Shown piece after piece: positions 1 to 64,000 of a DNA stretch of 64,000 nt. The DNA is from Trichlorobacter thiogenes. GTDB taxonomy: Bacteria > Desulfobacterota > Desulfuromonadia > Geobacterales > Pseudopelobacteraceae. The notes under the pieces were generated by a model. That model saw only the letters and a list, made by a program, of their open reading frames with translations, did no database searches and was not told the DNA's origin. The stretch lies in assembly GCF_900167465.1 (NCBI RefSeq), contig NZ_FUWR01000001.1:117269-181268 (forward strand), given 5' to 3'. How positions within the stretch are numbered: position 1 is the stretch's first letter; each line of letters begins with the position of its first letter. The position numbers and the translations under genes were made by a program.

Positions 1-259
1 TCACTTCAAACAGCCGCTTATCAACAAAAAGACTCAAATTAAGGATATCTTCACGCAGCTTTATCGGCAACGGATTCTCTGGATCAGACAGCTCTGCCTG
101 AAAAAAACTCCACACCTTCTGATTAAACTTAATCGCCTCCAACAGTTTTTCATCACGATCTTGTGCTGACCAGCTTTCCTGCACCTGCTTTAACATCAGA
201 CCTGCACGAGTAAGAACCGATGCCTCAAGTTCACGTCCGGAAAGGGTCTCTTTCTGCAT
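1..259 (-). CDS. flaF: Flagellin biosynthesis regulator FlaF, partial (3' end beyond the window)
   Basis: Translating the minus strand from the ATG at 257-259 gives 86 codons without a stop, running off the left edge. The peptide begins MQKETLSGRELEAS and contains an AIKFNQKVWSFFQ segment, which resembles the conserved A-I-x-x-N-x-x-x-W-x-x-F block of FlaF. FlaF is known from Caulobacter and relatives as a small cytoplasmic protein that supports flagellin secretion or translation and opposes FlbT. It lies 13 bases downstream of flbT, the usual pairing. No strong Shine-Dalgarno sequence is visible, so it is probably translated from the flbT message. The identification rests on this motif plus the neighbour. 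Confidence 0.75.
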   Translation of the reverse strand, partial: MQKETLSGRELEASVLTRAGLMLKQVQESWSAQDRDEKLLEAIKFNQKVWSFFQAELSDPENPLPIKLREDILNLSLFVDKRLFEV

Positions 260-272
260 GGTAGTATAGGCG

Positions 273-671
273 TTAGCAGGATTCTGGTACATGGGTTAGG
301 AGCTCCTCTTCATACTGGATAAGTTGTTGTGCCTGTTTGAGAGCCTGATAATACTTGCCTTCAAGAATATAACTGGTAATGCCGGAAATCAAGTCTTTCG
401 TGCCTGGTACGGCAACCAGTAAATCTGATGCAAGTTGGCTATACAGCTGTGCAAGATCCACATTCGGCACTTCAGCAAGATACATTAGCTGCACTGCCAG
501 GTAAATTTTTTTACAGTAGGTGTCAGCCTGTGCTTCTGTGAGAATATCCTTCTCTCTCAAAACAGGGACATTATTCTCAACGGTAAATGCAGCTGCCGCA
601 GAACCATTTGAAATGACAGCGCCGCCTATAATTACCCGCTCATTAGGCTTCAGGCTAAGCTTAAGTGCCAT
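273..671 (-). CDS. flbT: Flagellar biosynthesis repressor FlbT
   Basis: A 132-residue protein starting MALKLSLKPNERVIIGGAVI, the typical FlbT opening (L-K-L-x-P-x-E-R-x-x-x-N/G-G-x-V-I). In Caulobacter FlbT binds the flagellin mRNA 5' region and represses its translation until the hook is complete; the same role here is inferred. The ATG shares one base with the stop codon of the preceding gene (TAATG), so translation is probably coupled. Length is normal for the family. Downstream is flaF; upstream are an unknown gene and the flagellin itself, so target and regulator sit in one block. Confidence 0.85.
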   Translation of the reverse strand: MALKLSLKPNERVIIGGAVISNGSAAAAFTVENNVPVLREKDILTEAQADTYCKKIYLAVQLMYLAEVPNVDLAQLYSQLASDLLVAVPGTKDLISGITSYILEGKYYQALKQAQQLIQYEEELLTHVPESC

Positions 672-1336
672 TAGGATTGCACCAATGCCTGAGTTACATC
701 CGTACTTAAATCAGACAACTGCTGTATTGTTCTGCCCAGCAGATCAGAAGTGGCCTGAACCTGCTTATCACTACTGCCATTTTCCAGAGGTGGCACTGCC
801 GAAGCCTGAATCTGACCATTTTGTGCAAACATTGCAGCCCACATGGACTTAACTTTGTCATATACCGGCTGCGGGGGCGCAGGCACCATCAAATTTTCAA
901 TTTCCTTACGCAGCGACATATAACTCATCAACAAATCTCTGCGTTCCATGCTCTCAATAGGATAGGGAGGATAATTTTTCACAATGGTCATCAGGCTCCC
1001 CTGCATTTGAGACACCTGGTCAACAGCCCTGTTCAGCTCTTCGTTGGTTTGTCGAACCCCTTTTACTAAATCATTCAACCTGGCATGCATCTGCTCAATT
1101 GCCTTAACCGTATCAAGATTTTTCAGCGTCACGGTTGATTTAATCTGTACCGTATCACCGACAGCAGACCTTTCCAACCCCTGCTGTTTATACGCCTGTA
1201 ATGCGGCTGATGAGCCTATTTCAGCCTCCCGAGCAACTATTGGCTGCTGCTCAGGTTGTGGCTGTTGCACTTGATCAACTGACTTTGGTTGTTGGTACAT
1301 TGATGCTGTACTGCCTTGAATTGTAGTGATTTCCAT
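671..1336 (-). CDS. Uncharacterised flagellar-locus protein
   Basis: A 221-residue protein of unknown function between flagellin and flbT. I place the start at the ATG at 1334-1336 because a GGAGGG ribosome site lies 7 bases before it; a 21-residue longer reading would run back through the terminator hairpin. The N-terminal third is rich in Gln and Pro (residues about 10-40). The middle (about 75-130) is hydrophilic and heptad-like (QMHARLNDLVKGVRQ, NEELNRAVDQVSQ), suggesting a coiled coil. The C-terminal end is also amphipathic helix-like. There is no signal peptide or membrane segment. Its position suggests a flagellin-associated factor (chaperone or accessory), but that is only context. 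It ends by overlapping the flbT start by one base. Confidence 0.75.
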   Translation of the reverse strand: MEITTIQGSTASMYQQPKSVDQVQQPQPEQQPIVAREAEIGSSAALQAYKQQGLERSAVGDTVQIKSTVTLKNLDTVKAIEQMHARLNDLVKGVRQTNEELNRAVDQVSQMQGSLMTIVKNYPPYPIESMERRDLLMSYMSLRKEIENLMVPAPPQPVYDKVKSMWAAMFAQNGQIQASAVPPLENGSSDKQVQATSDLLGRTIQQLSDLSTDVTQALVQS

Positions 1337-1361
1337 CAAATCGCCCTCCGCACACGCATCA

Positions 1362-1396
1362 AAACAAAACAGGGGGGAACCGAAATCCCCCCCTGT
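1362..1396 (-). terminator. Rho-independent terminator after flagellin
   Basis: On the minus strand a G-run arm (ACAGGGGGG) and a C-run arm (CCCCCCTGT) pair around a short ATTTCGGTT loop and are followed by TTTTG. The hairpin lies between the flagellin stop (1432) and the ribosome site of the next gene (start 1336). It should end most flagellin transcripts and let limited read-through into the flbT/flaF genes. Confidence 0.8.
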
Positions 1397-1431
1397 CACT
1401 ACTACGTACTGTCAAGATGCGCTGCCTTCCG

Positions 1432-2247
1432 TTAGAACAGTCTCAGAACAGACTGAGCGGCCTGGGAAGAGAGTGACAGAGCTGTAGTACCCAGGTTCTG
1501 ACGGGTCTGCAGCATCAGCATGTTGGCACCTTCCTGGTTCATATCAGCCAGAGTCAGGTTATCAGCGCCGGTCTGAAGGGTACCGATCATGTTGTCAGTG
1601 AAGTTCTGACGGGTAGAAATGATGTTCAGGTTGTTAGCCAGTGTCTTTGACTGGGAACGCAACTGGTCAGATGCCTTCTTCAGGTCTGACTGGGTTGTGG
1701 TGATATCTGCGGAGCCTGCCCAGCTATTAGTGGCATTATTCATGGAAAGGCCTGTTGCAGTAGCATTGAAACCGTTAACGGTCAACGATGCAGTAGCATC
1801 TTCGTTAAAGTTAACGGTCAGGTTCTGGCTGTTCAGCAGGTTAGTTCCACGATAGCCTGAATCACTGGCCATACTGGTTACCTGAGCCTGGATGGTGGCA
1901 TACTGGGTTGCAAAAGATGCGCGGTCTACCGTGCTGGCAGTACCAAGGGCTGCCTCTGCCAAACCTTTAGCGGCATCAACCAGTGCTGAAATTGCGGTAA
2001 TACCGGCATCTGAAGCCTTAACGGTCTGAATACCTTCTGCCATACCGTCTTTACGTACGGCAAAGTCAGAAGCGCGGTTCATGTGGGCCTGGGCTGCAAA
2101 AAAGTTGGTTGGGTTGTCAAGGGCGCTGTTTACCTGCTTACCGGTTGAAAGCCGCTCTTGTGTGCGGTCGATCAGCTTGCTGGTGCCTTGCAATTGAAGC
2201 AGGTTGCTGCGCATACCGGCGGTCAAGGAAATGTCGTTTACTGCCAT
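1432..2247 (-). CDS. fliC: Flagellin
   Basis: A 271-residue flagellin, the filament subunit exported by the flagellar type III system. The N-terminal D0/D1 part shows L-x-x-x-x-x-L-x-x-T-Q-E-R-L-S-T-G-K-x-V-N-S-A-x-D-N-P and the C-terminal part shows Q-x-G-A-N-M-L-x-L-Q-T-R-Q-x-L-G, both diagnostic. The variable centre is short (about residues 140-195) but rich in Ser, Thr and Asn, giving candidate O-glycosylation sites on the outer face. The start has a GGGGGAT ribosome site. It lies only 24 bases after a glycosyltransferase gene and has its own sigma-28 type promoter inside that gene. The cluster of TPR-GT41 enzymes upstream suggests that it is the glycosylated acceptor. Confidence 0.95.
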   Translation of the reverse strand: MAVNDISLTAGMRSNLLQLQGTSKLIDRTQERLSTGKQVNSALDNPTNFFAAQAHMNRASDFAVRKDGMAEGIQTVKASDAGITAISALVDAAKGLAEAALGTASTVDRASFATQYATIQAQVTSMASDSGYRGTNLLNSQNLTVNFNEDATASLTVNGFNATATGLSMNNATNSWAGSADITTTQSDLKKASDQLRSQSKTLANNLNIISTRQNFTDNMIGTLQTGADNLTLADMNQEGANMLMLQTRQNLGTTALSLSSQAAQSVLRLF

Positions 2248-2271
2248 GGTCGTATCCCCCTTCTGGGTTTT

Positions 2272-5046
2272 TTAATATGGCCTTCTGGCCTTACTGCTCT
2301 CATCGTCAGTAGCTGGACAAACTTTAACTCTTTTTTTATGATCGTCAAGCATGAGCGCTAATTTTTCTCTCACCCCGGAAATAACGGCATCCCAATTTCC
2401 GGTTTGCGGCTGTCTAAACAACACAGCGCTATGGTACCAAGGAGAATCTGAGCAGCCAAGCGACCACCGCCAGTCTGGCGCGTACTTTAACATAATCCAG
2501 ACCGGTACCCCAAGAGCCCCGGCAAGATGCGCCACAGCCGTATCAATTGTTAACACCAGATCGAGACACGAAATAATTGCAGCAGTATCACCGAAATGGT
2601 TTATCTGACGTCCAAGATCCGTGATCTGCTCCTTATATGCTTCAAGCTGTTTTGCGTCGTCGCCAACCTGAAGACTGTACCAACGAATGCCAGGCAGATC
2701 AAACAAACATTCCAGTTGCCTTAGCTGAAGCGAGCGGTTGGCATTCAGGCTGTTTTTGTTCCCCCCCCACACTAGACCGACATTAAGTACCGTTGGATCA
2801 TCTATTTGCCGTTGCCAGAGTGCCACATCGGCGACTGGCTGTTTCAGGTAGCCTTCAGGACTAGGAATGGTTGAAAGATCTGTTTTAAACAGGCATGGAA
2901 GAGATGCTAGCGGGATTTGACAATCAGCTACCGCCAAGGCATCTCCCCTGGCACCGATCTCCACACCGCGAATGCCGTTTAGCGCATGAACAACAGACCG
3001 GTTCTGACATTCAAACAAGATCTGCCCTTCTGCCATACCAGCAAGAAGCGGCAAATACCGCACAAACTGAAAGGTATCACCAAAACCCTGTTCAGATTGC
3101 ACCAGGAGTCTCTTGCCTTTTAACGGTCCCCCATCCCAACGTGCCAGCTGTAGGTTGCCAAGGCGCGGAGGGTTTACCGTACTAAATCGGGCTTCATAGT
3201 CTTCCCAGGCTTCCGGCAGTTCATTACGCGTCAAGCGGGCGCAGCCACGGTTAAACCTGACCTGGCCATTACCTGGATCAATAGCAAGGGCTCGATCAAA
3301 CATCTCAATGGCTTCATCCAGCCGATTTTGGGAGCGAAGGACCGTCCCCAGATTATTTATAGCAGAGACTCGACCGGACTCAATAGCCAGTACTTTACGA
3401 TAGCACGATTCCGCACGTTCTAGCTCTTCCAGTTCATGTAAAACTGTTCCCAATGTTTCAAGGGCCAGTAAATGCTCTGGCTGCTTACTAAGCACCGCTT
3501 CAAAACAGCAAACCGACTCTTGAAAACGACCAAGTTCAGCATACAGTGCACCCAAAGCACAAAAATTTTCTATATCGAACGGCTCAAGTCGGGTCAGATT
3601 CTCAAAGCATTCAACAGCCTCCATAGACGCATTCCGGGCAACATATACCATTGCCAGACTTCTCCAAGCCTCCACAAAACTCGGATCCTCCTGTACAACC
3701 TGAATCAGATGTTTCTCTGCCTCTGCCTCCCTCGCCAGATGCCTGAGCGAATTGGCAAGATTGTAGCGTACACCGGTCAAGCCAGGCTTGTGGCACAAAG
3801 CCTTATGATAGTAGACAACCGCTTCCCCATGGCGTCCCAAGCGATCAAGAGTAGTACCTATCCGATTAAGCAGTTCAGGATTAAGTGGCTGATATTGAAG
3901 CAGGGCGGTATAGATAGCATACGCCTCTGTGTAGCGTTCCTCCTTAAAAAGGCCATCTGCATCATCGCAACTTTGTTCACGGCTTATGATGGCTATACTG
4001 TCAGCAAGCTTTCGCTCTGTATACAACTTCAACCCCAACTCATAGAACTTGCGGGCAGCAGTCTGCCAACGCAACTGCTGCATACCTGCTGCTGCAGATG
4101 CAGCTTTCATCTGCCGTGCCATAGCATCTGCATAGGCACGTTCAAGTTTTTCCACCACATCATCAATCTGTGCTTCCTGCCAGATACCGGTTACCCTGCC
4201 ATTAGTTAAGGCTTCCACCGGGCAGTAGACTGAAAGAGGCCAGGCATTATCTACGCCAATGACATCCGCCTGTCCCGTACGGTCAGAAGCAATCACAGGT
4301 CGCCCGCAGGCCATGTATTCACACATAACCATATTAGTGCCGCCTTCGCAGCGATTCGGAAACAGACCAATATCACTTTCAGCATAAATGAACGGCATCC
4401 GGTTATTATCAAAGGCAGGATGTAACAACACACGTCCTGAATCAATCCCGTTACGCTCAACTGCTTCGCGTATCACCTGATCACCATCGCCAGGTCGCCA
4501 GTCAAACGCAATCAGTTTACTTTGTTCCATGGTCTTCAGTGACTGCGGCCAACTGTTATGCCAGGCACAGGACAACCAGACATCGTGATGCCGTTGCATA
4601 AAGACACGCATAGCAGCAATGACAATATCCTGCCCTTTCCGAAATTCAAATTTTCCACCGGAAAAGACAATAAAACGACCATCAGCAGGACGAAGGGGCT
4701 GCATCGTAAAACGCCCGGTATCAACGCCTTGCAGAATAGTACATACACTTGAAACACCACCGCATCTTAATTGCTGCTCACACCAACTGGAACCCGCCAC
4801 AATATAATTCCAACGCTGAGCAGCAACAGCCATAAACGGTGCCGTACGCAGCTCATGCTCAAAAAAACAGTAACCTATATTGATAGCATCCCAGGCAGAT
4901 TTATCAAACGGGCTAAGATCATGCCCTGCTATACAGTGCAGGGTGACCCCTTCGAGTTGGGGCAACCTGGCCAGCTCGGCACGAAGGTAGCTGCCGGCTA
5001 TTCCCCAGCCGTGGCTGGTTCCTGTAGGCATTGAAACTTTCATCAA
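2272..5046 (-). CDS. GT4-TPR-GT9-like fusion glycosyltransferase
   Basis: A 924-residue three-part protein. Residues about 1-345 form a GT4-type glycosyltransferase with an FSGGKFEFRKGQD loop and the E-x7-E-like region around CEGGTNMVMCEYMACG. Residues about 360-620 are tetratricopeptide repeats (repeated A-x-x-x-Y-x-x-A-L and D-P motifs). Residues about 625-900 resemble the heptosyltransferase (GT9) fold often found after TPRs, with SEQGFGDTFQFVRYLP, NVGLVWGGN and DTAVAHLAGALGVPVW. No signal peptide is seen, so it should be cytosolic. It overlaps the next gene upstream by 4 bases and ends 24 bases before flagellin, with the flagellin promoter inside its 3' end. Inferred role: building or attaching glycan on flagellin. 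The donor sugar is unknown. Confidence 0.85.
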   Translation of the reverse strand: MMKVSMPTGTSHGWGIAGSYLRAELARLPQLEGVTLHCIAGHDLSPFDKSAWDAINIGYCFFEHELRTAPFMAVAAQRWNYIVAGSSWCEQQLRCGGVSSVCTILQGVDTGRFTMQPLRPADGRFIVFSGGKFEFRKGQDIVIAAMRVFMQRHHDVWLSCAWHNSWPQSLKTMEQSKLIAFDWRPGDGDQVIREAVERNGIDSGRVLLHPAFDNNRMPFIYAESDIGLFPNRCEGGTNMVMCEYMACGRPVIASDRTGQADVIGVDNAWPLSVYCPVEALTNGRVTGIWQEAQIDDVVEKLERAYADAMARQMKAASAAAGMQQLRWQTAARKFYELGLKLYTERKLADSIAIISREQSCDDADGLFKEERYTEAYAIYTALLQYQPLNPELLNRIGTTLDRLGRHGEAVVYYHKALCHKPGLTGVRYNLANSLRHLAREAEAEKHLIQVVQEDPSFVEAWRSLAMVYVARNASMEAVECFENLTRLEPFDIENFCALGALYAELGRFQESVCCFEAVLSKQPEHLLALETLGTVLHELEELERAESCYRKVLAIESGRVSAINNLGTVLRSQNRLDEAIEMFDRALAIDPGNGQVRFNRGCARLTRNELPEAWEDYEARFSTVNPPRLGNLQLARWDGGPLKGKRLLVQSEQGFGDTFQFVRYLPLLAGMAEGQILFECQNRSVVHALNGIRGVEIGARGDALAVADCQIPLASLPCLFKTDLSTIPSPEGYLKQPVADVALWQRQIDDPTVLNVGLVWGGNKNSLNANRSLQLRQLECLFDLPGIRWYSLQVGDDAKQLEAYKEQITDLGRQINHFGDTAAIISCLDLVLTIDTAVAHLAGALGVPVWIMLKYAPDWRWSLGCSDSPWYHSAVLFRQPQTGNWDAVISGVREKLALMLDDHKKRVKVCPATDDESSKARRPY
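2300..2326 (-). promoter_or_regulatory. Sigma-28 (FliA) promoter for flagellin
   Basis: The minus strand reads TAAAGTTT (2319-2326), an 11-base spacer, then GACGATGA (2300-2307). The FliA consensus is TAAAGTTT-N11-GCCGATAA, so the -35 is a perfect match, the spacing is exact, and the -10 matches 6 of 8. It lies inside the last codons of the preceding glycosyltransferase gene and would start transcription about 45 bases before the flagellin ATG. Confidence 0.8.
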
Positions 5047-6887
5047 CTCCTCATGAAGTGATTAGCAGTGGCTGCTCGCACAGCCTGCGCCATAAAACGT
5101 TCCAAAGCTCGGACAGGAGTCTGATCGCCATAGACCTTACACTTGTTGGCAGCGATTTTTTGAGAAATCATCCTTCGCCACTCCAGGTCATTGGCCAAAC
5201 GCACGGCAATTCGCACATAATCATCTTTGTCGCTGGCGATCGTTTCATGCACCTCCATCATCGTCAATATGGCTGCAGTATGCCTGCCTCGCATAAAATC
5301 ACCCGGCAATGTCACAATCGGTTTATCAAAGGGCAACGATTCAAACGTAGTATTTCCTCCTGACCAACCGATGCTATCAAGATAAATAGTGACCTCGGCA
5401 TTCAATACAGCATACGTCAAGGAATTCACTAACGGATAGAAGACTAGATGTTTTTCCGCCTCAAGCCCGTAACGTAGAAATGCCTCCTTGAGGCGCCCTT
5501 GAAAGCAATCAAGATGTGTTTGTGAAAATTTCAGGAAGATGAATTTCGCAGTGGGCACCTGACACGCGATGGCAGGGAAAATATCATCGTATTGCGGCAG
5601 ATACTTCATCAGGTTTTGACAGCATAAAAACGTGATATCACCCTCATTGATACCTGGCAGTTTGGTAGGAGGTAGAGGGCCGGGTAGTGGTAACGGCTCA
5701 TAACAGACCGACAGATTTGGCAACCGCACCAGTTTTTCAGTATAATGCTGCTCGCCGTCTGACGGTTCCATCAAATCACTACTGATGTAGTAATCCATTG
5801 TCGGCAAACCTGATGTCACGGGATGCCCCCAGGATACGCACTGAACCGGCGCAAGCCTTAGAGCAGCAAGTCGTGAGCTCTGGGGTTCCATACTAAGGCC
5901 GGGATAAATCAGAAGGTGTGGTTTGTGCCGGCTAATTATCTCCGCCATGGCACCCACACTGGATTCTTTAATCAACACATCTGAAAACAAACGGACATCG
6001 TCGGTAGCAGCGTCGCTGATATCGCCAGTATGGTAGCTAAACAGCATAAATTTGCTGTGATCAAGATACTTACACCAGCCACGTGCAACTATTTTCCAGA
6101 CTGAATGATTAAACAGATGACCGGAAACCAGGCCAATGCGCAGTTTTTCACCTAGAGCAGGCGGCTGAGCGTACAGTTTTTGGTACTGGGGAAATTTAGC
6201 CGCCATAATCCGACACAGCCAGCTACCATATAGTTCTTGAAGTTCCCGGTCATCTCTCCCCTGATAGGGAAGAAAAAATGTTGACATTATACCAACCGCC
6301 TCAAAGGCCCGGTCAATGTTTTCCTGAGTATCCAGGATGACACTCTGAGTAAGCTCCCTCAAAGCTGCTTCATAGGCCTTCCGCCCGTTTTCAAGCTCAG
6401 CCGTTCCTGAAAACATTTCAAGCCTGCTCATACAAAGACACAGCCGGGCAGACAGATTAGCAGGTTCAATTGCAAGCACCCGGTTGAAAGCCGCCTTCGC
6501 CTCGTCCCAAAAGTGAGATTCCAGTGCCGTAATACCGGCCATCAGGTGCACCACCGGCAAGCCGGGGGCCAGGCGTTGCGCCTGCCTGAAGAAATGCAAA
6601 GCCTCTTTCGGTTTTTTAAGCCGGTGAAGAGCTCTGCCCAACATGAGCAGTGCTGATGCGTCTACCGGATTTAGCGCCAGCTGCTGCCTGAAACAGTTGG
6701 CAGCTTCCTCAATCCGACCTGCATCAAACAGCAAATTCCCGTATTCGTACCGCAGATCCGCATTGTCCGGAGCCTGTTCAAGACAGTCTTTCAAAATAGC
6801 AAGCGCCTCATCAAGTGCTCCAGTTGAAGCACGCTCCAGTGCCTGACTGATTCTAGATGCAAAAAAGGGATTAACGTTGGCAGCCAT
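5043..6887 (-). CDS. TPR-GT41 (SPINDLY/OGT-like) glycosyltransferase
   Basis: A protein of about 614 residues. I choose the ATG at 6885-6887 (MAANVNPFF) because GAGGAGG lies just before it; a 23-residue longer reading has no such site. The N-terminal TPRs span about 10-150, followed by a linker. From about 250 the C-terminal half is O-GlcNAc-transferase-like: LRIGLVSGHLFNHSV (with the histidine of the H-x-x-x-H region), APVQCVSWGHPVTSGLPTMDYY, HYTEKLVRLPNLSVCYEP, and an NLMK segment followed by PAIACQVPTAKFIFLK. GT41 enzymes add a sugar to Ser/Thr of folded proteins or loops in the cytosol. The gene overlaps the radical SAM gene upstream by 17 bases. Likely a flagellin glycosyltransferase by context. 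Confidence 0.88.
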   Translation of the reverse strand: MAANVNPFFASRISQALERASTGALDEALAILKDCLEQAPDNADLRYEYGNLLFDAGRIEEAANCFRQQLALNPVDASALLMLGRALHRLKKPKEALHFFRQAQRLAPGLPVVHLMAGITALESHFWDEAKAAFNRVLAIEPANLSARLCLCMSRLEMFSGTAELENGRKAYEAALRELTQSVILDTQENIDRAFEAVGIMSTFFLPYQGRDDRELQELYGSWLCRIMAAKFPQYQKLYAQPPALGEKLRIGLVSGHLFNHSVWKIVARGWCKYLDHSKFMLFSYHTGDISDAATDDVRLFSDVLIKESSVGAMAEIISRHKPHLLIYPGLSMEPQSSRLAALRLAPVQCVSWGHPVTSGLPTMDYYISSDLMEPSDGEQHYTEKLVRLPNLSVCYEPLPLPGPLPPTKLPGINEGDITFLCCQNLMKYLPQYDDIFPAIACQVPTAKFIFLKFSQTHLDCFQGRLKEAFLRYGLEAEKHLVFYPLVNSLTYAVLNAEVTIYLDSIGWSGGNTTFESLPFDKPIVTLPGDFMRGRHTAAILTMMEVHETIASDKDDYVRIAVRLANDLEWRRMISQKIAANKCKVYGDQTPVRALERFMAQAVRAATANHFMRS

Positions 6888-7776
6888 TGGCCGCCTCCTC
6901 ACCAAGCATATATGGCTCAAGATAGCCGATACGGTTCTGACGGAGTCCCAACCCATACCTGGCTGCTATCTTTTCAAAGTAACTGTTGTCCTTTCGAAAA
7001 CTGTTCAGTCCAAAATTATCCTGGACAAGCCCCTCTGTGTAGACGGCAAAGCGCCCTTTACCTATTTTGGGCGACTTTAGCTCTGCCAGCCTCTGCAGGT
7101 TGCTGTAACTGATGTCGTCAATACCATCGGTATCTTTTCTCGCCTTAAGGTGGTAGGGAGCACCACATCTGACACAAGCACGCTCCATCTGCTCAACATA
7201 GTCTTTTGGTGTCTTTTTCCACCAGTCCTGTTCTACCGGCCAGCCCCCCGGCCCCTGAAATTGATTGTCCAATGCTGCTGCAACCTCGCAAAAAAAGGCT
7301 CCTTTAGGCGTTATTGAGGCACTCCAGCTGTTCTGTATCCAACAGTGGTCAATGCAGTACCACTGGGTAAATGTATCCAGGCCAAGATCGTCTCCAGAAA
7401 CCAAAATTGGTCCATGAAACAGGTCCCCATGGGTATGATCGTTTAGCAACACGCTTCCAAAAGTCTGGGCTATAAGCGAGGCAAACCGCTCTCTACCCGC
7501 AGGCAATGTTGTCCAGAGTCCGCACCGTTCACGGGGAATTCTGCTACGAAGATAGGCGCAAAATTCTTCAAACTGCGGATGGATTAACGGTTCTCCCCCC
7601 ATAACGCCAACCATCTTGGGAAAGTCGATTAATGAATCAACAGCATTGCGGAACTGTTCCATGGCCATCATAAACGGCTTTGAATGCCCCACAAGCCGGG
7701 TACAATTTGCGCATTCATGGACACAGGCATTGGTTATTTCAATCTGAATAGTATCCATATCAAGAAGCGGTCTCAT
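6871..7776 (-). CDS. Radical SAM protein of the glycosylation island
   Basis: A 301-residue protein with a radical SAM cluster motif C18-x3-C22-x2-C25 (ACVHECANC), a following MGGEPLIHPQF (the GGEP SAM-binding motif) and a later CVRCGAPYH that could bind an auxiliary cluster as in SPASM-type proteins. There is no signal peptide. The gene overlaps both neighbours (4 bases with the upstream TPR-GT41 gene, 17 with the downstream one), so it is translated in step with two glycosyltransferases. The substrate is unknown; a sugar or a Ser/Thr-containing protein would both fit. Radical SAM membership is clear, the reaction is not. Confidence 0.85.
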   Translation of the reverse strand: MRPLLDMDTIQIEITNACVHECANCTRLVGHSKPFMMAMEQFRNAVDSLIDFPKMVGVMGGEPLIHPQFEEFCAYLRSRIPRERCGLWTTLPAGRERFASLIAQTFGSVLLNDHTHGDLFHGPILVSGDDLGLDTFTQWYCIDHCWIQNSWSASITPKGAFFCEVAAALDNQFQGPGGWPVEQDWWKKTPKDYVEQMERACVRCGAPYHLKARKDTDGIDDISYSNLQRLAELKSPKIGKGRFAVYTEGLVQDNFGLNSFRKDNSYFEKIAARYGLGLRQNRIGYLEPYMLGEEAANGCQR

Positions 7777-9641
7777 ACATCCTCTCTTTCTTCAAACATC
7801 CGCACATATGCCTGCTCAACCTCAGCGGTTACACCACCAGCATCCATCAACGCGGAATGGGCCATCATCATACGCAAATTCTCACGCAGAAAAAGCAATC
7901 GCTGTTGGTCATGTGCCAATAAAGCTGCCTTGGCGACGTAATTTCCTGAGGAATCAGCAATCAACTCTTCGCGGCCAACTGCTTGCAACAATGAAACGCC
8001 AACACGCGAAACATGCGCCTTGCCAGCCAGAGTAATGACCGGTACTCCCATCCAAAGTGCCTCACAGGTTGTTGTGGTGCCATGGTACGGATAGGTATCA
8101 AGCGCAATATCAATCCTACCGTACAGCGCCAGATGTTCGTCACGCGTTCCGGCCAAGCCGAGTAATTCCAGGCGATCCTCAGTAATGCCATGTTGTGCAA
8201 AGAGGCCCAACAGCTGCTGTCGAATCTCCAGATCATCAAGTTTTGGACCTTTGATTAAAAACCTGGATCGAGGCACTTTATTCAGAAGGTCTGACCACCA
8301 CAAAATCAACGGTTCGTTTATTTTTGCTACGCTGTTGAAGCAGCCAAAGGTTATGTAACCCTGCAGCATACATGGTGCCTTTACTACCTGGGGAAACGTA
8401 ACCGGCGGCAGATAACAACTGAATATGCGTGGCAGGCGCACCAATTTTTCACTATACAGTTGATCCGTCACCCCAGGCGGATCACACCATGCATCTGTCA
8501 GATAGTAGTCAATCTGAGACAGCCCCGTGGTATTGGGGTGACCAATCCAGCTAACCTGGACCGGCGCTGGGCGGTAGACACACACGCCAAGACGGTTACC
8601 GGCCGTATGGCCGGAAAGATCCACCAGAATATCAATCCCATCAGTAGCAATCATTTCGGCGACATGTTCGTCGGAAATACCAACAATAATTCGCCAGGCA
8701 ACGCTCAACCCCTTTAGGCGCTCCGTTGTTTCATCCACAACAGTCCCGCTGGAGTAGCAATAAATTGAAAAGCGGGAACGATCATGGCACTGCATAATCG
8801 GTTCAAGAAAAAATGCAACTGAATGAGCATACAGATCCGCCGAAAGGTAGCCAATGCGCAATGGATCACCCTGATTTCTGCGCCGCACCTGGCGTTGCCA
8901 TTTCTTTCGAGGGTAGTAACAGCGAGGAGCATACTCTTTATATTTGCTGGAAATATATTCGGGATCAAGACCGGCTACATAATTCAACTGATAAAGATAA
9001 TTACTGGTCAAGGACTGGTTTTCAGGGTCGATATCCAGACCACGTTGGTACCATTGCAATGATTCTTCAGCCTTCCCAATGCCACAAATACGGCCAAGAT
9101 TATTAATCACATTCACTGAATCAGGATCGCGTTCCAGGGCTTGGTGCAGTACCTTGCGCGCCTCACTGATATGACCTGTTGCCGTAAGCAGAACACCGAG
9201 GCTGCATAGCACCCCTTGATGCTCCGGCTCAATCCGAAGCACCTCCAGGTATTCTTTATAAGCCTCTTCATAGCAACGCTTATCAGCCAAGAGTAAGCCA
9301 ATACGATGATGCACTTCTGACAGATCCGGACACTGGGCCAGCACTTCACGTAAACAGCTGATCGCCTCGTCATGTTGACCCAATTCACCATACATCATAC
9401 CCAGCAGCAGCCAACCTTCCAGGAAATCAGGGGCAAGCCTGACCAATTCCTGAAAATGTCTTAATGCGGCCTGATTATCAAGAAACTCCATACAGAGCAT
9501 GCCAAGCTCATACTGAAGAGCAGGGTCACCAGATGATCTGTCTGCCAACTCCTGAAGACATTCTCGCGCCAGCAGAACATGTCCATGTTGATAGCTCTCT
9601 TTTGCCTTAGCAAAAAGTATGTTGCGGTGCCTATCTTCCAT
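7773..9641 (-). CDS. TPR-GT41 (SPINDLY/OGT-like) glycosyltransferase
   Basis: A protein of about 622 residues; I place the start at the ATG at 9639-9641 (MEDRHRNILFAKA), 47 codons inside the longest open frame, because the extra residues would lie within the previous gene and do not look like TPR. Residues about 10-225 are TPRs (PDSVNVINNLGRICGIG is the last clear unit). The catalytic part starts with PLRIGYLSADLYAHSVAFF and continues DILVDLSGHTAGNRLGV, APVQVSWIGHPNTTGL, ITFGCFNSVAKINEP and YHGTTTTCEALWMGVPVITL, all typical of bacterial OGT-like GT41. It is the most canonical of the three paralogues here. It overlaps the upstream gene by 11 bases and the downstream one by 4. Confidence 0.9.
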   Translation of the reverse strand: MEDRHRNILFAKAKESYQHGHVLLARECLQELADRSSGDPALQYELGMLCMEFLDNQAALRHFQELVRLAPDFLEGWLLLGMMYGELGQHDEAISCLREVLAQCPDLSEVHHRIGLLLADKRCYEEAYKEYLEVLRIEPEHQGVLCSLGVLLTATGHISEARKVLHQALERDPDSVNVINNLGRICGIGKAEESLQWYQRGLDIDPENQSLTSNYLYQLNYVAGLDPEYISSKYKEYAPRCYYPRKKWQRQVRRRNQGDPLRIGYLSADLYAHSVAFFLEPIMQCHDRSRFSIYCYSSGTVVDETTERLKGLSVAWRIIVGISDEHVAEMIATDGIDILVDLSGHTAGNRLGVCVYRPAPVQVSWIGHPNTTGLSQIDYYLTDAWCDPPGVTDQLYSEKLVRLPRIFSCYLPPVTFPQVVKAPCMLQGYITFGCFNSVAKINEPLILWWSDLLNKVPRSRFLIKGPKLDDLEIRQQLLGLFAQHGITEDRLELLGLAGTRDEHLALYGRIDIALDTYPYHGTTTTCEALWMGVPVITLAGKAHVSRVGVSLLQAVGREELIADSSGNYVAKAALLAHDQQRLLFLRENLRMMMAHSALMDAGGVTAEVEQAYVRMFEEREDV

Positions 9642-11637
9642 TACGTGACATCTCAAAAAAACCTTCCAGTTCACGTACTGCCTGTACATCATCAAACAGA
9701 AGGTGGCTTCTCTGGTTGATTTTTTGTCGCAATGCTTCCCGCCGAGCGGCATCTGTTGCCAGCTGTAAGGCAATCTGAACATACTCTTCCAGACTTTGGG
9801 CGATGCAGTCAGTAATCCCGATCCTGCGGTACCAGGCGTAGGTCAAGCGTCCCTTCAGAAACGGCGAAGGCAGTGTTACAACAACGGCCCCTACAGCAAG
9901 GGCTTCAACTGTTGAGTTTCCTCCAGAAAAATGCGGCGTATCCAAAACTACATCGGCAAGTTCAAACATTCTTATATAATCGGCAAAAGGCAGTGGGTCT
10001 ATAAATCTGATTCTATTCTTTTCGGTATTTGGCAGATGTGCCCACCTTTGCCACAGCAATTGCTCAGTTCCCGGAGTAACACCACGCAAAAGAAGCACCA
10101 GGCCATTTGGATCTCTTGAAAGAATACCATGCAAAACCTGATCAAAGTCTGGGTGCAGTTTGAATGGCGGCTGAGGACAATAGTAAAGGTTCCAACCGTC
10201 TTCAATGCCATAGGCAGCGCGGGTGGAGTCTAGTTTGGGAAGAGTTGGTCTCGCATAGCAGGTGCAGGCAGCTTTAGCACTTAGGCAAAATAGTTTTTCA
10301 GTATAGGACGCCCGACTCTCTTCCGTCTCGCAAACAGCATGTGAAATGAAGTAGTCCACCGTATCAATGCCGGTGGTGGCAGGGTGCCCCCAGGTGACAC
10401 ATTGCAAAGGGGCAAGCCGCGAAAATGCAAGGAAATAGCTATAGGGTTCCATGCCGATATCAGTATAGAGCAAGATATCAAGATGTTGTGCTGCAATCTG
10501 CTCTCGGACTGAGTGAAACGATCCTTTAAGAAGCAGAAAAGTGTCTGCAGCAGCCTGAAAACGATGGGACATGGCATCAGGCAGAGCTCCGGGGAGAACC
10601 AACACGGTTACATGAAAACGGTCACGGTTCAGGTGCTCAACATAGCCTATATTGAGCTTAGCAATGGTGTGGTTATAAAAAAAACGAGAAATAAAACCCA
10701 CTTTCAGTCTTTTGTCTCGCAGGTTTCGCTTCTCAGGATTAACCAGATGAGGTGCAAGCCATGTCAAATCAGGAGAGGCTTTCCGATATATTTGGGCAAT
10801 CAGCTCGTGGAACGATCGATCATTTTGCCCATGGTAGGCAAGGTAGAAAAAAACACGCCCACGCTCCCACGGGGTTTCTATAGCCAGGCCTTTACGCTGT
10901 AAAACCTGTAGTGCATTCCAAAGGCTGTTTCTTGAAAGCTGTATAGACTCCCGTGATTGCTGGACTACAGGCAACACGGTTTCCATTTTAAGGGCGACCG
11001 CATCATCAGGTTTCAGGGCAAGCGCCATCTTGTATTCCAGACAGGCATTCAGACTATCTGCTGCCTGCTCCAAAAGTTCAGCCAGACGACAGTGCACATC
11101 AAACTGATAAGGATTCAAGTCTATAGACTTCTTAAACCACTTGATGGCATCGCACAAGTGCTGCTGCCGCTTATAGCAAAGGGCCAGACTATTACAGATA
11201 TCAATTCTTTCGGGAGCAATAGATAAGGCTTTTTGATAACAATCCACAGCTTTTGCAGGATCAACCGTATCCCATGCTGTTCCTAAATTATTCCAGGCAT
11301 CTGCAAAATCCGGGGAGATTTCAAGTGCACGATTAAAACAGCGTAGTGCTTCTTGGACATCACCCAGCGCTAAACATACTACGCCGTAGTTTGACCATAT
11401 AACATGATGAGCCGGGTTTGATTCAAGCAGCTGTTGGTAAATAGCGCGCGCAGCATGTCGGTTGCCTGCTTGATATGTAATAACACCCAGAAGATGCAAG
11501 GCATCCTGATCACCAGGACGCAGCATAAGGACCTTCTTGCACAGGATCTCGGCCTGGGCAGAACGCCCCAATGCCATCATGTTCCGGGCGACATCAATCA
11601 TACATTCAAGCAAACACCTACCTCGATCCTCTGACAA
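9631..11637 (-). CDS. TPR-GT41-like glycosyltransferase
   Basis: Up to 668 residues. The frame opens with TTG at 11637; a TTG at 11613 (preceded by GAGG) or the ATG at 11601 are possible starts, so the first 12 residues are uncertain. TPRs fill about 15-230 (for example HHVIWSNYGVVCLALGDV). The catalytic half includes LKVGFISRFFYNHTIAKLN, APLQCVTWGHPATTGIDTVDYF, YTEKLFCLSAKAACTCY, a QPPFKLHPDFDQVL segment with the donor-site lysine and HFSGGNSTVEALAVGAVVVTLP. It resembles the 5043-6887 paralogue more than the 7773-9641 one in these motifs. It overlaps the methyltransferase gene upstream by about 20 bases. Confidence 0.87.
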   Translation of the reverse strand: MSEDRGRCLLECMIDVARNMMALGRSAQAEILCKKVLMLRPGDQDALHLLGVITYQAGNRHAARAIYQQLLESNPAHHVIWSNYGVVCLALGDVQEALRCFNRALEISPDFADAWNNLGTAWDTVDPAKAVDCYQKALSIAPERIDICNSLALCYKRQQHLCDAIKWFKKSIDLNPYQFDVHCRLAELLEQAADSLNACLEYKMALALKPDDAVALKMETVLPVVQQSRESIQLSRNSLWNALQVLQRKGLAIETPWERGRVFFYLAYHGQNDRSFHELIAQIYRKASPDLTWLAPHLVNPEKRNLRDKRLKVGFISRFFYNHTIAKLNIGYVEHLNRDRFHVTVLVLPGALPDAMSHRFQAAADTFLLLKGSFHSVREQIAAQHLDILLYTDIGMEPYSYFLAFSRLAPLQCVTWGHPATTGIDTVDYFISHAVCETEESRASYTEKLFCLSAKAACTCYARPTLPKLDSTRAAYGIEDGWNLYYCPQPPFKLHPDFDQVLHGILSRDPNGLVLLLRGVTPGTEQLLWQRWAHLPNTEKNRIRFIDPLPFADYIRMFELADVVLDTPHFSGGNSTVEALAVGAVVVTLPSPFLKGRLTYAWYRRIGITDCIAQSLEEYVQIALQLATDAARREALRQKINQRSHLLFDDVQAVRELEGFFEMSRNGR

Positions 11638-12352
11638 ATCCCCTGCATTGCGACAAGTCAGCCGGGCTGTCGGTTAGCTTCCAACCCTGAACATCCTCAA
11701 AACCGGCTGATTTAACCATATAGCCAAGACACGCCAGAGTTGGTACCCACCAATTTGTTTCATTATTGCCGTACTGGCGTCCCGGGTAAAACTCCATAAC
11801 CATCTGCCCCCCGGCATACCCGGCGCCTGCGCCCCCTCTGTAAGGGCTAAAATCGTCCAGTATGGCAGACTCCACATACAGCTGTTCCTTGCAGACAGCA
11901 GCAAGGCGGTCCAGCGCCAGCAAGGGATGACGCAGATGATAAATTGTGCCAAAGAAAAAAATAATGTCGAAATGCCCAAACAGCTCTGGCCGCAGATCAT
12001 ATACCGACATATCAAAACGAGGACACTGCCACTCGCTGTAGCCCAGTACTTCACGGCACAGGTCAAAACTCTCCCAGGCACGCCGATCCCTACCATCCAA
12101 ACTGCCCAGATAGTCAGAAAAGTCATCAATAGCAACAACCTGAGAGGCGCCCCGCTTAAGGGCCTCAAAAGTCCAAAACCCATCCCAGGCACCTACATCC
12201 AGCACCCTCTTTCCGTCAAGACGTTCCGGGATCCCATACGCCTCTTGATTTATCGGAGCCCATCCAGGGGTCACAATCCCTTCTTGCAGCTCAATTTTGT
12301 GATACCAGAACGGAAATGCGGCAATCCGTGCCTTTACCTCATCTGTAGTCAT
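11618..12352 (-). CDS. CmoB-like SAM-dependent methyltransferase
   Basis: A 244-residue class I methyltransferase. It has the opening AFPFWYHKIELQEGIVTPGW typical of the CmoB/DUF1698-like group, the SAM-binding LDVGAWDGFWTFEALKRGA (motif I), VVAIDDF (motif II acidic end) and FDIIFFFGTIYHLRHPLLAL. CmoB itself modifies tRNA wobble uridine, but members lacking the tRNA context occur in glycan clusters, and here the position between TPR-GT41 and FkbM genes suggests a sugar methyltransferase. A GGAG site lies before the ATG. It is separated from the next upstream gene by 19 bases. Family assignment firm, substrate inferred. Confidence 0.85.
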   Translation of the reverse strand: MTTDEVKARIAAFPFWYHKIELQEGIVTPGWAPINQEAYGIPERLDGKRVLDVGAWDGFWTFEALKRGASQVVAIDDFSDYLGSLDGRDRRAWESFDLCREVLGYSEWQCPRFDMSVYDLRPELFGHFDIIFFFGTIYHLRHPLLALDRLAAVCKEQLYVESAILDDFSPYRGGAGAGYAGGQMVMEFYPGRQYGNNETNWWVPTLACLGYMVKSAGFEDVQGWKLTDSPADLSQCRGFVRGSR

Positions 12353-12371
12353 TATTCGCTCCTACCACTCA

Positions 12372-13235
12372 TCAACCTACCAGTTCAGCAACACAGGTGT
12401 GCAAAGCACTACCTCTTCTAAGATCATACTGCTTGAAGCAGCAGTACGAGACATCCGGGCTGTCATACAAGAAGGCCAGCACCCCCATTTTCAACACCAT
12501 TTCATCTGACATTTTTTCCAACCCGGCCTGATCACGCAGGTACATCGCATCTGCCCACAAATGCTGCGTAGCAAACGTACTATCATCATTAATGACAAGT
12601 GGTTCAAGTGTTCTCCCTGCCAGATTTAAAAACTTGTGAAAGGTTATTTTTTGCTCAGACAGAAATGAACAGACATCCCCAAATAGTGGTTGATTAACAT
12701 AAAGCGGTAAAAACTCCACCTCGCTGACAACGCCTACAACGCTACGTAACGTTTCAATCCCTCCCCTGAACACCTCCAGCTCTGCGCCCTGAATGTCAAT
12801 CTTAATAAAATCAGGCACAAACTGCTGTAAGCGGACAAACTCATCCAGTCCGCTGGTTTGAATGGTGGAAACCGACACAGGCATGGCCACCTCCAACCCG
12901 TTAAAACGTTGCAATAATTCCGTATCAGGACGCAGCAGAGAGCTGCACATAGGATGCTTGGTTTCAAATAAAATGCGCTTTTCATTTTTCAAACCAAGAG
13001 CAACAGGGAAATAGTGAATCCCCGGTTTTGCCTGCTGGTTAAGGCGTTTACACAGCTCTGCATCCAGTTCAAAAGCGACAACCCGGGAACCTGAAAAAAT
13101 ACTGGGGAAATCATGGAACGGCTCTCCGGCTTCACCAAGTGGCACAGCACCTATTTCAAAAATGGTAAACACCAAAGGGCCATAAGACTCACAAATCAAA
13201 CCTGCAATTTTTTCAAGCTTCTGACTTTTGTTCAT
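12372..13235 (-). CDS. FkbM family methyltransferase
   Basis: About 287 residues from the ATG at 13233-13235 (MNKSQKLEK), which has GGTGG 5 bases before it; a GTG three codons earlier is possible. The sequence carries FkbM landmarks: FEIGAVPLGEAGEPF near the N terminus, VVAFELDAELCKRL (SAM-binding acidic residue), TSGLDEFVRLQ and the PDFIKIDIQGAELEVFRGG signature. FkbM enzymes O-methylate sugars or polyketides, so this likely methylates a glycan residue or nucleotide sugar. No signal peptide. It follows the large GT4-TPR-GT2 gene by 11 bases. Confidence 0.88.
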   Translation of the reverse strand: MNKSQKLEKIAGLICESYGPLVFTIFEIGAVPLGEAGEPFHDFPSIFSGSRVVAFELDAELCKRLNQQAKPGIHYFPVALGLKNEKRILFETKHPMCSSLLRPDTELLQRFNGLEVAMPVSVSTIQTSGLDEFVRLQQFVPDFIKIDIQGAELEVFRGGIETLRSVVGVVSEVEFLPLYVNQPLFGDVCSFLSEQKITFHKFLNLAGRTLEPLVINDDSTFATQHLWADAMYLRDQAGLEKMSDEMVLKMGVLAFLYDSPDVSYCCFKQYDLRRGSALHTCVAELVG

Positions 13236-13246
13236 GAAGGCCACCG

Positions 13247-16200
13247 TCAGCGCAAGCCGCTACCTAACATTAGAATACCTTCCGAGACTATCCTGGCGCG
13301 TTCAAATGCCCCTATCTTTTCCAACAGATGTATCCGGGCCATGACATAGTCTTTAACGGCGTAGTTACTGCTCTTTAATTTCTCAAGATAGACAAACGCA
13401 CTTTCAGCATGCCCTGCGGCAAGATACAGCACCAGCAAAACAGCCGTCAATAACGGGTAGTCGCTGTATTTTTCTGCCAGCGATACGAGCTTCTTAATAG
13501 CTTCCTGCGGATCTCCCACATACAATTCACAGGTACCGTAGTTAAAGGCTGCCTCCTTATGATCAGGATCCAACTCTAGGGCCCGGTACGAATGCGCAAG
13601 AGCTTCGTCATACTGCTGCAGCCCCATCAGGCAATAGCCCTTATTGAACAGTGCCTCAACATAGTCGGGATAATGCTGTAGCACCCGGTCCCATAAGCCT
13701 ACTGCCTCTTCAAAACGTCCCAATTCACCGGCCTGTACTGCCAGTTCGCAGATTGCTGCCATATCGTCAGGATATTGGTCAAGCTTCTGCATACCGATTT
13801 CAAAATAGTGTTGTTTCTTATCGATCAACTTGACAGGATCCTGATCCAACTCACCATAATGGTGTACCACAAAAGACGCATGCTGAATATTGACACTGGC
13901 TTCACGTAACGACGCTTCTACCATTTCATGCACGTCACCACGAAAACGAAATCTGGCGTCATTGGAGAACAATCGAACCTTCCAACTGGGCCGCCAACCG
14001 TCAGCCCGTTCTTCTTCTGGATAACTGCCATCGTTGGCGGTCCAACCCTGAGCCTGCACCATTGTGGTATAGTTCCGCGTAACAACGCTAAATGCAGATG
14101 GCTTCTCAACAGCAGATGTCGCCGCCAAAAGCGCTTTATGGTCTTGCAAGGAGATCACTTCGTCAGCATCCAGCACCAGTATCCATGCCCCTTTTGCCTG
14201 CTCCAGACCATAATTGCGGGCATCTGAAAAGCTGCCGTTCCAGGAAAAATGCAGCAGCCGCGCACCAAAGGCCGTGGCAATGGCTACAGTTCTGTCACTG
14301 GAACCGGTATCCACAACCACCAGTTCATGCACCACCGACTTGACGCTAGCCAGACAGCGAACCAGGCAGCCCTCTTCATTCTTGACGATCATGCACAGCG
14401 AAACAGATGCTGCACCACCTTCGGCCAAACGGTCGTAGGTGCCGACCCGACTGCTGAACTGTTGAGTTAAACTCAGCAGTTCAGCATCAACGCCGAAACG
14501 GACAAAAAACCGCTCACAGGCCTTAAGTACCTCTGCATTCCGGTTGCATTGAACCAGCAATTTCGCATGATTTAATGCCAGATGACGGGCATCGGGATAC
14601 GACTGAACCGTTGTTGAAAGAATTTGTAAAGCAGTTGACTGGCAATCCATGCGCTCTGCCATATCCCCCAAAATACTCACTGCCTCAGTATTCAGTGGAT
14701 CAACCACCACAGCCTGCTTCACCGCCTGCCAAGCATCTTCCTGCTTTCCTTGCCCCCACAGCAGCATCCCCAGTGACAGCCAACCGTTACCACAGTTGGG
14801 GGCTGCAGTTATCACCTGCCGAAAGTACGACTCTGCCAGTTGCAGATCACCTTGCCTGGCAGCTAACGTACCCAGTACTACCTGAGCACGAGGCTGCTTA
14901 ACTATCTGATCAGCAGCATTACGAGCAGCTCTATCTTCACCCAGGGCACAGTAGCAAACCGCTTCAAATTCTTTTTTAGTTTCTTCAACAACTGTTGCAG
15001 GCATCTCCGACAGCACTTCAAGGGCATCCAGATAGCGTCCGGCACGGATCAAAATTTCAGTCAACTCAACATAGAGCAGCGGGTTATCAGGATTCGCTCT
15101 GATCCCCTGATTCAGCAGTAGCTGTATTGCCTGATCAACCTTCCCGGATTGCGCCAAACGATCTGCCTGATCACAGACAAGTATCAAAGCGTTCTTTTTT
15201 GCCTCTATGACCCTCACTCCGCCGTACGAATCCGTCGCATTGACGGCAAAACGACGAACCGGCCGCTTCGCCACGGCCCTCAACCGTTCATCAGCAATCC
15301 TGGCCGCATGTTCCCAGGTATAGTTTTCACGAATAAAAGCAGCTGCAGCCTTTCCGCGCCTGTGAACTTCTTCCGGATTATTCGCAACATGCCGAAGCAT
15401 CGACACCAGCAGATCAAAATCCGGCTCTGCCAGCCAAGGGTAATCCACCGTTTCGAGCTGCCCGACCTTCTTGACCGGTAGCTTCTCCACTATGGCTGGA
15501 AGTAACCAGGCGATCTCAGGCGGACAGAAATCAAGAGCAGCGCCATAACCGGTAACGATCGGCGCCAGACCGCAGGCCATGGTCTCGGCAATCGGCAGTC
15601 CAAACCCTTCCCCACGGTAAGGGTGTACCAGACAGTGGCAGGCAGTGTACAAACCCGCCATATCGTTGGTACTAAAATCCGTATCAATATATTCAATCTC
15701 TGGCGCCTGCGGATCAGATTGGAACCGCCCAATCAGTTCCTGCGCGGTCTGCCCCTGGTAAAATGAATTGCCCCCCATATCCTTGATCACCAGGCAGACG
15801 TCATCGGCTACGCTGAAAGCGGTGCGATAGGCCCCCAGCAGCAGATCAATCCCCTTGCGGTGGATGGTGCCACCTACAAACAGGAAGCGGAAGCCTTTAG
15901 CCGTTTTCAAGTACAGCGGAGGTGCTTCAGGTGATAAGGTCGAGGTATCAACACCGTTGGGCACCACCTGTATCCGCGCTGCCTCAACACCGCTGGTAAT
16001 GTAGCACTCTTTAACGTAGTTGGACGGCACCCATACCTCGTCCACCACCGTATTCATCGGTTCAATCCAATTTTTAGGTAGGCTGCCGAACTCCCAGGGC
16101 TGGATCATAATAAAATGACCTGACATGGGTGGCGTAAAGTCAGGTGGCCACTGGTGGCGGATGGTGATGTCAACCAATTTCAGAACGAGATTTTCAATCG

Positions 16201-16381
16201 CTTTCAATCGGTTGAAGCGGGGATCGTCGGATGGGTTGAGGCTGTCAGGCTCTGTGGGATCAAAAGTGATAGCAAACCCTTTATCTATAAGTCGCAGAGC
16301 AAGTTCACGGTTGACATGGGCCAATGAATGATTGGCAAAGAGGTCGCCCTGCCAGGAAATCGTTACATTCTTTTCAACCAT
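13247..16381 (-). CDS. GT4-TPR-GT2-TPR fusion glycosyltransferase
   Basis: About 1044 residues from the ATG at 16379-16381 (MVEKNVTISWQGD); the longer frame adds 22 residues lying in the previous gene. Residues about 1-370 form a GT4 glycosyltransferase (FLFVGGTIHRKGIDLLLGAY, YRGEGFGLPIAETMACGLAP). TPR-like helices follow to about 640. A GT2 domain comes next with VSLCMIVKNEEGCLVRCL, VVDTGSSDRTVAIA and the D-x-D-like LVLDADEVIS. A final set of TPRs (YVEALFNKGYCLMGLQQY) ends the protein. Two catalytic heads in one chain suggest sequential addition of two sugars. It overlaps the preceding gene by 8 bases. Cytosolic by sequence. Confidence 0.88.
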   Translation of the reverse strand: MVEKNVTISWQGDLFANHSLAHVNRELALRLIDKGFAITFDPTEPDSLNPSDDPRFNRLKAIENLVLKLVDITIRHQWPPDFTPPMSGHFIMIQPWEFGSLPKNWIEPMNTVVDEVWVPSNYVKECYITSGVEAARIQVVPNGVDTSTLSPEAPPLYLKTAKGFRFLFVGGTIHRKGIDLLLGAYRTAFSVADDVCLVIKDMGGNSFYQGQTAQELIGRFQSDPQAPEIEYIDTDFSTNDMAGLYTACHCLVHPYRGEGFGLPIAETMACGLAPIVTGYGAALDFCPPEIAWLLPAIVEKLPVKKVGQLETVDYPWLAEPDFDLLVSMLRHVANNPEEVHRRGKAAAAFIRENYTWEHAARIADERLRAVAKRPVRRFAVNATDSYGGVRVIEAKKNALILVCDQADRLAQSGKVDQAIQLLLNQGIRANPDNPLLYVELTEILIRAGRYLDALEVLSEMPATVVEETKKEFEAVCYCALGEDRAARNAADQIVKQPRAQVVLGTLAARQGDLQLAESYFRQVITAAPNCGNGWLSLGMLLWGQGKQEDAWQAVKQAVVVDPLNTEAVSILGDMAERMDCQSTALQILSTTVQSYPDARHLALNHAKLLVQCNRNAEVLKACERFFVRFGVDAELLSLTQQFSSRVGTYDRLAEGGAASVSLCMIVKNEEGCLVRCLASVKSVVHELVVVDTGSSDRTVAIATAFGARLLHFSWNGSFSDARNYGLEQAKGAWILVLDADEVISLQDHKALLAATSAVEKPSAFSVVTRNYTTMVQAQGWTANDGSYPEEERADGWRPSWKVRLFSNDARFRFRGDVHEMVEASLREASVNIQHASFVVHHYGELDQDPVKLIDKKQHYFEIGMQKLDQYPDDMAAICELAVQAGELGRFEEAVGLWDRVLQHYPDYVEALFNKGYCLMGLQQYDEALAHSYRALELDPDHKEAAFNYGTCELYVGDPQEAIKKLVSLAEKYSDYPLLTAVLLVLYLAAGHAESAFVYLEKLKSSNYAVKDYVMARIHLLEKIGAFERARIVSEGILMLGSGLR

Positions 16382-18251
16382 TTCGGTAAGCCCGTTTTTG
16401 GTAGTTTGCAATGAAGCGCCGCAAACCTTCGGCAAGGTCAGGCACACCGTTTATTTCAGCTATTTCGATCTCCAATGCCAATAAGCCTTGACCGGCCTCA
16501 AGGTTGATGAGCGTCTCAAAAACATCCAATGCCTTCTTTTTATCTTTCTCTGTTGTAAACATTTTATACAGCACATCTGCGGCTATAAACTCCCGTACCG
16601 AAATAGGCTTACCTATTCTAGCACTGATCCATCCAACAAACTCTTCCACCATATCACCAATAAAATATGGATGAAGTGTCATTACCGGAGGAGATCCCTC
16701 TAACGCGTCGACGCGAAAGAAGCCATGGCGAACGTATGTGCTGGTCGGGGTGAGGGCACATCCGAACAGGCTCTGAACGTATTGATCGAACCAAGTATTG
16801 TGACAACCGACAAAAATAAACGGGCGCAGCAGTACGCCTTTTTGCAGAGCTTGCTGCTCACGTTCAGCATAGTGCTTGATTGTACGGCTGATCATACGGG
16901 CAAACTCACCAACAATCCTGCAATGTTCCGGCACCCGAAACCCGTCGTAATTAATTCTGGAAGGGAAGTTTTTCATTCCAAAATCAAACACAAAGGTCTC
17001 GCACGTACGATAGATGTCCTCTTCATTGAGAGGACAACAGGTTTCAGGCACATGAAGATTGCGATTCGTCCCTTCCAAAAGCAGCAAATCCTCCATGTAG
17101 CTTATTATGCCTAGGTGACCCAAGCCTTTTCGGAAGTCTGCAAGCATCTGAAGCATGGCCAGATTGTTGCCAAGGTAACCGACATTTGACGACGGGGGGG
17201 AGTTAACTATAATATCAGCAAGATAGGGAAACACATGTTGATCGTCGTAATAAAGGCTGGCGTCAAACGCATTACCTGCAATCGCGATGTGCGACAAAGG
17301 CTGTTGCATACCAGGCAGTATCCCCTCAAGGACTATTGCCATCCGTTTCGTATAGCTATCTAGCAACCGGAACTCTTCAACCGGCTCTTCCGGCATGCCC
17401 CAACAAAAAGCCTGCTCAGGAATATACGGTGTCTTCACATTGGTGAAAAAATCATCGATACTGTTGGCAGTCGATTTACCAGCCACATGATATACGGTCT
17501 GGATACGTGTATGGTCGCAGTGGAATGCGTACATCCGATCAAGAATAGTTCGGGTCTCGCCATTCAAAAGCCACATCCGCTTACAAAGATTGCTGTCCAC
17601 ATGCCAGCCCAGCACCATCTGCTCATTCATGCCGTGAATATCTATAAGCTGACTACGCAGGCAGAGTTGAAAATCTCCAGGGCCGTCAAACAGAATCTCC
17701 TTGCCGGCCGTGATTACTTCGTTGATATGGAGCCGCAAGCCCCACAGTCTGAAATGGTCAATAGTTTCAGCTGGGTTCATGCGGTCTGTGGACTCCCACA
17801 GGGATTCAGGCATCTCAAATCGGGGCAGTTCGTAAAAACCATCTGACAGATCGGCGACTAGCCGCGAGAGGGAGGTATTGGGCTGAAGCGGGGTAAACAC
17901 CATATCTGTGTTGGTGTTCAAAATCCAGCGATTGGCGGGGTTGCTCCTGCGAATGGCGATGTTGCGGCACAGGGGTTCCAGCACCTTGAATTTCGAGCCG
18001 TTCTTGCCTCGCTCGTATTGGTCCGGCCGAACTCGCAACACCCGCAACAGCTGTTTTGCCTTTGTTGTCAGAGTATCAGCTATTGACTCAGGGAATGTCG
18101 GTATGTCGTTGGGGGTATTGCAGTCGACAAAAATAATCTCGTCATCGCGATCATCAAGTAGGTGGGCAATACAGTTGATGCTGAGTGCAGCCCGTTTTGC
18201 CAGGTTGTACCCATAGGAATCATTGCGACCGTAAGTAATTACAGACACCAT
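16374..18251 (-). CDS. Large GT2-like protein, function unknown
   Basis: A 625-residue protein starting MVSVITYGRNDSYGYNLAKR, similar to the opening of GT2-type enzymes that read a conversational list of donors, followed by DEIIFVDCNTPNDIPTFP and WILNTNTDMVF (a D-x-D-like site). The first 300 residues look like a GT-A fold; the remainder (about 300-625) has no domain I recognise. Segments such as LRPFIFVGCHNTWFDQYVQ and HGFFRVDALEGSPP may belong to a separate capping domain. No signal peptide or membrane helix. It follows the AT-rich cassette genes (18273 onward in gene order) and overlaps the next gene by 8 bases. Glycan role inferred from neighbours. Confidence 0.75.
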   Translation of the reverse strand: MVSVITYGRNDSYGYNLAKRAALSINCIAHLLDDRDDEIIFVDCNTPNDIPTFPESIADTLTTKAKQLLRVLRVRPDQYERGKNGSKFKVLEPLCRNIAIRRSNPANRWILNTNTDMVFTPLQPNTSLSRLVADLSDGFYELPRFEMPESLWESTDRMNPAETIDHFRLWGLRLHINEVITAGKEILFDGPGDFQLCLRSQLIDIHGMNEQMVLGWHVDSNLCKRMWLLNGETRTILDRMYAFHCDHTRIQTVYHVAGKSTANSIDDFFTNVKTPYIPEQAFCWGMPEEPVEEFRLLDSYTKRMAIVLEGILPGMQQPLSHIAIAGNAFDASLYYDDQHVFPYLADIIVNSPPSSNVGYLGNNLAMLQMLADFRKGLGHLGIISYMEDLLLLEGTNRNLHVPETCCPLNEEDIYRTCETFVFDFGMKNFPSRINYDGFRVPEHCRIVGEFARMISRTIKHYAEREQQALQKGVLLRPFIFVGCHNTWFDQYVQSLFGCALTPTSTYVRHGFFRVDALEGSPPVMTLHPYFIGDMVEEFVGWISARIGKPISVREFIAADVLYKMFTTEKDKKKALDVFETLINLEAGQGLLALEIEIAEINGVPDLAEGLRRFIANYQKRAYRNG

Positions 18252-18272
18252 ATTAACCCGTCCCCCGACTTG

Positions 18273-19235
18273 CTAAGATTTTATTTTCTTATATATACTC
18301 ATCATACGTTGTAAAATCGATGTGTTAATAACGCTATCCCGTTCACACACACGGACTTCCGAATGGGTTTCCAGGTATTTGGCAATAAAATAGTCAAGCC
18401 GCTCAGGTGGAGGGTTAAAATGGCAAGCGGCTATGATCATTTCACCGGCTTCAGTGCATCTACCAATAGCGAGGAAATTCTCCGCCATCCATAGATATTG
18501 CCCGGCAATAAATTGCCTTTTGGCCTCTGTTTTACTGCCCCTGAAATCTTCACTATTCAAGAATGCATCCAGCACCTCCAATCTACCGGGTAAATTCACA
18601 ATGAAATCAGATACAGTTGATGTATTGGAACCAGGATGCCTCCTGAAATTTGCTATGAACTCCTGCATATATACGATTTTATAGCGTCCACCCAATCGTA
18701 GCCATATATCGAACTCGCCACATTCGTTGTAATGATCGTATCCAATGGTATTGAAATATTTTGACTGGAAAAACGTCGCGCAGAAAGGGGGTACAACCTC
18801 GCAGCGAAGATATTTTTCAAGACTCCATGTATTTGAACGAGTTGACTGAATAATAGCACTATGTTCGTCAATTACATAGGCGTCACCATAAATTACAGCG
18901 GCATCGGGGTGGTGATTGAATCCATTGACAGCCCATGAAATGGCATGTGGCAACAGCTCTTCATCAGAAAGACAACTACCCCAAATGCTCCCTTGAATTC
19001 GCTTGATTACCTTGACAAAAGCCTCTCCTGGGCCAGAATCAGCCTCAGAAACCAGCTTAATACGGTCATCCTGATATTCACGTATAATTTCAGTAGTGCC
19101 ATCGGTTGATGCACCATCCTGAATCAAGAATTCAAAATTTGTGTAGTCTTGTCTAAGCACACTCTCAATACATTGTCTGATAAAAATTTTTCTGTTTTTA
19201 CAGATGCAAATAATTGATACCAAAGGATTATCCAT
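18273..19235 (-). CDS. GT2 family glycosyltransferase
   Basis: About 320 residues from the ATG at 19233-19235 (MDNPLVSIICICKN), which has AGGA 6 bases upstream; an 11-residue longer frame is possible. It shows GT-A features: VSIICICKNRKIFIRQCIESVL, FLIQDGASTDGTTEII and a WGSCLSDEELLPHAI region in place of the D-x-D. A 90-residue C-terminal helical tail follows the catalytic part. It is the first gene of the A+T-rich cassette on the side of the big glycosyltransferases and ends 21 bases before the next gene. Sugar and acceptor are unknown. Confidence 0.85.
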   Translation of the reverse strand: MDNPLVSIICICKNRKIFIRQCIESVLRQDYTNFEFLIQDGASTDGTTEIIREYQDDRIKLVSEADSGPGEAFVKVIKRIQGSIWGSCLSDEELLPHAISWAVNGFNHHPDAAVIYGDAYVIDEHSAIIQSTRSNTWSLEKYLRCEVVPPFCATFFQSKYFNTIGYDHYNECGEFDIWLRLGGRYKIVYMQEFIANFRRHPGSNTSTVSDFIVNLPGRLEVLDAFLNSEDFRGSKTEAKRQFIAGQYLWMAENFLAIGRCTEAGEMIIAACHFNPPPERLDYFIAKYLETHSEVRVCERDSVINTSILQRMMSIYKKIKS

Positions 19236-19246
19236 TTTCAATCCTG

Positions 19247-19933
19247 TTATCTCTGTCTGTATTGACAAAATACATGGTAATCTTCAGGAATGCCAATATC
19301 AGTGAAAAAGCCATGCTGTTTTAACCCAAACAACCTCAAACCGACCATACCTTGCAGTACATCAGTCTCAAATGAGCAAGCATCTTTAGAGAAGAAATTC
19401 ATGGTTTCCCGTTCCAGCACATATACACCGGCGTTTACTGCTCCACGGCCTGTCACTCCCTTTTCTGTGAAATGAGTAATCATACCGTCCGCATCAAGTT
19501 TAACAGCGCCGTACCTGTCAGTATCAGAAACCTCTGCCAACGCCATTGTAATCAGAGCTTTTTTTGCTTGATGATATAATACAAGCTCCGGCAAATCATT
19601 TTCAAAAAAAGAGTCCCCATTCATAATCAGGTAACGTTCAGCATAGAAGCGCTCCATAGCCAGTTTAATGGCACCACCTGTACCAAGCTGTGTCGCCTCA
19701 ATCGAATAGTTAATGGTCACGCCCCAGTTGGCTCCATTGCCGAAATAATCTTGTATACATTCTCGCCTATAGCCCACAGCAAGAACTATATCGGTAATAC
19801 TGGATTGCTTCAATTTGTTAACAAGAATCTCAAGAAAGGGACGGCCATTTATTGGGGCCATCGGTTTTGGCAAATCTTTTACAACGCCTTGCAGGCGTGT
19901 GCCTAAACCACCTGCAAGAATAATTGCCTTCAT
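19247..19933 (-). CDS. hddC: D-glycero-D-manno-heptose 1-phosphate guanylyltransferase-like
   Basis: A 228-residue nucleotidyltransferase from the ATG at 19931-19933; the longer frame (46 extra residues) lies within the Nudix gene and is unlikely. The start MKAIILAGGLGTRLQGVV is the nucleotide-binding G-G-x-G-T-R-L loop, followed by LPKPMAPINGRPFLE (the K-P-M motif) and MNGDSFFENDLPEL. HddC makes GDP-heptose from heptose-1-phosphate and GTP. The pairing with an hddA-like kinase one gene away supports that reading over generic sugar nucleotidyltransferase activity, but GTP versus other NTPs cannot be told from sequence. It overlaps the Nudix gene by 4 bases. Confidence 0.8.
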   Translation of the reverse strand: MKAIILAGGLGTRLQGVVKDLPKPMAPINGRPFLEILVNKLKQSSITDIVLAVGYRRECIQDYFGNGANWGVTINYSIEATQLGTGGAIKLAMERFYAERYLIMNGDSFFENDLPELVLYHQAKKALITMALAEVSDTDRYGAVKLDADGMITHFTEKGVTGRGAVNAGVYVLERETMNFFSKDACSFETDVLQGMVGLRLFGLKQHGFFTDIGIPEDYHVFCQYRQR

Positions 19934-20511
19934 TTTGTTGCCCCACAAGATGTTAACTGGCCAAAAGTGATTGTAACATAAGAAAGAAGCGTAATATCTG
20001 GCAGAAGTGGAATTTTCTGGGAGTTTATAGCTTGAAAAGCCTCTTCCCTGCTCAAAGCCACAAGTTCGCACTCTTCCATATCATTTACCAGCGGCTCGGC
20101 TGTGCCAGTCAGGCCATCAGCATAAAAGAGATGTGCCGTACAAATTCCACGCGTACCATCAACTGTAAACGCCCCCACCTGTATCCAAACTGAAGCAGTA
20201 TATCCTGTTTCCTCAAGTAGCTCCCGTTTTGCGGCTTCCAGCGGCTCTTCATCGGCATTAATGCCACCTGAAGGCGCTGTCAGGATGAAGCGCTTCAAAC
20301 ACTGCTTATACTGGCGCTCAAACAGAATCTTGCCATCTGGCAAAACAGCATGAATAAGTACATAGTCAGGCGACTCAATCCGATAATAGTCGTTAACAAT
20401 CCTGGAGCTCGGCAACTTGAGGGTATCCTTAACTACCGAAAACCACGGTTTAAACTCTGCACATTTTTCGGTTGTTATGGTCACCCATGGTTTTAATGGC
20501 ATCTGTATCAT
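19930..20511 (-). CDS. Nudix hydrolase
   Basis: A 193-residue protein with a complete Nudix box at about residues 82-105 (GGINADEEP, then AAKRELLEETGY), matching G-x5-E-x7-R-E-U-x-E-E-x-G-U. The preceding FILTAPSGG is like the ELPAGG segment of ADP-sugar or ADP-ribose pyrophosphatases. It is translated by overlap between the hddA-like kinase gene (ATGA at 20508-20511) and the hddC-like gene. It may control or hydrolyse a nucleotide-sugar intermediate; the substrate is an inference. No gmhB-type phosphatase is present in the window, but a Nudix enzyme would not replace it by known chemistry. Confidence 0.88.
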   Translation of the reverse strand: MIQMPLKPWVTITTEKCAEFKPWFSVVKDTLKLPSSRIVNDYYRIESPDYVLIHAVLPDGKILFERQYKQCLKRFILTAPSGGINADEEPLEAAKRELLEETGYTASVWIQVGAFTVDGTRGICTAHLFYADGLTGTAEPLVNDMEECELVALSREEAFQAINSQKIPLLPDITLLSYVTITFGQLTSCGATK

Positions 20512-21497
20512 TCCTCAGTAAAGTAGATAACCTGGCTGCCAAGTGTATCAAACCTGAACGGCACATACAGAAGGGATGAAAGATCGCTGACAAGTTTTTC
20601 CCTATGCTCAGGCAGCACAAAAAAAAGGATAAATCCGCCGCCGCCAGCCCCAAGTATTTTTCCGCCAAGTGCCCCTGATCGAAGTCCCTGTTCATATACA
20701 TCATCAATAAATTGTGTTGTAACCTTGCTCGAAAGCCGTTTCTTCAGCATCCAGCTCTCATGCATAAGTTTACCGAATTCATTATATTGTTCGATATCCC
20801 CATCTAAAACAGAACTCGCCACATCAACAATCGATTGCATCAGCGACAATTCATGTTTTTTATTATCCAGTTGCCTCAACTTATCTTCTTCAATCTGTGC
20901 AGCAAACCTCGCGAATCCGGTAAAAAAGAGCACCAGACAACTCTGAAGGTAGCTTGATTTTTCTGCTGCTATGGTAAACGGGCGTACTTCTATATTCTGG
21001 GGTGAAAACTCAATCCTGTTTAAGCCTCCGAATGCAGAGGCAACTTGGTCCTGTGACCCAACCGCCTCTTTTATCATATCCTGCTCTATATGAATTGCCT
21101 CAAGAGCTAACCGCTTTTTTGAGGCCATTTTCCCCTGAAGAGCATACAGAGCATGTAACAACCCAACCGTGAACGCAGAACTGGAGCCTAGCCCGGAATG
21201 AGATGGCAGGTCACCATCATGCTGCATAACCAAACCCTCTTGTACCTCCATAAAACGATAAGTCTCACGCACCGATGGGTGCTGAATCTCATCAATATTG
21301 TTAAAGGCTTCCTGCTTGGAAAAAAAAACCGTCTTGTGTCTATAGTCAAAAAAGGGGGGCAGTTTGCGCAAGCTTACATAGCAGAACTTGTCAATGGAAG
21401 TGGAAAGTACCGATCCTCCGTTCTCCCGATACCAGAGTGGAAAATCAGTACCCCCACCGAAAAATGAAATTCGGAAAGGTGTTCGTGTAATAATCAT
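20508..21497 (-). CDS. hddA: D-glycero-D-manno-heptose 7-phosphate kinase-like (GHMP)
   Basis: A 329-residue GHMP-family kinase with RTPFRISFFGGGTDFPLWY at the start (typical of HddA and fucokinase-like enzymes), LPSHSGLGSSSAFTVGLLHAL as the ATP-binding glycine/serine loop and KILGAGGGGFILFFV as the C-terminal motif. HddA phosphorylates heptose 7-phosphate at C1, one step before HddC. The hddC-like gene next but one makes the heptose reading more likely than fucose/mannose kinase. No gmhA or gmhB gene is in the window, so sedoheptulose-7-phosphate isomerase and phosphatase would have to come from elsewhere. Confidence 0.8.
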   Translation of the reverse strand: MIITRTPFRISFFGGGTDFPLWYRENGGSVLSTSIDKFCYVSLRKLPPFFDYRHKTVFFSKQEAFNNIDEIQHPSVRETYRFMEVQEGLVMQHDGDLPSHSGLGSSSAFTVGLLHALYALQGKMASKKRLALEAIHIEQDMIKEAVGSQDQVASAFGGLNRIEFSPQNIEVRPFTIAAEKSSYLQSCLVLFFTGFARFAAQIEEDKLRQLDNKKHELSLMQSIVDVASSVLDGDIEQYNEFGKLMHESWMLKKRLSSKVTTQFIDDVYEQGLRSGALGGKILGAGGGGFILFFVLPEHREKLVSDLSSLLYVPFRFDTLGSQVIYFTEE

Positions 21498-21522
21498 GGT
21501 ATAGATCCTACCTCAGTGTATA

Positions 21523-22917
21523 TTATGAGTGTAGCCTGAATATCTTATTCTCAATGTAATACCGATAAATTATCTGCCGTATTTTTTTGAAAATAACATT
21601 TGAGGGAATCACCTTGATCATTCGTATAGCCAACACATCCAAAGGAAAAGGTAATTTACACATCAAAGCTCCAAGTAGAAAGATATTAAATCTGACATCC
21701 TTCTCCCTTGCCGAAAAACAGGTTAGTGCCGATCGCTCTGAACAACCTTTCAGATCAGAACTGTGGCTGCTAATATCAAGCAGGCCATGTGCTACACAAT
21801 AGTCATAAAGTTCTGTTCCGTACATAGGAACTGTAGTGGAATAGCTCGGGTAGGTCACCTTACCTTTTTTACACATTTGAATACTGGCTAGTTCATCTTC
21901 AAGTGTCGATTCAGGCGCTGCAAGCATGAAGTTTACCCATGTATTTATGCCGTATGAGTGTATTTTTTTTAAAGTTGCTTCAATATCAATATCACGCATA
22001 TTTCGCTTGAGAATTTTCTCGCGCACATGCTTTGACGTACTATCTACTGATAGATGAACAGAATAACAGCCCGCCTTCTTGAGTAACCTCAACAAATCAT
22101 CATCAACTGTGTCAAGCCGGAGATAACAATTAAAAGGAATAGCAATACGTTTAGAATATTTGTCAGCAAACTCTTCGACCCATGAGTCTGCTTTAAGGGA
22201 AAAACAGTCATCACCAAACTTTACAAAATCTGTTCGATATCTTGATTTTACATATTCAATCTCGGCGATAACCCGTTCCACAGAAAACCTACGGACAAAT
22301 TGCCCTTTGCCACGATAGAGCTCGTGATAATGGTTGTTACAGCAATATGTGCATTTGTATGGACAGCCCCGTGTTGCATAAAAGGTTTTTTTGGGAGTGT
22401 CCTTAAGGTATGAATGTGACAGGGTAATATCGCGGTCGGGCAATGGGAGGGCATCCAGATTGCTTATTAACGAACGGACAGGATTTGTCGTATTTTTTGT
22501 AATCAGATTGGGGATGTCATCATACGATCGTCCACTTTTAATTCTATCGAGCAACTCTCCAAAAGCCTCTTCACCCTCTCCAACGCAGTATACATCCATT
22601 TTACTTTGATTGAATGTCTCAGGTGAAAATGTTGCTTGTGGCCCCCCTAGGATGGATATGAAATCAAAGTGTCTGCTGGCGGTTTCGTGTGCCGATATGA
22701 TTGAATTAAAGCCAACAACATTCGCAGAATAAGCGACAACTTCTGGCATCAAAATATTTAAGATTGATTCAAAATTATCACTATCCAGAACGCAGAGAGA
22801 TGTTTGCCAGCCGCGTTGTTTAGCTATTGCTGAAAGAAAAGGTACTGCTATATGGTCTGCGTAGTCTAGCTGCGCAATAACAAAGAGAACATTCATTTCA
22901 GCCAAGGGAAACCCCAT
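21523..22917 (-). CDS. B12-binding-type radical SAM protein
   Basis: A protein of up to 464 residues. N-terminal Rossmann-like part (to about 160) resembles the cobalamin-binding domain of class B radical SAM enzymes (NVLFVIAQLDYADHIAVPFLSA, then FISILGGPQATFSPE, CVGEGEEAFGELL), although no classical D-x-H-x-x-G is visible. The radical SAM motif C185-P-Y-K-C189-T-Y-C192 follows, with FVKFGDDCFSL and VHLSVDSTSKHVREK beyond. Start either at ATG 22917 (coupled to the previous stop) or at ATG 22896, where the domain begins. Such enzymes methylate or rearrange unreactive carbons; here a sugar substrate is plausible by context only. Confidence 0.85.
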   Translation of the reverse strand: MGFPLAEMNVLFVIAQLDYADHIAVPFLSAIAKQRGWQTSLCVLDSDNFESILNILMPEVVAYSANVVGFNSIISAHETASRHFDFISILGGPQATFSPETFNQSKMDVYCVGEGEEAFGELLDRIKSGRSYDDIPNLITKNTTNPVRSLISNLDALPLPDRDITLSHSYLKDTPKKTFYATRGCPYKCTYCCNNHYHELYRGKGQFVRRFSVERVIAEIEYVKSRYRTDFVKFGDDCFSLKADSWVEEFADKYSKRIAIPFNCYLRLDTVDDDLLRLLKKAGCYSVHLSVDSTSKHVREKILKRNMRDIDIEATLKKIHSYGINTWVNFMLAAPESTLEDELASIQMCKKGKVTYPSYSTTVPMYGTELYDYCVAHGLLDISSHSSDLKGCSERSALTCFSAREKDVRFNIFLLGALMCKLPFPLDVLAIRMIKVIPSNVIFKKIRQIIYRYYIENKIFRLHS

Positions 22918-22920
22918 CTA

Positions 22921-23433
22921 TCATACAAAACGTCCTTCCTCGTCACGGCGGGATATGATCGGATTTTTGACAGGCCACCATATATTAAGTTTCGGATCAT
23001 TCCAGGTGTAGGTAAATTGCCCCTTGGGATTATAGTAGGTAGTCTGTTTGTAATGGAATATTGTTGATTCACTAATAACAAGATGTCCATTGCCATGTTT
23101 GGGGGGGACAAGAATTTGCCAGCGGTTTTTGTCAGAGAGGGTAAATGATTGCCACTTGCCGAAATCCGATGACTCTGTATCGCAATTAACTACGACAAAA
23201 TAGAATTTCCCATGCAAACACGAAATCAATTTCCAGGTCTCGGCATCACCGTGGATACCTCTAATTACGTTTTGAGTTGAAATAGAGATATCGTCCTGAA
23301 TGAATTTACATGTAATCCCCTTGGAAATATATTCGCTTTCATTGTAGGTTTCCACGTATTCGCCGCGAAAGTCTTCAAAAAACTGTGGTTTAATCAACAT
23401 AACGCCAGCCAATTGAGTTGTTTCGACTTCCAT
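22921..23433 (-). CDS. RmlC-like sugar 3,5-epimerase
   Basis: About 170 residues from the ATG at 23431-23433 (MEVETTQLAGVML), which has AGGAG 6 bases before it. The cupin fold shows the family pattern: FEDFRGEYVETYNES, VIRGIHGDAETWKLISCLHGKF (the catalytic histidine in R-G-x-H) and PPKHGNGHLVIS. RmlC-type enzymes epimerise C3 and/or C5 of 4-keto nucleotide sugars. In GDP-heptose pathways a homologous epimerase acts on the GDP-6-deoxy-4-keto-heptose, which fits the Gmd/DmhA-like gene at 29109. It overlaps nothing but sits 3 bases from the epimerase gene upstream. Confidence 0.85.
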   Translation of the reverse strand: MEVETTQLAGVMLIKPQFFEDFRGEYVETYNESEYISKGITCKFIQDDISISTQNVIRGIHGDAETWKLISCLHGKFYFVVVNCDTESSDFGKWQSFTLSDKNRWQILVPPKHGNGHLVISESTIFHYKQTTYYNPKGQFTYTWNDPKLNIWWPVKNPIISRRDEEGRFV

Positions 23434-23435
23434 TG

Positions 23436-24422
23436 CTAGCTCCTGAAATAGTTTTTCTTTTTTTGATATTCGTTTTGATTGGATAAAAACCACTCCCATG
23501 TCTCTTTTAATCCATCTACAAGTGACGTTTTTGGAGCATATCCGATTGAAAGCTTTGCTAACGATATGTCCATTACCCGAACAGGCGCGCCGGATGGTTT
23601 CGTAATATCAAATTCATAATTAAAATTGATGAAGCTGCGGAGAGCTTCCACAAGCTCTTTTACAGAATACCCTTTCCCGCTGCCAAGGTTGACAAACCCT
23701 CCTTTAGTCCCATGATATAAGGCAAGGATTACACCTTCAGCAACATCACGGCTGTATGCAAAATCTCTGATTGCAGTCCCATCTCCCCAAATTTTGACAG
23801 GGTTCTCGCCGTTATGAATTCGACACATGATTGAGGGGATTACCATAGCGTTTTCCGGGTCGAAATTGTCACCTGGACCATAGACATTGCAAGGGCGGAC
23901 AATCGCAAAATTCTCCATGTCATACTGAACCTTGTATGCATAAACCTGTAGTTCAGCCACTCTCTTTGCCCATCCGGCAAAATCCATCGGTTCACTGTCA
24001 AGACGATAATCAGATTCTCGAAATACCTCCGCATTCGAGTAAGCTCCAATCGAGCTTGTATATACAAGTTTTGATACGTTGTTAATTCTCGATGCTTCCA
24101 ACATATTGGTATTCATCATCAAGGTTGGGACAAAATGGCTCGCCAATTGTGTGCGCGAAACCTCAATAGAACCCTTTATGCCGGCGAGGTGGAAAACGAA
24201 ATCAACTCCATTTGTTATCTCCTTGCAAAAGTTATAATCGGTAATGTCACCTAGAATGTGTTCAGCATGATCATGAACTATCACTTTGTCGAGCGAGACA
24301 ATTTTTACTCTAGCACCAGCATCACACAGAATGCCTACAACCTGTCTACCGATTAAGCCTGTGCCACCAGTTACAAGAATTTTTTTCCCTATAAATTCTT
24401 CTGATACTGTTTTATCTAACAT
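23436..24422 (-). CDS. NAD-dependent epimerase/dehydratase with atypical catalytic motif
   Basis: About 328 residues from the ATG at 24420-24422. It is an extended short-chain dehydrogenase: GKKILVTGGTGLIGRQVV (cofactor loop G-x-x-G-x-x-G), LVYTSSIGAYS (catalytic Thr/Ser region), NFAIVRPCNVYGPGDNF, FVNLGSGKGYSVKEL. The usual Y-x-x-x-K is replaced by MDFAGWAKRVAE: the lysine is there but the residue four before it is Ala. It is flanked by the RmlC-like epimerase and the TylF-like methyltransferase. Likely acts on a keto nucleotide-sugar as epimerase or reductase. Confidence 0.85.
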   Translation of the reverse strand: MLDKTVSEEFIGKKILVTGGTGLIGRQVVGILCDAGARVKIVSLDKVIVHDHAEHILGDITDYNFCKEITNGVDFVFHLAGIKGSIEVSRTQLASHFVPTLMMNTNMLEASRINNVSKLVYTSSIGAYSNAEVFRESDYRLDSEPMDFAGWAKRVAELQVYAYKVQYDMENFAIVRPCNVYGPGDNFDPENAMVIPSIMCRIHNGENPVKIWGDGTAIRDFAYSRDVAEGVILALYHGTKGGFVNLGSGKGYSVKELVEALRSFINFNYEFDITKPSGAPVRVMDISLAKLSIGYAPKTSLVDGLKETWEWFLSNQNEYQKKKNYFRS

Positions 24423-24488
24423 TATCAATCACCCTAACGAAAAAGGAATTAACTAACCGACACAAATCTCACAAGACGTTTTTGAATC

Positions 24489-25250
24489 TTATTCAAAAAT
24501 ACAATATGACGTTCTTGATGTGTAAGGATACCTCTTTAATTTTATATTATTGAGACCGATAACTTCGTTGAGAGCAACCGTTTCACCAGGGCAATCATGG
24601 TCATTTAATTCATCAAAAGCCAGTAAGCTTCCTTTAACAAGATGTGGTTTGATCGCCTCAAGACAATTTTTTGTTGGCTCATATAAATCAACATCAAAAA
24701 AAGCCATTGCTACAATTGTCTCGGGATTTTCTTTCAGATATTTTACTATTTCTTCAGAAGCATCTCCTACCCTGATGTCATATTTTTTTATGTGTGAGAG
24801 AGGATTATCATTTTCTTGGTACTGCATAATACGGTCTAAATATTCATAATAATTGTCCGTACACGATAAACTTCCTTCACTAATCAGTGCACATCCACGA
24901 TTGTCCTTGTCGCTTACAGTTGGAAATCCTGTAAAAGTGTCAAATCCGACAACTTTACGCATTCTATTGAACGGCTCATAAATCCCACGTAATGCAGAAA
25001 AAAGTGAGAGATTCTGACCCCATCGCGTACCAAATTCTATAACAATACCTTGTACATCAACAATTTGTTTGTAGATGTGATCCATAAAAAGAATCCTGGA
25101 AAGGTTTTTAGAGCTAAGGAATAAACCTAAATTAGATAATATTGCGCTGTCTGGGATAGGACAATCATAGAATTGTTTCACAAAGTTATTGCGAATTTCA
25201 TCTTCAGATGGACTTCTATAAAGTTCCTGAGCACCAATATTCTTTTCCAT
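24489..25250 (-). CDS. TylF/MycF-type macrocin O-methyltransferase-like
   Basis: A 253-residue protein with GIVIEFGTRWGQNLSLFSAL (SAM motif), VVGFDTFTGFP, MAFFDVDLYEPTKNCLEAI and GSLLAFDELNDHDCPGET, the pattern of the TylF family of Mg-dependent sugar O-methyltransferases (Asp pair for metal binding). The start at ATG 25250 has GGAG 6 bases before it. Databases often mislabel this family as CoA-transferase. It probably methylates a sugar of the cassette. It lies between the epimerase gene (60-base gap) and the aldo/keto reductase gene. Confidence 0.8.
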   Translation of the reverse strand: MEKNIGAQELYRSPSEDEIRNNFVKQFYDCPIPDSAILSNLGLFLSSKNLSRILFMDHIYKQIVDVQGIVIEFGTRWGQNLSLFSALRGIYEPFNRMRKVVGFDTFTGFPTVSDKDNRGCALISEGSLSCTDNYYEYLDRIMQYQENDNPLSHIKKYDIRVGDASEEIVKYLKENPETIVAMAFFDVDLYEPTKNCLEAIKPHLVKGSLLAFDELNDHDCPGETVALNEVIGLNNIKLKRYPYTSRTSYCIFE

Positions 25251-25286
25251 TCCATTCTCCTTGTTTGTTTGTTGACTATATATCTA

Positions 25287-26354
25287 TTACTCTCGGATCA
25301 ATGCCCTCACAGCTACATTGCCATTATACGCAATTTGCCAGGCCCAATATCTTAGTTTACCTTCAAACAGTTCATATTCAAAAACAGGATCATCTATCTT
25401 AACAACTCGTATTGGTTTTATCGGTACACCCTTCGCGATTAACTTGGCTAAATCATTCGCCGAAGGTACGAAACCATCTAGCCCTTTTGTGTCAACTTTG
25501 ATTCTGCCTGTTGGAATTTCTAAAATCTCTGTAAGAAAAGTAGTAGTAATAAAGTCATAATCAGCCGTATTTAGCTCTAAATCCGTTGAGGCTGAGTTAG
25601 ATAGTAGATGAGATGCGTTGCGGCTCATCGGGATTGCCACAATATTGTTATTCTCTGTGAGCCACTTGAGAGCTAATTGTGAAACGTTTGTATTGTATTT
25701 ATGAGCAATTCTGAGCAGATCATCTTGTTTTGATTTATCATAAGTAATCTTTCCTGAACACAATGGAGTGTACGCTAAAACAGTTATTTTGTTCTGAGTG
25801 CAAAATGGAATCAGATCCTGTTCTGCTGTTCTATCAAAAAGATTGTATTCAACCTGGACGGAGGCAATATTGCCGACAGATAGTAAAGCTTCTTCAAGTT
25901 CCGGTACTGAAAAGTTACTCACGCCAATAGCTCTGATTTTTCCATCTGCTTGTAATTTAATCATAGCTTCTAATGTTTCAGAAACCGGAATAGTTGGGTT
26001 TGGCCAATGGATCTGATATAAGTCAATGTAATCAGTTCTCAGGCGTTTCAAACTATTCTCTGCAGAAGCGATAACATTGTCGTAGTGAAGATGTTCCGGC
26101 GATACTTTGGTCGCAATAACGACTTTGTCTCTCTGCCCCTTGGTCGCAATACCCACGAGCTCCTCAGAATGTCCTTTTCCATATGCTTCTGCAGTATCGA
26201 TAAAACTCATGCCAAGCTCAATCCCTTGTTTTAACACTTTGATGGCTTGATTATCGTTAGTGTCATCACGGGAAAAATAGCCCCCAATACCCATGGTCCC
26301 CATGCCGATTGCAGGAATAAGGGTATTTGTATTACCAAGCTGCTTATACTGCAT
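25287..26354 (-). CDS. Aldo/keto reductase with C-terminal ParB/sulfiredoxin-like domain
   Basis: About 355 residues from the ATG at 26352-26354. Residues 1 to about 285 are a complete aldo/keto reductase with the catalytic tetrad D53 (FIDTAEAYG), Y58, K83 (ATK) and H116 (QIHWPNPT). Reading straight on, residues about 290-355 form a second domain: PSANDLAKLIAKGVPIKPI, RVVKIDDP, and YELFEGKLRYWAWQIA, which matches the ParB-N/sulfiredoxin fold pattern (P-I-x-V ... G-x-x-R-x-x-A). AKRs are normally about 280-330 residues, so the extension is added. It could reduce a keto-sugar; the second domain may bind a nucleotide or phosphorylated sugar. The fusion is in one open frame with no frameshift. 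Confidence 0.85.
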   Translation of the reverse strand: MQYKQLGNTNTLIPAIGMGTMGIGGYFSRDDTNDNQAIKVLKQGIELGMSFIDTAEAYGKGHSEELVGIATKGQRDKVVIATKVSPEHLHYDNVIASAENSLKRLRTDYIDLYQIHWPNPTIPVSETLEAMIKLQADGKIRAIGVSNFSVPELEEALLSVGNIASVQVEYNLFDRTAEQDLIPFCTQNKITVLAYTPLCSGKITYDKSKQDDLLRIAHKYNTNVSQLALKWLTENNNIVAIPMSRNASHLLSNSASTDLELNTADYDFITTTFLTEILEIPTGRIKVDTKGLDGFVPSANDLAKLIAKGVPIKPIRVVKIDDPVFEYELFEGKLRYWAWQIAYNGNVAVRALIRE

Positions 26355-27285
26355 GATCAATAGCACTCATTATTTCTGATACAACGGTGTCCACATCAGT
26401 ACCGTCAAGTCGACGCATAAACTCTCTTGATCCAACATCACGACGAGACACATCTGGAATTCCAAACATTTTTACAGGAATCATAATGTTATTTGTTACA
26501 AGAGTTTCAGCTATAATTGATCCAATCCCACCAATTATCGTGTGCTCTTCAAGCGTAAAAACACCTTTGAATTTCCTAAGCATTTCTACCAGCCCCTTCG
26601 TATTTACAGGTTTTAAACGGTAGAGGTCGATGACAGCTATGGCAATCCCTCGTTTTTCGCATTCTTTTGCAATGAATTGTGCCTGATTTACCATAATACC
26701 TGTGGCAATAATTGCGTAATCTATACCCGCCGTTATTTCGGAAACGCCAGAAGAAAAATCAGTGTCCGGTTGATATATTTGATCGAATGGACCTTTATCA
26801 AAGCGGATATAGCAGGGACCTTGACTGTTATAGGCAATGTGGATTGATGCCGCACATAGAGAACAGTCGGATGGACTCAGGATGGTAATCCCCGGAATGG
26901 CCCGCATAACTGCAACATCTTCGGTAATATGGTGTGTGGGGCCATCTGAGCTATACACGTAACCTGTTCCCATACCAATTATGGTAACAGGACGCTGCAT
27001 GCAGCAGATGTCGATTTTGATCTGCTCCAGGCAACGCAAGGTGACAAAGTTTGAAATGCCATACACAAATACTTTTTTCCCGCTCATAGATAAGCCAGCA
27101 GCAACACTCATCATGTTTTGTTCAGCGATTCCAACATTATAAAACTGCTCTGGAATATTTTTCTTGAATAGAGTGAGCATATATGCGCCGGTATCAGCAC
27201 TTAGAACAATGACATCTTTGTCCTTGAGAGCAAGCTCATAGAGCTCTTCGAATATGGCATCTCTTGCATCTTCGTAAATTTTCAT
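26344..27285 (-). CDS. Transketolase-like C-terminal subunit
   Basis: A 313-residue protein with the pyrimidine-binding and C-terminal domains of transketolase as one chain: NVGIAEQNMMSVAAGLS carries the catalytic Glu that activates ThDP, GPTHHITEDVAVMRAIPG is a ThDP-side loop with paired histidines, and GIDYAIIATGIMVNQAQFIAK opens the C-terminal domain. The ATG overlaps the N-terminal subunit stop by ATGA at 27282-27285, so the two are made in equal amounts. Split transketolases occur in several bacteria and archaea, often in secondary sugar clusters. Here it may transfer a ketol unit to a sugar intermediate. Confidence 0.88.
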   Translation of the reverse strand: MKIYEDARDAIFEELYELALKDKDVIVLSADTGAYMLTLFKKNIPEQFYNVGIAEQNMMSVAAGLSMSGKKVFVYGISNFVTLRCLEQIKIDICCMQRPVTIIGMGTGYVYSSDGPTHHITEDVAVMRAIPGITILSPSDCSLCAASIHIAYNSQGPCYIRFDKGPFDQIYQPDTDFSSGVSEITAGIDYAIIATGIMVNQAQFIAKECEKRGIAIAVIDLYRLKPVNTKGLVEMLRKFKGVFTLEEHTIIGGIGSIIAETLVTNNIMIPVKMFGIPDVSRRDVGSREFMRRLDGTDVDTVVSEIMSAIDHAV

Positions 27286-28094
27286 CGTCCAAGCTCCTCT
27301 ATCGCCTGCGCTATAAACTCACCTTTAGGCAATGTATGATGAGCTTGGGGGGTGTTTTCAAGCGAAGATATTCCCTTGCCTTTTATCGTCTGGGCAATAA
27401 TCATTCGAGGCTTCCCTGTCTGCTCAAGATTACGTAAAATATTTATTACTTGTTCGATAGAATGTCCGTCCTGAATGATTGTTACTTCCCAACCAAATGC
27501 TTTCCACTTGTCAGCAAGAGGCTCGAGTCCGGCATTGTTTTCGGTAAACTCTTCAGACCCGAGAAGATTGCGGTCGGTAATGGCAATCAGATTGCTCAAC
27601 TTGTGGTGTGCAGCGAACATGGCCGCTTCCCAAACAGAGCCTTCCTGAGATTCACCATCGCCAATTATGACATATATCCGATATTCCTTACTGTCCAGCT
27701 TGGCACCTAAAGCAATTCCAGCAGCGACACCGAGTCCATGTCCGAGCGAACCTGAAATAATTTCTATTCCAGACACATGACTGTCACAATGCCCTCCAAG
27801 CAAGCTGCCATCCTGAGTATAAGAATCCAGATCGGATTCTTTTATTAAGCCAAGATCTGCAAGAATTACATAGAGCGTATTATTGGAATGCCCTTTACTC
27901 ATGATGAATCGGTCTCTATCTGGGTGCATGGGATTATTAGGATCAAAATTTAATATCCCGCCATAATAGAGGGCAACCAGCAGCTCTGTGCTTGAGAGGG
28001 AACCTCCGAGGTGCCCCTTACCTGCATGCAGTACAACCTCAAAGGCTCGTTTACGGATGTATTTTGCTTTTTGTACGAGTTGTTCGCTAGTCAT
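27282..28094 (-). CDS. Transketolase-like N-terminal subunit (ThDP pyrophosphate-binding)
   Basis: About 270 residues from the ATG at 28092-28094, which has AAGGGA 6 bases before it; the longer frame uses TTG. It shows VVLHAGKGHLGGSLSSTELL, FIMSKGHSNNTLYVIL, SGSLGHGLGVAAGIALGA and the ThDP motif GDGESQEGSVWEAAM extending to ITDRN. Together with the next gene it makes a heterodimeric transketolase. A dedicated transketolase in a nucleotide-sugar cassette could supply sedoheptulose-7-phosphate for heptose synthesis or add a two-carbon branch; sequence cannot decide. Confidence 0.88.
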   Translation of the reverse strand: MTSEQLVQKAKYIRKRAFEVVLHAGKGHLGGSLSSTELLVALYYGGILNFDPNNPMHPDRDRFIMSKGHSNNTLYVILADLGLIKESDLDSYTQDGSLLGGHCDSHVSGIEIISGSLGHGLGVAAGIALGAKLDSKEYRIYVIIGDGESQEGSVWEAAMFAAHHKLSNLIAITDRNLLGSEEFTENNAGLEPLADKWKAFGWEVTIIQDGHSIEQVINILRNLEQTGKPRMIIAQTIKGKGISSLENTPQAHHTLPKGEFIAQAIEELGR

Positions 28095-28105
28095 GTGTTG
28101 TCCCT

Positions 28106-29059
28106 TCAAGACAGTGTACTCTTGTACCAGTTAATCGTCTTTTCAAGTCCTTCTCTAAACGATATTTTCGAAGAAAAATTGAGTACATTCAGCGCTTTTG
28201 TATTATCTATTTTCCTTTGCTTGATCGTCATTGGTTTTGTTGAATTGAAAGAGTATTTTCCGTCATAGTGTGTTAATTCACTGATATTTTCGACCGCTTC
28301 TCCAATTGTTTGCAATGATCCGGCAGCAATGTTGTAAACTTCAAAACCGGAAGTTTTTTCGAAGGCTAGCAATACTCCCCTGACAAAATCATCAATATAA
28401 ATAAAATCCCGTACAACGTCCGGAGTACCCCAAACTTCAATTGGATTTTGTTTTTCAACAAACTTTCGTATAAGAGCAGGTAGCACATGAGATGCAATGA
28501 GGTCAAAACTGCTGTAAGGGCCATATGCATTAGATGGCCTAATAATAAGGATCTCCATTCCATACCACTTATAATAGAACTCTGCGAGTTTTTCGGAATA
28601 TCTCTTCATCCAGGCCGGACCGAAATAGTTGCCCGGGGGATCATCAAGGAATGCATCTTCTTCTTTCAAAGGACGCTCATACTCAGGGTATACGGCAGAG
28701 CTACTAATAAAAACGAATTTTTTGACTTTTGCTTTTGCAGCAGCATCTAAAACATGTGAGTTTATAAATACGTTTTCTGTAATTTGTGCTACCGGATTTG
28801 TTGCCATTTCATGTGCACCTGATGTGTGTGCAGCGCAGTGGAAAAAATAATCGATTCCTTCAGGAAGTTCGGCGCTTTTGCTAAAATCACATATTATCTC
28901 GGTAACATTTTCAGTATTTGCTTTCCAAAAGCTCTGCTTATCTTTATGCAGGGATTGGACATAAACCTTTGCACCTCTGCTCAATAATTCTTTGGCAAAA
29001 TTTGTTCCTAAGAAACCAGTTCTACCGCCTGAAATATATACATTCTTGCCATTAAACAT
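28106..29059 (-). CDS. NAD-dependent epimerase/reductase with atypical catalytic motif
   Basis: A 317-residue extended SDR: NVYISGGRTGFLGTNFAKELL (cofactor loop), FVFISSSAVYPEYERPL (catalytic Ser), ILIIRPSNAYGPYSSFD, VRDFIYIDDFVRGVLLAF. The Y-x-x-x-K tyrosine position is occupied by Pro (FGPAWMKRYSEK); tyrosines lie seven before and two after the lysine. A GGGGAGA site precedes the ATG. It may be the C4 reductase or an epimerase for the 4-keto intermediate made by the 29109 dehydratase. It shares the tryptophan two before the lysine with the 23436 gene product. Confidence 0.83.
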   Translation of the reverse strand: MFNGKNVYISGGRTGFLGTNFAKELLSRGAKVYVQSLHKDKQSFWKANTENVTEIICDFSKSAELPEGIDYFFHCAAHTSGAHEMATNPVAQITENVFINSHVLDAAAKAKVKKFVFISSSAVYPEYERPLKEEDAFLDDPPGNYFGPAWMKRYSEKLAEFYYKWYGMEILIIRPSNAYGPYSSFDLIASHVLPALIRKFVEKQNPIEVWGTPDVVRDFIYIDDFVRGVLLAFEKTSGFEVYNIAAGSLQTIGEAVENISELTHYDGKYSFNSTKPMTIKQRKIDNTKALNVLNFSSKISFREGLEKTINWYKSTLS

Positions 29060-29108
29060 TTGCTGTCTCCCCCTATGGCTATAGCCTCTCTATGAGATAA
29101 GTATCACT

Positions 29109-30119
29109 TTATCTTGTCAAAAAGGTTTTTTCAGACATAACTTTTCCACGCCAGTAATCGAGAAGATCCTGCATGGTCTTCTCGAACGATATCTCAGGTT
29201 TCCACCCGGTGTGGGTCCAAAATTTAGTAGTATCAGGCACCTGGAGATCCGCATCAAGCGGGCGCAGTCGAGCCTGTTCAGTCTCTACACGGATGCTGTC
29301 CCGACAAGTTGATATAGAAATAAGATGCTTTAACATATCCTCCACAGTACATGAAAATGCCCCTCCGACATTGTAGTACGCGCCGGGAACAGGATTAACA
29401 GTCACAAGCATATAGTAGGCTCGTACAGCATCGCGCACATCCGCCCATGTCCTCATGGACTGAAGATTACCGGTCTTTACTATCGGCGGGATCAGCCCCC
29501 TCTCGATCATGGCTACCTGTTTTGCAAAGGTGGATTCGGCAAATACATCCCCTCGTCGTGGTCCGGTATGGGTAAACATGCGTGTAACAAGTACTTTCTG
29601 TCCATAGGCCTCGGCATGAAACCGCCCTACCAGATCGGTGCCAGTTTTGGAAATGGCATAAGGCGAAGCCGGGTGAAACGAGCACTCCTCATCAATAGGT
29701 AGTTTATCTTGCGAGACACGCCCAAAAACTTCTGAAGAGGAACAAACATGAATAATAGGGTCTATCCCTGGGCAACGGCGTAGCGCCTCTAAGAGGCGTT
29801 CCGTTCCAAGGATATTAGTGTCAAGCGTTTGGATCGGGGCAGTAAAGCTTGTGGATGGATAACTTTGGGCTGCTAGATGAAATACGTAATCAGGCCGGGT
29901 TTCCTCAACTGCATTGACCAGTGAAACGTAGTCACAAAGATCGCCATTGATAAAGTGTACCCGCTCTTTACGGTTGGCCCGGTCAAGCAGATGCTCGACG
30001 TTATCCAGCGGACTGCGCCATCGGCACATTCCGTAAATGATCCAGTCAGTGTTTTCGAGGAGAAAATCAGCCAGGTGTGATCCGACCATGCCGGTTATGC
30101 CGGTTATCAGGACATTCAT
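29109..30119 (-). CDS. GDP-mannose/GDP-heptose 4,6-dehydratase-like
   Basis: A 336-residue protein of the Gmd family: VLITGITGMVGSHLADFLLE, YGMCRWRSPLDNVEHL, YVFHLAAQSYPSTSF, SSSEVFGRVSQ, an intact SPYAISKTGTDLVGRF (Y-x-x-x-K) and TWADVRDAVRAYY. Gmd acts on GDP-mannose; close relatives (DmhA/WcbK) act on GDP-D-glycero-D-manno-heptose. With hddA- and hddC-like genes in the same cassette the heptose substrate is the more economical guess. It catalyses formation of the 4-keto-6-deoxy sugar that the RmlC-like and SDR enzymes would then process. The gap to the NAD synthetase gene upstream is 103 bases and holds no clear hairpin. Confidence 0.82.
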   Translation of the reverse strand: MNVLITGITGMVGSHLADFLLENTDWIIYGMCRWRSPLDNVEHLLDRANRKERVHFINGDLCDYVSLVNAVEETRPDYVFHLAAQSYPSTSFTAPIQTLDTNILGTERLLEALRRCPGIDPIIHVCSSSEVFGRVSQDKLPIDEECSFHPASPYAISKTGTDLVGRFHAEAYGQKVLVTRMFTHTGPRRGDVFAESTFAKQVAMIERGLIPPIVKTGNLQSMRTWADVRDAVRAYYMLVTVNPVPGAYYNVGGAFSCTVEDMLKHLISISTCRDSIRVETEQARLRPLDADLQVPDTTKFWTHTGWKPEISFEKTMQDLLDYWRGKVMSEKTFLTR

Positions 30120-30222
30120 GATGTTTGCTCCCTGTTTACCATAACAAAAGCAGTACCAAGTTATCGAAATCTCCGGAGTGCTTCAAAGATTAATATTGTT
30201 TTGAACTAAATCAATGAAAATC

Positions 30223-31044
30223 CTATTTGCCCCAATCCCTCGAATACCTGAAATCCCGATCAATGGTCCGGTTAGACACTTTTGCGATGACCGGTAGCCG
30301 CCGCTTGAAGTGGGAGTTTTGGACCTTTTTGTAGATATCGTCAACAAAGTCCACTTCGAGGCCTTCCGCCAGCAGCTCCTCTGTGATCTTTCGCTGATCC
30401 ACCATACGGTAGAGCAGTTCATCAACCTGACGGTACGAGAATCCCAGTTCTTCCTCGTCGGTCTGACCGGCCCAGAGATCGGCCGAGGGGTTCTTCTCGA
30501 TCACTTCTTTGGGGACTCCCATTGCCTCTGACAACTGCCAGACCTGACTCTTGTAGAGGTCGCCGATCGGGTTGAGGGCTGAAGCCATGTCGCCGTAGAG
30601 GGTGCCGTAGCCGAGCAACAGTTCGGTTTTGTTGCTGGTGCCCAGCACCAGGGCCGAGAGCAGGGCCGAGTGGTCGAACAGGATGGTCATGCGTTCGCGG
30701 GCCATCTTGTTGCCGCGCCGCATGTTGTTTGCCTCCGGGAACATATCGAAGTAGGAGTCAACCATCGGGGTGATTGGCACAACGCTGAAGTTAACACCGC
30801 AAGCCTGAGCCACCAGTCGTGCGTGGGTCTCGCTTTCCGGGTTGCTGGACTTGTAGGGCATGCAGATGGCGTGGACATTCTCCGGACCCAGGGCCTCGGC
30901 GGCTATGAAGACCACCAGGGCCGAGTCGATACCGCCCGACAACCCCAGGACGGCTTTCTGTACCCCTACCTTATGCACCTCATCCTTGACAAAGCCGACC
31001 AGAATCTTTCGTAACAGGTCTGTGTTGGCTGAAAGTCCTCCCAT
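30223..31044 (-). CDS. nadE: NAD(+) synthetase, synthetase subunit
   Basis: A 273-residue NAD synthetase: [18 protein letters not shown] is the PP-loop that binds ATP, followed by [38 protein letters not shown] and [21 protein letters not shown], the family hallmark. It adenylates nicotinic acid adenine dinucleotide and amidates it. The start shares one base with the stop of the amidohydrolase gene (TAATG). It lacks the fused glutaminase domain of long NadE, which is instead the separate neighbour. It has higher G+C than the sugar cassette. Confidence 0.92.
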
Positions 31045-31895
31045 TACTGCCCCCTTTTAGATTCGATGCGCCGCAGTTCCTGCATAGTGACGAACAGGTT
31101 CTCATCCCGCAGCATTGGGAAGAAAATCCTTTCGCGACGCAAGGCCCCTTCATCGAGAGTAGCCCTGACAGAATCCTCTTCAAGGATTTTTCCGCGAATT
31201 ACGGATTCTCCCGAGGGTGCGATGTATTCCGACCCGCCCCAGAAGTTGACACCGTCTTCGTAGCCGACCCGGTTACAGTAGAGTACTCGGCAGTTCAGGA
31301 ACATGGCAGTGGTGGAGGTCAACTGCTGCCAGGCGCGGGCCGACCCAAGGATTTCGCCTTCAATCCCCCGGCCGGGACTGCTGGAGAGGCAGATCAGTAT
31401 TGAGGCGCCATCCATGGCCAGGATGTAAGAGCTGGAGAGATGCCACATGTCTTCGCAGATGAGCAGTCCCATGCGGCCAAACTTGGTATCGAAGGCGCGG
31501 AACCGCTCCCCCCGGGCCAGGTAGCGCTGTTCGTCGAACAGGCCGTAGGTGGGGAGGTAGACCTTACGGTGCAGATGTCTGATTTCGCCGTCTTCAAGAT
31601 AGAGGGCCGTGTTGTAAAAACGGTAATCGTCAGTTACTTCCACTAGGCCGATTGCAATGGAGATTTGTCGGGAGAGTTCTTTGAGGTGTGTGATCTCGGA
31701 AGAGTCGATCCTGAGTGCCACTTCAGGTACTAGATCTTTAAGGAAATAGCCGGTGACGGCCAGTTCAGGAAAGACAATCAGGTCAACCTTATCAGCAGCA
31801 GCTTTCTTGATTCGTTCTTCAATGAGCACCAGGTTTTCTGCAACGCAACCGAGCTTAGGTTTGAGTTGTGCAAGAGTTACGCTGATACCGGTCAT
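31044..31895 (-). CDS. Carbon-nitrogen hydrolase, probable glutaminase partner of NadE
   Basis: A 283-residue nitrilase-fold protein with the full catalytic triad: E44 ([10 protein letters not shown]), K111 ([14 protein letters not shown]) and C147 (LLICEDMW). In glutamine-dependent NAD synthetase this domain is the N-terminal part of one polypeptide and supplies ammonia; here it is a separate chain next to and coupled with NadE. The segments [20 protein letters not shown] are typical of NadE-type glutaminases rather than generic nitrilases. The pair likely acts as a split glutamine-dependent NAD synthetase. It sits 3 bases after the methyltransferase gene. Confidence 0.85.
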
Positions 31896-31898
31896 CGC

Positions 31899-32735
31899 CT
31901 AGGCCTTTCGTGCTGTCACGCACAGATGCCAACCCCAGCGCTGTTCCATCCAACGGAAAAGTGAGTGTGGCAGGCAACTGAAATACCAGACCATCTTGTA
32001 CTGGTAGTTTCTGTATTCGGGGATGCTATAAGGGAATATATGATCGATGCGGGTGTCTATGATTTTGAAACCTTTGAGGAAGTCTTTCACAGTCTCTGTT
32101 GTATAGGAGTAGGTGACCGGACAACCTGTTTCCGCTTCGGAATAGCGTGCGATCAGTTCGTCCAGGGTCTCGCCCGGTTTTTTACCGTATTTCAGTTGCA
32201 TCCAGAAGACCTTCCAGGAGGTGCGGTAGTAGACCATGATCTTGAAGATGCTGTCCTTGTCCATGTATTTGTGGATCTGCTCGATGACTCGTTCTGGATG
32301 AGGCGTGTGGTGAATGACGCCGAAGGAATAGACTAGGTCGTAGCGCTCGACCGGGACGTAATCACTCAGTTGTTCCGCATTGGCCTGATAGAAGGTTATG
32401 TTGTTCAGCCCGAATACCTCGGCCCGTTTCTTTGCCAAGGCAAGTGATTCGGTTGAGAGATCGACTGCCGTAACCTGGGCACCGGCCCGGGCAAAGTTGA
32501 TGGTATCGGTTCCCAATCCGCAGCCGATCTCCAGCACTTTTTTACCCCTCCACTTTTCGAATTCGGCGAAGAGCGGTATGTGCGGCTCAACATAATACTT
32601 GCGGGCCTCTACCTCATCGAAATACTGCTGTGTGCCGACCGGGCTGGGCGAATGCCTGACATTGCAGGGACGTGCATTCCAGTAGCTCTGGACTTTTTCC
32701 AGCTCAATGTTGCTGAAAGGGTTGTTGGTGCTCAT
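31899..32735 (-). CDS. Class I SAM-dependent methyltransferase
   Basis: A 278-residue protein with a Rossmann-type methyltransferase core: VLEIGCGLGTDTINFARAGA (motif I), VTAVDLSTESLALAKKRA (motif II), YDLVYSFGVIHHTPHPERVI (motif IV region). It opens with YWNARPCNVRHSPSPVGTQ, a form seen in ubiE-like methyltransferases of glycan clusters. There is no signal peptide. An AAGGAA site precedes the ATG, and it starts 6 bases after the sugar dehydrogenase gene. A role in methylating a sugar or lipid carrier intermediate is suggested by position only. Confidence 0.85.
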   Translation of the reverse strand: MSTNNPFSNIELEKVQSYWNARPCNVRHSPSPVGTQQYFDEVEARKYYVEPHIPLFAEFEKWRGKKVLEIGCGLGTDTINFARAGAQVTAVDLSTESLALAKKRAEVFGLNNITFYQANAEQLSDYVPVERYDLVYSFGVIHHTPHPERVIEQIHKYMDKDSIFKIMVYYRTSWKVFWMQLKYGKKPGETLDELIARYSEAETGCPVTYSYTTETVKDFLKGFKIIDTRIDHIFPYSIPEYRNYQYKMVWYFSCLPHSLFRWMEQRWGWHLCVTARKA

Positions 32736-32741
32736 ATCGGA

Positions 32742-34067
32742 TCATTCCTTTGAGGGGATGCCGACACCAAGAGGAATATAGGTGAAGGCTGAAAGATTCT
32801 TATCCAGAGCGATGCGCCAGCTGTCGATGACGATGCTGTAGGCCGGAACGAGCGCGGCAATCCGGCTCCAGTCCAGTTCCCGATACTCTGGCCAGTCGGT
32901 CAGTAGGGCAATCGCCGATGCTCCCGACAGGCAGTCATAGGGGCTGAGTGTGCATGTCACATGGTCTCCCAGCACAGCGCGGGCTGCATCGAGTGCCCTG
33001 GGGTCGTGCAGGGTTACCTGGTAGCCGACTGTGGAGAGGAGCTTTGCCAGCATGATGGAGTGTGATTCCTCGATAATATGGGTGTCGGCCTTGTAGGAGA
33101 GGCCCAGCAGGGCAACCTTGGCCGGAGGTGCGCAGTGGGTGGAGATCTTTTGGAAGATCCGCTCCGGGATGCTGTTATTGACCGCTACGACCGCCTTGCC
33201 CAGCAGTGCTTCGCCGCCGAACTCCTCGGCAAAGGATTGGAAGGCGAGGTTGTCCCGGGGAAAGCAGGGTCCGCCGAAACCGAGCCCGCCTTTGAGGTAC
33301 TTGTTCCCCACCCGGCTGTCGGCCCCAATGGCTGCGGTGATGGTATCCACATCAGCACCCGGCACCTGTTCGCAGATGGCCGCCAGACCGTTGGCGTAGC
33401 TGATCTTCATAGTGACGTAGCAGTTGAGGCTGATCTTAGTGATCTCGGCATTGACCAGCGACATGACCGCCATGGTTGGCTTCGTCTTGCAGGTGGATGC
33501 ATAAAGTTCTCGCACGGTGGAGCCGGAGCGTTCATCAGATGCGCCGATCAGGACCATGTCCGGGTTGAGGAAATTGCGGACGACTGAGCCGAGGGCGATG
33601 AACTCGGGATTATAGACCAGTCCAAAATCCCTGCCGCACAGTTTGCCGGTGGCTTGTTCCAATAGTGGCTTGAAGATGCCGTCGCAGGAACCGGGCATGA
33701 CCGTTGACACCACATCAACAATATGAAAGCTGTCCTTGGCCTTGATTGCCGGTGCCAGCCCTTCCAATACCGTGATCAAGTATTCATTGGTAAATCTACC
33801 GTCTGAAAGGCTTGGTGTGGGGACAATGATAAGGGTCGCATCAGATGCCTGGACGGCAGCATCGTAACTATCGACAATATGCAAGGTGTCCCACCCTGAC
33901 ATTAGAAGTTCAGACAGTCCGGTTTCGTCAATGGGGTTGCGATGGGCCTTCAGCTCGTTTCTGAAATAATCGCTGAGATCGTAGCCATAGACATGGTGGC
34001 CCGCTGCGGCGAAGCAGGCAGCCGTGCAAAGCCCCAGCTTGCCGAGGCCGATGACGGAAATATTCAT
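32742..34067 (-). CDS. UDP-glucose/GDP-mannose dehydrogenase family protein
   Basis: A 441-residue nucleotide-sugar dehydrogenase: NISVIGLGKLGLCTAACFA (NAD-binding), VDVVSTVMPGSCDGIF, GLVYNPEFIALGSVV, VNAEITKISLNCYVTMK and the catalytic cysteine in KGGLGFGGPCFPRDNLAF. These enzymes oxidise C6 of the sugar to a uronic acid in two NAD-dependent steps. It consumes NAD, and the NAD synthetase genes follow two genes downstream, which may be chance. A GAGG site precedes the ATG. The C-terminal domain is of standard length. The donor sugar cannot be read from sequence. Confidence 0.88.
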   Translation of the reverse strand: MNISVIGLGKLGLCTAACFAAAGHHVYGYDLSDYFRNELKAHRNPIDETGLSELLMSGWDTLHIVDSYDAAVQASDATLIIVPTPSLSDGRFTNEYLITVLEGLAPAIKAKDSFHIVDVVSTVMPGSCDGIFKPLLEQATGKLCGRDFGLVYNPEFIALGSVVRNFLNPDMVLIGASDERSGSTVRELYASTCKTKPTMAVMSLVNAEITKISLNCYVTMKISYANGLAAICEQVPGADVDTITAAIGADSRVGNKYLKGGLGFGGPCFPRDNLAFQSFAEEFGGEALLGKAVVAVNNSIPERIFQKISTHCAPPAKVALLGLSYKADTHIIEESHSIMLAKLLSTVGYQVTLHDPRALDAARAVLGDHVTCTLSPYDCLSGASAIALLTDWPEYRELDWSRIAALVPAYSIVIDSWRIALDKNLSAFTYIPLGVGIPSKE

Positions 34068-34083
34068 GTGTTTCCTCGCGGAG

Positions 34084-35313
34084 TCAGATAAATTTATAGG
34101 TCATGCTGTCATTAAGGATAACCTGTTCGTAGATCTCATTGTGCGGCTGGTAGGTACAGCGGGGACACTCACCTCGAATCTTGATCCGGTCGTGAATCTT
34201 CCAGTGATCTTCGCTGCCCCATAATCTGTTAATCTGATTGACGTCGGTCAGATTACTGCCAAGTTCTAACTTGGCATCACCACGCCGGTCGCAGCAGAGA
34301 CCGAGGGTGAAGGCGTCTTTGTCGGCAGCCTTACCAAGTGGTGGCATAATAACTGCTGTCATAAAAACGGCGTAGCATTTTTGAAAATGGTTTGAAGCGT
34401 CGAACTGTGAGTTAAACTTATGGGTAATGCCATACACGTTAAAAGTTTCATCGTCGAGCTCAAGCGTTTTAGATATCTGCTCATTGAAAAGCTGGATATC
34501 TTCTTGAGTAAATTTAATTGTGTTTGTAGAATTTCCTACATTGTCCCAAGTCGTACCGGCCGGCCGAAAGTGGATATTCTTACAGCCGATCTCCTTGGCA
34601 AGCTTGGCGGCCTGATAGATCTCCCCGATATTATCCTTGTAAAGCAGATACTTGTAGCTGACTCCGTAGGCGGGATGCTTTGAACCAAGACGGTGATTGT
34701 GACGCCTTGCATAATCAACCAACGTAGCAATATTATTGACGATAGTCTCAAACGTATTGAGCTCCGGTTTCAGCTCTTTAAGCTTGTTAAGTGTCTCCGG
34801 TGTCCCCGCATCGACCGACACACCGACCCAGGTACAGTGGGAAAGACTGTCCATAACCGGATAGATCAGGCTGCCATTGGTGACGACGCCAACTTCTACA
34901 CCGTTCGCAATGACTCGATCAATAAAGGGGGCGGTGGCAGGATTGAGCAGGGGTTCGCCGCCACCTGCCACACAGATGGCCTCCACCCCCGGCTTCCAAA
35001 CAGTATTTCCTTCACCCCAGCGGGGCAGGAAGTCTGCGATGTTCATAAGGGCCTGCTCAGACAGGCTACCCTTTCGATGGGTACGAACAAATGCCGCATT
35101 GCACCAGGCACAACCAAAATTACAGGCATTGGTCGGATCAACCGTTATCAGAACGGGAGGGGGAATTGGTTTACCACGCCTGATCTGTCGCCACCGATGG
35201 ACGTGAGAGAGAAGTTTATAGCTGTTAAATGGATTCCAACGTTTGGAGGCCGCCCACTCTTGCGGGCTTGGAACTTGTGATGAGGTAGGCTGATCTTTCT
35301 CGTTGGCTGCCAA
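34084..35313 (-). CDS. Radical SAM/SPASM-like protein
   Basis: A 409-residue protein beginning with TTG at 35311-35313, supported by GGAGG 7 bases upstream. It has C64-x3-C68-x2-C71 (NACNFGCAWCNAAF), then VAGGGEPLLNPATAPF (SAM-binding) and WVGVSVDAGTPETLNK. Towards the C terminus IRGECPRCTYQPHNEI and LGLCCDRRGDAK provide extra cysteines for auxiliary clusters. It is in the same operon as the dehydrogenase gene (16-base gap). Function unknown; homologues with this layout occur in carbohydrate and peptide-modification clusters. Confidence 0.85.
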   Translation of the reverse strand: MAANEKDQPTSSQVPSPQEWAASKRWNPFNSYKLLSHVHRWRQIRRGKPIPPPVLITVDPTNACNFGCAWCNAAFVRTHRKGSLSEQALMNIADFLPRWGEGNTVWKPGVEAICVAGGGEPLLNPATAPFIDRVIANGVEVGVVTNGSLIYPVMDSLSHCTWVGVSVDAGTPETLNKLKELKPELNTFETIVNNIATLVDYARRHNHRLGSKHPAYGVSYKYLLYKDNIGEIYQAAKLAKEIGCKNIHFRPAGTTWDNVGNSTNTIKFTQEDIQLFNEQISKTLELDDETFNVYGITHKFNSQFDASNHFQKCYAVFMTAVIMPPLGKAADKDAFTLGLCCDRRGDAKLELGSNLTDVNQINRLWGSEDHWKIHDRIKIRGECPRCTYQPHNEIYEQVILNDSMTYKFI

Positions 35314-35368
35314 GTGTGTTCCTCCGCTTGTTAAGGTAATATCAGAAAAATGATTAGAGAGAGCAGGA

Positions 35369-36781
35369 CTACCGTTGTAACATTTCTCTCACTTCACAGT
35401 TCCACGGTTCAACTTCCAGCGCACGCCTGTAGAAACTCCTGGCCTCATCCGGGCGTCCGACAGCCTGGCAGATCTGCCCAAGGGCAGACAGAATTTCAAT
35501 ATCACGAGGATTTTGCCGGAACAGATGAAGATAGATATAAATGGCGTCATCAGGCCGACCGACTGCTACGAAGTACAGGTCTGCCAGGTTCTTACGAAAG
35601 TTGTTATTTGCCGGGTCCAGTTTAACCGCCTGCTCGTAGGCCACCTGCGCAGCGCCAACATCTCCCATGCTGTAAGCCACCACCCCCAGGTCATTATGGG
35701 CAACCGCATTGTATGGATTCTGGGCAATGGCCTGTTCCAAAAGGTTTCGGGCCGCTAAATATTCCCCCTGTGGCATAAGTGCACGTGCCTCAGTAATCAG
35801 CTCATCCACAGATTTAACCGGTTGGGTGAGTGGTTGCTGCTGCACGGTTTGCTGCAGGCCTGCCAGTGCCTGACGTGCATCCGTATTCCAGGGTTCTATC
35901 TCAAGTGCTCGACGATAGAAACTTTTAGCCTCATCCGGGCGACCGACAGAACTGCAGATATGCCCAATATTTATCAGTGTTTCAACATCGCGGGGCTGAT
36001 TATGAAGCAGTTCCAGATAGATATGAATTGCCTCATCGATCATGTTCAATTCGGCAAAATACAGATCCGCCAGGTTTCTTGCAAAAATGCTGTTGTCTGG
36101 TTGCAGTCTGTGTGCATCTTCATAATGCCGTTGTGCAGCTTGACAATCACCCGACTTGTAGCGGATAACGCCCAGATCATTCTGATACAGCGCATTGCCG
36201 GGATAGCGTGCTGCCAGCAGTTCAAGCTGTTCACGGGCAGCGGCCAAGTCGCCCTGACTAATGGACTTTTGAGCATCCTGATACAACTCTTCTTCGCTTT
36301 TTTGCGGTGTCTCCGGCGGCAGTGAAAAGGCTGGCGTTGTCATCTCGACCTGAAAGTGCGCCGATGACGTATCTAAACGTCCTGAACCAGCCATGGCAGT
36401 GCCCAGCTGTCCTAATGCGATCAACGCCTCAATATCACGTGGGTTGCGTTTAACAACCTCAAGATAGATATCAACCGCATCTTCAATCCAACCCAGCTCT
36501 ACGGCATAGAAGTCAGCGAGGTTTTTACGTAATAGTGTATTATCAGGCTGAAGTCTGGCCGCCTTTTCATAGTGGGCCAAGGCTAGTGTAGGGTTGCCGG
36601 ACTGGTGATACAGCACCCCGAGATCGTTGTGGGCCAAGGCAAAAGAAGGAAATGTCACCAGAAACTCTTTTACCTTTAAAATTGCTTCCTGCTTGGGCAT
36701 TCCTTGAACGGATGCGGAAAGGCGGTCATAGAGCGCCCCTTCTTCTTGTGATAGTGATTCAGAAACCACGATGCTGTTCAC
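35369..36781 (-). CDS. TPR protein built of three long repeats
   Basis: A 470-residue protein starting with GTG at 36779-36781, preceded by GGAG. It consists of three modules of about 150 residues. Each holds an NDLGV unit, a LQPDN- or LDPANN-containing unit ending RKNLAD or RNLADLYF, an IYL unit, and (in modules 2 and 3) a VGRPDEAxSFYRRALEIEPWN unit. Module 1 is the most divergent. There is no signal peptide or membrane helix, so it is probably cytosolic. As a TPR scaffold next to glycosyltransferase operons it may hold a glycosylation complex together. Function is inferred only. Confidence 0.8.
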   Translation of the reverse strand: MNSIVVSESLSQEEGALYDRLSASVQGMPKQEAILKVKEFLVTFPSFALAHNDLGVLYHQSGNPTLALAHYEKAARLQPDNTLLRKNLADFYAVELGWIEDAVDIYLEVVKRNPRDIEALIALGQLGTAMAGSGRLDTSSAHFQVEMTTPAFSLPPETPQKSEEELYQDAQKSISQGDLAAAREQLELLAARYPGNALYQNDLGVIRYKSGDCQAAQRHYEDAHRLQPDNSIFARNLADLYFAELNMIDEAIHIYLELLHNQPRDVETLINIGHICSSVGRPDEAKSFYRRALEIEPWNTDARQALAGLQQTVQQQPLTQPVKSVDELITEARALMPQGEYLAARNLLEQAIAQNPYNAVAHNDLGVVAYSMGDVGAAQVAYEQAVKLDPANNNFRKNLADLYFVAVGRPDDAIYIYLHLFRQNPRDIEILSALGQICQAVGRPDEARSFYRRALEVEPWNCEVREMLQR

Positions 36782-36802
36782 ATGCCTCTCCTTAACGCGT
36801 TA

Positions 36803-37984
36803 TCAGAATGCCTTCAGTGCATAACCATCTATTTCATCTGCAGAGCTGTCCATACTCCGCCCGGAAGCATCTTTGCCCTTAAACGAAAAGACCAGATGTG
36901 AGGGATCAATGGTGGCTGTTCCGTCTGAATTTTGGTTCAGACGGAATTTTATTGTCGCTTCATTGGTTAGATCATTATAGGTAACCGAAAGTGGAAATTT
37001 GGGTATTGAAGCCTCTTTTGAGGTAACCGGCATGGTATTATTATAATAGCCTGCCGTACCACCTTTGGCGCGCGTAATCGACCAGTTGAGCGGGTTACTT
37101 ACCGAGGCGATGTCCATCTTTTCAGAAAAAGTGAAGGTAATTGAGAATTCCTTGGAGCTGTCCGGTTCAAGCAGTGTCGGATCCAAAGCCCAGAGCGGAG
37201 TGCCAGCCCCCAGCAACTCAACAAAACCACCGCTCTTTGCGGTATCCATGCTGACTATTTTGGGCTTATTGATGACATACTTAAGATCTTGAGCCAGCGA
37301 ATAATCCGTGCTATTAAGTATACTTAGCTGTTCCTGAGCCTTGTCAGTCTCGCCCATGCCATGATAAGCAACTCCCAACTCATAGTTGGCTGAAGAAAAG
37401 TTTTTTTTAAGTGTTAGAGCTTTTTCAAGATTTTTTGCAGCCTCTTCATATTTGCCCTGCTTGTTATACAATGTCCCCAAGCTATAGAAGACGTTTCCGT
37501 CCCTTGGTGAAATTTTCTCCGCTTTTCTGAACTGAGCCTCTGCTTCATTAAGTCGATCAGTATTCAAGTACAGATGGCCCAATGTATAATCCGGTACAGG
37601 GTTCAGTGGATCCATCCGGGCTGCTTTTTTTAGCGATTTCTCTGCTTCAGTATAGTTTTTATCCTGCAGATAGGCATTGCCAAGGTTCACCAGCGAGTTG
37701 ACCGAGAGCGGCTGCAGCCGCACTGATTCCTTAAACTCTTTAATTGCTTCCTTTGTTTTATCTTGAGAAAGGTAAATATTACCCAAATAGGTATGGGCCG
37801 TATCATTTTCAGGATCAAATGCCAGTGCTTTTTTAAACTCCTTAATTGCCGATTCATTATTATTGTTTTGCAGATGATACGCAGCCTGCTGTAGAGCGTA
37901 GTTAGCAAGATTAGTCCTTTGGCTCTGGGCAGAAAGCGCCCCAGAGAAAATGGCATCAGAACTTTGGTCAAATAGTGAACTCAT
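36803..37984 (-). CDS. TPR protein with C-terminal Ig-like domain
   Basis: A 393-residue protein with strong GGAGG before the ATG. Residues about 25-245 are five or six TPR units (for example SAIKEFKKALAFDPEND, NLEKALTLKKNFSSANYELG). After a linker, residues about 280-390 look like an SbsA-type Ig fold: FSITFTFSEKMDIASVSNPLNW, EATIKFRLNQNSDGT, SHLVFSFKGKDASG. Such Ig folds usually sit outside the cell, but there is no Sec signal; the Ser/Gln/Asn-rich start (MSSLFDQSSDAIFSG) recalls N termini exported by the flagellar system, which is speculation. A weak sigma-28-like element lies upstream. Confidence 0.75.
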   Translation of the reverse strand: MSSLFDQSSDAIFSGALSAQSQRTNLANYALQQAAYHLQNNNNESAIKEFKKALAFDPENDTAHTYLGNIYLSQDKTKEAIKEFKESVRLQPLSVNSLVNLGNAYLQDKNYTEAEKSLKKAARMDPLNPVPDYTLGHLYLNTDRLNEAEAQFRKAEKISPRDGNVFYSLGTLYNKQGKYEEAAKNLEKALTLKKNFSSANYELGVAYHGMGETDKAQEQLSILNSTDYSLAQDLKYVINKPKIVSMDTAKSGGFVELLGAGTPLWALDPTLLEPDSSKEFSITFTFSEKMDIASVSNPLNWSITRAKGGTAGYYNNTMPVTSKEASIPKFPLSVTYNDLTNEATIKFRLNQNSDGTATIDPSHLVFSFKGKDASGRSMDSSADEIDGYALKAF

Positions 37985-38018
37985 ACCTATACCCTCCTTC
38001 CAATAGGGTGCAGTATAC

Positions 38019-38045
38019 TTTTCGGCAGTTTATCTTATTTAGTTA
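38019..38045 (-). promoter_or_regulatory. Possible sigma-28-type promoter for the TPR-Ig gene
   Basis: On the minus strand TAAC, a 15-base spacer and GCCGAAAA precede the start at 37984 by about 35 bases. The FliA form is TAAA-N15-GCCGATAA, so this is a 3/4 plus 6-7/8 match at the right spacing. It is weaker than the flagellin promoter and could be chance; it starts just after the response regulator stop codon. Confidence 0.35.
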
Positions 38046-38049
38046 AACC

Positions 38050-39423
38050 CTATCGCCTTTTTTCCGGCTTCTCAATCCCATGCTTATCAATCCGATATTG
38101 CAATGTTTTATAGGAAAGCCCTAAAATAGGTGCCGCCTTGCCGATCACCCAGTCGGCCCGCTCCATGGCTTTCAGGATCAAAGCCTTTTCCATTTCTTCA
38201 AAATTAATCCCTTCCGGCGGCAGTTCAAAGGGGACCATAGCCCCTTCGGACAGACTACTGATCTCACTCGGCAGGTCCTCCGGCTGGATGATGCTGCCCT
38301 CTGCCATCAGAACGGCCCGCTCGATTACCGACTCCAGCTGACGCACGTTGCCCGGCCAGGTGTAGTTCATCAGCTGTTTAAGGGCTGGCTTGGACATCCC
38401 TTCAACAGCGATCCCTGAAGCCTCACGGTATTTTACCACAAAGAAATTTGCCAGGGTGGCGATATCACTGCCACGCTCCCGCAGTGGCGGCAGGTTGATC
38501 CGAATCACATTCAGGCGATAGTAGAGATCTTCACGGAAGGCCCCTTTTTTTATCTCCTGTTCAAGATCCCGGTTGGTTGCTGAAATAATCCGCACATCCA
38601 GCGGCAAGTTGATCTTACCTCCCACCCGGCGGATCTCTTTTTCCTGGATGGCACGCAACAGCTTGGCCTGCATGGAGACGTTCATCTCGCCGATTTCATC
38701 CAGGAAAACCGTACCTCCGTTGGCTGCCTCCAGAATACCAATCTCACGGGCATTGGCGCCGGTGAAACTTCCTTTTTCATGTCCAAACAGTTCACTCTCG
38801 ATCAGGGTTTCCGGTATGGCAGCGCAGTTAATGGCCATAAACGGCTGACCTTTACGGGGGGAACGGTCATGCACGGCACGAGCCACTAACTCCTTACCGG
38901 TACCTGACTCTCCATAGACCAATACGGTTGAGGAGGTGGCAGCGATCTTGGTGACAACCCGGTAAACCTCTTTCATTTTTGGATGTTCACCAATAATCGA
39001 AGGAATCCGCTCAATCTCAGCGACCCGCTTTTGCAGCACCCGGTTTTCCCGCACCAGAGTAATCCGTTCAAAGGCCCGCTTCAGGGTTAACAGCAGATTT
39101 TCCCGCTCAAGCGGCTTTTCCAGATAATCAAAAGCACCGCGCTTCATGGCCCCTACGGCAGAATCCACCGTGCCATGGGCGGTCATCATAATCACACACT
39201 GCTGTGGATCATCGGCCATGACCTGCTCAAGCAGGTCCAGCCCGGACTGTCCCTGCATCTTCAAATCGGTCAGAACTAGATCGAACTCCCGTTTACCCAA
39301 CAGGGCAAGTGCTTCCTCTACACCGGGGGCTTCAGCAGTGTCATAACCGACCCCCTGCAGAATCATGGTCAGAATTTCGCGCTGACCTTTTTCATCATCG
39401 ACAATCAGAATGCTTCCGTTCAT
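38050..39423 (-). CDS. Sigma-54-dependent response regulator (NtrC family)
   Basis: A 457-residue protein in three parts: a receiver domain (residues 1-120, phospho-acceptor D53 in LVLTDLKM), an AAA+ domain (about 140-380) with Walker A GESGTGKELVARA, the sigma-54-contact GAFTGA-like loop as FGHEKGSFTGANA, and Walker B-like GGTVFLDEIGEM, and a C-terminal Fis-type helix-turn-helix (IGKAAPILGLSYKTLQYRI). It activates sigma-54 promoters after phosphorylation by the kinase encoded next to it. The two overlap by 4 bases (ATGA). Target genes cannot be deduced; the neighbouring glycan and TPR genes are candidates. Confidence 0.93.
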   Translation of the reverse strand: MNGSILIVDDEKGQREILTMILQGVGYDTAEAPGVEEALALLGKREFDLVLTDLKMQGQSGLDLLEQVMADDPQQCVIMMTAHGTVDSAVGAMKRGAFDYLEKPLERENLLLTLKRAFERITLVRENRVLQKRVAEIERIPSIIGEHPKMKEVYRVVTKIAATSSTVLVYGESGTGKELVARAVHDRSPRKGQPFMAINCAAIPETLIESELFGHEKGSFTGANAREIGILEAANGGTVFLDEIGEMNVSMQAKLLRAIQEKEIRRVGGKINLPLDVRIISATNRDLEQEIKKGAFREDLYYRLNVIRINLPPLRERGSDIATLANFFVVKYREASGIAVEGMSKPALKQLMNYTWPGNVRQLESVIERAVLMAEGSIIQPEDLPSEISSLSEGAMVPFELPPEGINFEEMEKALILKAMERADWVIGKAAPILGLSYKTLQYRIDKHGIEKPEKRR

Positions 39424-40841
39424 CCCTTTGCGTCCTCCATCGGCAACCGTACGGTAAACGTGGTTCCTTCACCGGGGCTGCTGGCCACCAGTATTTCGCC
39501 ACCATGGGCCTTTACAATCCGTTCGGTGATGGCCAATCCCAGACCAATCCCCACATCCTTGGTGGTAAAGTAGGGTTGAAAGACCTTTTCAAGATCTTCT
39601 TCAGCAATGCCGCAGCCCTGATCCTTAAAATCAAGCCGCACCCAGCCAGACTCTTGATCAAGCTCTGCTCCCAGTACAATTATGCCTCCATGGGACATGG
39701 CCTGGGCCGCATTGGTAATAAAGTTGGTAATACAATTACGCATCAATTCTGGATCAAGTGACAACACCGGCAGATCAGCGGCAATCCTCTTCTCAACCGT
39801 CACCTTCTGCTCAGCCAAACGTTCATATAACACCGAAAGGGTCCGCTCCAGCAACTGCTCGTACGTTATCTCACTCTTACGCAGCTTCAGAGGACGGCCG
39901 TAATTCATAAAGTTAATCACCATGTAGTTAGCACGGCGAACCTCTTCCCGAATTTTATCGGCCAGCGCAGTCACCTCATCGGCCCGCTCAGGACACTGCT
40001 CAACCACTTCGCTACGCAGGTGATCAATGGCCAGACTGATATAATTCAGCGGGTTACGAATTTCATGGGCAATGCCTGAGGCCAACTGTCCTACCTTTGA
40101 GAGATGCTCTGCCTCGTACAGACGCTTCTCCAGAACCTCCCGCTCTCGCAGCTTCTCCACCATTTCGTTAAAGCCCTTGGCAAGCTCGCCAACCTCGTCA
40201 GTGCTTTCAACAGGAATGGTAACCGACAGATCGCCGCTGGATACCTTTTTAAAATCCTGCACCAGCCGGTGGATCGGATCAGTATAACGTCGGGAAAGAT
40301 AGATTGAAAAGGCGATGCCAACCGTAAAGACCATACCGGTTGCCGCCAACCGCTTGATAAAATTGGAATGCTGGATACTCTGGATGTTATCCAGCAACAT
40401 ATTAACCTGTACATAGCCCAGATGTTCATCACCAACAATAACCGGCACCACCACATCATACGGTTTTTGAGAAAGGATTGTACCGCCCTCAGCCTTACGT
40501 GGGGCTGACCTGACCCCTTTTTCCAGCTTTTTCAGGTCTTTCAGTTTGCCAATTTTTTCAGGATTGGTGGAATCAATGATCTCCCCTTCACTGTTGATGA
40601 TATTGATCTCGTTAATCCCTTTTTGACGGGCGCCCTCAAAATAGTCCGAAAGTCTGGAGGTTTCTGTTTCAGAGGTCAAATCCGCAATACTAAGCTGCAC
40701 CGCCTTTGATATTTCTCGGGAACTCTCCTGAATTTCATGTACCAAAGCGGTCTGGGAGAACTGGTTAAGGGTAAAAAGCGTCACCCCCGCCAGTACCAGC
40801 AGCGATATCATGATCAAGACCAGGCGGGTATTCAGGTTCAT
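39420..40841 (-). CDS. Sensor histidine kinase
   Basis: About 473 residues from the ATG at 40839-40841, with GGAG 7 bases before it; a 23-residue longer frame has no such site. It has a transmembrane helix at residues about 7-27, a periplasmic sensor of about 130 residues, a second helix (TGMVFTVGIAFSIYLSRRY), a HAMP linker, a HisKA domain with phospho-accepting His in ASGIAHEIRNPLNYI, and an HATPase with NFITNAAQAMSH (N box), DQGCGI (G1) and GIGLGLAI (G2). It pairs with the NtrC-type regulator. Signal unknown. Confidence 0.93.
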   Translation of the reverse strand: MNLNTRLVLIMISLLVLAGVTLFTLNQFSQTALVHEIQESSREISKAVQLSIADLTSETETSRLSDYFEGARQKGINEINIINSEGEIIDSTNPEKIGKLKDLKKLEKGVRSAPRKAEGGTILSQKPYDVVVPVIVGDEHLGYVQVNMLLDNIQSIQHSNFIKRLAATGMVFTVGIAFSIYLSRRYTDPIHRLVQDFKKVSSGDLSVTIPVESTDEVGELAKGFNEMVEKLREREVLEKRLYEAEHLSKVGQLASGIAHEIRNPLNYISLAIDHLRSEVVEQCPERADEVTALADKIREEVRRANYMVINFMNYGRPLKLRKSEITYEQLLERTLSVLYERLAEQKVTVEKRIAADLPVLSLDPELMRNCITNFITNAAQAMSHGGIIVLGAELDQESGWVRLDFKDQGCGIAEEDLEKVFQPYFTTKDVGIGLGLAITERIVKAHGGEILVASSPGEGTTFTVRLPMEDAKG

Positions 40842-40962
40842 CAGACAACTCCGACTGAGGGAAAGTGTTGCCAGAGTACCAGCAAACCCCTGCTCTTGCA
40901 AGGAGGCCATCTGATCTCTGAAAATATTGACACCCTCCTGCAGGCGGTGTAGAACCTCCTCG

Positions 40963-42255
40963 ATGAAAACTCTACCTTCTCATAGCAAAACGTTTCGGAA
41001 CTATTTTTCCGGACTTGCATATACCCTTGCATTTATTCTCGTTTTAAGCGGCTGCACCACAGTCATACCCCGTGCTGATCTGCCCTTGATCACCAACGAA
41101 TCCTGCGGTGAGCAGGTCAAGGTGGTGACGGTGCCGTTGCCAGTGATTGCCACCTCTCCCAATGAGGGGATTACCGCCGGCGCCCTGTCGGCCTTCCTGA
41201 TCCACAACCAGAAGGATGAAGTCTATTCGCTGCTGGCCCCCCAGATTAACCACAACAAAAACTTTGGTTTTACCGGCACCCTGTATGGCTCCGTCAATCC
41301 CACCGCTGAGCAGAATATCGAATTCAACCTTTCGCAATCACAAAAGAAAAATTTTGATTATGAGGCCAGAATACGTGACACCAGCTTTCTGAACGGCAAT
41401 CTTGAACTGAAAGGCTTTCTGGGCTGGTTTGCCGATGGTTCTTCCCGTTTCTTTGGCTTCCATGCCCGTACCCCCAATGAGCTGGAGACCAACTATACCA
41501 ACCGTGAGATCACCTATAACCTGTCTGCCACCTGGTTTCTTGGGCGGCGCTACTATCTGGAACTGGGGCACCGCTTCCGCTCGGTCTCCATCAGCCAGGG
41601 TGCCATCAAATCAGTACCGTTCATCACCGACAAATTTTCACAGCAGGATGTTCCAGGGGTGGATGGTTTTACTACCCATGCCCCGCGCATCTCACTGATT
41701 TACAGCAGCTACGACAGCAAGACACTGCCCACCTATGGCGGCTATGCCCGGATCACCTTTGAGCCCACCATCAAGGCATTAGGTGGTGCAGAGGACTATC
41801 GCCACTATGAGGTAGAGTTAAAGGGCTACGTCCCCCATGATGAGGCAAAACGATTCATCTCCGTCTTCAGGCTGATGTACAATCAGACCTTGGGGGATAC
41901 GGACAACAGTAAGGTACCATTTCTTGAACAAAGTATCCTGGGTGGGGAAAACACACTGCGGGGCTATGGCAGAAACCGCTTTATCGACAACAGCTTTCTG
42001 CTCTTGAACCTGGAAGAACGTATCCGTCTGTTCCGCTGGGAGATCTTTAATGTAACCGCTGATTGGGAACTGGCCCCCTTTATTGATCTTGGAGCCGTGA
42101 TGGAGAGATTTGACAAAGCCAGCTCACGGAATTTTGAGTTCAACCCCGGCATCGGCTTCAGGGCTACCGTGCGCCCCAATATTGTTGGTCGTGTTGATGT
42201 GGGAGTAGGCAAGGATGGGCCAGCAGTCTACGTGGGTCTAGGATACCCCTTCTAA
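40963..42255 (+). CDS. Outer-membrane beta-barrel protein (BamA/TamA C-terminal type) with lipoprotein signal
   Basis: A protein of about 430 residues from the ATG at 40963 (MKTLPSHSKTF). Residues 12-31 are a hydrophobic signal ending in LSGC, a lipobox with C31. The rest looks like a 16-strand surface-antigen barrel: ATSPNEGITAGAL, GLAYTL, FLEQSILGGENTLRGYGRNRF (the conserved R-G-Y/F region), and a final strand ending GLGYPF with terminal Phe, as in outer-membrane proteins. There are no POTRA domains. It reads divergently from the histidine kinase. Likely an outer-membrane barrel anchored also by lipid; function unknown. Confidence 0.8.
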   Translation: MKTLPSHSKTFRNYFSGLAYTLAFILVLSGCTTVIPRADLPLITNESCGEQVKVVTVPLPVIATSPNEGITAGALSAFLIHNQKDEVYSLLAPQINHNKNFGFTGTLYGSVNPTAEQNIEFNLSQSQKKNFDYEARIRDTSFLNGNLELKGFLGWFADGSSRFFGFHARTPNELETNYTNREITYNLSATWFLGRRYYLELGHRFRSVSISQGAIKSVPFITDKFSQQDVPGVDGFTTHAPRISLIYSSYDSKTLPTYGGYARITFEPTIKALGGAEDYRHYEVELKGYVPHDEAKRFISVFRLMYNQTLGDTDNSKVPFLEQSILGGENTLRGYGRNRFIDNSFLLLNLEERIRLFRWEIFNVTADWELAPFIDLGAVMERFDKASSRNFEFNPGIGFRATVRPNIVGRVDVGVGKDGPAVYVGLGYPF

Positions 42256-42264
42256 CTTCACCCT

Positions 42265-43983
42265 TCACCCTTGCTTCAAGCCCCCCTGCATCCTGGCTAG
42301 CTCGGCATACCGCCCACCCAGCTGTAACAGCTCAGAAGGCGTGCCCTGTTCCACAATCCTGCCTTCATCAAGCACCAGTATCCGCTGGCAATCCCGAAAG
42401 GCCGACAGACGCTGTGAGACCATCAGCACCGTCTTGTCCTGCCAGCTTTCAGCCAAAGCCTCCAGTATTTCTTCTTCTCGACCGGCATCCACGGAGGCCA
42501 ACGGGTCATCCAAAAGCAGTAATTTCGGTTCTCGCACCAGCGCCCGAGCCAAGGCCACCCGTTGACGCTGCCCACCTGAAAGCGTCACCCCTCGCTCCCC
42601 TACCACCGTGGCAAGTCCGGCACTGAACCCCTGCAGGTCTGAGACAAGTCCGGCCCGTTGCAACGCCAATTCCAGAGAGCCAGTACCACCGTAGGCAACG
42701 TTATCTGCAATGCTCCGCGAGAAAAGCGCTGTTTCCTGTGGCAGATAGCCGATCAACCGCCGCAATGAAGCCAGTTCCAGCCCATTCACGTCCTGACCAT
42801 CAACGAACAACATGCCGTCAGCCAGTGGCAACAGACGCGGCATCAGACGCAGCAGGGTTGATTTACCGCAACCCACCGGTCCGGTGATCCCGACCCGCTC
42901 GCCTGGGGTAATGGTAAAGCAGATATCATGCAGTATCTGCCGGTCTCCATAGCTGAAGCACAGTCCCCGTGCCTCAAGCCCCTGCCCCAGGCCATCGGCC
43001 TGTCCGGCATCAGGTCTTTCCACCACAGCCGGACTACTTTGCAACAGCTCATTCAGACGAGCCATGGAGGCGGCACCCCGCTGAACCAGAGTCAAGATCC
43101 AGCCCAGCACCGCTGTGGGCCAGGCCAAGAGCGCCAGATAGCCGGAAAAAGCAACAAACTGCCCCAGGCTGATCTGGCCGGTTATCACCAACCGCCCGCC
43201 AAGATAGAGCACGGCCAAGGTGCCAGCCCCGGTTGCCAGCGCCATGATCGGCATTACCAACCCGCGCAGCCGTGCCAGTTCAAGATTCTTTGCAAGACAT
43301 TGCCCTGAAATACAGTCAAACTGCTCTGCAACAGACGCCTCGCGGCAATAACTCTTGATCAGCCGGATAGCCCCGACTGATTCCTCGGTCAGACTGGAAA
43401 GCCGGGCAAGCTCATCCTGCGCCTGCCGAGAGACGGAAAAAATCCTGCTGCTCATGGCACGCACCGCCAGCACCATCAGCGGTAGTGGAGCCACTGCAGC
43501 CAGAGTCAGGCAGGGGTTGATCCGCACCATCAGCCAGATGCCGGCCAGATAAATCACCGTTGTGTTCAGGAGACTCATAACCCCAAAACCGGTCAGCATC
43601 CGTACATTAGTCAGGTCATTGGCAAAGCGGGAGAGGATGTCACCGGTCCGTTCACGAGAAAAATAACCCAGATCAAGGGTCAGCAACCGGGCAAACAGCG
43701 CTTCCCGGATCTGAAACTCAAGTAACCGTGCAGCATTCAGCACCACGGTCCGGGAGAAGATTCTAACCAGGGCATACCCGGCAGCGACCAGTGCGATCAG
43801 AGCCGCTGCCCGGCTTGATGAGAGAGCCACCTGATCAGGATGCTGCAACCCGTCAATCACCAGCTTCAGCAGCCAGGGGATCAGCAGGGCACAGCCGTTG
43901 GTCAGCACCAGCAGAAAGGCTCCGATGGCATATCGCCAGCGAAGCCCCTGCAGAAAAGGAATCAATGTTATTAAGGCAGCCAT
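42265..43983 (-). CDS. MsbA-like ABC transporter (fused permease and ATPase)
   Basis: A 572-residue exporter half-transporter. The N-terminal membrane domain (about 1-310) has six helices, beginning ALITLIPFLQGLRWRYAIGAFLL. The nucleotide-binding domain shows Walker A ITGPVGCGKSTLLRL, signature LSGGQRQRVALARAL, Walker B LLLLDDPLASVD and a switch histidine region (VLMVSQRL, with Gln-Arg rather than His-Arg after Ser). It would work as a homodimer exporting lipids or drugs. It is convergent with the barrel gene (9-base gap). The first codon is at 43983 (ATG). Confidence 0.9.
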   Translation of the reverse strand: MAALITLIPFLQGLRWRYAIGAFLLVLTNGCALLIPWLLKLVIDGLQHPDQVALSSSRAAALIALVAAGYALVRIFSRTVVLNAARLLEFQIREALFARLLTLDLGYFSRERTGDILSRFANDLTNVRMLTGFGVMSLLNTTVIYLAGIWLMVRINPCLTLAAVAPLPLMVLAVRAMSSRIFSVSRQAQDELARLSSLTEESVGAIRLIKSYCREASVAEQFDCISGQCLAKNLELARLRGLVMPIMALATGAGTLAVLYLGGRLVITGQISLGQFVAFSGYLALLAWPTAVLGWILTLVQRGAASMARLNELLQSSPAVVERPDAGQADGLGQGLEARGLCFSYGDRQILHDICFTITPGERVGITGPVGCGKSTLLRLMPRLLPLADGMLFVDGQDVNGLELASLRRLIGYLPQETALFSRSIADNVAYGGTGSLELALQRAGLVSDLQGFSAGLATVVGERGVTLSGGQRQRVALARALVREPKLLLLDDPLASVDAGREEEILEALAESWQDKTVLMVSQRLSAFRDCQRILVLDEGRIVEQGTPSELLQLGGRYAELARMQGGLKQG

Positions 43984-44002
43984 GCCGGTACGTTACAGCC
44001 CA

Positions 44003-45160
44003 TTACGGCACCGTCTCTTTAGTCACCACCAGATCCGTACCGCCCTTACCGTTCGGCTTTAGAATCGAGATTACTTTATGGGGCGGCAGTGATGGATGGG
44101 TTGTCAGCGATCGGCCTGATTTTTCAAACAGCTGATTCAACTGCTCTATCAGGTCATGATCCGTGATCAGCTCTTCTGTTTTACCTTTCGGAAGCAACCA
44201 GTCACCACTACTTTTTCTCAGCAGACGCTGTTCAGCAGCACCTCCACGGAGACGGTTAAGTTTGCTCTGGATTGATTCCTTATTGATGGTCTCCCGCTCA
44301 TGCTTGAGCTCACTGCCAACCAGTGTTGCAAACTGCTTATCAAACTCAGCCTGACGCTTGTTCTGGGCCTCTACCGCCTGGATTGCCAGGTGGGAGACCT
44401 TATCCTGCCGTTGCTGCAACTGCATCTGACTGACACCAAGATACCCCACCCCACCCAGCAGGGCTACAAGCACCACAATTGCAAGTATCAAAAATGTCTT
44501 TGAAAGCGGGCTGACCAGTCTGGTGGACTCAGACCAGGCCACGGTCCGCTCTGTTTCCTCTGACACCTTTTGCAGTTGCACGGTCAAGACGGCGACGGCC
44601 TTAGACAGTTCCGTAACCTTTTCACTTACGTCAAAGGCTGTGGATGCGATGTATTCCAGCTTGCTCTGCTGATCCTGAACCGCTGCCAGCACAGTCGGGT
44701 CCTGACGAATCTGCTCCCTGAGGTAGGTCATCTCATTCTCTGCACGCTGCAGATCATCCTCTATCTCGGCTCTGGCATTAAAACGCTCCGATAGAGACAT
44801 TGTCTCTGCAGCCGATGTTGCCAGTGGCAGTTCATCACCATCCTCGTCATCATCTTCAGTCTGTTTTAGCTGTTGCTCAGATTCAATCACAGACGGTTTC
44901 TCGCCATCTGTCATAACAGGTGTCAGCCCTTCAGCCTCCTTGCCGTCCAGCTCTGGCTGTGGAACAGGCTCAACAGAAGGTGGCACCTCGATATCCGGAT
45001 CAGATGCAGTATCGTCAGCCGCAGCAGATTCCTGTTCCGAAGGGGACATATCAGTTGACAGTTCTGCTTCCAAAGTTGATAGGGTAGCCTTGTCAGTCTC
45101 TTCAGACGCTACTGCAGATGGTTCGGATATAGACGGCTGTGTATCATTCTGGTCACTCAT
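44003..45160 (-). CDS. Acidic single-pass membrane protein, unknown
   Basis: A 385-residue protein. Residues about 1-115 are very acidic and Ser/Glu-rich (SEPSAVASEETDKATL, DMSPSEQESAA), probably disordered. Residues about 125-215 are likely coiled coil (RAEIEDDLQRAENEMTYLREQ). A single hydrophobic stretch at about 225-250 (TFLILAIVVLVALLGGVGYLG) is a membrane helix, followed by a second coiled-coil-like segment (QMQLQQRQDKVSHLAIQAVEAQ) and a basic-acidic mixed tail. No signal peptide, so N terminus cytosolic with C terminus outside is the simplest topology. A GAGG site precedes the ATG. It is not recognised. Confidence 0.7.
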   Translation of the reverse strand: MSDQNDTQPSISEPSAVASEETDKATLSTLEAELSTDMSPSEQESAAADDTASDPDIEVPPSVEPVPQPELDGKEAEGLTPVMTDGEKPSVIESEQQLKQTEDDDEDGDELPLATSAAETMSLSERFNARAEIEDDLQRAENEMTYLREQIRQDPTVLAAVQDQQSKLEYIASTAFDVSEKVTELSKAVAVLTVQLQKVSEETERTVAWSESTRLVSPLSKTFLILAIVVLVALLGGVGYLGVSQMQLQQRQDKVSHLAIQAVEAQNKRQAEFDKQFATLVGSELKHERETINKESIQSKLNRLRGGAAEQRLLRKSSGDWLLPKGKTEELITDHDLIEQLNQLFEKSGRSLTTHPSLPPHKVISILKPNGKGGTDLVVTKETVP

Positions 45161-45247
45161 GGCAAATCCTCATTCAGATTAATGATTTCACCAGACTGGT
45201 AAAAATTTCCTTTTACAGCATAGCACTTAAGAACTCTCTGTAAAGAC

Positions 45248-45283
45248 AAACAGAGCATAAAACCGAAGTCTTATGCTCTGTTT
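45248..45283 (-). terminator. Terminator after ssb
   Basis: AAACAGAGCATAA and TTATGCTCTGTTT are perfect 13-base inverted arms around a 10-base loop, followed on the minus strand by TTTGTC. It lies 24 bases after the ssb stop and should separate ssb from the membrane-protein gene. Confidence 0.8.
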
Positions 45284-45306
45284 TAAACAGATCCAAAAGG
45301 GTTCCA

Positions 45307-45756
45307 TTAAAATGGAATATCATCATCCTGGAACGGTGGTTCATCATAACTTACCGTGGTATCGGCCACCCCACCGGCAGCTGGACGACGTGCTCCGCCA
45401 CCACCACCACTGCCAGCGCCATCACCCTTACCACCCAGCATCTGCATCTTATCGCCAACAATCTCGGTGGTATATTTATCATTGCCGTCCCGGTCAGTCC
45501 ACTTACGGGTCTGCAGACGGCCTTCAATATAGACGGTCTTGCCTTTTGCCAGATATTCACCAGCAATTTCAGCAAGCTTTCCCCACAGGGTCACCCGGTG
45601 CCATTCAGTCCGTTCTTCCCAGTCACCGCTCTTGTTCTTGAACTTTTCACTGGTGGCCAGGTTAAAACTTGCAACTGCCTGACCTGAGGTGGTGTAGCGC
45701 ACCTCTGGATCTTTACCCAAATTTCCGATCAGCATAACTTTATTAAGACTTGCCAT
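45307..45756 (-). CDS. ssb: Single-stranded DNA-binding protein
   Basis: A 149-residue protein from the ATG at 45754-45756 ([19 protein letters not shown]), with AGGAGGG 5 bases before it. The OB fold is followed by a Gly-rich linker ([17 protein letters not shown]) and an acidic tip ending DDDIPF, the standard protein-interaction tail. It protects single-stranded DNA in replication, repair and recombination. The longest open frame would add 22 residues that overlap the promoter region and are not part of it. Confidence 0.95.
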
Positions 45757-45788
45757 GAAACCCTCCTGAATGTTACGGCGTGGTGCCT

Positions 45789-45817
45789 TATATAGCATCC
45801 TGCCGGTAACGGCGCAA
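45789..45817 (-). promoter_or_regulatory. Candidate sigma-70 promoter for ssb
   Basis: On the minus strand TTGCGC, a 17-base spacer and TATATA lie about 33 bases before the ssb start. The -10 is close to consensus, the -35 only partly. Confidence 0.45.
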
Positions 45818-45833
45818 GACAATCGGGTGCAGC

Positions 45834-45862
45834 TTGACCTTACCGCCTAAAATAGCTACACT
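45834..45862 (+). promoter_or_regulatory. Candidate sigma-70 promoter for the plsC-rnj operon
   Basis: TTGACC, a 17-base spacer and TACACT precede the GTG start of plsC by about 28 bases. It reads away from the ssb promoter in the shared 135-base gap. Confidence 0.5.
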
Positions 45863-45890
45863 TCCGCAGCATTTTTTAGGGAGTCTCTCT

Positions 45891-46595
45891 GTGGCGCTGA
45901 TCCGTGGCTTGCTTTATATGTCTGTTTTCTTTCCCCTGACCTTTCTGCTTGCTGCTGCAGCAATCCTGTCTACGCTGCTGGAGCGCCGTTATTACGCGTG
46001 GTTTGCCCGTTTTTGGGGTCGCCTGGGCATTACCATGGCCGGCATCACCATGACCGTCGTTGGCGAGGAACAGCTCCCTGATGGCCCGATCATCGTGATG
46101 AGCAACCATGCCAGCAATTTTGATATTCTGGCCATGCAGGGCTATTTCCCCCGCCCTCTTTCCTGGATCGCCAAAAAAGAACTCTTCTCCATTCCGGTCT
46201 TTGGCTGGTCTATGCGACGAGGAGGTTATATCCCGCTTGATCGTGGCGATGGCCGCAAGGCGTTAAAAAGCATGGATGAAGCAGCCAGCCAGATCAGAAA
46301 CGGCACCAGTGTTATCCTCTTCCCGGAAGGGACCCGCACACGGGATGGCCAACTCCTGCCATTCAAGCGGGGCGGCTTTCTGTTGGCGGTTAAAGCCGGC
46401 GTACCGGTGGTACCGGTCAGTATTGTGGGTAGCTTTGCCATCAATCCCGGTGGCAGCCTGGGGCTGAACCTTGGCCGTGCGGTGCAACTCAGGATTCATG
46501 CGCCGATCACCCTGCCGACAGGCCTGAAAAGGGCAGAAACAGAGGATCTGTTGATGCAGCAGGTCCATACCGCCATTGTCGGTGGTCTGACATGA
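45891..46595 (+). CDS. plsC: 1-acyl-sn-glycerol-3-phosphate acyltransferase (PlsC-like)
   Basis: A protein of about 234 residues. I choose the GTG at 45891 because GGGAG lies 7 bases before it; the longer frame crosses the promoter. It begins with a hydrophobic segment (MSVFFPLTFLLAAAAILS). The acyltransferase motifs are NHASNFD (catalytic H and D), then the KKELFSIPVFGWSMRRGGYI segment, and FPEGTRTRDG. It transfers an acyl group to lysophosphatidic acid at the inner membrane. It overlaps the next small gene by ATGA. Confidence 0.92.
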   Translation: MALIRGLLYMSVFFPLTFLLAAAAILSTLLERRYYAWFARFWGRLGITMAGITMTVVGEEQLPDGPIIVMSNHASNFDILAMQGYFPRPLSWIAKKELFSIPVFGWSMRRGGYIPLDRGDGRKALKSMDEAASQIRNGTSVILFPEGTRTRDGQLLPFKRGGFLLAVKAGVPVVPVSIVGSFAINPGGSLGLNLGRAVQLRIHAPITLPTGLKRAETEDLLMQQVHTAIVGGLT

Positions 46596-46777
46596 AGGGT
46601 CCCCAGTACCTGTTGCTTATTCTGGCCGGTCTGGCAGCCTGTGGCTGGGGATTTCCTGCTGCCCACCGCTGGCCTTCTCCCCGCAACCTGCTGCCAAGTC
46701 TGGTGGTACTGCTGGGTATTATCATGCTGATGCTGGGAGCGCTGCTTACCTTCCTGCCCCGTTTTTTTCAGGAGTAA
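46592..46777 (+). CDS. Small two-helix membrane protein
   Basis: A 61-residue protein, unrecognised. It has two hydrophobic segments, at about 6-23 (YLLLILAGLAACGWGF) and 36-57 (LPSLVVLLGIIMLMLGALLTFL), separated by a short polar loop. The ATG overlaps the plsC stop (ATGA) and the gene ends 3 bases before the next start, so it is clearly part of the operon. Too short for reliable similarity. Confidence 0.65.
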   Translation: MKGPQYLLLILAGLAACGWGFPAAHRWPSPRNLLPSLVVLLGIIMLMLGALLTFLPRFFQE

Positions 46778-46780
46778 CCG

Positions 46781-47176
46781 ATGGCCCGCCCCCTGATTAC
46801 CATCCTGACCGCTCTGCTACTGAGTATGCTACTGCTGATTGCCAACGTTAATCACCGCCAGAAGACCCAGTATCTTGAAGGGGTCAAGGGTGAAAAAGCA
46901 GGTGATTTCATGGTGGCCCTGACCGGCTATGAATCAGCCATCAGGATGTACCTCCCCTTCTCATCCCGCATTGAAGCGTCTGCGACCCGCATCTGGGCAT
47001 TAGGCGAAGCTGCCGAACGTCGCGGCGATATTGATCAGGCGCTGGCTGCCTACCGCTCTCTGCGCAGCGCCTTCTATGGCACCCGCTGGCTACGACAGCC
47101 CGGCGCAGACTGGATCAGCCGCTGCGATAAAAAGATTGCGGCACTGGTGCCGATACGCAAAGGAAATCAACCATGA
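46781..47176 (+). CDS. Membrane-anchored helical protein, unknown
   Basis: A 131-residue protein. Residues 5-25 (LITILTALLLSMLLLIANV) are a membrane helix or signal anchor. The rest is helical with a TPR-like rhythm (KAGDFMVALTGYESAIRMY, IDQALAAYRSLRSAFYG). It overlaps the RNase J gene by 4 bases (ATGA). It may be a scaffold for the operon products, but this is only context. Confidence 0.7.
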   Translation: MARPLITILTALLLSMLLLIANVNHRQKTQYLEGVKGEKAGDFMVALTGYESAIRMYLPFSSRIEASATRIWALGEAAERRGDIDQALAAYRSLRSAFYGTRWLRQPGADWISRCDKKIAALVPIRKGNQP

Positions 47177-48954
47177 ATGCTGACAGTAAAGAAACGGCAG
47201 CGGTGTATTCGGGCGGCGAGCAAGGCGGCAAGGAAGAGGCAACGCAGGCGTACCCAGCAGTACGTCAAGGAGCCTCTGACGAAGCCAACGCCGCTCCCCG
47301 TTCGAATTCGCCTCTGCGGATAGTGGCATTGGGCGGCCTGGGTGAGATCGGCATAAACTGCATGGCCTATGAATATGGTGATGACCTGATTCTGGTGGAT
47401 GCCGGCCTGATGTTTCCTGATGCCGACATGCCGGGGGTGGACTATGTCATCCCTGACTTCAGCTGGCTGCGAGAACGGGCCGACAAGCTGCGCGGCATCC
47501 TGCTGACCCACGGTCATGAAGACCATATTGGTGCCCTGCCGTTCCTGCTGCGTGAATTCCCGACCCCCATCTACGGCACCGCCCTGACCCTGGGAATTCT
47601 GGAAGGCAAACTGCTGGAATACAAGGTCGAGGCAGACCTGAACCCGGTGCAGCCCCGGGATACCGTCACCCTGGGTTGCTTCCAAATTGAATTCATCCGG
47701 GTGGCCCACTCGGTGGTGGATGGCTGCGCCCTGGCGATCCGTTCACCAGAGGGGGTGGTGATCCATACCGGCGACTTCAAGCTGGACCAGACCCCGGTTG
47801 ATGGCGAGGTCACTGACCTGGGCACCTTTGCCCGCTACGGCGATCAAGGGGTGCTGGCGCTACTGTCCGACTCCACCAATGTGGAACGGGAAGGCTACAC
47901 CATCTCTGAGCGTTACGTGGGGGAGGCATTGGGCGACCTGTTCCCCAAATGCAAGGGCCGGATCATTGTGGCTGCTTTTTCCAGCAACATCCATCGCGTC
48001 CAGCAGGTGGCTGATGTGGCTGCTGCCAGTGGCCGCAAGGTGTTGCTCAATGGCCGCTCCATGGTCAACAACGTGCGGATAGCCCGCAACCTGGGTTACC
48101 TGACCATTAGCGACGACCTGCTGATGGATATCCGGGAGTTGAACCACCTGCCACCTGAACAGGTCTGCATCATCTCCACCGGCAGCCAGGGGGAGCCGAT
48201 GTCAGCCCTGGTGCGGATCGCCATGGACGATCACAAACAGATCAAGCTGGAAAAAGGTGACACCGTCATCCTCTCCTCCCGTAATATCCCCGGTAATGAA
48301 CGGACCATTTCAGAGCTGATTAACCACCTCTACCGCCGTGGCGCTGACGTTCACCACGAAAAGGTATCCGAGGTGCATGTCTCCGGCCACGCCTCTCAGG
48401 AAGAGTTAAAGCTGATGATGAATATCACCCAGCCCCGCTTTTTCCTGCCGATTCACGGCGAGTACCGCCATCTGGTACTGCACCGCAGACTGGCCATGAA
48501 GGTGGGGATACCGGAAGAGCGCTGCCTGCTGGCGGTCAATGGCGAGGTGGTCAGCTTCTACAACAACACCGCCTGCATTGAAGAAACCGTGGAAACCGGG
48601 CGGGTTTTTGTGGATGGCAAAGGGGTTGGGGATGTGGGTGAAGTGGTGTTGAAGGATCGCCGCCATCTGGCTGAAGACGGGATGGTGCTGGTCATCATCG
48701 GGATCAACCAGCACACCGGCGAGTTCATCTACGGCCCGGAGATCGTGTCACGAGGTTTTGTGTTTGAGGATGAAAGTCAGGCCTACCTGCAGACCGCTAA
48801 GGAGATGGTCAGGGAGGCCCTGAAAGAGCTGAGCGTTGAATTTCTGGCTGACCGGGATGAGGTGCGCCAGATTGTACGCCAGACCTTGAAGCGGTTCTTC
48901 AAAAAGAGCATTGAACGCAGGCCGATGGTACTGCCGGTGATACTGGAGATGTAA
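47173..48954 (+). CDS. rnj: Ribonuclease J
   Basis: A 593-residue metallo-beta-lactamase/beta-CASP ribonuclease. After a Gly/Ala/Glu-rich 45-residue N-terminal extension comes RIVALGGLGEIGINCMAYE, then the zinc-binding THGHEDHIGALPF, VIHTGDFKLDQTPVDG, LLSDSTNVEREGYT, and beta-CASP motifs with VHVSGHASQEELKLMM. RNase J does 5'-3' exo- and endonucleolytic RNA decay and rRNA processing. The N-terminal extension is unusual in length and could be mis-started; a later start has no ribosome site. Last gene of the operon. Confidence 0.93.
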   Translation: MNADSKETAAVYSGGEQGGKEEATQAYPAVRQGASDEANAAPRSNSPLRIVALGGLGEIGINCMAYEYGDDLILVDAGLMFPDADMPGVDYVIPDFSWLRERADKLRGILLTHGHEDHIGALPFLLREFPTPIYGTALTLGILEGKLLEYKVEADLNPVQPRDTVTLGCFQIEFIRVAHSVVDGCALAIRSPEGVVIHTGDFKLDQTPVDGEVTDLGTFARYGDQGVLALLSDSTNVEREGYTISERYVGEALGDLFPKCKGRIIVAAFSSNIHRVQQVADVAAASGRKVLLNGRSMVNNVRIARNLGYLTISDDLLMDIRELNHLPPEQVCIISTGSQGEPMSALVRIAMDDHKQIKLEKGDTVILSSRNIPGNERTISELINHLYRRGADVHHEKVSEVHVSGHASQEELKLMMNITQPRFFLPIHGEYRHLVLHRRLAMKVGIPEERCLLAVNGEVVSFYNNTACIEETVETGRVFVDGKGVGDVGEVVLKDRRHLAEDGMVLVIIGINQHTGEFIYGPEIVSRGFVFEDESQAYLQTAKEMVREALKELSVEFLADRDEVRQIVRQTLKRFFKKSIERRPMVLPVILEM

Positions 48955-48969
48955 TTCTTAAGGCAACCT

Positions 48970-49012
48970 ATTGAGAGAAAAATACCTCTTTCAGAGATAT
49001 TTTTCTCTCAAT
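48970..49012. terminator. Bidirectional terminator between rnj and the acyl-CoA ligase gene
   Basis: A 15-base perfect inverted repeat (ATTGAGAGAAAAATA and its complement) with a 13-base loop. It lies between convergent genes and includes the last codons of the ligase gene (stop at 48991). T-rich arms serve both strands. Confidence 0.7.
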
Positions 49013-50628
49013 GCCACCTTGTTGACCTTACCCACGCTGGTCTTGTCAATCGCCTCCACCAACTTAACCTTCAGCAGCACCACCTGCTTGGTGACCACCC
49101 CTTTATCGGCATATTCCCGCACCAGATGGGTCAGTTCCTTCTCAGTTACCGCATTATCAGGCTTGGCCACCACCAGAGCCAAGGGGCGCTCACCCCATTT
49201 CTCATCGGGCTGGCCGATCACTGCCACCTCAGCCACGCCAGGATGGTGAGCAATGATATCCTCCAACTCCAGTGACGAGACCCATTCTCCCGAAACCTTC
49301 AGCACATCCTTGGTCCGGTCGGTGATCTTGACGTAGCCCAGCTCATCCCGCACCGCCACATCACCGGTGTGCAGGTAGCCGCCTTCCCAAAGCCGTTCCG
49401 AGGCCTTGTGATCCTTCAGGTAGCCCTGGGTCAGCCAGGGTGCCCGCACCACGATCTCACCGGCACTCTTGCCGTCGCGAGCCTGTTCCTGCCGGGCGCT
49501 ATCCACAATCTTCAGATCCACCAGCGGCAGGGAACAACCGGTCTTGCAACGGATAACCGCCTGTTCCTCTGCTGAAAGCTCCAGCATATCCGGCGTCAGA
49601 TGGGAGATGGTCAGGATCGGACAGGTCTCGGACATGCCGTAGCCGGTAAACAGGTCAATCCCGCGCTGCATCGCATCAAGACACAATGCCCGCGACATGG
49701 CTGCCCCGCCGATAATGACCTTCCAGCCGGACAGGTCCATCCGTCCGGCATGGGGATGTTTCAGCAGCATATGCAGGATGGTGGGGACGCAGTGGGAAAA
49801 GGTGACCTTTTCCCTGTCAATCAGTTCCAGCAGGTGATCCGGCAGATAACGACCAGGGTAGACCTGTTTAACCCCCAGCATGGTGGCCACGTAGGGCAGC
49901 CCCCAGGCATGGACATGGAACATCGGAGTGATCGGCATATAGACATCCTGGCGATGAAAATTGCCCTGACCAACCGCAGAGCCCAGTACACTCATCACCC
50001 CCATGGTATGCAGCACCAGCTGGCGATGGCTAAAGTAGACCCCCTTGGGCATGCCGGTGGTACCAGTGGTGTAAAAGGTGGTGGCGCGGGTGTTTTCATC
50101 AAAATCAGCAAAGTTGAACTGATCTGAGGCTGCTGCCAGCAACGCCTCATATTCACCGCTAAAGGGGATGTGGCTTTCAGGCACTGTTGGCTCATCATTC
50201 AGCAGCACAAAACTTTTAACCGTATCCATCCGGCCCCGGATCTGTTCCAGAATCGGTAAAAATTCACTATTGACCAGCAGCACATCATCTTCAGCATGGT
50301 CAATGGTGTAGAGAATCTGCTCCGGCGAGAGCCTGACGTTGATGGTGTGCAGCACCGCACCTATCATCGGCACCGCAAAGAAGCATTCCAGGTAACGATG
50401 GGAATCCCAGTCCATCACCGCCACTGTATCGCCCCGCTTGACCCCGAGACTGGTCAGGGCATTGGCCAGACAGGCCACCCGCTGCCGCAGATCACGGTAG
50501 GTAAAGCGATGGGAACGGTAGACAATCTCCTGCTGCGGGGCATCGACCACCGGGCAGAACAGCAGGTTTTTGATCAGCAGAGGATAGTCGTAGGCAGAGG
50601 GGGTACGGGTAATCAGGGCGTCAGGCAT
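48991..50628 (-). CDS. Fatty-acyl-CoA synthetase (AMP-forming)
   Basis: About 545 residues from the ATG at 50626-50628 (MPDALITRTPSAYDYP), which has GGAG 6 bases before it; the longest frame adds 79 residues that come from an intergenic repeat. It belongs to the ANL superfamily: ATTFYTTGTTGMPKGVYFSHRQ is the P-loop, GYGMSETCPILTISHLTPD the adenylate site, LHTGDVAVRDELGYVKITDRTKD the hinge and SVGKVNKVALREKYL the catalytic lysine motif at the C terminus. It resembles medium/long-chain fatty acid CoA ligases. It ends against a bidirectional terminator. Confidence 0.92.
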   Translation of the reverse strand: MPDALITRTPSAYDYPLLIKNLLFCPVVDAPQQEIVYRSHRFTYRDLRQRVACLANALTSLGVKRGDTVAVMDWDSHRYLECFFAVPMIGAVLHTINVRLSPEQILYTIDHAEDDVLLVNSEFLPILEQIRGRMDTVKSFVLLNDEPTVPESHIPFSGEYEALLAAASDQFNFADFDENTRATTFYTTGTTGMPKGVYFSHRQLVLHTMGVMSVLGSAVGQGNFHRQDVYMPITPMFHVHAWGLPYVATMLGVKQVYPGRYLPDHLLELIDREKVTFSHCVPTILHMLLKHPHAGRMDLSGWKVIIGGAAMSRALCLDAMQRGIDLFTGYGMSETCPILTISHLTPDMLELSAEEQAVIRCKTGCSLPLVDLKIVDSARQEQARDGKSAGEIVVRAPWLTQGYLKDHKASERLWEGGYLHTGDVAVRDELGYVKITDRTKDVLKVSGEWVSSLELEDIIAHHPGVAEVAVIGQPDEKWGERPLALVVAKPDNAVTEKELTHLVREYADKGVVTKQVVLLKVKLVEAIDKTSVGKVNKVALREKYL

Positions 50629-50668
50629 GGGAAACTCCAGCAATGAAGTATATCTATAAAAACTATTG

Positions 50669-50795
50669 GCCGCAAAAGAACGCAAGGAACACAAAGATTG
50701 ACGTGGAACGACAACAGTTAAAACCGCCTTTAAAACCAATTGAATTGGTTGCTTAAGAATTGGTTTTCTTTTGTATCTTTGTGCTCTTTTGCGGC
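50669..50795. repeat. Long imperfect inverted repeat with GCCGCAAAAG arms
   Basis: GCCGCAAAAGA...ACACAAAGAT at 50669-50698 is mirrored by ATCTTTGTGCTCTTTTGCGGC at 50775-50795. The left arm carries extra bases between its two matching parts. This repeat surrounds the smaller hairpin at 50732-50767. Such C-G-C-A-A-A-A-rich intergenic palindromes recur in several Geobacter genomes, as I recall; copy number here cannot be tested. Confidence 0.6.
50732..50767. terminator. Hairpin, possible terminator after cbiET
   Basis: AAAACCAATT and AATTGGTTTT are perfect 10-base arms with a 16-base loop; on the minus strand, in the direction of cbiET, the hairpin is followed by AAAGGCGG rather than a T run, so termination in that direction is uncertain. 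Confidence 0.4.
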
Positions 50796-50812
50796 TTACT
50801 GCTGTTTCAAAA

Positions 50813-52030
50813 TTATTCGGCACCTTTCCAGGCGGTAATAATATAGACCGGATTGTGAGCCTCAAACAGCTTGAATTCAGTCAACGGCTTGGTACGGGAG
50901 ACGTTGATACAGACCACCTCTATCTGATAGCCGTGGTACTCAAGCGCCTCAATGCTCTTAGTCAGGGTATCCAGCGTAACCGCGTTGATCACGATCAGGC
51001 CATCCCCCTTCAGCCGCCGGTCAACCTGTTCGAGGATCTCCTCCAGATTGCCGCCTGCCCCACCGATAAAGACCCGGTCAGGGTCCGGCAGATCATCCAG
51101 CCCTTCCGGCGCATAGGCCTCCACCAGCTTAACATTGCGAGCGCAGAACTTATCCAGGTTCTGCTTCAGGAAGGTAACGTACTGGCTGTTCTTTTCAATG
51201 GCAAACAGCTTGCCGTTGGGGATCAGGTTGGATGCCTCAATGGAAACCGAGCCGGAACCGGCACCGATATCCCACAGTACCAGGTCATTCTGCAGCTTCA
51301 GCTTGGCCAGGGTAACCGCCCGCACTTCCTGGCGGGTAAACAGCTTCTTGAACGAGGCAAATTCCTCATCCTCAATACCGATCAGCGGATACTGGGCCAG
51401 GTTTGGCTCCCAGGTACGGATCAGGATCAGGATGTTCAGCTCTGAATGCTGCAGGGTCAACAGCCCTTTAACATCGGTGCGGGTAAACTTTTCGGCAGGC
51501 ATCCCCAGATCTTCACAAACCCAGGCCTCGTACCCTTCAGCGCCACGATTCAACAGCCCACGTGCAATGGCTGCCGGTGTATTCACCTCATCGGTCAGGA
51601 TACAGGCCTTTTCCGCTGCCACAATCTTGTCAATCGAGGCCCCCATGCCACGCCCCTGCAGCGAAAGAAAGATGGCATCATCCCAGGGCTCTTTGATCCG
51701 GGCAAAGGCATACTGCATGCTGGTGACATTGGCAAAGATCTCCAACCGATCCTTGGGCAAGTTACGCAGCAGAAAGCGACCGGTGCCAAAGAAGTTAGGA
51801 TCACCAGATGCCAGCACCGCCACCCGTTTGTCGGTGGACTGCAGAAAGGCCAGCAGCGGCGGCAGTTCACCCAGCACCATCTTTTGGCCTGGAAAATCTG
51901 GGAACCGGTCCAGGTGGCGCTGTCTTCCCACCAGTACCTCTACCGATGCCACGGCCTCCAGCGCCTTGGCACTTAAACCTTCGCATCCGGCAATACCGGC
52001 CCCGATTAGATAGATGGTGTTCTGTGACAT
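50813..52030 (-). CDS. cbiET: Precorrin-6Y C5,15-methyltransferase (CbiE-CbiT fusion)
   Basis: About 405 residues from the ATG at 52028-52030 (MSQNTIYLIGAGIAG), with AGGGGG 4 bases before it. The N-terminal half is a CbiE-type methyltransferase (YLIGAGIAGCEGLSAKAL, VAVLASGDPNFFGTGRFLL); the C-terminal half is CbiT (REVRAVTLAKLKLQND, LWDIGAGSGSVSIEASNL, FIGGAGGNLEEILEQV), which also decarboxylates. It acts in adenosylcobalamin synthesis. Here the gene stands apart from other cobalamin genes. No cobalamin riboswitch is seen in the 132-base upstream gap, which instead holds a strong terminator for the opposite direction of the cluster. Confidence 0.92.
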   Translation of the reverse strand: MSQNTIYLIGAGIAGCEGLSAKALEAVASVEVLVGRQRHLDRFPDFPGQKMVLGELPPLLAFLQSTDKRVAVLASGDPNFFGTGRFLLRNLPKDRLEIFANVTSMQYAFARIKEPWDDAIFLSLQGRGMGASIDKIVAAEKACILTDEVNTPAAIARGLLNRGAEGYEAWVCEDLGMPAEKFTRTDVKGLLTLQHSELNILILIRTWEPNLAQYPLIGIEDEEFASFKKLFTRQEVRAVTLAKLKLQNDLVLWDIGAGSGSVSIEASNLIPNGKLFAIEKNSQYVTFLKQNLDKFCARNVKLVEAYAPEGLDDLPDPDRVFIGGAGGNLEEILEQVDRRLKGDGLIVINAVTLDTLTKSIEALEYHGYQIEVVCINVSRTKPLTEFKLFEAHNPVYIITAWKGAE

Positions 52031-52106
52031 GATGCCCCCTGAGTTACAACCTGTGTGCGACGGCGAAAGTATAGTGCAACTTTCCTGCTGCCGCAAACAG
52101 AAGAAT

Positions 52107-52144
52107 AAAAAAACGGCATTACCTTGAAGGCAATGCCGTTTTTT
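52107..52144 (-). terminator. Strong terminator after the efflux operon
   Basis: AAAAAACGGCATT and AATGCCGTTTTTT are perfect arms around an 11-base loop, 18 bases after the end of the outer-membrane efflux gene. With T runs on both strands it is bidirectional, but only the minus-strand operon reads into it. Confidence 0.9.
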
Positions 52145-52162
52145 AGCAATCTGCTGCAGAAC

Positions 52163-53578
52163 TTACTTTGCTACCCCGCCTCCCAGTACCTTGTAGGTAG
52201 TTGTCTGGTTGCTTAAAAGGGCCAGTCGAACCGTAATCAGATTCTGCTGGGCAGCATAGAGGGAACGTTGTGCCACAATCACCGCCAAATAGTTGTCCAC
52301 CCCTCTGTCGTAGCGGGCCTGCGAAAGGCGGTAGCTTTCAGTTGTTGCATCAGTCAGCGACTGCTGGGCAGCCAGCTGTTCATTAATGGTACCACGCTGG
52401 GCCAAGGTATCAGCAACCTCACGAAAAGCGGTCTGGATCGCCTTTTCATACTGGACCACGGCGATATCACGATCTGCCTTGCTGACATCCAGACCGGCAA
52501 TATTCCGTCCGGTGTCGAACAGCGGCACACTGACCTGGGGCATAAAGTTCCAGGCAACGGAGCCGGGCTGAAACAGATCGGTCAGTTTTGCACTGGCCGT
52601 ACCAAAGCTGGCACTTAAGCCGATACGGGGGAAGAAGGCGGCCCGTGCAGCGCCGATATTGGCGTTGGCACCTTTCAGACGAAGTTCAGCGGCCAGGACA
52701 TCTGGGCGTTTTAACAACACCTCAGAGGGCAGTCCTGCCGAAACTTCCTGCAACGCCGTTACCGTACCTAGCTCCGTTGGCAACAGGTCAGCCGGTACCG
52801 TTTTGCCCACCAGCAGGGCAAGGGCGTTCTGATCCTGAGCCACCAGGGTGGTGTAACGGGCACTGTCCAGCTTGGCCGTATCAACCGCGGTCTGAGCCTG
52901 ATACAAGTCAAGGGCGGTGGTGATTCCGGCATCAAAGCGATGCTTCATGATCTGGTAGTATTCCTGCTGACTTGCCAGGGTATCACGGGCTATCTTCAGC
53001 CGTTCACGGTCAGCTGCCAGGGTCAGCCAGGCATTGGCGGTTTCGGCCACCAGGCTGATCTGGATACTGTTGCGGGCCTGTTCTGTTGCAAGATACTGCT
53101 GCAGGGCCTGATCCTTCAGACTCTGCACCCGCCCAAACAGGTCCAGCTCGTAATTACTGACTCCAAGACCTACGTTGTATTGCCGGTTGATCACCGCATG
53201 ACCGGAACTGTTCAAATCCCCCGGAACCCTTTGAATAGTGGCACCGGCGGTACCGTTAACCGTCGGCAGCAGGTCAGCCCGCTGAATCTGGTACTGGGCA
53301 CGGGTCTTCTCAATGGTCAGGGCAGCCACCCGCAGATCGCGGTTGTTGTCCAGGGCCAGCTCAATTACCTTTTGCAGGCGGGGTTCTATAAAGAACTCCC
53401 GCCAGGGAACCTCAGACAGGGGCTTCTGGTCCGGCTTGGCAGTCTCGGCCTTGTAGGCCTCGCCGCTGGGCCAGTTGGTCGTAACCGGCGCATCAGGCCG
53501 GGTATAGCTGGGGGCCATGGTGCAACCAGATACAAATAGTATGAGCGCACCTGCCATAACTGCATTTTTGACGTTCAT
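52163..53578 (-). CDS. Outer-membrane efflux lipoprotein (NodT/OprM family)
   Basis: About 471 residues from the ATG at 53576-53578, with GGAGGGG upstream; the long frame adds 23 residues from the previous gene. Signal MNVKNAVMAGALILFVSGC ends in a lipobox with C19. The body shows paired coiled-coil hairpins of TolC-type channels (RLKIARDTLASQQEYY, VDTAKLDSARYTTL) and PDVLAAELRLKGANANIGAARAAFFPRIGLSASF. It forms the outer channel for the RND pump encoded just upstream. Lipid-anchored, outer membrane. Confidence 0.93.
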   Translation of the reverse strand: MNVKNAVMAGALILFVSGCTMAPSYTRPDAPVTTNWPSGEAYKAETAKPDQKPLSEVPWREFFIEPRLQKVIELALDNNRDLRVAALTIEKTRAQYQIQRADLLPTVNGTAGATIQRVPGDLNSSGHAVINRQYNVGLGVSNYELDLFGRVQSLKDQALQQYLATEQARNSIQISLVAETANAWLTLAADRERLKIARDTLASQQEYYQIMKHRFDAGITTALDLYQAQTAVDTAKLDSARYTTLVAQDQNALALLVGKTVPADLLPTELGTVTALQEVSAGLPSEVLLKRPDVLAAELRLKGANANIGAARAAFFPRIGLSASFGTASAKLTDLFQPGSVAWNFMPQVSVPLFDTGRNIAGLDVSKADRDIAVVQYEKAIQTAFREVADTLAQRGTINEQLAAQQSLTDATTESYRLSQARYDRGVDNYLAVIVAQRSLYAAQQNLITVRLALLSNQTTTYKVLGGGVAK

Positions 53579-53579
53579 A

Positions 53580-56500
53580 TCAATGCCCCTCCACAACAGC
53601 GGCAACAGCAGGTTCGCCATCATGCTTCTTGTACTTTTTCCTGCCAAACAGCCGCGATACCATCACAAAAAAGAACGGAATAAAAATCAGGTCAATAAAG
53701 GTGGCTGAAAGCAGACCGCCGGTTACGGCAGTACCGATGGCGTTCTGGGCCGCAGCGCCAGCCCCTTTGGTCAATGCCAGCGGCAGGGTACCGAAGAAGA
53801 AGGCCAGTGAAGTCATGATAACCGGACGCAGCCGGATCTTGACCGCCGACAGGGTCGCATCAACCAGTTCATGCCCCTGATGCATCTGTTCTTTGATGAA
53901 CTGGATGATCAGAATGGCGTTCTTGGTGGAAAGTCCCACCGTGGTCAGTAGACCGATCTGCAGGTAGACGTCATTGGGCAGCAACCGCAGGGTAACGGCG
54001 GTAACAGCACCCACCAGCCCCAACGGCAGCATCAGCAAGTTAACAAACGGAATGGTCCAGCTTTCATAGAGGGCCGCCACTGCCAGGAACACCACCAGCA
54101 GCGAGATGGCGTACAGTGCCGGTGCCTGTGCTCCGGCATTTTTTTCTTCATAGGAAAGACCGGTCCATTCATAGCCGATACCAGGGGGCAGTTTGGCCGC
54201 CATCTGCTCCATCTCTTTCATTGCCTCACCGGTACTGATACCCGGTGCAGCCTGCCCCATAACCTCTACCGAGGGAATGCCGTTATAACGTTCCAGACGG
54301 GGTGAACCATACTGCCAGCGGGCCGTGGCAAAGGCAGTAAACGGCACCATGTCACCCTTGCTGTTACGGACATACCACTTGCCAATATCCTCCGGCAGCA
54401 TCCGGTATTTGGAATCAGCCTGGAGATAGACCTTCTTGACCCGGCCATTCTGGATAAAATCGTTGACGTAGGAACTGCCCCAGGCGGTTGCCAGTACTTC
54501 GTTGATATTTGCCAGCGAAACCCCTAATGCGCCGGCCCGGACATCGTCAATATCCAGCTTGAACTGGGGAGAGTCGTCCTGACCGTTTGGCCGCACGGCG
54601 ATCAGCTTCTTGTTCTGCATGGCCATGCCCAAGAGCATGTTGCGTGCCTCCATCAGCTTGTCGTGACCAAGACCGCCGCGATCCTGCAGTTGGAAGTCAA
54701 AACCATTGGCCTGGCCCAGCTCCACCACTGCCGGTGGTGAGAAGGCAAAGGCCATACCATCTTTAATCCTGGAAAATGCCCCCATAGCCCTGCCGGCAAC
54801 CGCTGGAGCCTTCAGATCCTTGGTAGGACGCAGCTTCCAATCCTTTAGCTTCACAAAGGCAAGTCCCATGTTCTGGCCACGACCGGCAAAGCTGAAGCCA
54901 GCCACGGTAATAATGGCATCAACCGTCTTTTTTTCCTTTTCCAGAAAATGGTGTTCAAGTTGCTCAATCACCTTCAGGGTCCGCTCCTGGGTGGCACCGG
55001 CAGGCAACTGCACCTGACAGATGATAAAGCCTTGATCCTCATCGGGCAGGAAGGCGGTGGGGAGACGCATGAAAAAAACCACCATGGCAGCAACAATACT
55101 GCCGTACACCACCAGATAGCGGATCGGCTTGTTAAATGAACGCCCGACAATCCCCTCATACTTGTCTCTGCCGCGATCAAACCAGCTGTTGAACCAGCGG
55201 AAGAATTTGCAGAACCAACCACATTCACCGGGATGATGTCCTTTTTCAACCGGCTTCAGCAATGTTGAGCAGAGAGCCGGGGTCAAGATCAACGCCACCA
55301 GCACCGACAGGATCATGGCCGAGATGATGGTAATGGAGAACTGACGGTAAATGACTCCGGTGGAGCCGCCGAAAAAGGCCATGGGCAGAAAGACCGCCGA
55401 CAGCACGGTGGCAATACCCACCAGGGCGCTGGTGATCTGGCCCATGGATTTGATGGTGGCATCATGGGGGGATAACCCCTCTTCGGACATAATCCGTTCC
55501 ACGTTTTCAACCACCACAATGGCGTCATCCACCAGCAGGCCGATGACAATGACCAGGGCAAACATGGTCAGGGTGTTGATTGAGAATCCGGCAGCCGATA
55601 AGACCCCCATGGTGCCCAACAGCACCACCGGCACGGCAATGGTGGGGATCAGGGTGGCGCGGATGTTCTGCAGGAACAGGAACATGATGATAAAGACCAG
55701 CAGCACAGCCTCAATCAGGGTACGCACAACCTCTTCAATCGATACCTTGACAAAGGGGGTTGTGTCATAGGGATAGACCACCTGTACCCCGGCAGGAAAA
55801 AACTTGGACAGCTCCGCCATTTTGGCCTTGACCCGGTTGGCAGTATCCAGGGCATTGGCCCCGGCTGCCAGACGGATCGCCATACCTGCCAGCGGCTTGC
55901 CTTTGTAACGGGCGATAACATCATAATTTTCCGTGCCGATCTTGCTTTCCGCCACATCCTTCAGCCGCACCGTTGAACCATCAGGATTGGTACGCAGAAT
56001 AATGGCATCGAACTGCTCTGGCGTCTGCAGCAGGGTACGGGCCGTGATGGTGGCATTCAGCTGTTGCCCCTGAGACGAAGGGGTTCCACCGAACTGACCG
56101 GCAGAAACCTGCGCATTTTGTGCCTGTAGCGCAGTGATCACATCATTGCTGGTCAGACGGTAACTGTTCAGTTTTGTCGGATTCAACCAGATCCGCATGG
56201 CGTTCTGGGTACCAAACTGCTGCAGTTCGCCCACCCCTTCCACCCGGCTGACAATATCCTGCAGGTTTGAGACCATGTAATCGGTTAGGGCGTTGCGATC
56301 CATGGAGCCATCTTCCGAGATCAAACCAATGATCAGCAGGAAGTTTTTGGTGGACTTAACTACCTGAATCCCCTGCTTTTGCACCACCTGCGGCAACAGC
56401 GGCGTAGCCAGCTGCAGTTTGTTCTGAACCTGCACCTGGGCAATGTTCGGATCAGTACCGGCCTTGAAGGTCAGGTTGATTGAAACTGAACCGGCAGAGT

Positions 56501-56747
56501 CACTGGTGGATGACATATAGATCAGGTTATCAATGCCGTTCAGCTTTTGTTCGATCACCTGGGTGACCGTATCCTGCACCGTCTGGGCCGATGCCCCCGG
56601 ATAGACGGCGTTAATGGTAATCTGTGGCGGCGCGATCGGCGGATACTGGGAGACCGGCAGGGTCTTGATCGCCAGCAGACCGGCCAGCATGACCAGAATG
56701 GCGATAACCCAGGCAAAGATCGGGCGGTCTATGAAAAACTTGGCCAT
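53580..56747 (-). CDS. RND efflux pump (AcrB/HAE1 type)
   Basis: A 1055-residue inner-membrane transporter starting [20 protein letters not shown] with twelve predicted helices and two large periplasmic loops. Landmarks: [43 protein letters not shown] (helix 4 with the proton-relay Asp pair), [13 protein letters not shown], and [20 protein letters not shown] in the C-terminal half. It exports hydrophobic compounds using proton flux. It is flanked by membrane-fusion and outer-membrane partners in one operon behind a TetR gene. AAGGAG precedes the ATG. Confidence 0.95.
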
Positions 56748-56759
56748 GGTACGGCTCCT

Positions 56760-57959
56760 TTACTTTGTAGCGGCTGCTGGTTGCTTGGCTGCTGAAGGTG
56801 CTGCAGGCGTTGATGTCCCAAACGGCACCGCCTTAACCGGGGTGCCGGGGCGGGCCTTCTGAAGTCCTTCCAGAATTATTCGATCTCCCGTTTTCAAGCC
56901 ATCGGAGACCAGCCAGTTTTCACCAACGGTCCGTACCACCTTGATTACACGCGGCTCCACTTTCTCTTCTGTCCCCACCACCATCACCATCGCATCTCCC
57001 TTGGGATTACGGGTTACACCACGCTGGGGAACCAGGATCGCCTGCTCATCAACCCCCTCCTCCAGCAGGGCACGTACAAACATACCGGGCAACAGCACCT
57101 GTTTCGGGTTGAGAAAGGTTGCCCGCAGGGTGATTGAGCCGGTGCTCTGATCTACGGTTACTTCAGAAAATTTGAGGATACCCGGCAACGGATAGGCACT
57201 GCCATCTTCCAGCAACAGCTTGACCTTGGCCTGGGCCGTTGCACTATCCTTCTTCAACTGGCCGGAGGCCAGATTTTGCTTTAACTTCAGCAGTTCAGCA
57301 CTTGATTGCGTGACATCAACATACATGGTTCCCAACTGCTGAATAGTAGCTAAAGCTGCGGCCTGATTGCCGGTCACCAAGGCACCGTCAGTTACTGTTG
57401 AACGCCCGATGCGACCTGATATCGGTGCAACCACCTTGGTGTAGGCCAGGTTGATCCGGGCTGTTTCCACTGCCGCCTTGGCAGCGGCCAGCTCTGCCTC
57501 GGCCAGCTTAAGGGATGCCTGGGCATCATCATTATCCTGCTGGCTGACCGCCTTGATCTTAACCAGGTCCTGATAACGCTCTGCCTTGAGACGTACCGAG
57601 CCCAGAGTTGCCTCTGCCTTGCCCTGACCCGCCTTTGCACTGGCATAGGCAGCCTGATAACTGGCTGGATCAATCTGGTACAGCACCTGACCAGCCTTTA
57701 CGTCACTGCCTTCCACAAAGACCCGCTTCTGGATAATGCCACTCACCTGTGGCCGTACCTCTGCAACCATCTGTGCTGAGGTACGCCCTGACAGCTCGGT
57801 GGTCAGGGCAACACGCTGGGTTTGCACCGTGATTACACCGACTTCAGGCGGGCCGCCCTGCGGCTTTGGCGCCTGCTTTTTGCCACAGGCAGAAAGGGTT
57901 AAACCGGCCGCCAACAGCAGGGCGGCAGCTATTAATCGGGAACTGTTAATCTGCAACAT
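56760..57959 (-). CDS. RND efflux membrane-fusion lipoprotein (AcrA type)
   Basis: A 399-residue protein with a lipoprotein signal ending LTLSAC (C25) and AcrA-type domains: VRPQVSGIIQKRVFVEGSDVKAGQVLYQIDP (lipoyl half), coiled-coil hairpin with QDNDDAQASLKLAEAELAAAK, RINLAYTKVVAPISGRIGRS, and a beta-barrel with LLPGMFVRALLEEG. It links the RND pump to the outer channel. The C terminus is Ala/Pro-rich. It starts 50 bases after the TetR gene ends, same strand. Confidence 0.94.
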   Translation of the reverse strand: MLQINSSRLIAAALLLAAGLTLSACGKKQAPKPQGGPPEVGVITVQTQRVALTTELSGRTSAQMVAEVRPQVSGIIQKRVFVEGSDVKAGQVLYQIDPASYQAAYASAKAGQGKAEATLGSVRLKAERYQDLVKIKAVSQQDNDDAQASLKLAEAELAAAKAAVETARINLAYTKVVAPISGRIGRSTVTDGALVTGNQAAALATIQQLGTMYVDVTQSSAELLKLKQNLASGQLKKDSATAQAKVKLLLEDGSAYPLPGILKFSEVTVDQSTGSITLRATFLNPKQVLLPGMFVRALLEEGVDEQAILVPQRGVTRNPKGDAMVMVVGTEEKVEPRVIKVVRTVGENWLVSDGLKTGDRIILEGLQKARPGTPVKAVPFGTSTPAAPSAAKQPAAATK

Positions 57960-58008
57960 AGTTGATACCTCTCGTTCTATTGTTCTTATCTAAAACTGTT
58001 CAGACAGA

Positions 58009-58608
58009 TTATTCGTGCCGCTTAAGAGAATCCCAGCATGCCCTTGCTATCTGCTGTATCAGCAGATCATCCAGCTGGATAAAACCTAAAATATGGTTGC
58101 GGGCCACCGACACAACCGGACCAAAGGCCAGATCAAAAAGCACCGGCATTGGCAGATCTTTGATCACCTGCAACTCCACCCCTTCGGTAAATAACCGCTT
58201 GTAGATGTCGCACTTGCAGCTTGAGTCACTGCTCTCCGTATTCCCCAGCAGCTTATCGCGGCGAAAATCCGTACCATAGGGCGAATTATGAAATTGCTCG
58301 ATATACTTGAATTCTAGCGGATGCGTAATGAAATAGTCCAGAACGCCCATGGCAAGATGCATAAAACGGTCACAAATCGGCCTGTCTGCGACATAGCCTT
58401 CCATAAGCCGGGTGGTAATACGGCTTTCAAGCTCTGCATACAACGCAACAATCAGGACATCCTTGTTCTCAAAATAGCGGTAGATCGTACCTGTTGCCAC
58501 CCCGGCCTGTTCGGCTATGGCTGCGCAGGGCGCTCCGTGAAAGCCCTGTTTGGCAACCAGTTCCAGCGTTGCCTGAAGCAATAGCTCCCGTTTGTCATCT
58601 CGTGCCAT
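58009..58608 (-). CDS. TetR-family repressor of the efflux operon
   Basis: About 199 residues from the ATG at 58606-58608 (MARDDKREL), with GGGGAG 4 bases before; the longer frame would use TTG. The N-terminal helix-turn-helix is AAIAEQAGVATGTIYRYFENKDVLIVALY. The C-terminal ligand pocket has cysteines (SSDSSCKCDIYKRL). It is the first gene of the operon repressor-MFP-RND-OMF and a perfect palindrome lies just upstream of its start, so it very likely represses itself and the pump until a ligand binds. Confidence 0.92.
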   Translation of the reverse strand: MARDDKRELLLQATLELVAKQGFHGAPCAAIAEQAGVATGTIYRYFENKDVLIVALYAELESRITTRLMEGYVADRPICDRFMHLAMGVLDYFITHPLEFKYIEQFHNSPYGTDFRRDKLLGNTESSDSSCKCDIYKRLFTEGVELQVIKDLPMPVLFDLAFGPVVSVARNHILGFIQLDDLLIQQIARACWDSLKRHE

Positions 58609-58625
58609 GATACTCCCCAAACAAA

Positions 58626-58647
58626 AATGAATGATCGTTCATTCATT
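58626..58647. promoter_or_regulatory. TetR operator of the efflux operon
   Basis: A perfect inverted repeat of AATGAATGA and TCATTCATT around a 4-base centre (TCGT). It overlaps the likely -10 region and lies 18 bases before the repressor ATG, so bound protein would block polymerase. Confidence 0.8.
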
Positions 58648-58671
58648 ACGCTTTTCTCTTTTGCCGGTCAA
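58643..58671 (-). promoter_or_regulatory. Candidate promoter of the efflux operon
   Basis: On the minus strand TTGACC, a 17-base spacer and TAATGA. The -35 matches 5 of 6; the -10 is weak and lies within the palindromic operator. Confidence 0.4.
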
Positions 58672-58841
58672 GAGGAAATATCTGCATCACGCTATACCGA
58701 TACAACGTATCTCTACCGTTAAAGTATGAAGATAGTATGAACTGTTTGTGAAATTTTCAGCAGATTGCACATATCTGACAGCATCCCATCCAACCGTTTC
58801 GATACCTGACGTCCAACTAGCGTCTATCCTCATATTTTTGC

Positions 58842-58871
58842 TTGTTTTAAATAAGTGACCGGTCGTATACT
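58842..58871 (+). promoter_or_regulatory. Promoter and operator of the second TetR gene, possibly leaderless
   Basis: TTGTTT, an 18-base spacer and TATACT end 6 bases before the ATG at 58878, placing the start of transcription at or next to the ATG. No Shine-Dalgarno sequence is visible. GACCGGTC (58857-58864) sits between the two promoter boxes; the surrounding TGACCGGTCGT recurs (inverted) at 59499-59506. Confidence 0.55.
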
Positions 58872-58877
58872 AATTTC

Positions 58878-59474
58878 ATGAGTAGACCTAAAAATCCTGA
58901 CATGATTCGATCACGGCTGCTTGATGCCGGACTTGCCGCCTTTGCCAAACGTGGTTATCACGGCACCGGCATCAAGGAAATAGTCGATACTGCCCAGATC
59001 CCCAAAGGCTCATTTTACAACTATTTCAAGAGCAAGGAAGAGTTCGGCTTGGCAATCGTATTGCGCCATTCTGAAGAGTTCTGGCAAAAATGGCATGATA
59101 GCATTGATGCAACCCAGCCTGATCCGCTCGTTGCCCTGCGCACCTGTTTCAACCTCATGTTAACGGAACACCTCTGCTGTGCGGTTAACACCTGCAGCGT
59201 GGTCGTTCACCTGGCTGGTGAGATCTGCGAAGGCAGTGAACTCTGCCGCTCCACCATGAGTGCCGTAGTACAGGAGTGGTCTAAAAATCTGGCTGTGCTC
59301 ATTCGACAGGCACAACTTGCTGGAACCATACGGCAAGATATTGATGCACCGCAACTGGCCACACTCTTTTGGGATGCCTGGCTGGGGGCGATGCAACGGA
59401 TGAAGATGAATGACTCGGTAGAGCCGCTTAACCAACTGGTGGAGTTGATGTTTGGCACCCTTTTGAAGGCGTAA
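58878..59474 (+). CDS. TetR-family regulator
   Basis: A 198-residue regulator with the N-terminal helix-turn-helix IKEIVDTAQIPKGSFYNYFKSKEEFGLAIV, which is close to those of the fatty-acid and nitrogen-responsive TetR groups. The C-terminal part includes CCAVNTCSVVVHLAGEICEGSEL, four cysteines close together. It is divergent to nothing but lies back to back with the efflux-operon repressor over a 269-base gap. The same operator core is found before itself and before the next gene. It may therefore regulate the MotB-like gene. Confidence 0.92.
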   Translation: MSRPKNPDMIRSRLLDAGLAAFAKRGYHGTGIKEIVDTAQIPKGSFYNYFKSKEEFGLAIVLRHSEEFWQKWHDSIDATQPDPLVALRTCFNLMLTEHLCCAVNTCSVVVHLAGEICEGSELCRSTMSAVVQEWSKNLAVLIRQAQLAGTIRQDIDAPQLATLFWDAWLGAMQRMKMNDSVEPLNQLVELMFGTLLKA

Positions 59475-59498
59475 TTTTTTTTGCCCGCTACTTAAGAC

Positions 59499-59506
59499 GA
59501 CCGGTC
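59499..59506. promoter_or_regulatory. Second copy of the GACCGGTC operator, before the MotB-like gene
   Basis: The minus-strand reading is ATGACCGGTCGTC, sharing TGACCGGTCGT with the site at 58856-58866. It lies 18 bases before the MotB-like ATG, which has AAGGTG as ribosome site. Position and identity suggest control by the TetR protein encoded just upstream. Confidence 0.6.
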
Positions 59507-59524
59507 ATATTAAAAGGTGACACC

Positions 59525-60367
59525 ATGGCCATTAAACGAGAACCGGAAAAACATGCCAATCATGAGCGCTGGCTGGTTTCCTATGGAGACTTTCTAACCC
59601 TGCTGTTTGCAGTGTTTGTTGCCATGTACGCCATGGGACAGACCGACAAGAAAAAGGCTGAAGAGCTTACGCAATCCCTGCGGGAATCCTTCGGTTACTC
59701 CACCCGCGCCTCTGCCGGACAGAAAGGCGTGCTGCAATCCCAGGACATCAAGCCGATACCGGCCATCAAGCCGGAAATGGCGGTGATTCCAATCACACCG
59801 AAAATGCCGCCAGCCGGACCACGGCAGGGTAACGACGGTGGTGGTGCAGGTTCAAAACAGCTGGCAGGAGAAAACGAGTTTCGTGAAATGGCCTCCTCAA
59901 TAGAGGCCTATCTGGTTAAACAAGGCTTCCAGAACAAGGTGACGCTCTCGATTACCCAACGCGGGCTGGTGATCAGCCTGAAAGAAGCAGGCTTCTTTGA
60001 TTCCGGCAGCGCAAAACTGAAGCAAGACTCCATATCAACATTACGGGGTATTGCCGCAGGACTGCAGCAATACACCAACCGGTTCCGGGTAGAAGGACAC
60101 ACCGACTCCGTACCGATCCGATCATCGGAATTCCGCTCCAACTGGGAACTTTCAACGGCGCGGGCCACCAATGTGATTCATTTTCTGGTTGATTCAGCCG
60201 GTCTTAGTCCAAATTCGTTATCTGCAGTGGGGTACGGTGAGTTTCAGCCGCTTGTTGATAACAGCACACCGGAACAGCGGGCAAAGAACCGACGGGTAGA
60301 TATTGTGGTGTTGGCTGCAGAGGCAGCATCGGGGGAGGCGAAGCCGGAAACCATCAACCTCCACTAA
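59525..60367 (+). CDS. MotB/MotD-like OmpA-family protein
   Basis: A 280-residue protein. Residues 15-38 (WLVSYGDFLTLLFAVFVAMYAMG) are the single membrane helix of stator B subunits with the proton-channel aspartate D22; NHERWLVSYGDF is closest to the MotD variant. A flexible linker with Pro/Gly follows, then an OmpA-like peptidoglycan-binding domain (FRVEGHTDSVPIRSSEFRSNWELSTARA, VGYGEFQPLVDNSTPEQRAKNRRVDI). No motA- or motC-like partner gene is adjacent, so it either pairs with a distant subunit or has another role. The TetR operator upstream is unusual for a stator gene. Confidence 0.87.
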   Translation: MAIKREPEKHANHERWLVSYGDFLTLLFAVFVAMYAMGQTDKKKAEELTQSLRESFGYSTRASAGQKGVLQSQDIKPIPAIKPEMAVIPITPKMPPAGPRQGNDGGGAGSKQLAGENEFREMASSIEAYLVKQGFQNKVTLSITQRGLVISLKEAGFFDSGSAKLKQDSISTLRGIAAGLQQYTNRFRVEGHTDSVPIRSSEFRSNWELSTARATNVIHFLVDSAGLSPNSLSAVGYGEFQPLVDNSTPEQRAKNRRVDIVVLAAEAASGEAKPETINLH

Positions 60368-60397
60368 GAGCCTGACATGTATCGATCCAACTCCATC

Positions 60398-61300
60398 TTA
60401 CGAGGCACGTTGCCGTAGGTTTGTAATGTCCCGCAACGGTGGCGCACCAAACAATCGACTATACTCGCGACTGAACTGGGAAGGGCTTTCATAGCCGACT
60501 TCAAAAGCTGCCGTGGCCGCATCAAGCTGTTCTGCCAACATCCGTCGTCTGGCTTCATGCAAACGCAGATGTTTCTGGTACTGCAATGGACTTAAGGCGG
60601 TCATTGAACGGAAGTGATGATGAAAGGTTGAGCTGCTCATGCTGGCCTTGTCAGCCAAATCCTCAATCCGTAACGACTGCGTGTAGTTTTCTTTCAACCA
60701 TTCAATAACCCTGGCTATCTGCTGGCTCTGACTTCCAGCCACCGCTATCTGGCGCAGACGTGTCCCCTGGTCACCCACCAGCAGACGATAGATAATCTCC
60801 CGCTGGATAACCGGCGCCAGAATCGGAATATCCTGCTCTTCATCCAATAACTCCACCAGCCTCTGAAAAACAGTCAGCAACGGTATGGTCACCTCTCCGG
60901 TAGCCATACCACGGTTTGCTTGCTGTTCACGCGGTGCCGGCAGTTTACTGTCTACCATCAACTGTGAAACCACCTGCAGGTCAAGCTTGAGCGACAGTCC
61001 CAGGCACGGCTTTGCCGGGCTTGCCTCAACCACCTGAATGATTGTAGGCAATTGCACCGACGTAAGCAGATAATGCCGGGCATCATAGACAAAGCTATCA
61101 TCACCCAGCAGTATCCGCTTGGCCCCCTGGGTGATCAGGCAGATGCTTGGTTCATACAAACCACTGAACGGCTCAGTCGGTCCATCCACCCTGAAAAGTG
61201 TAAGTTCCGGGATGGCAGTTGCAGACAACTCTCCATGGCTGGTTAATCGGGCAATTTTCTCCCCTAGGACATCACGAACAGATTCACTGGCATTTTGCAT
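60398..61300 (-). CDS. AraC-family regulator (YqhC-like)
   Basis: A 300-residue protein with GGAGGGG before the ATG. The N-terminal AraC_N domain (LFRVDGPTEPFSGLYEPSICLITQGAKRI) and C-terminal double helix-turn-helix (SLRIEDLADKASMSSSTFHHHFRSMTALSPLQYQK, SPSQFSREYSRLFG) are of the YqhC type. In E. coli YqhC activates the divergent aldehyde-reductase gene yqhD on aldehyde stress; here an alcohol dehydrogenase gene is divergent, so the same arrangement is likely. It converges with the MotB-like gene (30-base gap). Confidence 0.9.
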   Translation of the reverse strand: MQNASESVRDVLGEKIARLTSHGELSATAIPELTLFRVDGPTEPFSGLYEPSICLITQGAKRILLGDDSFVYDARHYLLTSVQLPTIIQVVEASPAKPCLGLSLKLDLQVVSQLMVDSKLPAPREQQANRGMATGEVTIPLLTVFQRLVELLDEEQDIPILAPVIQREIIYRLLVGDQGTRLRQIAVAGSQSQQIARVIEWLKENYTQSLRIEDLADKASMSSSTFHHHFRSMTALSPLQYQKHLRLHEARRRMLAEQLDAATAAFEVGYESPSQFSREYSRLFGAPPLRDITNLRQRAS

Positions 61301-61521
61301 AGCCCCTCCTAATTTCGTGCATATACAACAATTTCATCAATTCATATTTTCATTTGAGTATATCGGCCAGATCGCATCAGAACAATATTTATGAGGGCAC
61401 CTGCAGGATCGTGCAAGAAACAAAGAGGATCGTTCTACTGGGTTTGCTTACGTAGGAGTAGAATAGTTTCATCAAAAAATCTTATCGGTTGTTCGCAGTA
61501 ACAGCCAACAAGGAGATGGAG

Positions 61522-62709
61522 ATGAACTTTGAATATTACAATCCAACCCGTCTGATCTTTTCGAGCGGTTCACTTAAGCGCCTGGGGGAGGTAAGTGTTC
61601 AGTACGGTAAACGCGCCTTGCTGGTAACCGGCGGCGGCAGCGTCAAACGTAACGGTGTATTTGATCGTGCAGTGGCGAGCCTTGAACAGGCCGGTATCGC
61701 TGTCGCGGAATGTTCCGGTGTCGAGCCCAACCCGAGAATCACCACCGTCAGACGAGGCGCCAGGATCGCCCGGGACGAAGGCTGTGATCTGATCATCGCC
61801 CTGGGCGGCGGCAGCGTAATGGACGCAGCCAAGGTCATGGCCGCCGCGCATTACTATAATGGCGATCCGTGGGACATGATCTACCACGGCCAGCCCAAGC
61901 CGTATCTCCCAACCCGTGCACTGCCGGTTATAACAGTGCCGACCCTGGCCGCCACCGGTTCCGAGATGAACATGGGGGCGGTCATTTCCAACGAGGAGAC
62001 CTGCGAAAAGTCTTTTGTCCAGGCCGAGTGCCTGTATCCCGTGACCGCTTTGGTAGACCCAGAACTAACGATCAGTGTGCCTCAGGATCAAACCGCATAC
62101 GGCATCTGCGATATCATCACCCATGTCACTGAAGCGTATTTTAACGGTGTTGACGGCACGCCGGTTCAAGACCGCTTTGCCGAAGGGACCATCCTGACGA
62201 CCATACAATACGGACAACGAGCACTGGCAGACGGCAATGATCTGGAAGCCCGCGCTCAGGTGCAGTGGGCCTCGATTGTCGCACTGAACGGCTGGGTTAA
62301 CGCGGGTACCAACGGTGGGTTTCCCGTTCACATGATCGAGCATACCTTGTCCGCCTATCATGATGTCACCCACGGAGCCGGGCTGGCAGTGGTCAATCCG
62401 GCATGGATGCGTTTTGCTGCCAGACACAGGCCGGAAAAGTTCGTGCAGTTTGCCGAACGCATTTTCGGTCTCAGAGGCAAAGATGCCGATAACCTGGATT
62501 GCGCACTGGAAGGAATCAAGCGTTTTGAAACGTACCTGCACTCCATCGGCTGCCCGACCCGTCTGTCAGAGCTGAAGATCGACGACACCCTGATCACACG
62601 GTATGCCCAGGATACCCTGCGTATTATCCACGACAAACACGGCAACCTGCCCGGACGTCCGCCACTGAGTGGAAGCGATATTGAGCAAATACTGCGCTCA
62701 GCACTGTAA
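61522..62709 (+). CDS. Iron-containing alcohol dehydrogenase (YqhD/BdhA-like)
   Basis: About 395 residues from the ATG at 61522 (MNFEYYNPTRLIFSSG); AAGGAG lies 6 bases before it, which excludes the two earlier starts. It is a group III dehydrogenase: LLVTGGGSVKRNGVFDRA, IALGGGSVMDAAKVMAA (NAD(P)-binding GGGS), PTLAATGSEMNMGAVI, and the metal-binding His set in GICDIITHVTEAYF, FPVHMIEHTLSAYHDVTHGAGLAVV. It reduces aldehydes, probably with NADPH. It is divergent from the AraC gene and followed after 27 bases by an exported hydrolase gene. The 221-base gap before it holds no clear hairpin. Confidence 0.92.
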   Translation: MNFEYYNPTRLIFSSGSLKRLGEVSVQYGKRALLVTGGGSVKRNGVFDRAVASLEQAGIAVAECSGVEPNPRITTVRRGARIARDEGCDLIIALGGGSVMDAAKVMAAAHYYNGDPWDMIYHGQPKPYLPTRALPVITVPTLAATGSEMNMGAVISNEETCEKSFVQAECLYPVTALVDPELTISVPQDQTAYGICDIITHVTEAYFNGVDGTPVQDRFAEGTILTTIQYGQRALADGNDLEARAQVQWASIVALNGWVNAGTNGGFPVHMIEHTLSAYHDVTHGAGLAVVNPAWMRFAARHRPEKFVQFAERIFGLRGKDADNLDCALEGIKRFETYLHSIGCPTRLSELKIDDTLITRYAQDTLRIIHDKHGNLPGRPPLSGSDIEQILRSAL

Positions 62710-62736
62710 TCTGTACAACAAAAGGAGGAGTTAGAC

Positions 62737-63795
62737 ATGATTAACCGAAGCATTATTACTTTTTGCTTTTGCATCCTCACAGTAATAACCCAGGGTTTAA
62801 CCGGCGTTGGCATTGCATCAGCGGCAGACCTGTCCAATGGAGCAGACAATTTTTACAAGAGCACCAAGGTAACCATGCAGAAGGTTACGTTTAAGAATCA
62901 GTACAATATGAAGGTCGCGGGAAATCTTTTTATTCCCAAAGGCTTGAAAAAGAACAGCAAAAATCCCGCGATCATTGTCGGGCATCCCATGGGTGCAGTG
63001 AAGGAGCAAAGCGCCAATCTGTATGCCCAGAAAATAGCTGAACAGGGATTTGTCACTCTGTCTCTGGATCTGTCTTTCTGGGGAGAGAGTGAAGGGCAGC
63101 CTCGCAACGTTGTTGCACCGGACATCTATGCCGAGGATTTCAGTGCTGCGGTGGATTTTCTGGGCACCCGACCGTTTGTTGACAGATCCCGGATTGGGGC
63201 CATCGGGGTTTGCGGCAGCGGGAGCTTTGTAATCAGCGCAGCCAAGATCGACCCGCGCATGAAAGCAATTGCGACCGTCAGCATGTACGACATGGGCGCT
63301 GCCAACCGCAATGCGCTGAAACATTCGCAGACCCTTCAGCAGAGGAAGCAGATCATTGCAGAGGCAGCCGAACAACGTTATCTGGAGTTCAAGGGCGGTA
63401 ATACCAAGTACACCAGTGGGACCGTGCATGAGCTGAAGGATGATACTCACCCCATTCAGCGAGAGTTTTACGACTTCTACCGCACGCCACGGGGGGAATT
63501 TACGCCGAAAGGTTCATCACGCAAGCTGACCACCCACCCAACGCTGACCAGCAACGTCAAGTTCATGAACTTCTATCCGTTTAATGACATCGAGACGATC
63601 TCACCCCGCCCCATGCTGTTCATCACCGGTGAGAACGCCCATTCCAGAGAGTTTAGTGAAGAGGCATACAAACTTGCAGCAGAACCGAAGGAGCTCTACA
63701 TTGTTCCGGGCGCCGGGCATGTGGATCTGTACGACCGGGTGAACCTGATTCCGTGGGATAAGCTGGCAGCGTTTTTTACCAGCCACCTAAAATAA
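62737..63795 (+). CDS. Exported alpha/beta hydrolase (YcjY-like)
   Basis: A 352-residue protein with a Sec signal (residues 1-30, cleavage near IASAAD). The alpha/beta hydrolase core shows NPAIIVGHPMGAVKEQSA, LSLDLSFWGESEGQPR, the nucleophile elbow AIGVCGSGSF with Cys159 where serine is usual, and PGAGHVDLYD carrying the His. A cysteine nucleophile is like that of dienelactone hydrolase, so an ester or lactone substrate in the periplasm is possible. AAAGGAGG precedes the ATG. It is in one operon with the dehydrogenase. Confidence 0.88.
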   Translation: MINRSIITFCFCILTVITQGLTGVGIASAADLSNGADNFYKSTKVTMQKVTFKNQYNMKVAGNLFIPKGLKKNSKNPAIIVGHPMGAVKEQSANLYAQKIAEQGFVTLSLDLSFWGESEGQPRNVVAPDIYAEDFSAAVDFLGTRPFVDRSRIGAIGVCGSGSFVISAAKIDPRMKAIATVSMYDMGAANRNALKHSQTLQQRKQIIAEAAEQRYLEFKGGNTKYTSGTVHELKDDTHPIQREFYDFYRTPRGEFTPKGSSRKLTTHPTLTSNVKFMNFYPFNDIETISPRPMLFITGENAHSREFSEEAYKLAAEPKELYIVPGAGHVDLYDRVNLIPWDKLAAFFTSHLK

Positions 63796-63796
63796 C

Positions 63797-63822
63797 AAAA
63801 GGCCGGGTTTCCCCGGCCTTTT
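63797..63822. terminator. Bidirectional terminator between the hydrolase gene and typA
   Basis: AAAAGGCCGGG and CCCCGGCCTTTT form a strong hairpin with a GTTT-centred loop, flanked by A and T runs, between converging genes. Confidence 0.85.
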
Positions 63823-63842
63823 CAGCTACTATATCGTCTCTA

Positions 63843-64000
63843 TTACTTGTTTTTCTTTTTCCGCTGGTTCGGATCCAGTTCCTTCTTACGCAGACGAACC
63901 GAAGAGGGGGTTACCTCCACCAGCTCATCATCATCAATAAATTCAAGCGCCTGCTCCAGGGTCATGCTGCGGGGTGGGGTCAGCTTAATGGCATCATCCG
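63843..64000 (-). CDS. typA: GTP-binding protein TypA/BipA, partial (C-terminal 51 residues)
   Basis: The minus strand from the right edge encodes [16 protein letters not shown], then [20 protein letters not shown], then [15 protein letters not shown] and a stop at 63843-63845. The segments L-T-P-P-x-x-M-T-L-E-x-A-L-E-F-I and E-L-V-E-V-T-P are the conserved end of TypA/BipA, a ribosome-associated GTPase. The rest lies beyond the window. Confidence 0.9.

What the first reader, a model, noticed from the sequence alone, without database searches (positions are those of the whole stretch)
18273..29059. A+T-rich cassette for an unusual GDP-heptose-derived sugar
From 18.27 to about 29.06 kb the DNA is visibly richer in A+T than the flanks and its genes form a coherent nucleotide-sugar set: hddA- and hddC-like, Gmd/DmhA-like, RmlC-like, two SDRs, two SAM-related enzymes, an aldo/keto reductase fusion and a split transketolase. 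GDP-6-deoxy-heptose pathways of Campylobacter and Yersinia share only part of this set. The additional enzymes suggest a branched or chain-extended sugar, possibly the sugar carried on flagellin. The gene content differs from what is known and could be a new pathway.
Basis: partly seen in the sequence, partly recalled or inferred. Interest (0 to 1): 0.8.

Follow-up and report, generated by a model that had tools for sequence, protein, structure and literature searches.

The report
Split-transketolase GDP-heptose branching cassette
A swapped-in, A+T-rich gene cassette beside a flagellin gene appears to build an unknown branched sugar on a GDP-heptose backbone, using an unusual two-part transketolase that recurs with the same partner genes in many distant bacteria.

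Summary
GC is 0.412 over 18273-29059, against 0.493 to the left and 0.532 to the right; a free two-breakpoint fit puts the edges at 18200 and 29200. All named gene types are there; the DmhA-like gene (29109-30119) lies just outside the A+T-rich block.

The scaffold is very probably GDP-6-deoxy-heptose: DmhA, HddC and HddA have heptose-pathway enzymes as nearest solved relatives, and RmlC has them among its top eight. The novelty is the split transketolase. It falls in a supported clade (98 of 100, active-site columns left out) that has lost phosphate-pocket residues and is linked to heptose genes; 13 canonical split-transketolase loci show no hddA, hddC or dmhA. The aldo/keto reductase carries a ParB/sulfiredoxin-fold domain.

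Best explanation: the transketolase adds a two-carbon hydroxyacetyl branch to the 4-keto GDP-heptose, the reductase reduces the branch, and a CalS11-like enzyme O-methylates. The scaffold is strongly supported; the branching step is inferred. A relative has the same flagellin island with a different cassette, so this looks like an exchangeable glycosylation cassette.

The parts
18273..19235 (-). GT2 glycosyltransferase
   Evidence: PF00535 1.6e-18; GC 0.410
19247..19954 (-). HddC-like sugar-1-phosphate guanylyltransferase
   Evidence: Best NCBIfam HddC 1e-63 but 215 bits against a 300-bit cut-off; nearest PDB 5xhw and 6jq8, both 'putative 6-deoxy-D-mannoheptose pathway protein', 1.4e-41
19930..20511 (-). 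NUDIX hydrolase
   Evidence: PF00293 4.8e-10; recurs in 4 of 17 related loci
20508..21497 (-). HddA-like GHMP kinase (heptose 7-phosphate to 1,7-bisphosphate, inferred)
   Evidence: NCBIfam HddA 2.5e-41, 142 bits against a 600-bit cut-off; nearest PDB 3k85 (named heptose 1-phosphate kinase), 4usm and 4usk (sugar kinase), 4n3o (named heptose 7-phosphate kinase)
21523..22917 (-). B12-binding radical SAM enzyme
   Evidence: PF04055 6.1e-18, PF02310 2.3e-8; 62% copies inside the L028 and L029 clusters
22921..23442 (-). RmlC-like 3- or 3,5-epimerase, probably of the GDP-4-keto-heptose type
   Evidence: Top eight PDB rows lie within 8 bits: 7an4, 7ang, 7ani are named TDP-4-keto-rhamnose epimerases, 7m14 carries both names, 8db5, 8dco, 8dcl, 8dak are named GDP-4-keto-heptose epimerases; the next row is 11 bits lower
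23436..24428 (-). SDR2, GDP-fucose-synthase-like, without the catalytic Tyr of YxxxK
   Evidence: NCBIfam Fcl 2.1e-42, below cut-off; no Tyr in any matched homologue; alignment to GDP-fucose synthase
24489..25250 (-). CalS11-like sugar O-methyltransferase
   Evidence: PDB 4gf5/3tos CalS11 (named TDP-rhamnose 3'-O-methyltransferase) 2.9e-65
25287..26366 (-). Aldo/keto reductase with a C-terminal ParB/sulfiredoxin-fold domain (last ~84 residues)
   Evidence: PF00248 6.4e-66; model pLDDT 94.9; reductase part Z 40.9 to Tm1743; C-terminal model Z 10.5 to Noc, 10.3 to sulfiredoxin
26344..27285 (-). Split transketolase, C part (pyrimidine-binding and C-terminal domains)
   Evidence: PF02779 6.7e-31, PF02780 2.9e-19; nearest PDB 6yaj split transketolase 1.1e-50; His461-to-Gly clade
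27282..28109 (-). Split transketolase, N part (ThDP-binding domain)
   Evidence: PF00456 3.3e-42; nearest PDB 6yak split transketolase 6.1e-65
28106..29059 (-). SDR1, GDP-fucose-synthase-like, without the catalytic Tyr of YxxxK
   Evidence: NCBIfam Fcl 2.3e-44, below cut-off; no Tyr in any matched homologue
29109..30119 (-). [quoted passage not shown]
   Evidence: PDB 7us5 4.1e-104; next best 8.6e-50; 75-79% copies in the L028, L029, L036 and L039 clusters

Best explanation
The cassette makes a C-branched, O-methylated GDP-6-deoxy-heptose for protein or surface glycosylation, most likely of flagellin in this organism. Supported by homology: sedoheptulose 7-phosphate goes to heptose phosphate (GmhB and a GmhA-family protein encoded elsewhere), is phosphorylated by the HddA-like kinase, guanylylated by the HddC-like enzyme, dehydrated by DmhA to GDP-6-deoxy-4-keto-heptose, and epimerised by the RmlC-like protein. 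Inferred: the 4-keto group is not reduced. Instead the two-subunit transketolase, whose phosphate pocket is altered, transfers a hydroxyacetyl (C2) group onto it, giving a tertiary alcohol with a 4-C-glycoloyl branch. The aldo/keto reductase, perhaps held to the nucleotide by its ParB-fold domain, reduces the branch ketone. The CalS11-like enzyme O-methylates the nucleotide sugar. SDR1, SDR2, the B12 radical SAM enzyme and NUDIX tune or edit the product in ways I cannot assign. GT2 or the island's GT41/TPR transferases pass the sugar on.
For: Nearest solved relatives of dmhA, hddC and hddA are heptose-pathway enzymes, and those of rmlC include them. GmhB over its curated cut-off and one SIS_2 (GmhA-family) protein in the own genome. 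Of 17 MT-found loci with the transketolase pair, AKR is in 15, SDR2 in 15, SDR1 in 13, hddA in 13, rmlC, dmhA and hddC in 11 each. In a transketolase-found set, hddA is in 5 of 5 clade loci; in 13 canonical split-transketolase loci it is in 0. The clade keeps SH-aLRT 98 when the pocket columns are left out (99 with them). In its 24 rows His461 is Gly in 24, the Ser385 motif is replaced, Arg520 is Lys in 19, Gly in 4, Arg in 1, while Glu411 is kept in 24 and His473 in 23. The genome has a separate 671-aa transketolase with His461 and Arg520, so the split pair is not needed for central metabolism. E1 alpha and beta, the enzyme type that adds acetyl branches in antibiotics, accompany the pair in 12 of 17 loci. 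Literature: split-gene transketolases are proposed to transfer hydroxyacetyl to keto sugars (PMC12247030, section 9); the AKR Pau7 reduces a C4 acetyl branch (PMC4753412, passages). Both reductase-like SDRs lack the catalytic Tyr.
Against: No biochemical test. The transketolase donor and acceptor are unknown; Arg358 is conserved in 24 of 24, so part of the phosphate pocket is left. hddA is not in the held flank in 4 of 17 MT-found loci: L031 (contig edge), L040 (hddC present), L034 and L046 (no hddA, hddC or dmhA). The AKR is absent from all 5 transketolase-found clade loci and the MT from 4 of 5, so the AKR/MT link rests partly on having searched with MT. Gly at 461 is not special to the heptose clade: 9 of 27 other rows have it. 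HddA and HddC score below NCBIfam equivalog cut-offs. If an SDR reduces C4 by another residue, the ketone would not be free for branching.
Confidence: 0.58

Rival explanations
1. Supply: the split transketolase makes sedoheptulose 7-phosphate (or an octulose phosphate) for the kinase, and the final sugar is an unbranched, O-methylated 6-deoxy-heptose or a chain-extended octose activated as GDP-octose.
For: hddA co-occurs with the transketolase clade, and HddA-like kinases act on sugar phosphates. HddA and HddC score below equivalog cut-offs, so another sugar phosphate is possible. From memory, lincosamide octose biosynthesis uses a related kinase and guanylyltransferase after a transaldolase.
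Against: The genome already has a full-length transketolase. The phosphate-pocket residues Ser385 and His461 are lost across the clade. DmhA looks heptose-specific. The pair also occurs without hddA in L034 and L046.
Confidence: 0.2
2. The transketolase transfers the C2 unit to a ketone other than C4 (for example C3 after oxidation by an SDR), or works on a separate sugar, and the heptose genes make a second sugar in the same cluster.
For: The review text says ThDP branching of the E1 type occurs at C3 or C4 (PMC12247030, section 7). Seven other Gly-type transketolase loci have no hddA, so the chemistry is not tied to heptose.
Against: The 4-keto intermediate is the expected product of DmhA, and the gene order interleaves heptose and transketolase genes in the window, L028, L029, L036, L039 and L049.
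Confidence: 0.17
3. Ordinary 6-deoxy-heptose pathway with decayed or unrelated passenger genes.
For: The scaffold genes alone would make GDP-6-deoxy-heptose if one SDR reduces C4.
Against: The frames are open; the same genes recur in about ten phyla by record title; transketolase Glu411 is kept in 24 of 24, and the four AKR tetrad positions (labelled from memory) are kept in all three rows of the first alignment.
Confidence: 0.05

Closest known systems
Campylobacter jejuni GDP-6-deoxy-heptose pathways (4,6-dehydratase, C3/C5-epimerases, C4-reductases; PMC10680097, passages seen)
   Same: Kinase, guanylyltransferase, 4,6-dehydratase and RmlC-type epimerase: nearest or near-nearest solved relatives are heptose-pathway enzymes.
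   Different: That paper has 0 occurrences of 'transketolase' and 'branched', and its 6-deoxy- and 3,6-dideoxy-heptose routes end in a C4-reductase. Here the two reductase-like SDRs lack the catalytic Tyr, and a split transketolase, an AKR and an O-methyltransferase are added.
Split-gene transketolases proposed for miharamycin and amipurimycin (PMC12247030, section 9)
   Same: Two-gene transketolase next to sugar enzymes; hydroxyacetyl transfer to a ketone proposed there, inferred here.
   Different: The review reports 13 putative sequences, all from Streptomycetes, none characterised. Here a GDP-heptose-linked clade occurs in many phyla. Relatedness to the Streptomyces sequences was not tested.
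AviB1/AviB2, Pau11/Pau12 (E1-type) with AKR Pau7 in paulomycin (PMC4753412, passages)
   Same: Logic of a ThDP C2 branch followed by AKR reduction; E1 alpha/beta occurs in 12 of 17 related clusters.
   Different: In the window genome E1_dh matches only weakly and only at its four transketolase-type genes.
CalS11 TDP-rhamnose 3'-O-methyltransferase
   Same: Clear homologue of the MT (2.9e-65).
   Different: Different sugar nucleotide context; site of methylation unknown.

Membership tests
GDP-6-deoxy-heptose pathway | GDP-heptose 4,6-dehydratase | tested here: met
   7us5 4.1e-104, next 8.6e-50; YxxxK kept in 14 of 14
GDP-6-deoxy-heptose pathway | Heptose kinase and guanylyltransferase | tested here: inconclusive
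   Nearest solved relatives are heptose-pathway enzymes, but both are below NCBIfam equivalog cut-offs
GDP-6-deoxy-heptose pathway | GmhB phosphatase in the genome | tested here: met
   TIGR00213 182 bits against a 149.6-bit cut-off
GDP-6-deoxy-heptose pathway | GmhA isomerase in the genome | tested here: inconclusive
   One SIS_2 match 5.4e-29; that family is wider than GmhA
GDP-6-deoxy-heptose pathway | RmlC-type GDP-4-keto-heptose epimerase | tested here: inconclusive
   Top eight rows within 8 bits mix heptose and TDP-rhamnose names; next row 11 bits lower
GDP-6-deoxy-heptose pathway | C4-reductase with catalytic Tyr | tested here: inconclusive
   SDR1/SDR2: 0 of 48 matched sequences have YxxxK, 1 unmatched; activity unknown
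Canonical pentose-phosphate transketolase | Phosphate-binding Ser385, His461, Arg520 (E. coli numbers, recalled) | tested here: not met
   Window: no Ser, Gly, Lys. A solved split transketolase (6yaj) and the genome's own 671-aa enzyme have Ser, His, Arg
Ketone-branching split-gene transketolase | Split genes; ThDP domain, Glu411 and His473 kept | tested here: met
Ketone-branching split-gene transketolase | Transfers hydroxyacetyl to a keto sugar | not testable with these tools
   Needs enzymology; unproven for the Streptomyces cases too
Alpha-keto acid dehydrogenase type (AviB1/B2) | E1 alpha/beta pair | tested here: not met
   Own genome: only weak hits at its transketolase-type genes
ParB/sulfiredoxin fold | Fold match of the AKR C-terminal domain | tested here: met
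   Foldseek 7ol9 1.1e-5, 6ky4 2.9e-5; Z 10.5 and 10.3; Pfam ParB_N 2.3e-4 for the L031 copy, below cut-off, and no match for the window's own domain
ParB/sulfiredoxin fold | Nucleotide binding or catalysis | not tested
   Only the fold was examined

The most novel reading that the evidence does not exclude
A widespread, unrecognised class of split transketolases with a remodelled phosphate pocket acts on nucleotide-linked keto sugars. In this cassette family it builds C9 branched sugars (4-C-hydroxyacetyl or 4-C-dihydroxyethyl 6-deoxy-heptoses) as GDP-sugars for bacterial surface and flagellin glycans in many phyla.
Probability: 0.5. Interest if true: 0.85.

Novelty: new variant of a known kind. 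Interest (0 to 1): 0.72.

Why it matters
It would be a route to high-carbon branched sugars starting from GDP-heptose, and would give a gene signature (Gly-type split transketolase with an HddA-like kinase) for finding such glycans in uncultured phyla. Ketone-accepting transketolases are, per the 2025 review, only predicted and uncharacterised; these sequences would make that directly testable and could offer new biocatalysts for tertiary alcohols. It also shows flagellin glycosylation islands that appear to swap sugar-making cassettes between relatives.

Tried and rejected
Viral contigs with the AKR: no relative. AKR search in 395 phylum genomes: mostly ordinary AKRs; besides the own genome only G360 matched over nearly the full length, with two copies. 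The full-length AKR structure search is filled by AKRs, so the C-terminal domain was modelled alone. Pfam gives no match for the window's own C-terminal domain or for GTb. I considered that the transketolase is central metabolism (rejected) and that the sugar is flagellin-only (rejected).

Limits of the counts. The 23 loci depend on two MT peptide patterns. Some loci are not independent: L028/L029 and L033/L035 are near copies; L030 and L031 come from one MAG; by equal contig length L041 is G360, L042 is G454's contig and L044 is G470's. In the flagellin search I gave 21 of the 23 loci (L031 and L048 left out); five of these (L030, L042, L045, L047, L050) hold no transketolase C part in the held DNA. 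The rows called canonical were picked by their His461, so 14 of 14 at that column is a choice, not a test; the tree without the pocket columns and the gene neighbourhoods are the independent checks. Four of the 13 canonical loci have short held flanks (4.2, 7.8, 12.2 and 12.6 kb), and all are from the own phylum. L078 was left out of both trees, the duplicate L060 of the second. Residue numbers are recalled E. coli numbers placed by motif; the Arg358 column is not reliable in canonical rows. The HMMER alignment and my motif rule differ by one residue at YxxxK; neither puts a Tyr there. Papers were searched: transketolase with flagellin, glycosylation and heptose: 0; GDP-6-deoxy with heptose and transketolase: 0. 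That speaks only of that library and those terms.
Full report
Observation. Twelve minus-strand genes fill it, close together or overlapping. The DmhA-like gene at 29109-30119 is upstream in the direction of transcription and has ordinary composition (GC 0.493), so the composition block and the pathway are not the same unit.

Scaffold. [quoted passage not shown] HddC-like is nearest to two chains named 6-deoxy-mannoheptose pathway protein. HddA-like is nearest to 3k85, named D-glycero-D-manno-heptose 1-phosphate kinase, then to sugar kinases including 4n3o, named heptose 7-phosphate kinase. The RmlC-like protein's top eight chains lie within 8 bits: four are named GDP-4-keto-heptose epimerases, one carries a heptose name beside a rhamnose one, and three, among them the top two, are named TDP-4-keto-rhamnose 3,5-epimerase; the next chain is 11 bits lower. 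Against a strict label, HddA and HddC score 142 of 600 and 215 of 300 bits on the curated equivalog models. GmhB and a SIS_2 protein, the family of GmhA, are encoded elsewhere in the genome. I therefore take GDP-6-deoxy-4-keto-heptose as the likely intermediate.

Conserved cluster. A scan of named genomes with a two-sequence MT alignment gave 23 loci. Seventeen also hold both transketolase parts; among them AKR is found in 15, SDR2 in 15, SDR1 in 13, hddA in 13, rmlC, dmhA and hddC in 11 each, E1 alpha and beta in 12 each, NUDIX in 4 and the B12 radical SAM gene at 45% identity or more in 2. By record title these 17 are Planctomycetota, Heliobacterium, Levybacteria, Omnitrophota, SAR324, Chloroflexi with Dehalococcoidia, Desulfomonile and Geobacteraceae, Alphaproteobacteria, Deltaproteobacteria and Verrucomicrobia. 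The other six loci hold fewer genes; several end at a contig edge. L028 and L029 have nearly the window's content, without NUDIX. Because the scan used MT, I also searched 297 phylum genomes with a transketolase profile and read wider flanks of 27 of its hits. All 5 loci of the clade had hddA, 4 had hddC, 3 rmlC, 1 dmhA, 1 MT and none the AKR. Thirteen canonical loci had none of hddA, hddC, dmhA, rmlC, MT, AKR, SDR1 or SDR2; one had a NUDIX match. Seven other Gly-type loci had no hddA. L112 and L117 had no clear motif class and were left out of this count.

The transketolase. In a tree of 52 C parts the window sits in a 25-row clade with SH-aLRT 99; with 23 pocket positions left out the same clade (24 rows, the duplicate removed) keeps 98. 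In its 24 rows: Gly461 24; position 520 Lys 19, Gly 4, Arg 1; Asp469 19; His473 23; Glu411 24; Arg358 24. The 27 other rows have at 461 His 14, Gly 9, Arg 2, Met 1, Ser 1, and at 520 Arg 18, Lys 7, Ser 1, Gly 1. So Gly461 also marks further, unassigned split transketolases. The Ser385 motif is replaced by Gly-Ala type sequences in nearly all clade rows. My quick regular expressions for the N part gave the ThDP motif in 24 of 25, and looser results for other motifs (SKGH 20, GSLGHG 18, H26-like 14 of 25), so I do not claim full conservation there. The genome has its own 671-aa transketolase with Ser, His461 and Arg520, and two further full-length transketolase-type genes (627 and 645 aa) that look like DXS by eye.

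The reductase and the SDRs. The AKR model is confident (pLDDT 94.9). Its last ~84 residues, modelled alone (pLDDT 91.6), match ParB/Noc and sulfiredoxin folds; of four such domains given to Pfam, one gave ParB_N at 2.3e-4, one at 0.13, and two, the window's included, none. I infer, without a test, that this domain holds the nucleotide part of the substrate. SDR1 and SDR2 and their paralogues lack the Tyr of YxxxK in 48 of 48 matched sequences (one unmatched), while 14 of 14 dmhA keep it. This fits a pathway in which the C4 ketone is kept for carbon-carbon bond formation, but, from general knowledge, Tyr-less SDRs can be active, so it is only suggestive.

Mechanism. A 2025 review states that split-gene transketolases are proposed to transfer hydroxyacetyl to keto sugars in miharamycin and amipurimycin, that 13 candidates, all from Streptomycetes, are predicted, and that none is characterised in vitro (PMC12247030, passages and sections 7 and 9). 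Pau7, an AKR, reduces a C4 acetyl branch thought to be made by an E1-type pair (PMC4753412, passages). The window's set repeats this logic on a heptose: ketone, ThDP enzyme, AKR, then an O-methyltransferase related to one that acts on a nucleotide sugar. In 12 of 17 relatives an E1 alpha/beta pair is added; the window genome shows none. In L044 the transketolase C part is fused to a methyltransferase-like protein seen as a neighbour elsewhere (ORF of 639 aa; same ORF matched as famD in L126).

Setting. The island holds FlbT, a flagellin, GT41- and TPR-type transferases and a radical SAM protein. In family member G025 the same island is found: FlbT 54%, flagellin 61%, GTb 61%, MT2 91%, Ugd 78-85%, rSAM2 90% identity, but between GTb and MT2 lies a different cassette with another Gly-type transketolase. 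A variant cassette in G417 (same genus) sits beside the TPRb gene (74%), and G464 has a fuller version on a contig that also carries flagellin. In the family, MT is found in 8 of 60 genomes: the own one, three at 59-61% and four at 26-48%, while it is 68-69% identical in four loci of Planctomycetota and Heliobacterium (L028, L029, L030, L032). This patchiness plus composition supports cassette exchange by horizontal transfer. Flagellin matches occur in 11 of 21 other carrier genomes and on the same contig as the cluster for L028, L039 and L041 (contig lengths equal).

Verdict. The scaffold and the existence of a conserved gene set, for which my searches found no description, are well supported; branching by the transketolase is the best inference but unproven.

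Noticed in passing
window 30223-31895: A NadE-like gene and a nitrilase-like gene sit between dmhA and MT2, and a second full NadE lies elsewhere in the genome. They may amidate a sugar acid rather than make NAD.
   Followed up: partly
window 5043-11601: Three TPR proteins that look like the O-GlcNAc-transferase type (two were scanned and match GT41) lie beside flagellin, with a radical SAM gene between two of them (6871-7776).
   Followed up: partly
window 16374-18251: A 625-aa protein without any Pfam match; in 23 relatives searched only the own genome has it, and it is at 61% in the G025 island.
   Followed up: partly
L032:5272-5724 and equivalents: A ~150-aa protein of unknown family recurs in 10 of 17 related clusters; no Pfam match above cut-off. 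No such gene was recognised in the window block.
   Followed up: partly
L037:4755-6668 and L044:2435-4351: The transketolase C part is in a 638-639 aa ORF; in L044 the extra half is a methyltransferase-like protein (famD), suggesting that the two proteins work together.
   Followed up: partly
L101 (G025): The same flagellin island in a relative carries a different cassette rich in radical SAM genes with another Gly-type split transketolase.
   Followed up: partly
L093, L096-L101: Other Gly-type split transketolases without heptose kinase genes in the held flanks: possibly further sugar-branching enzymes on other scaffolds.
   Followed up: no
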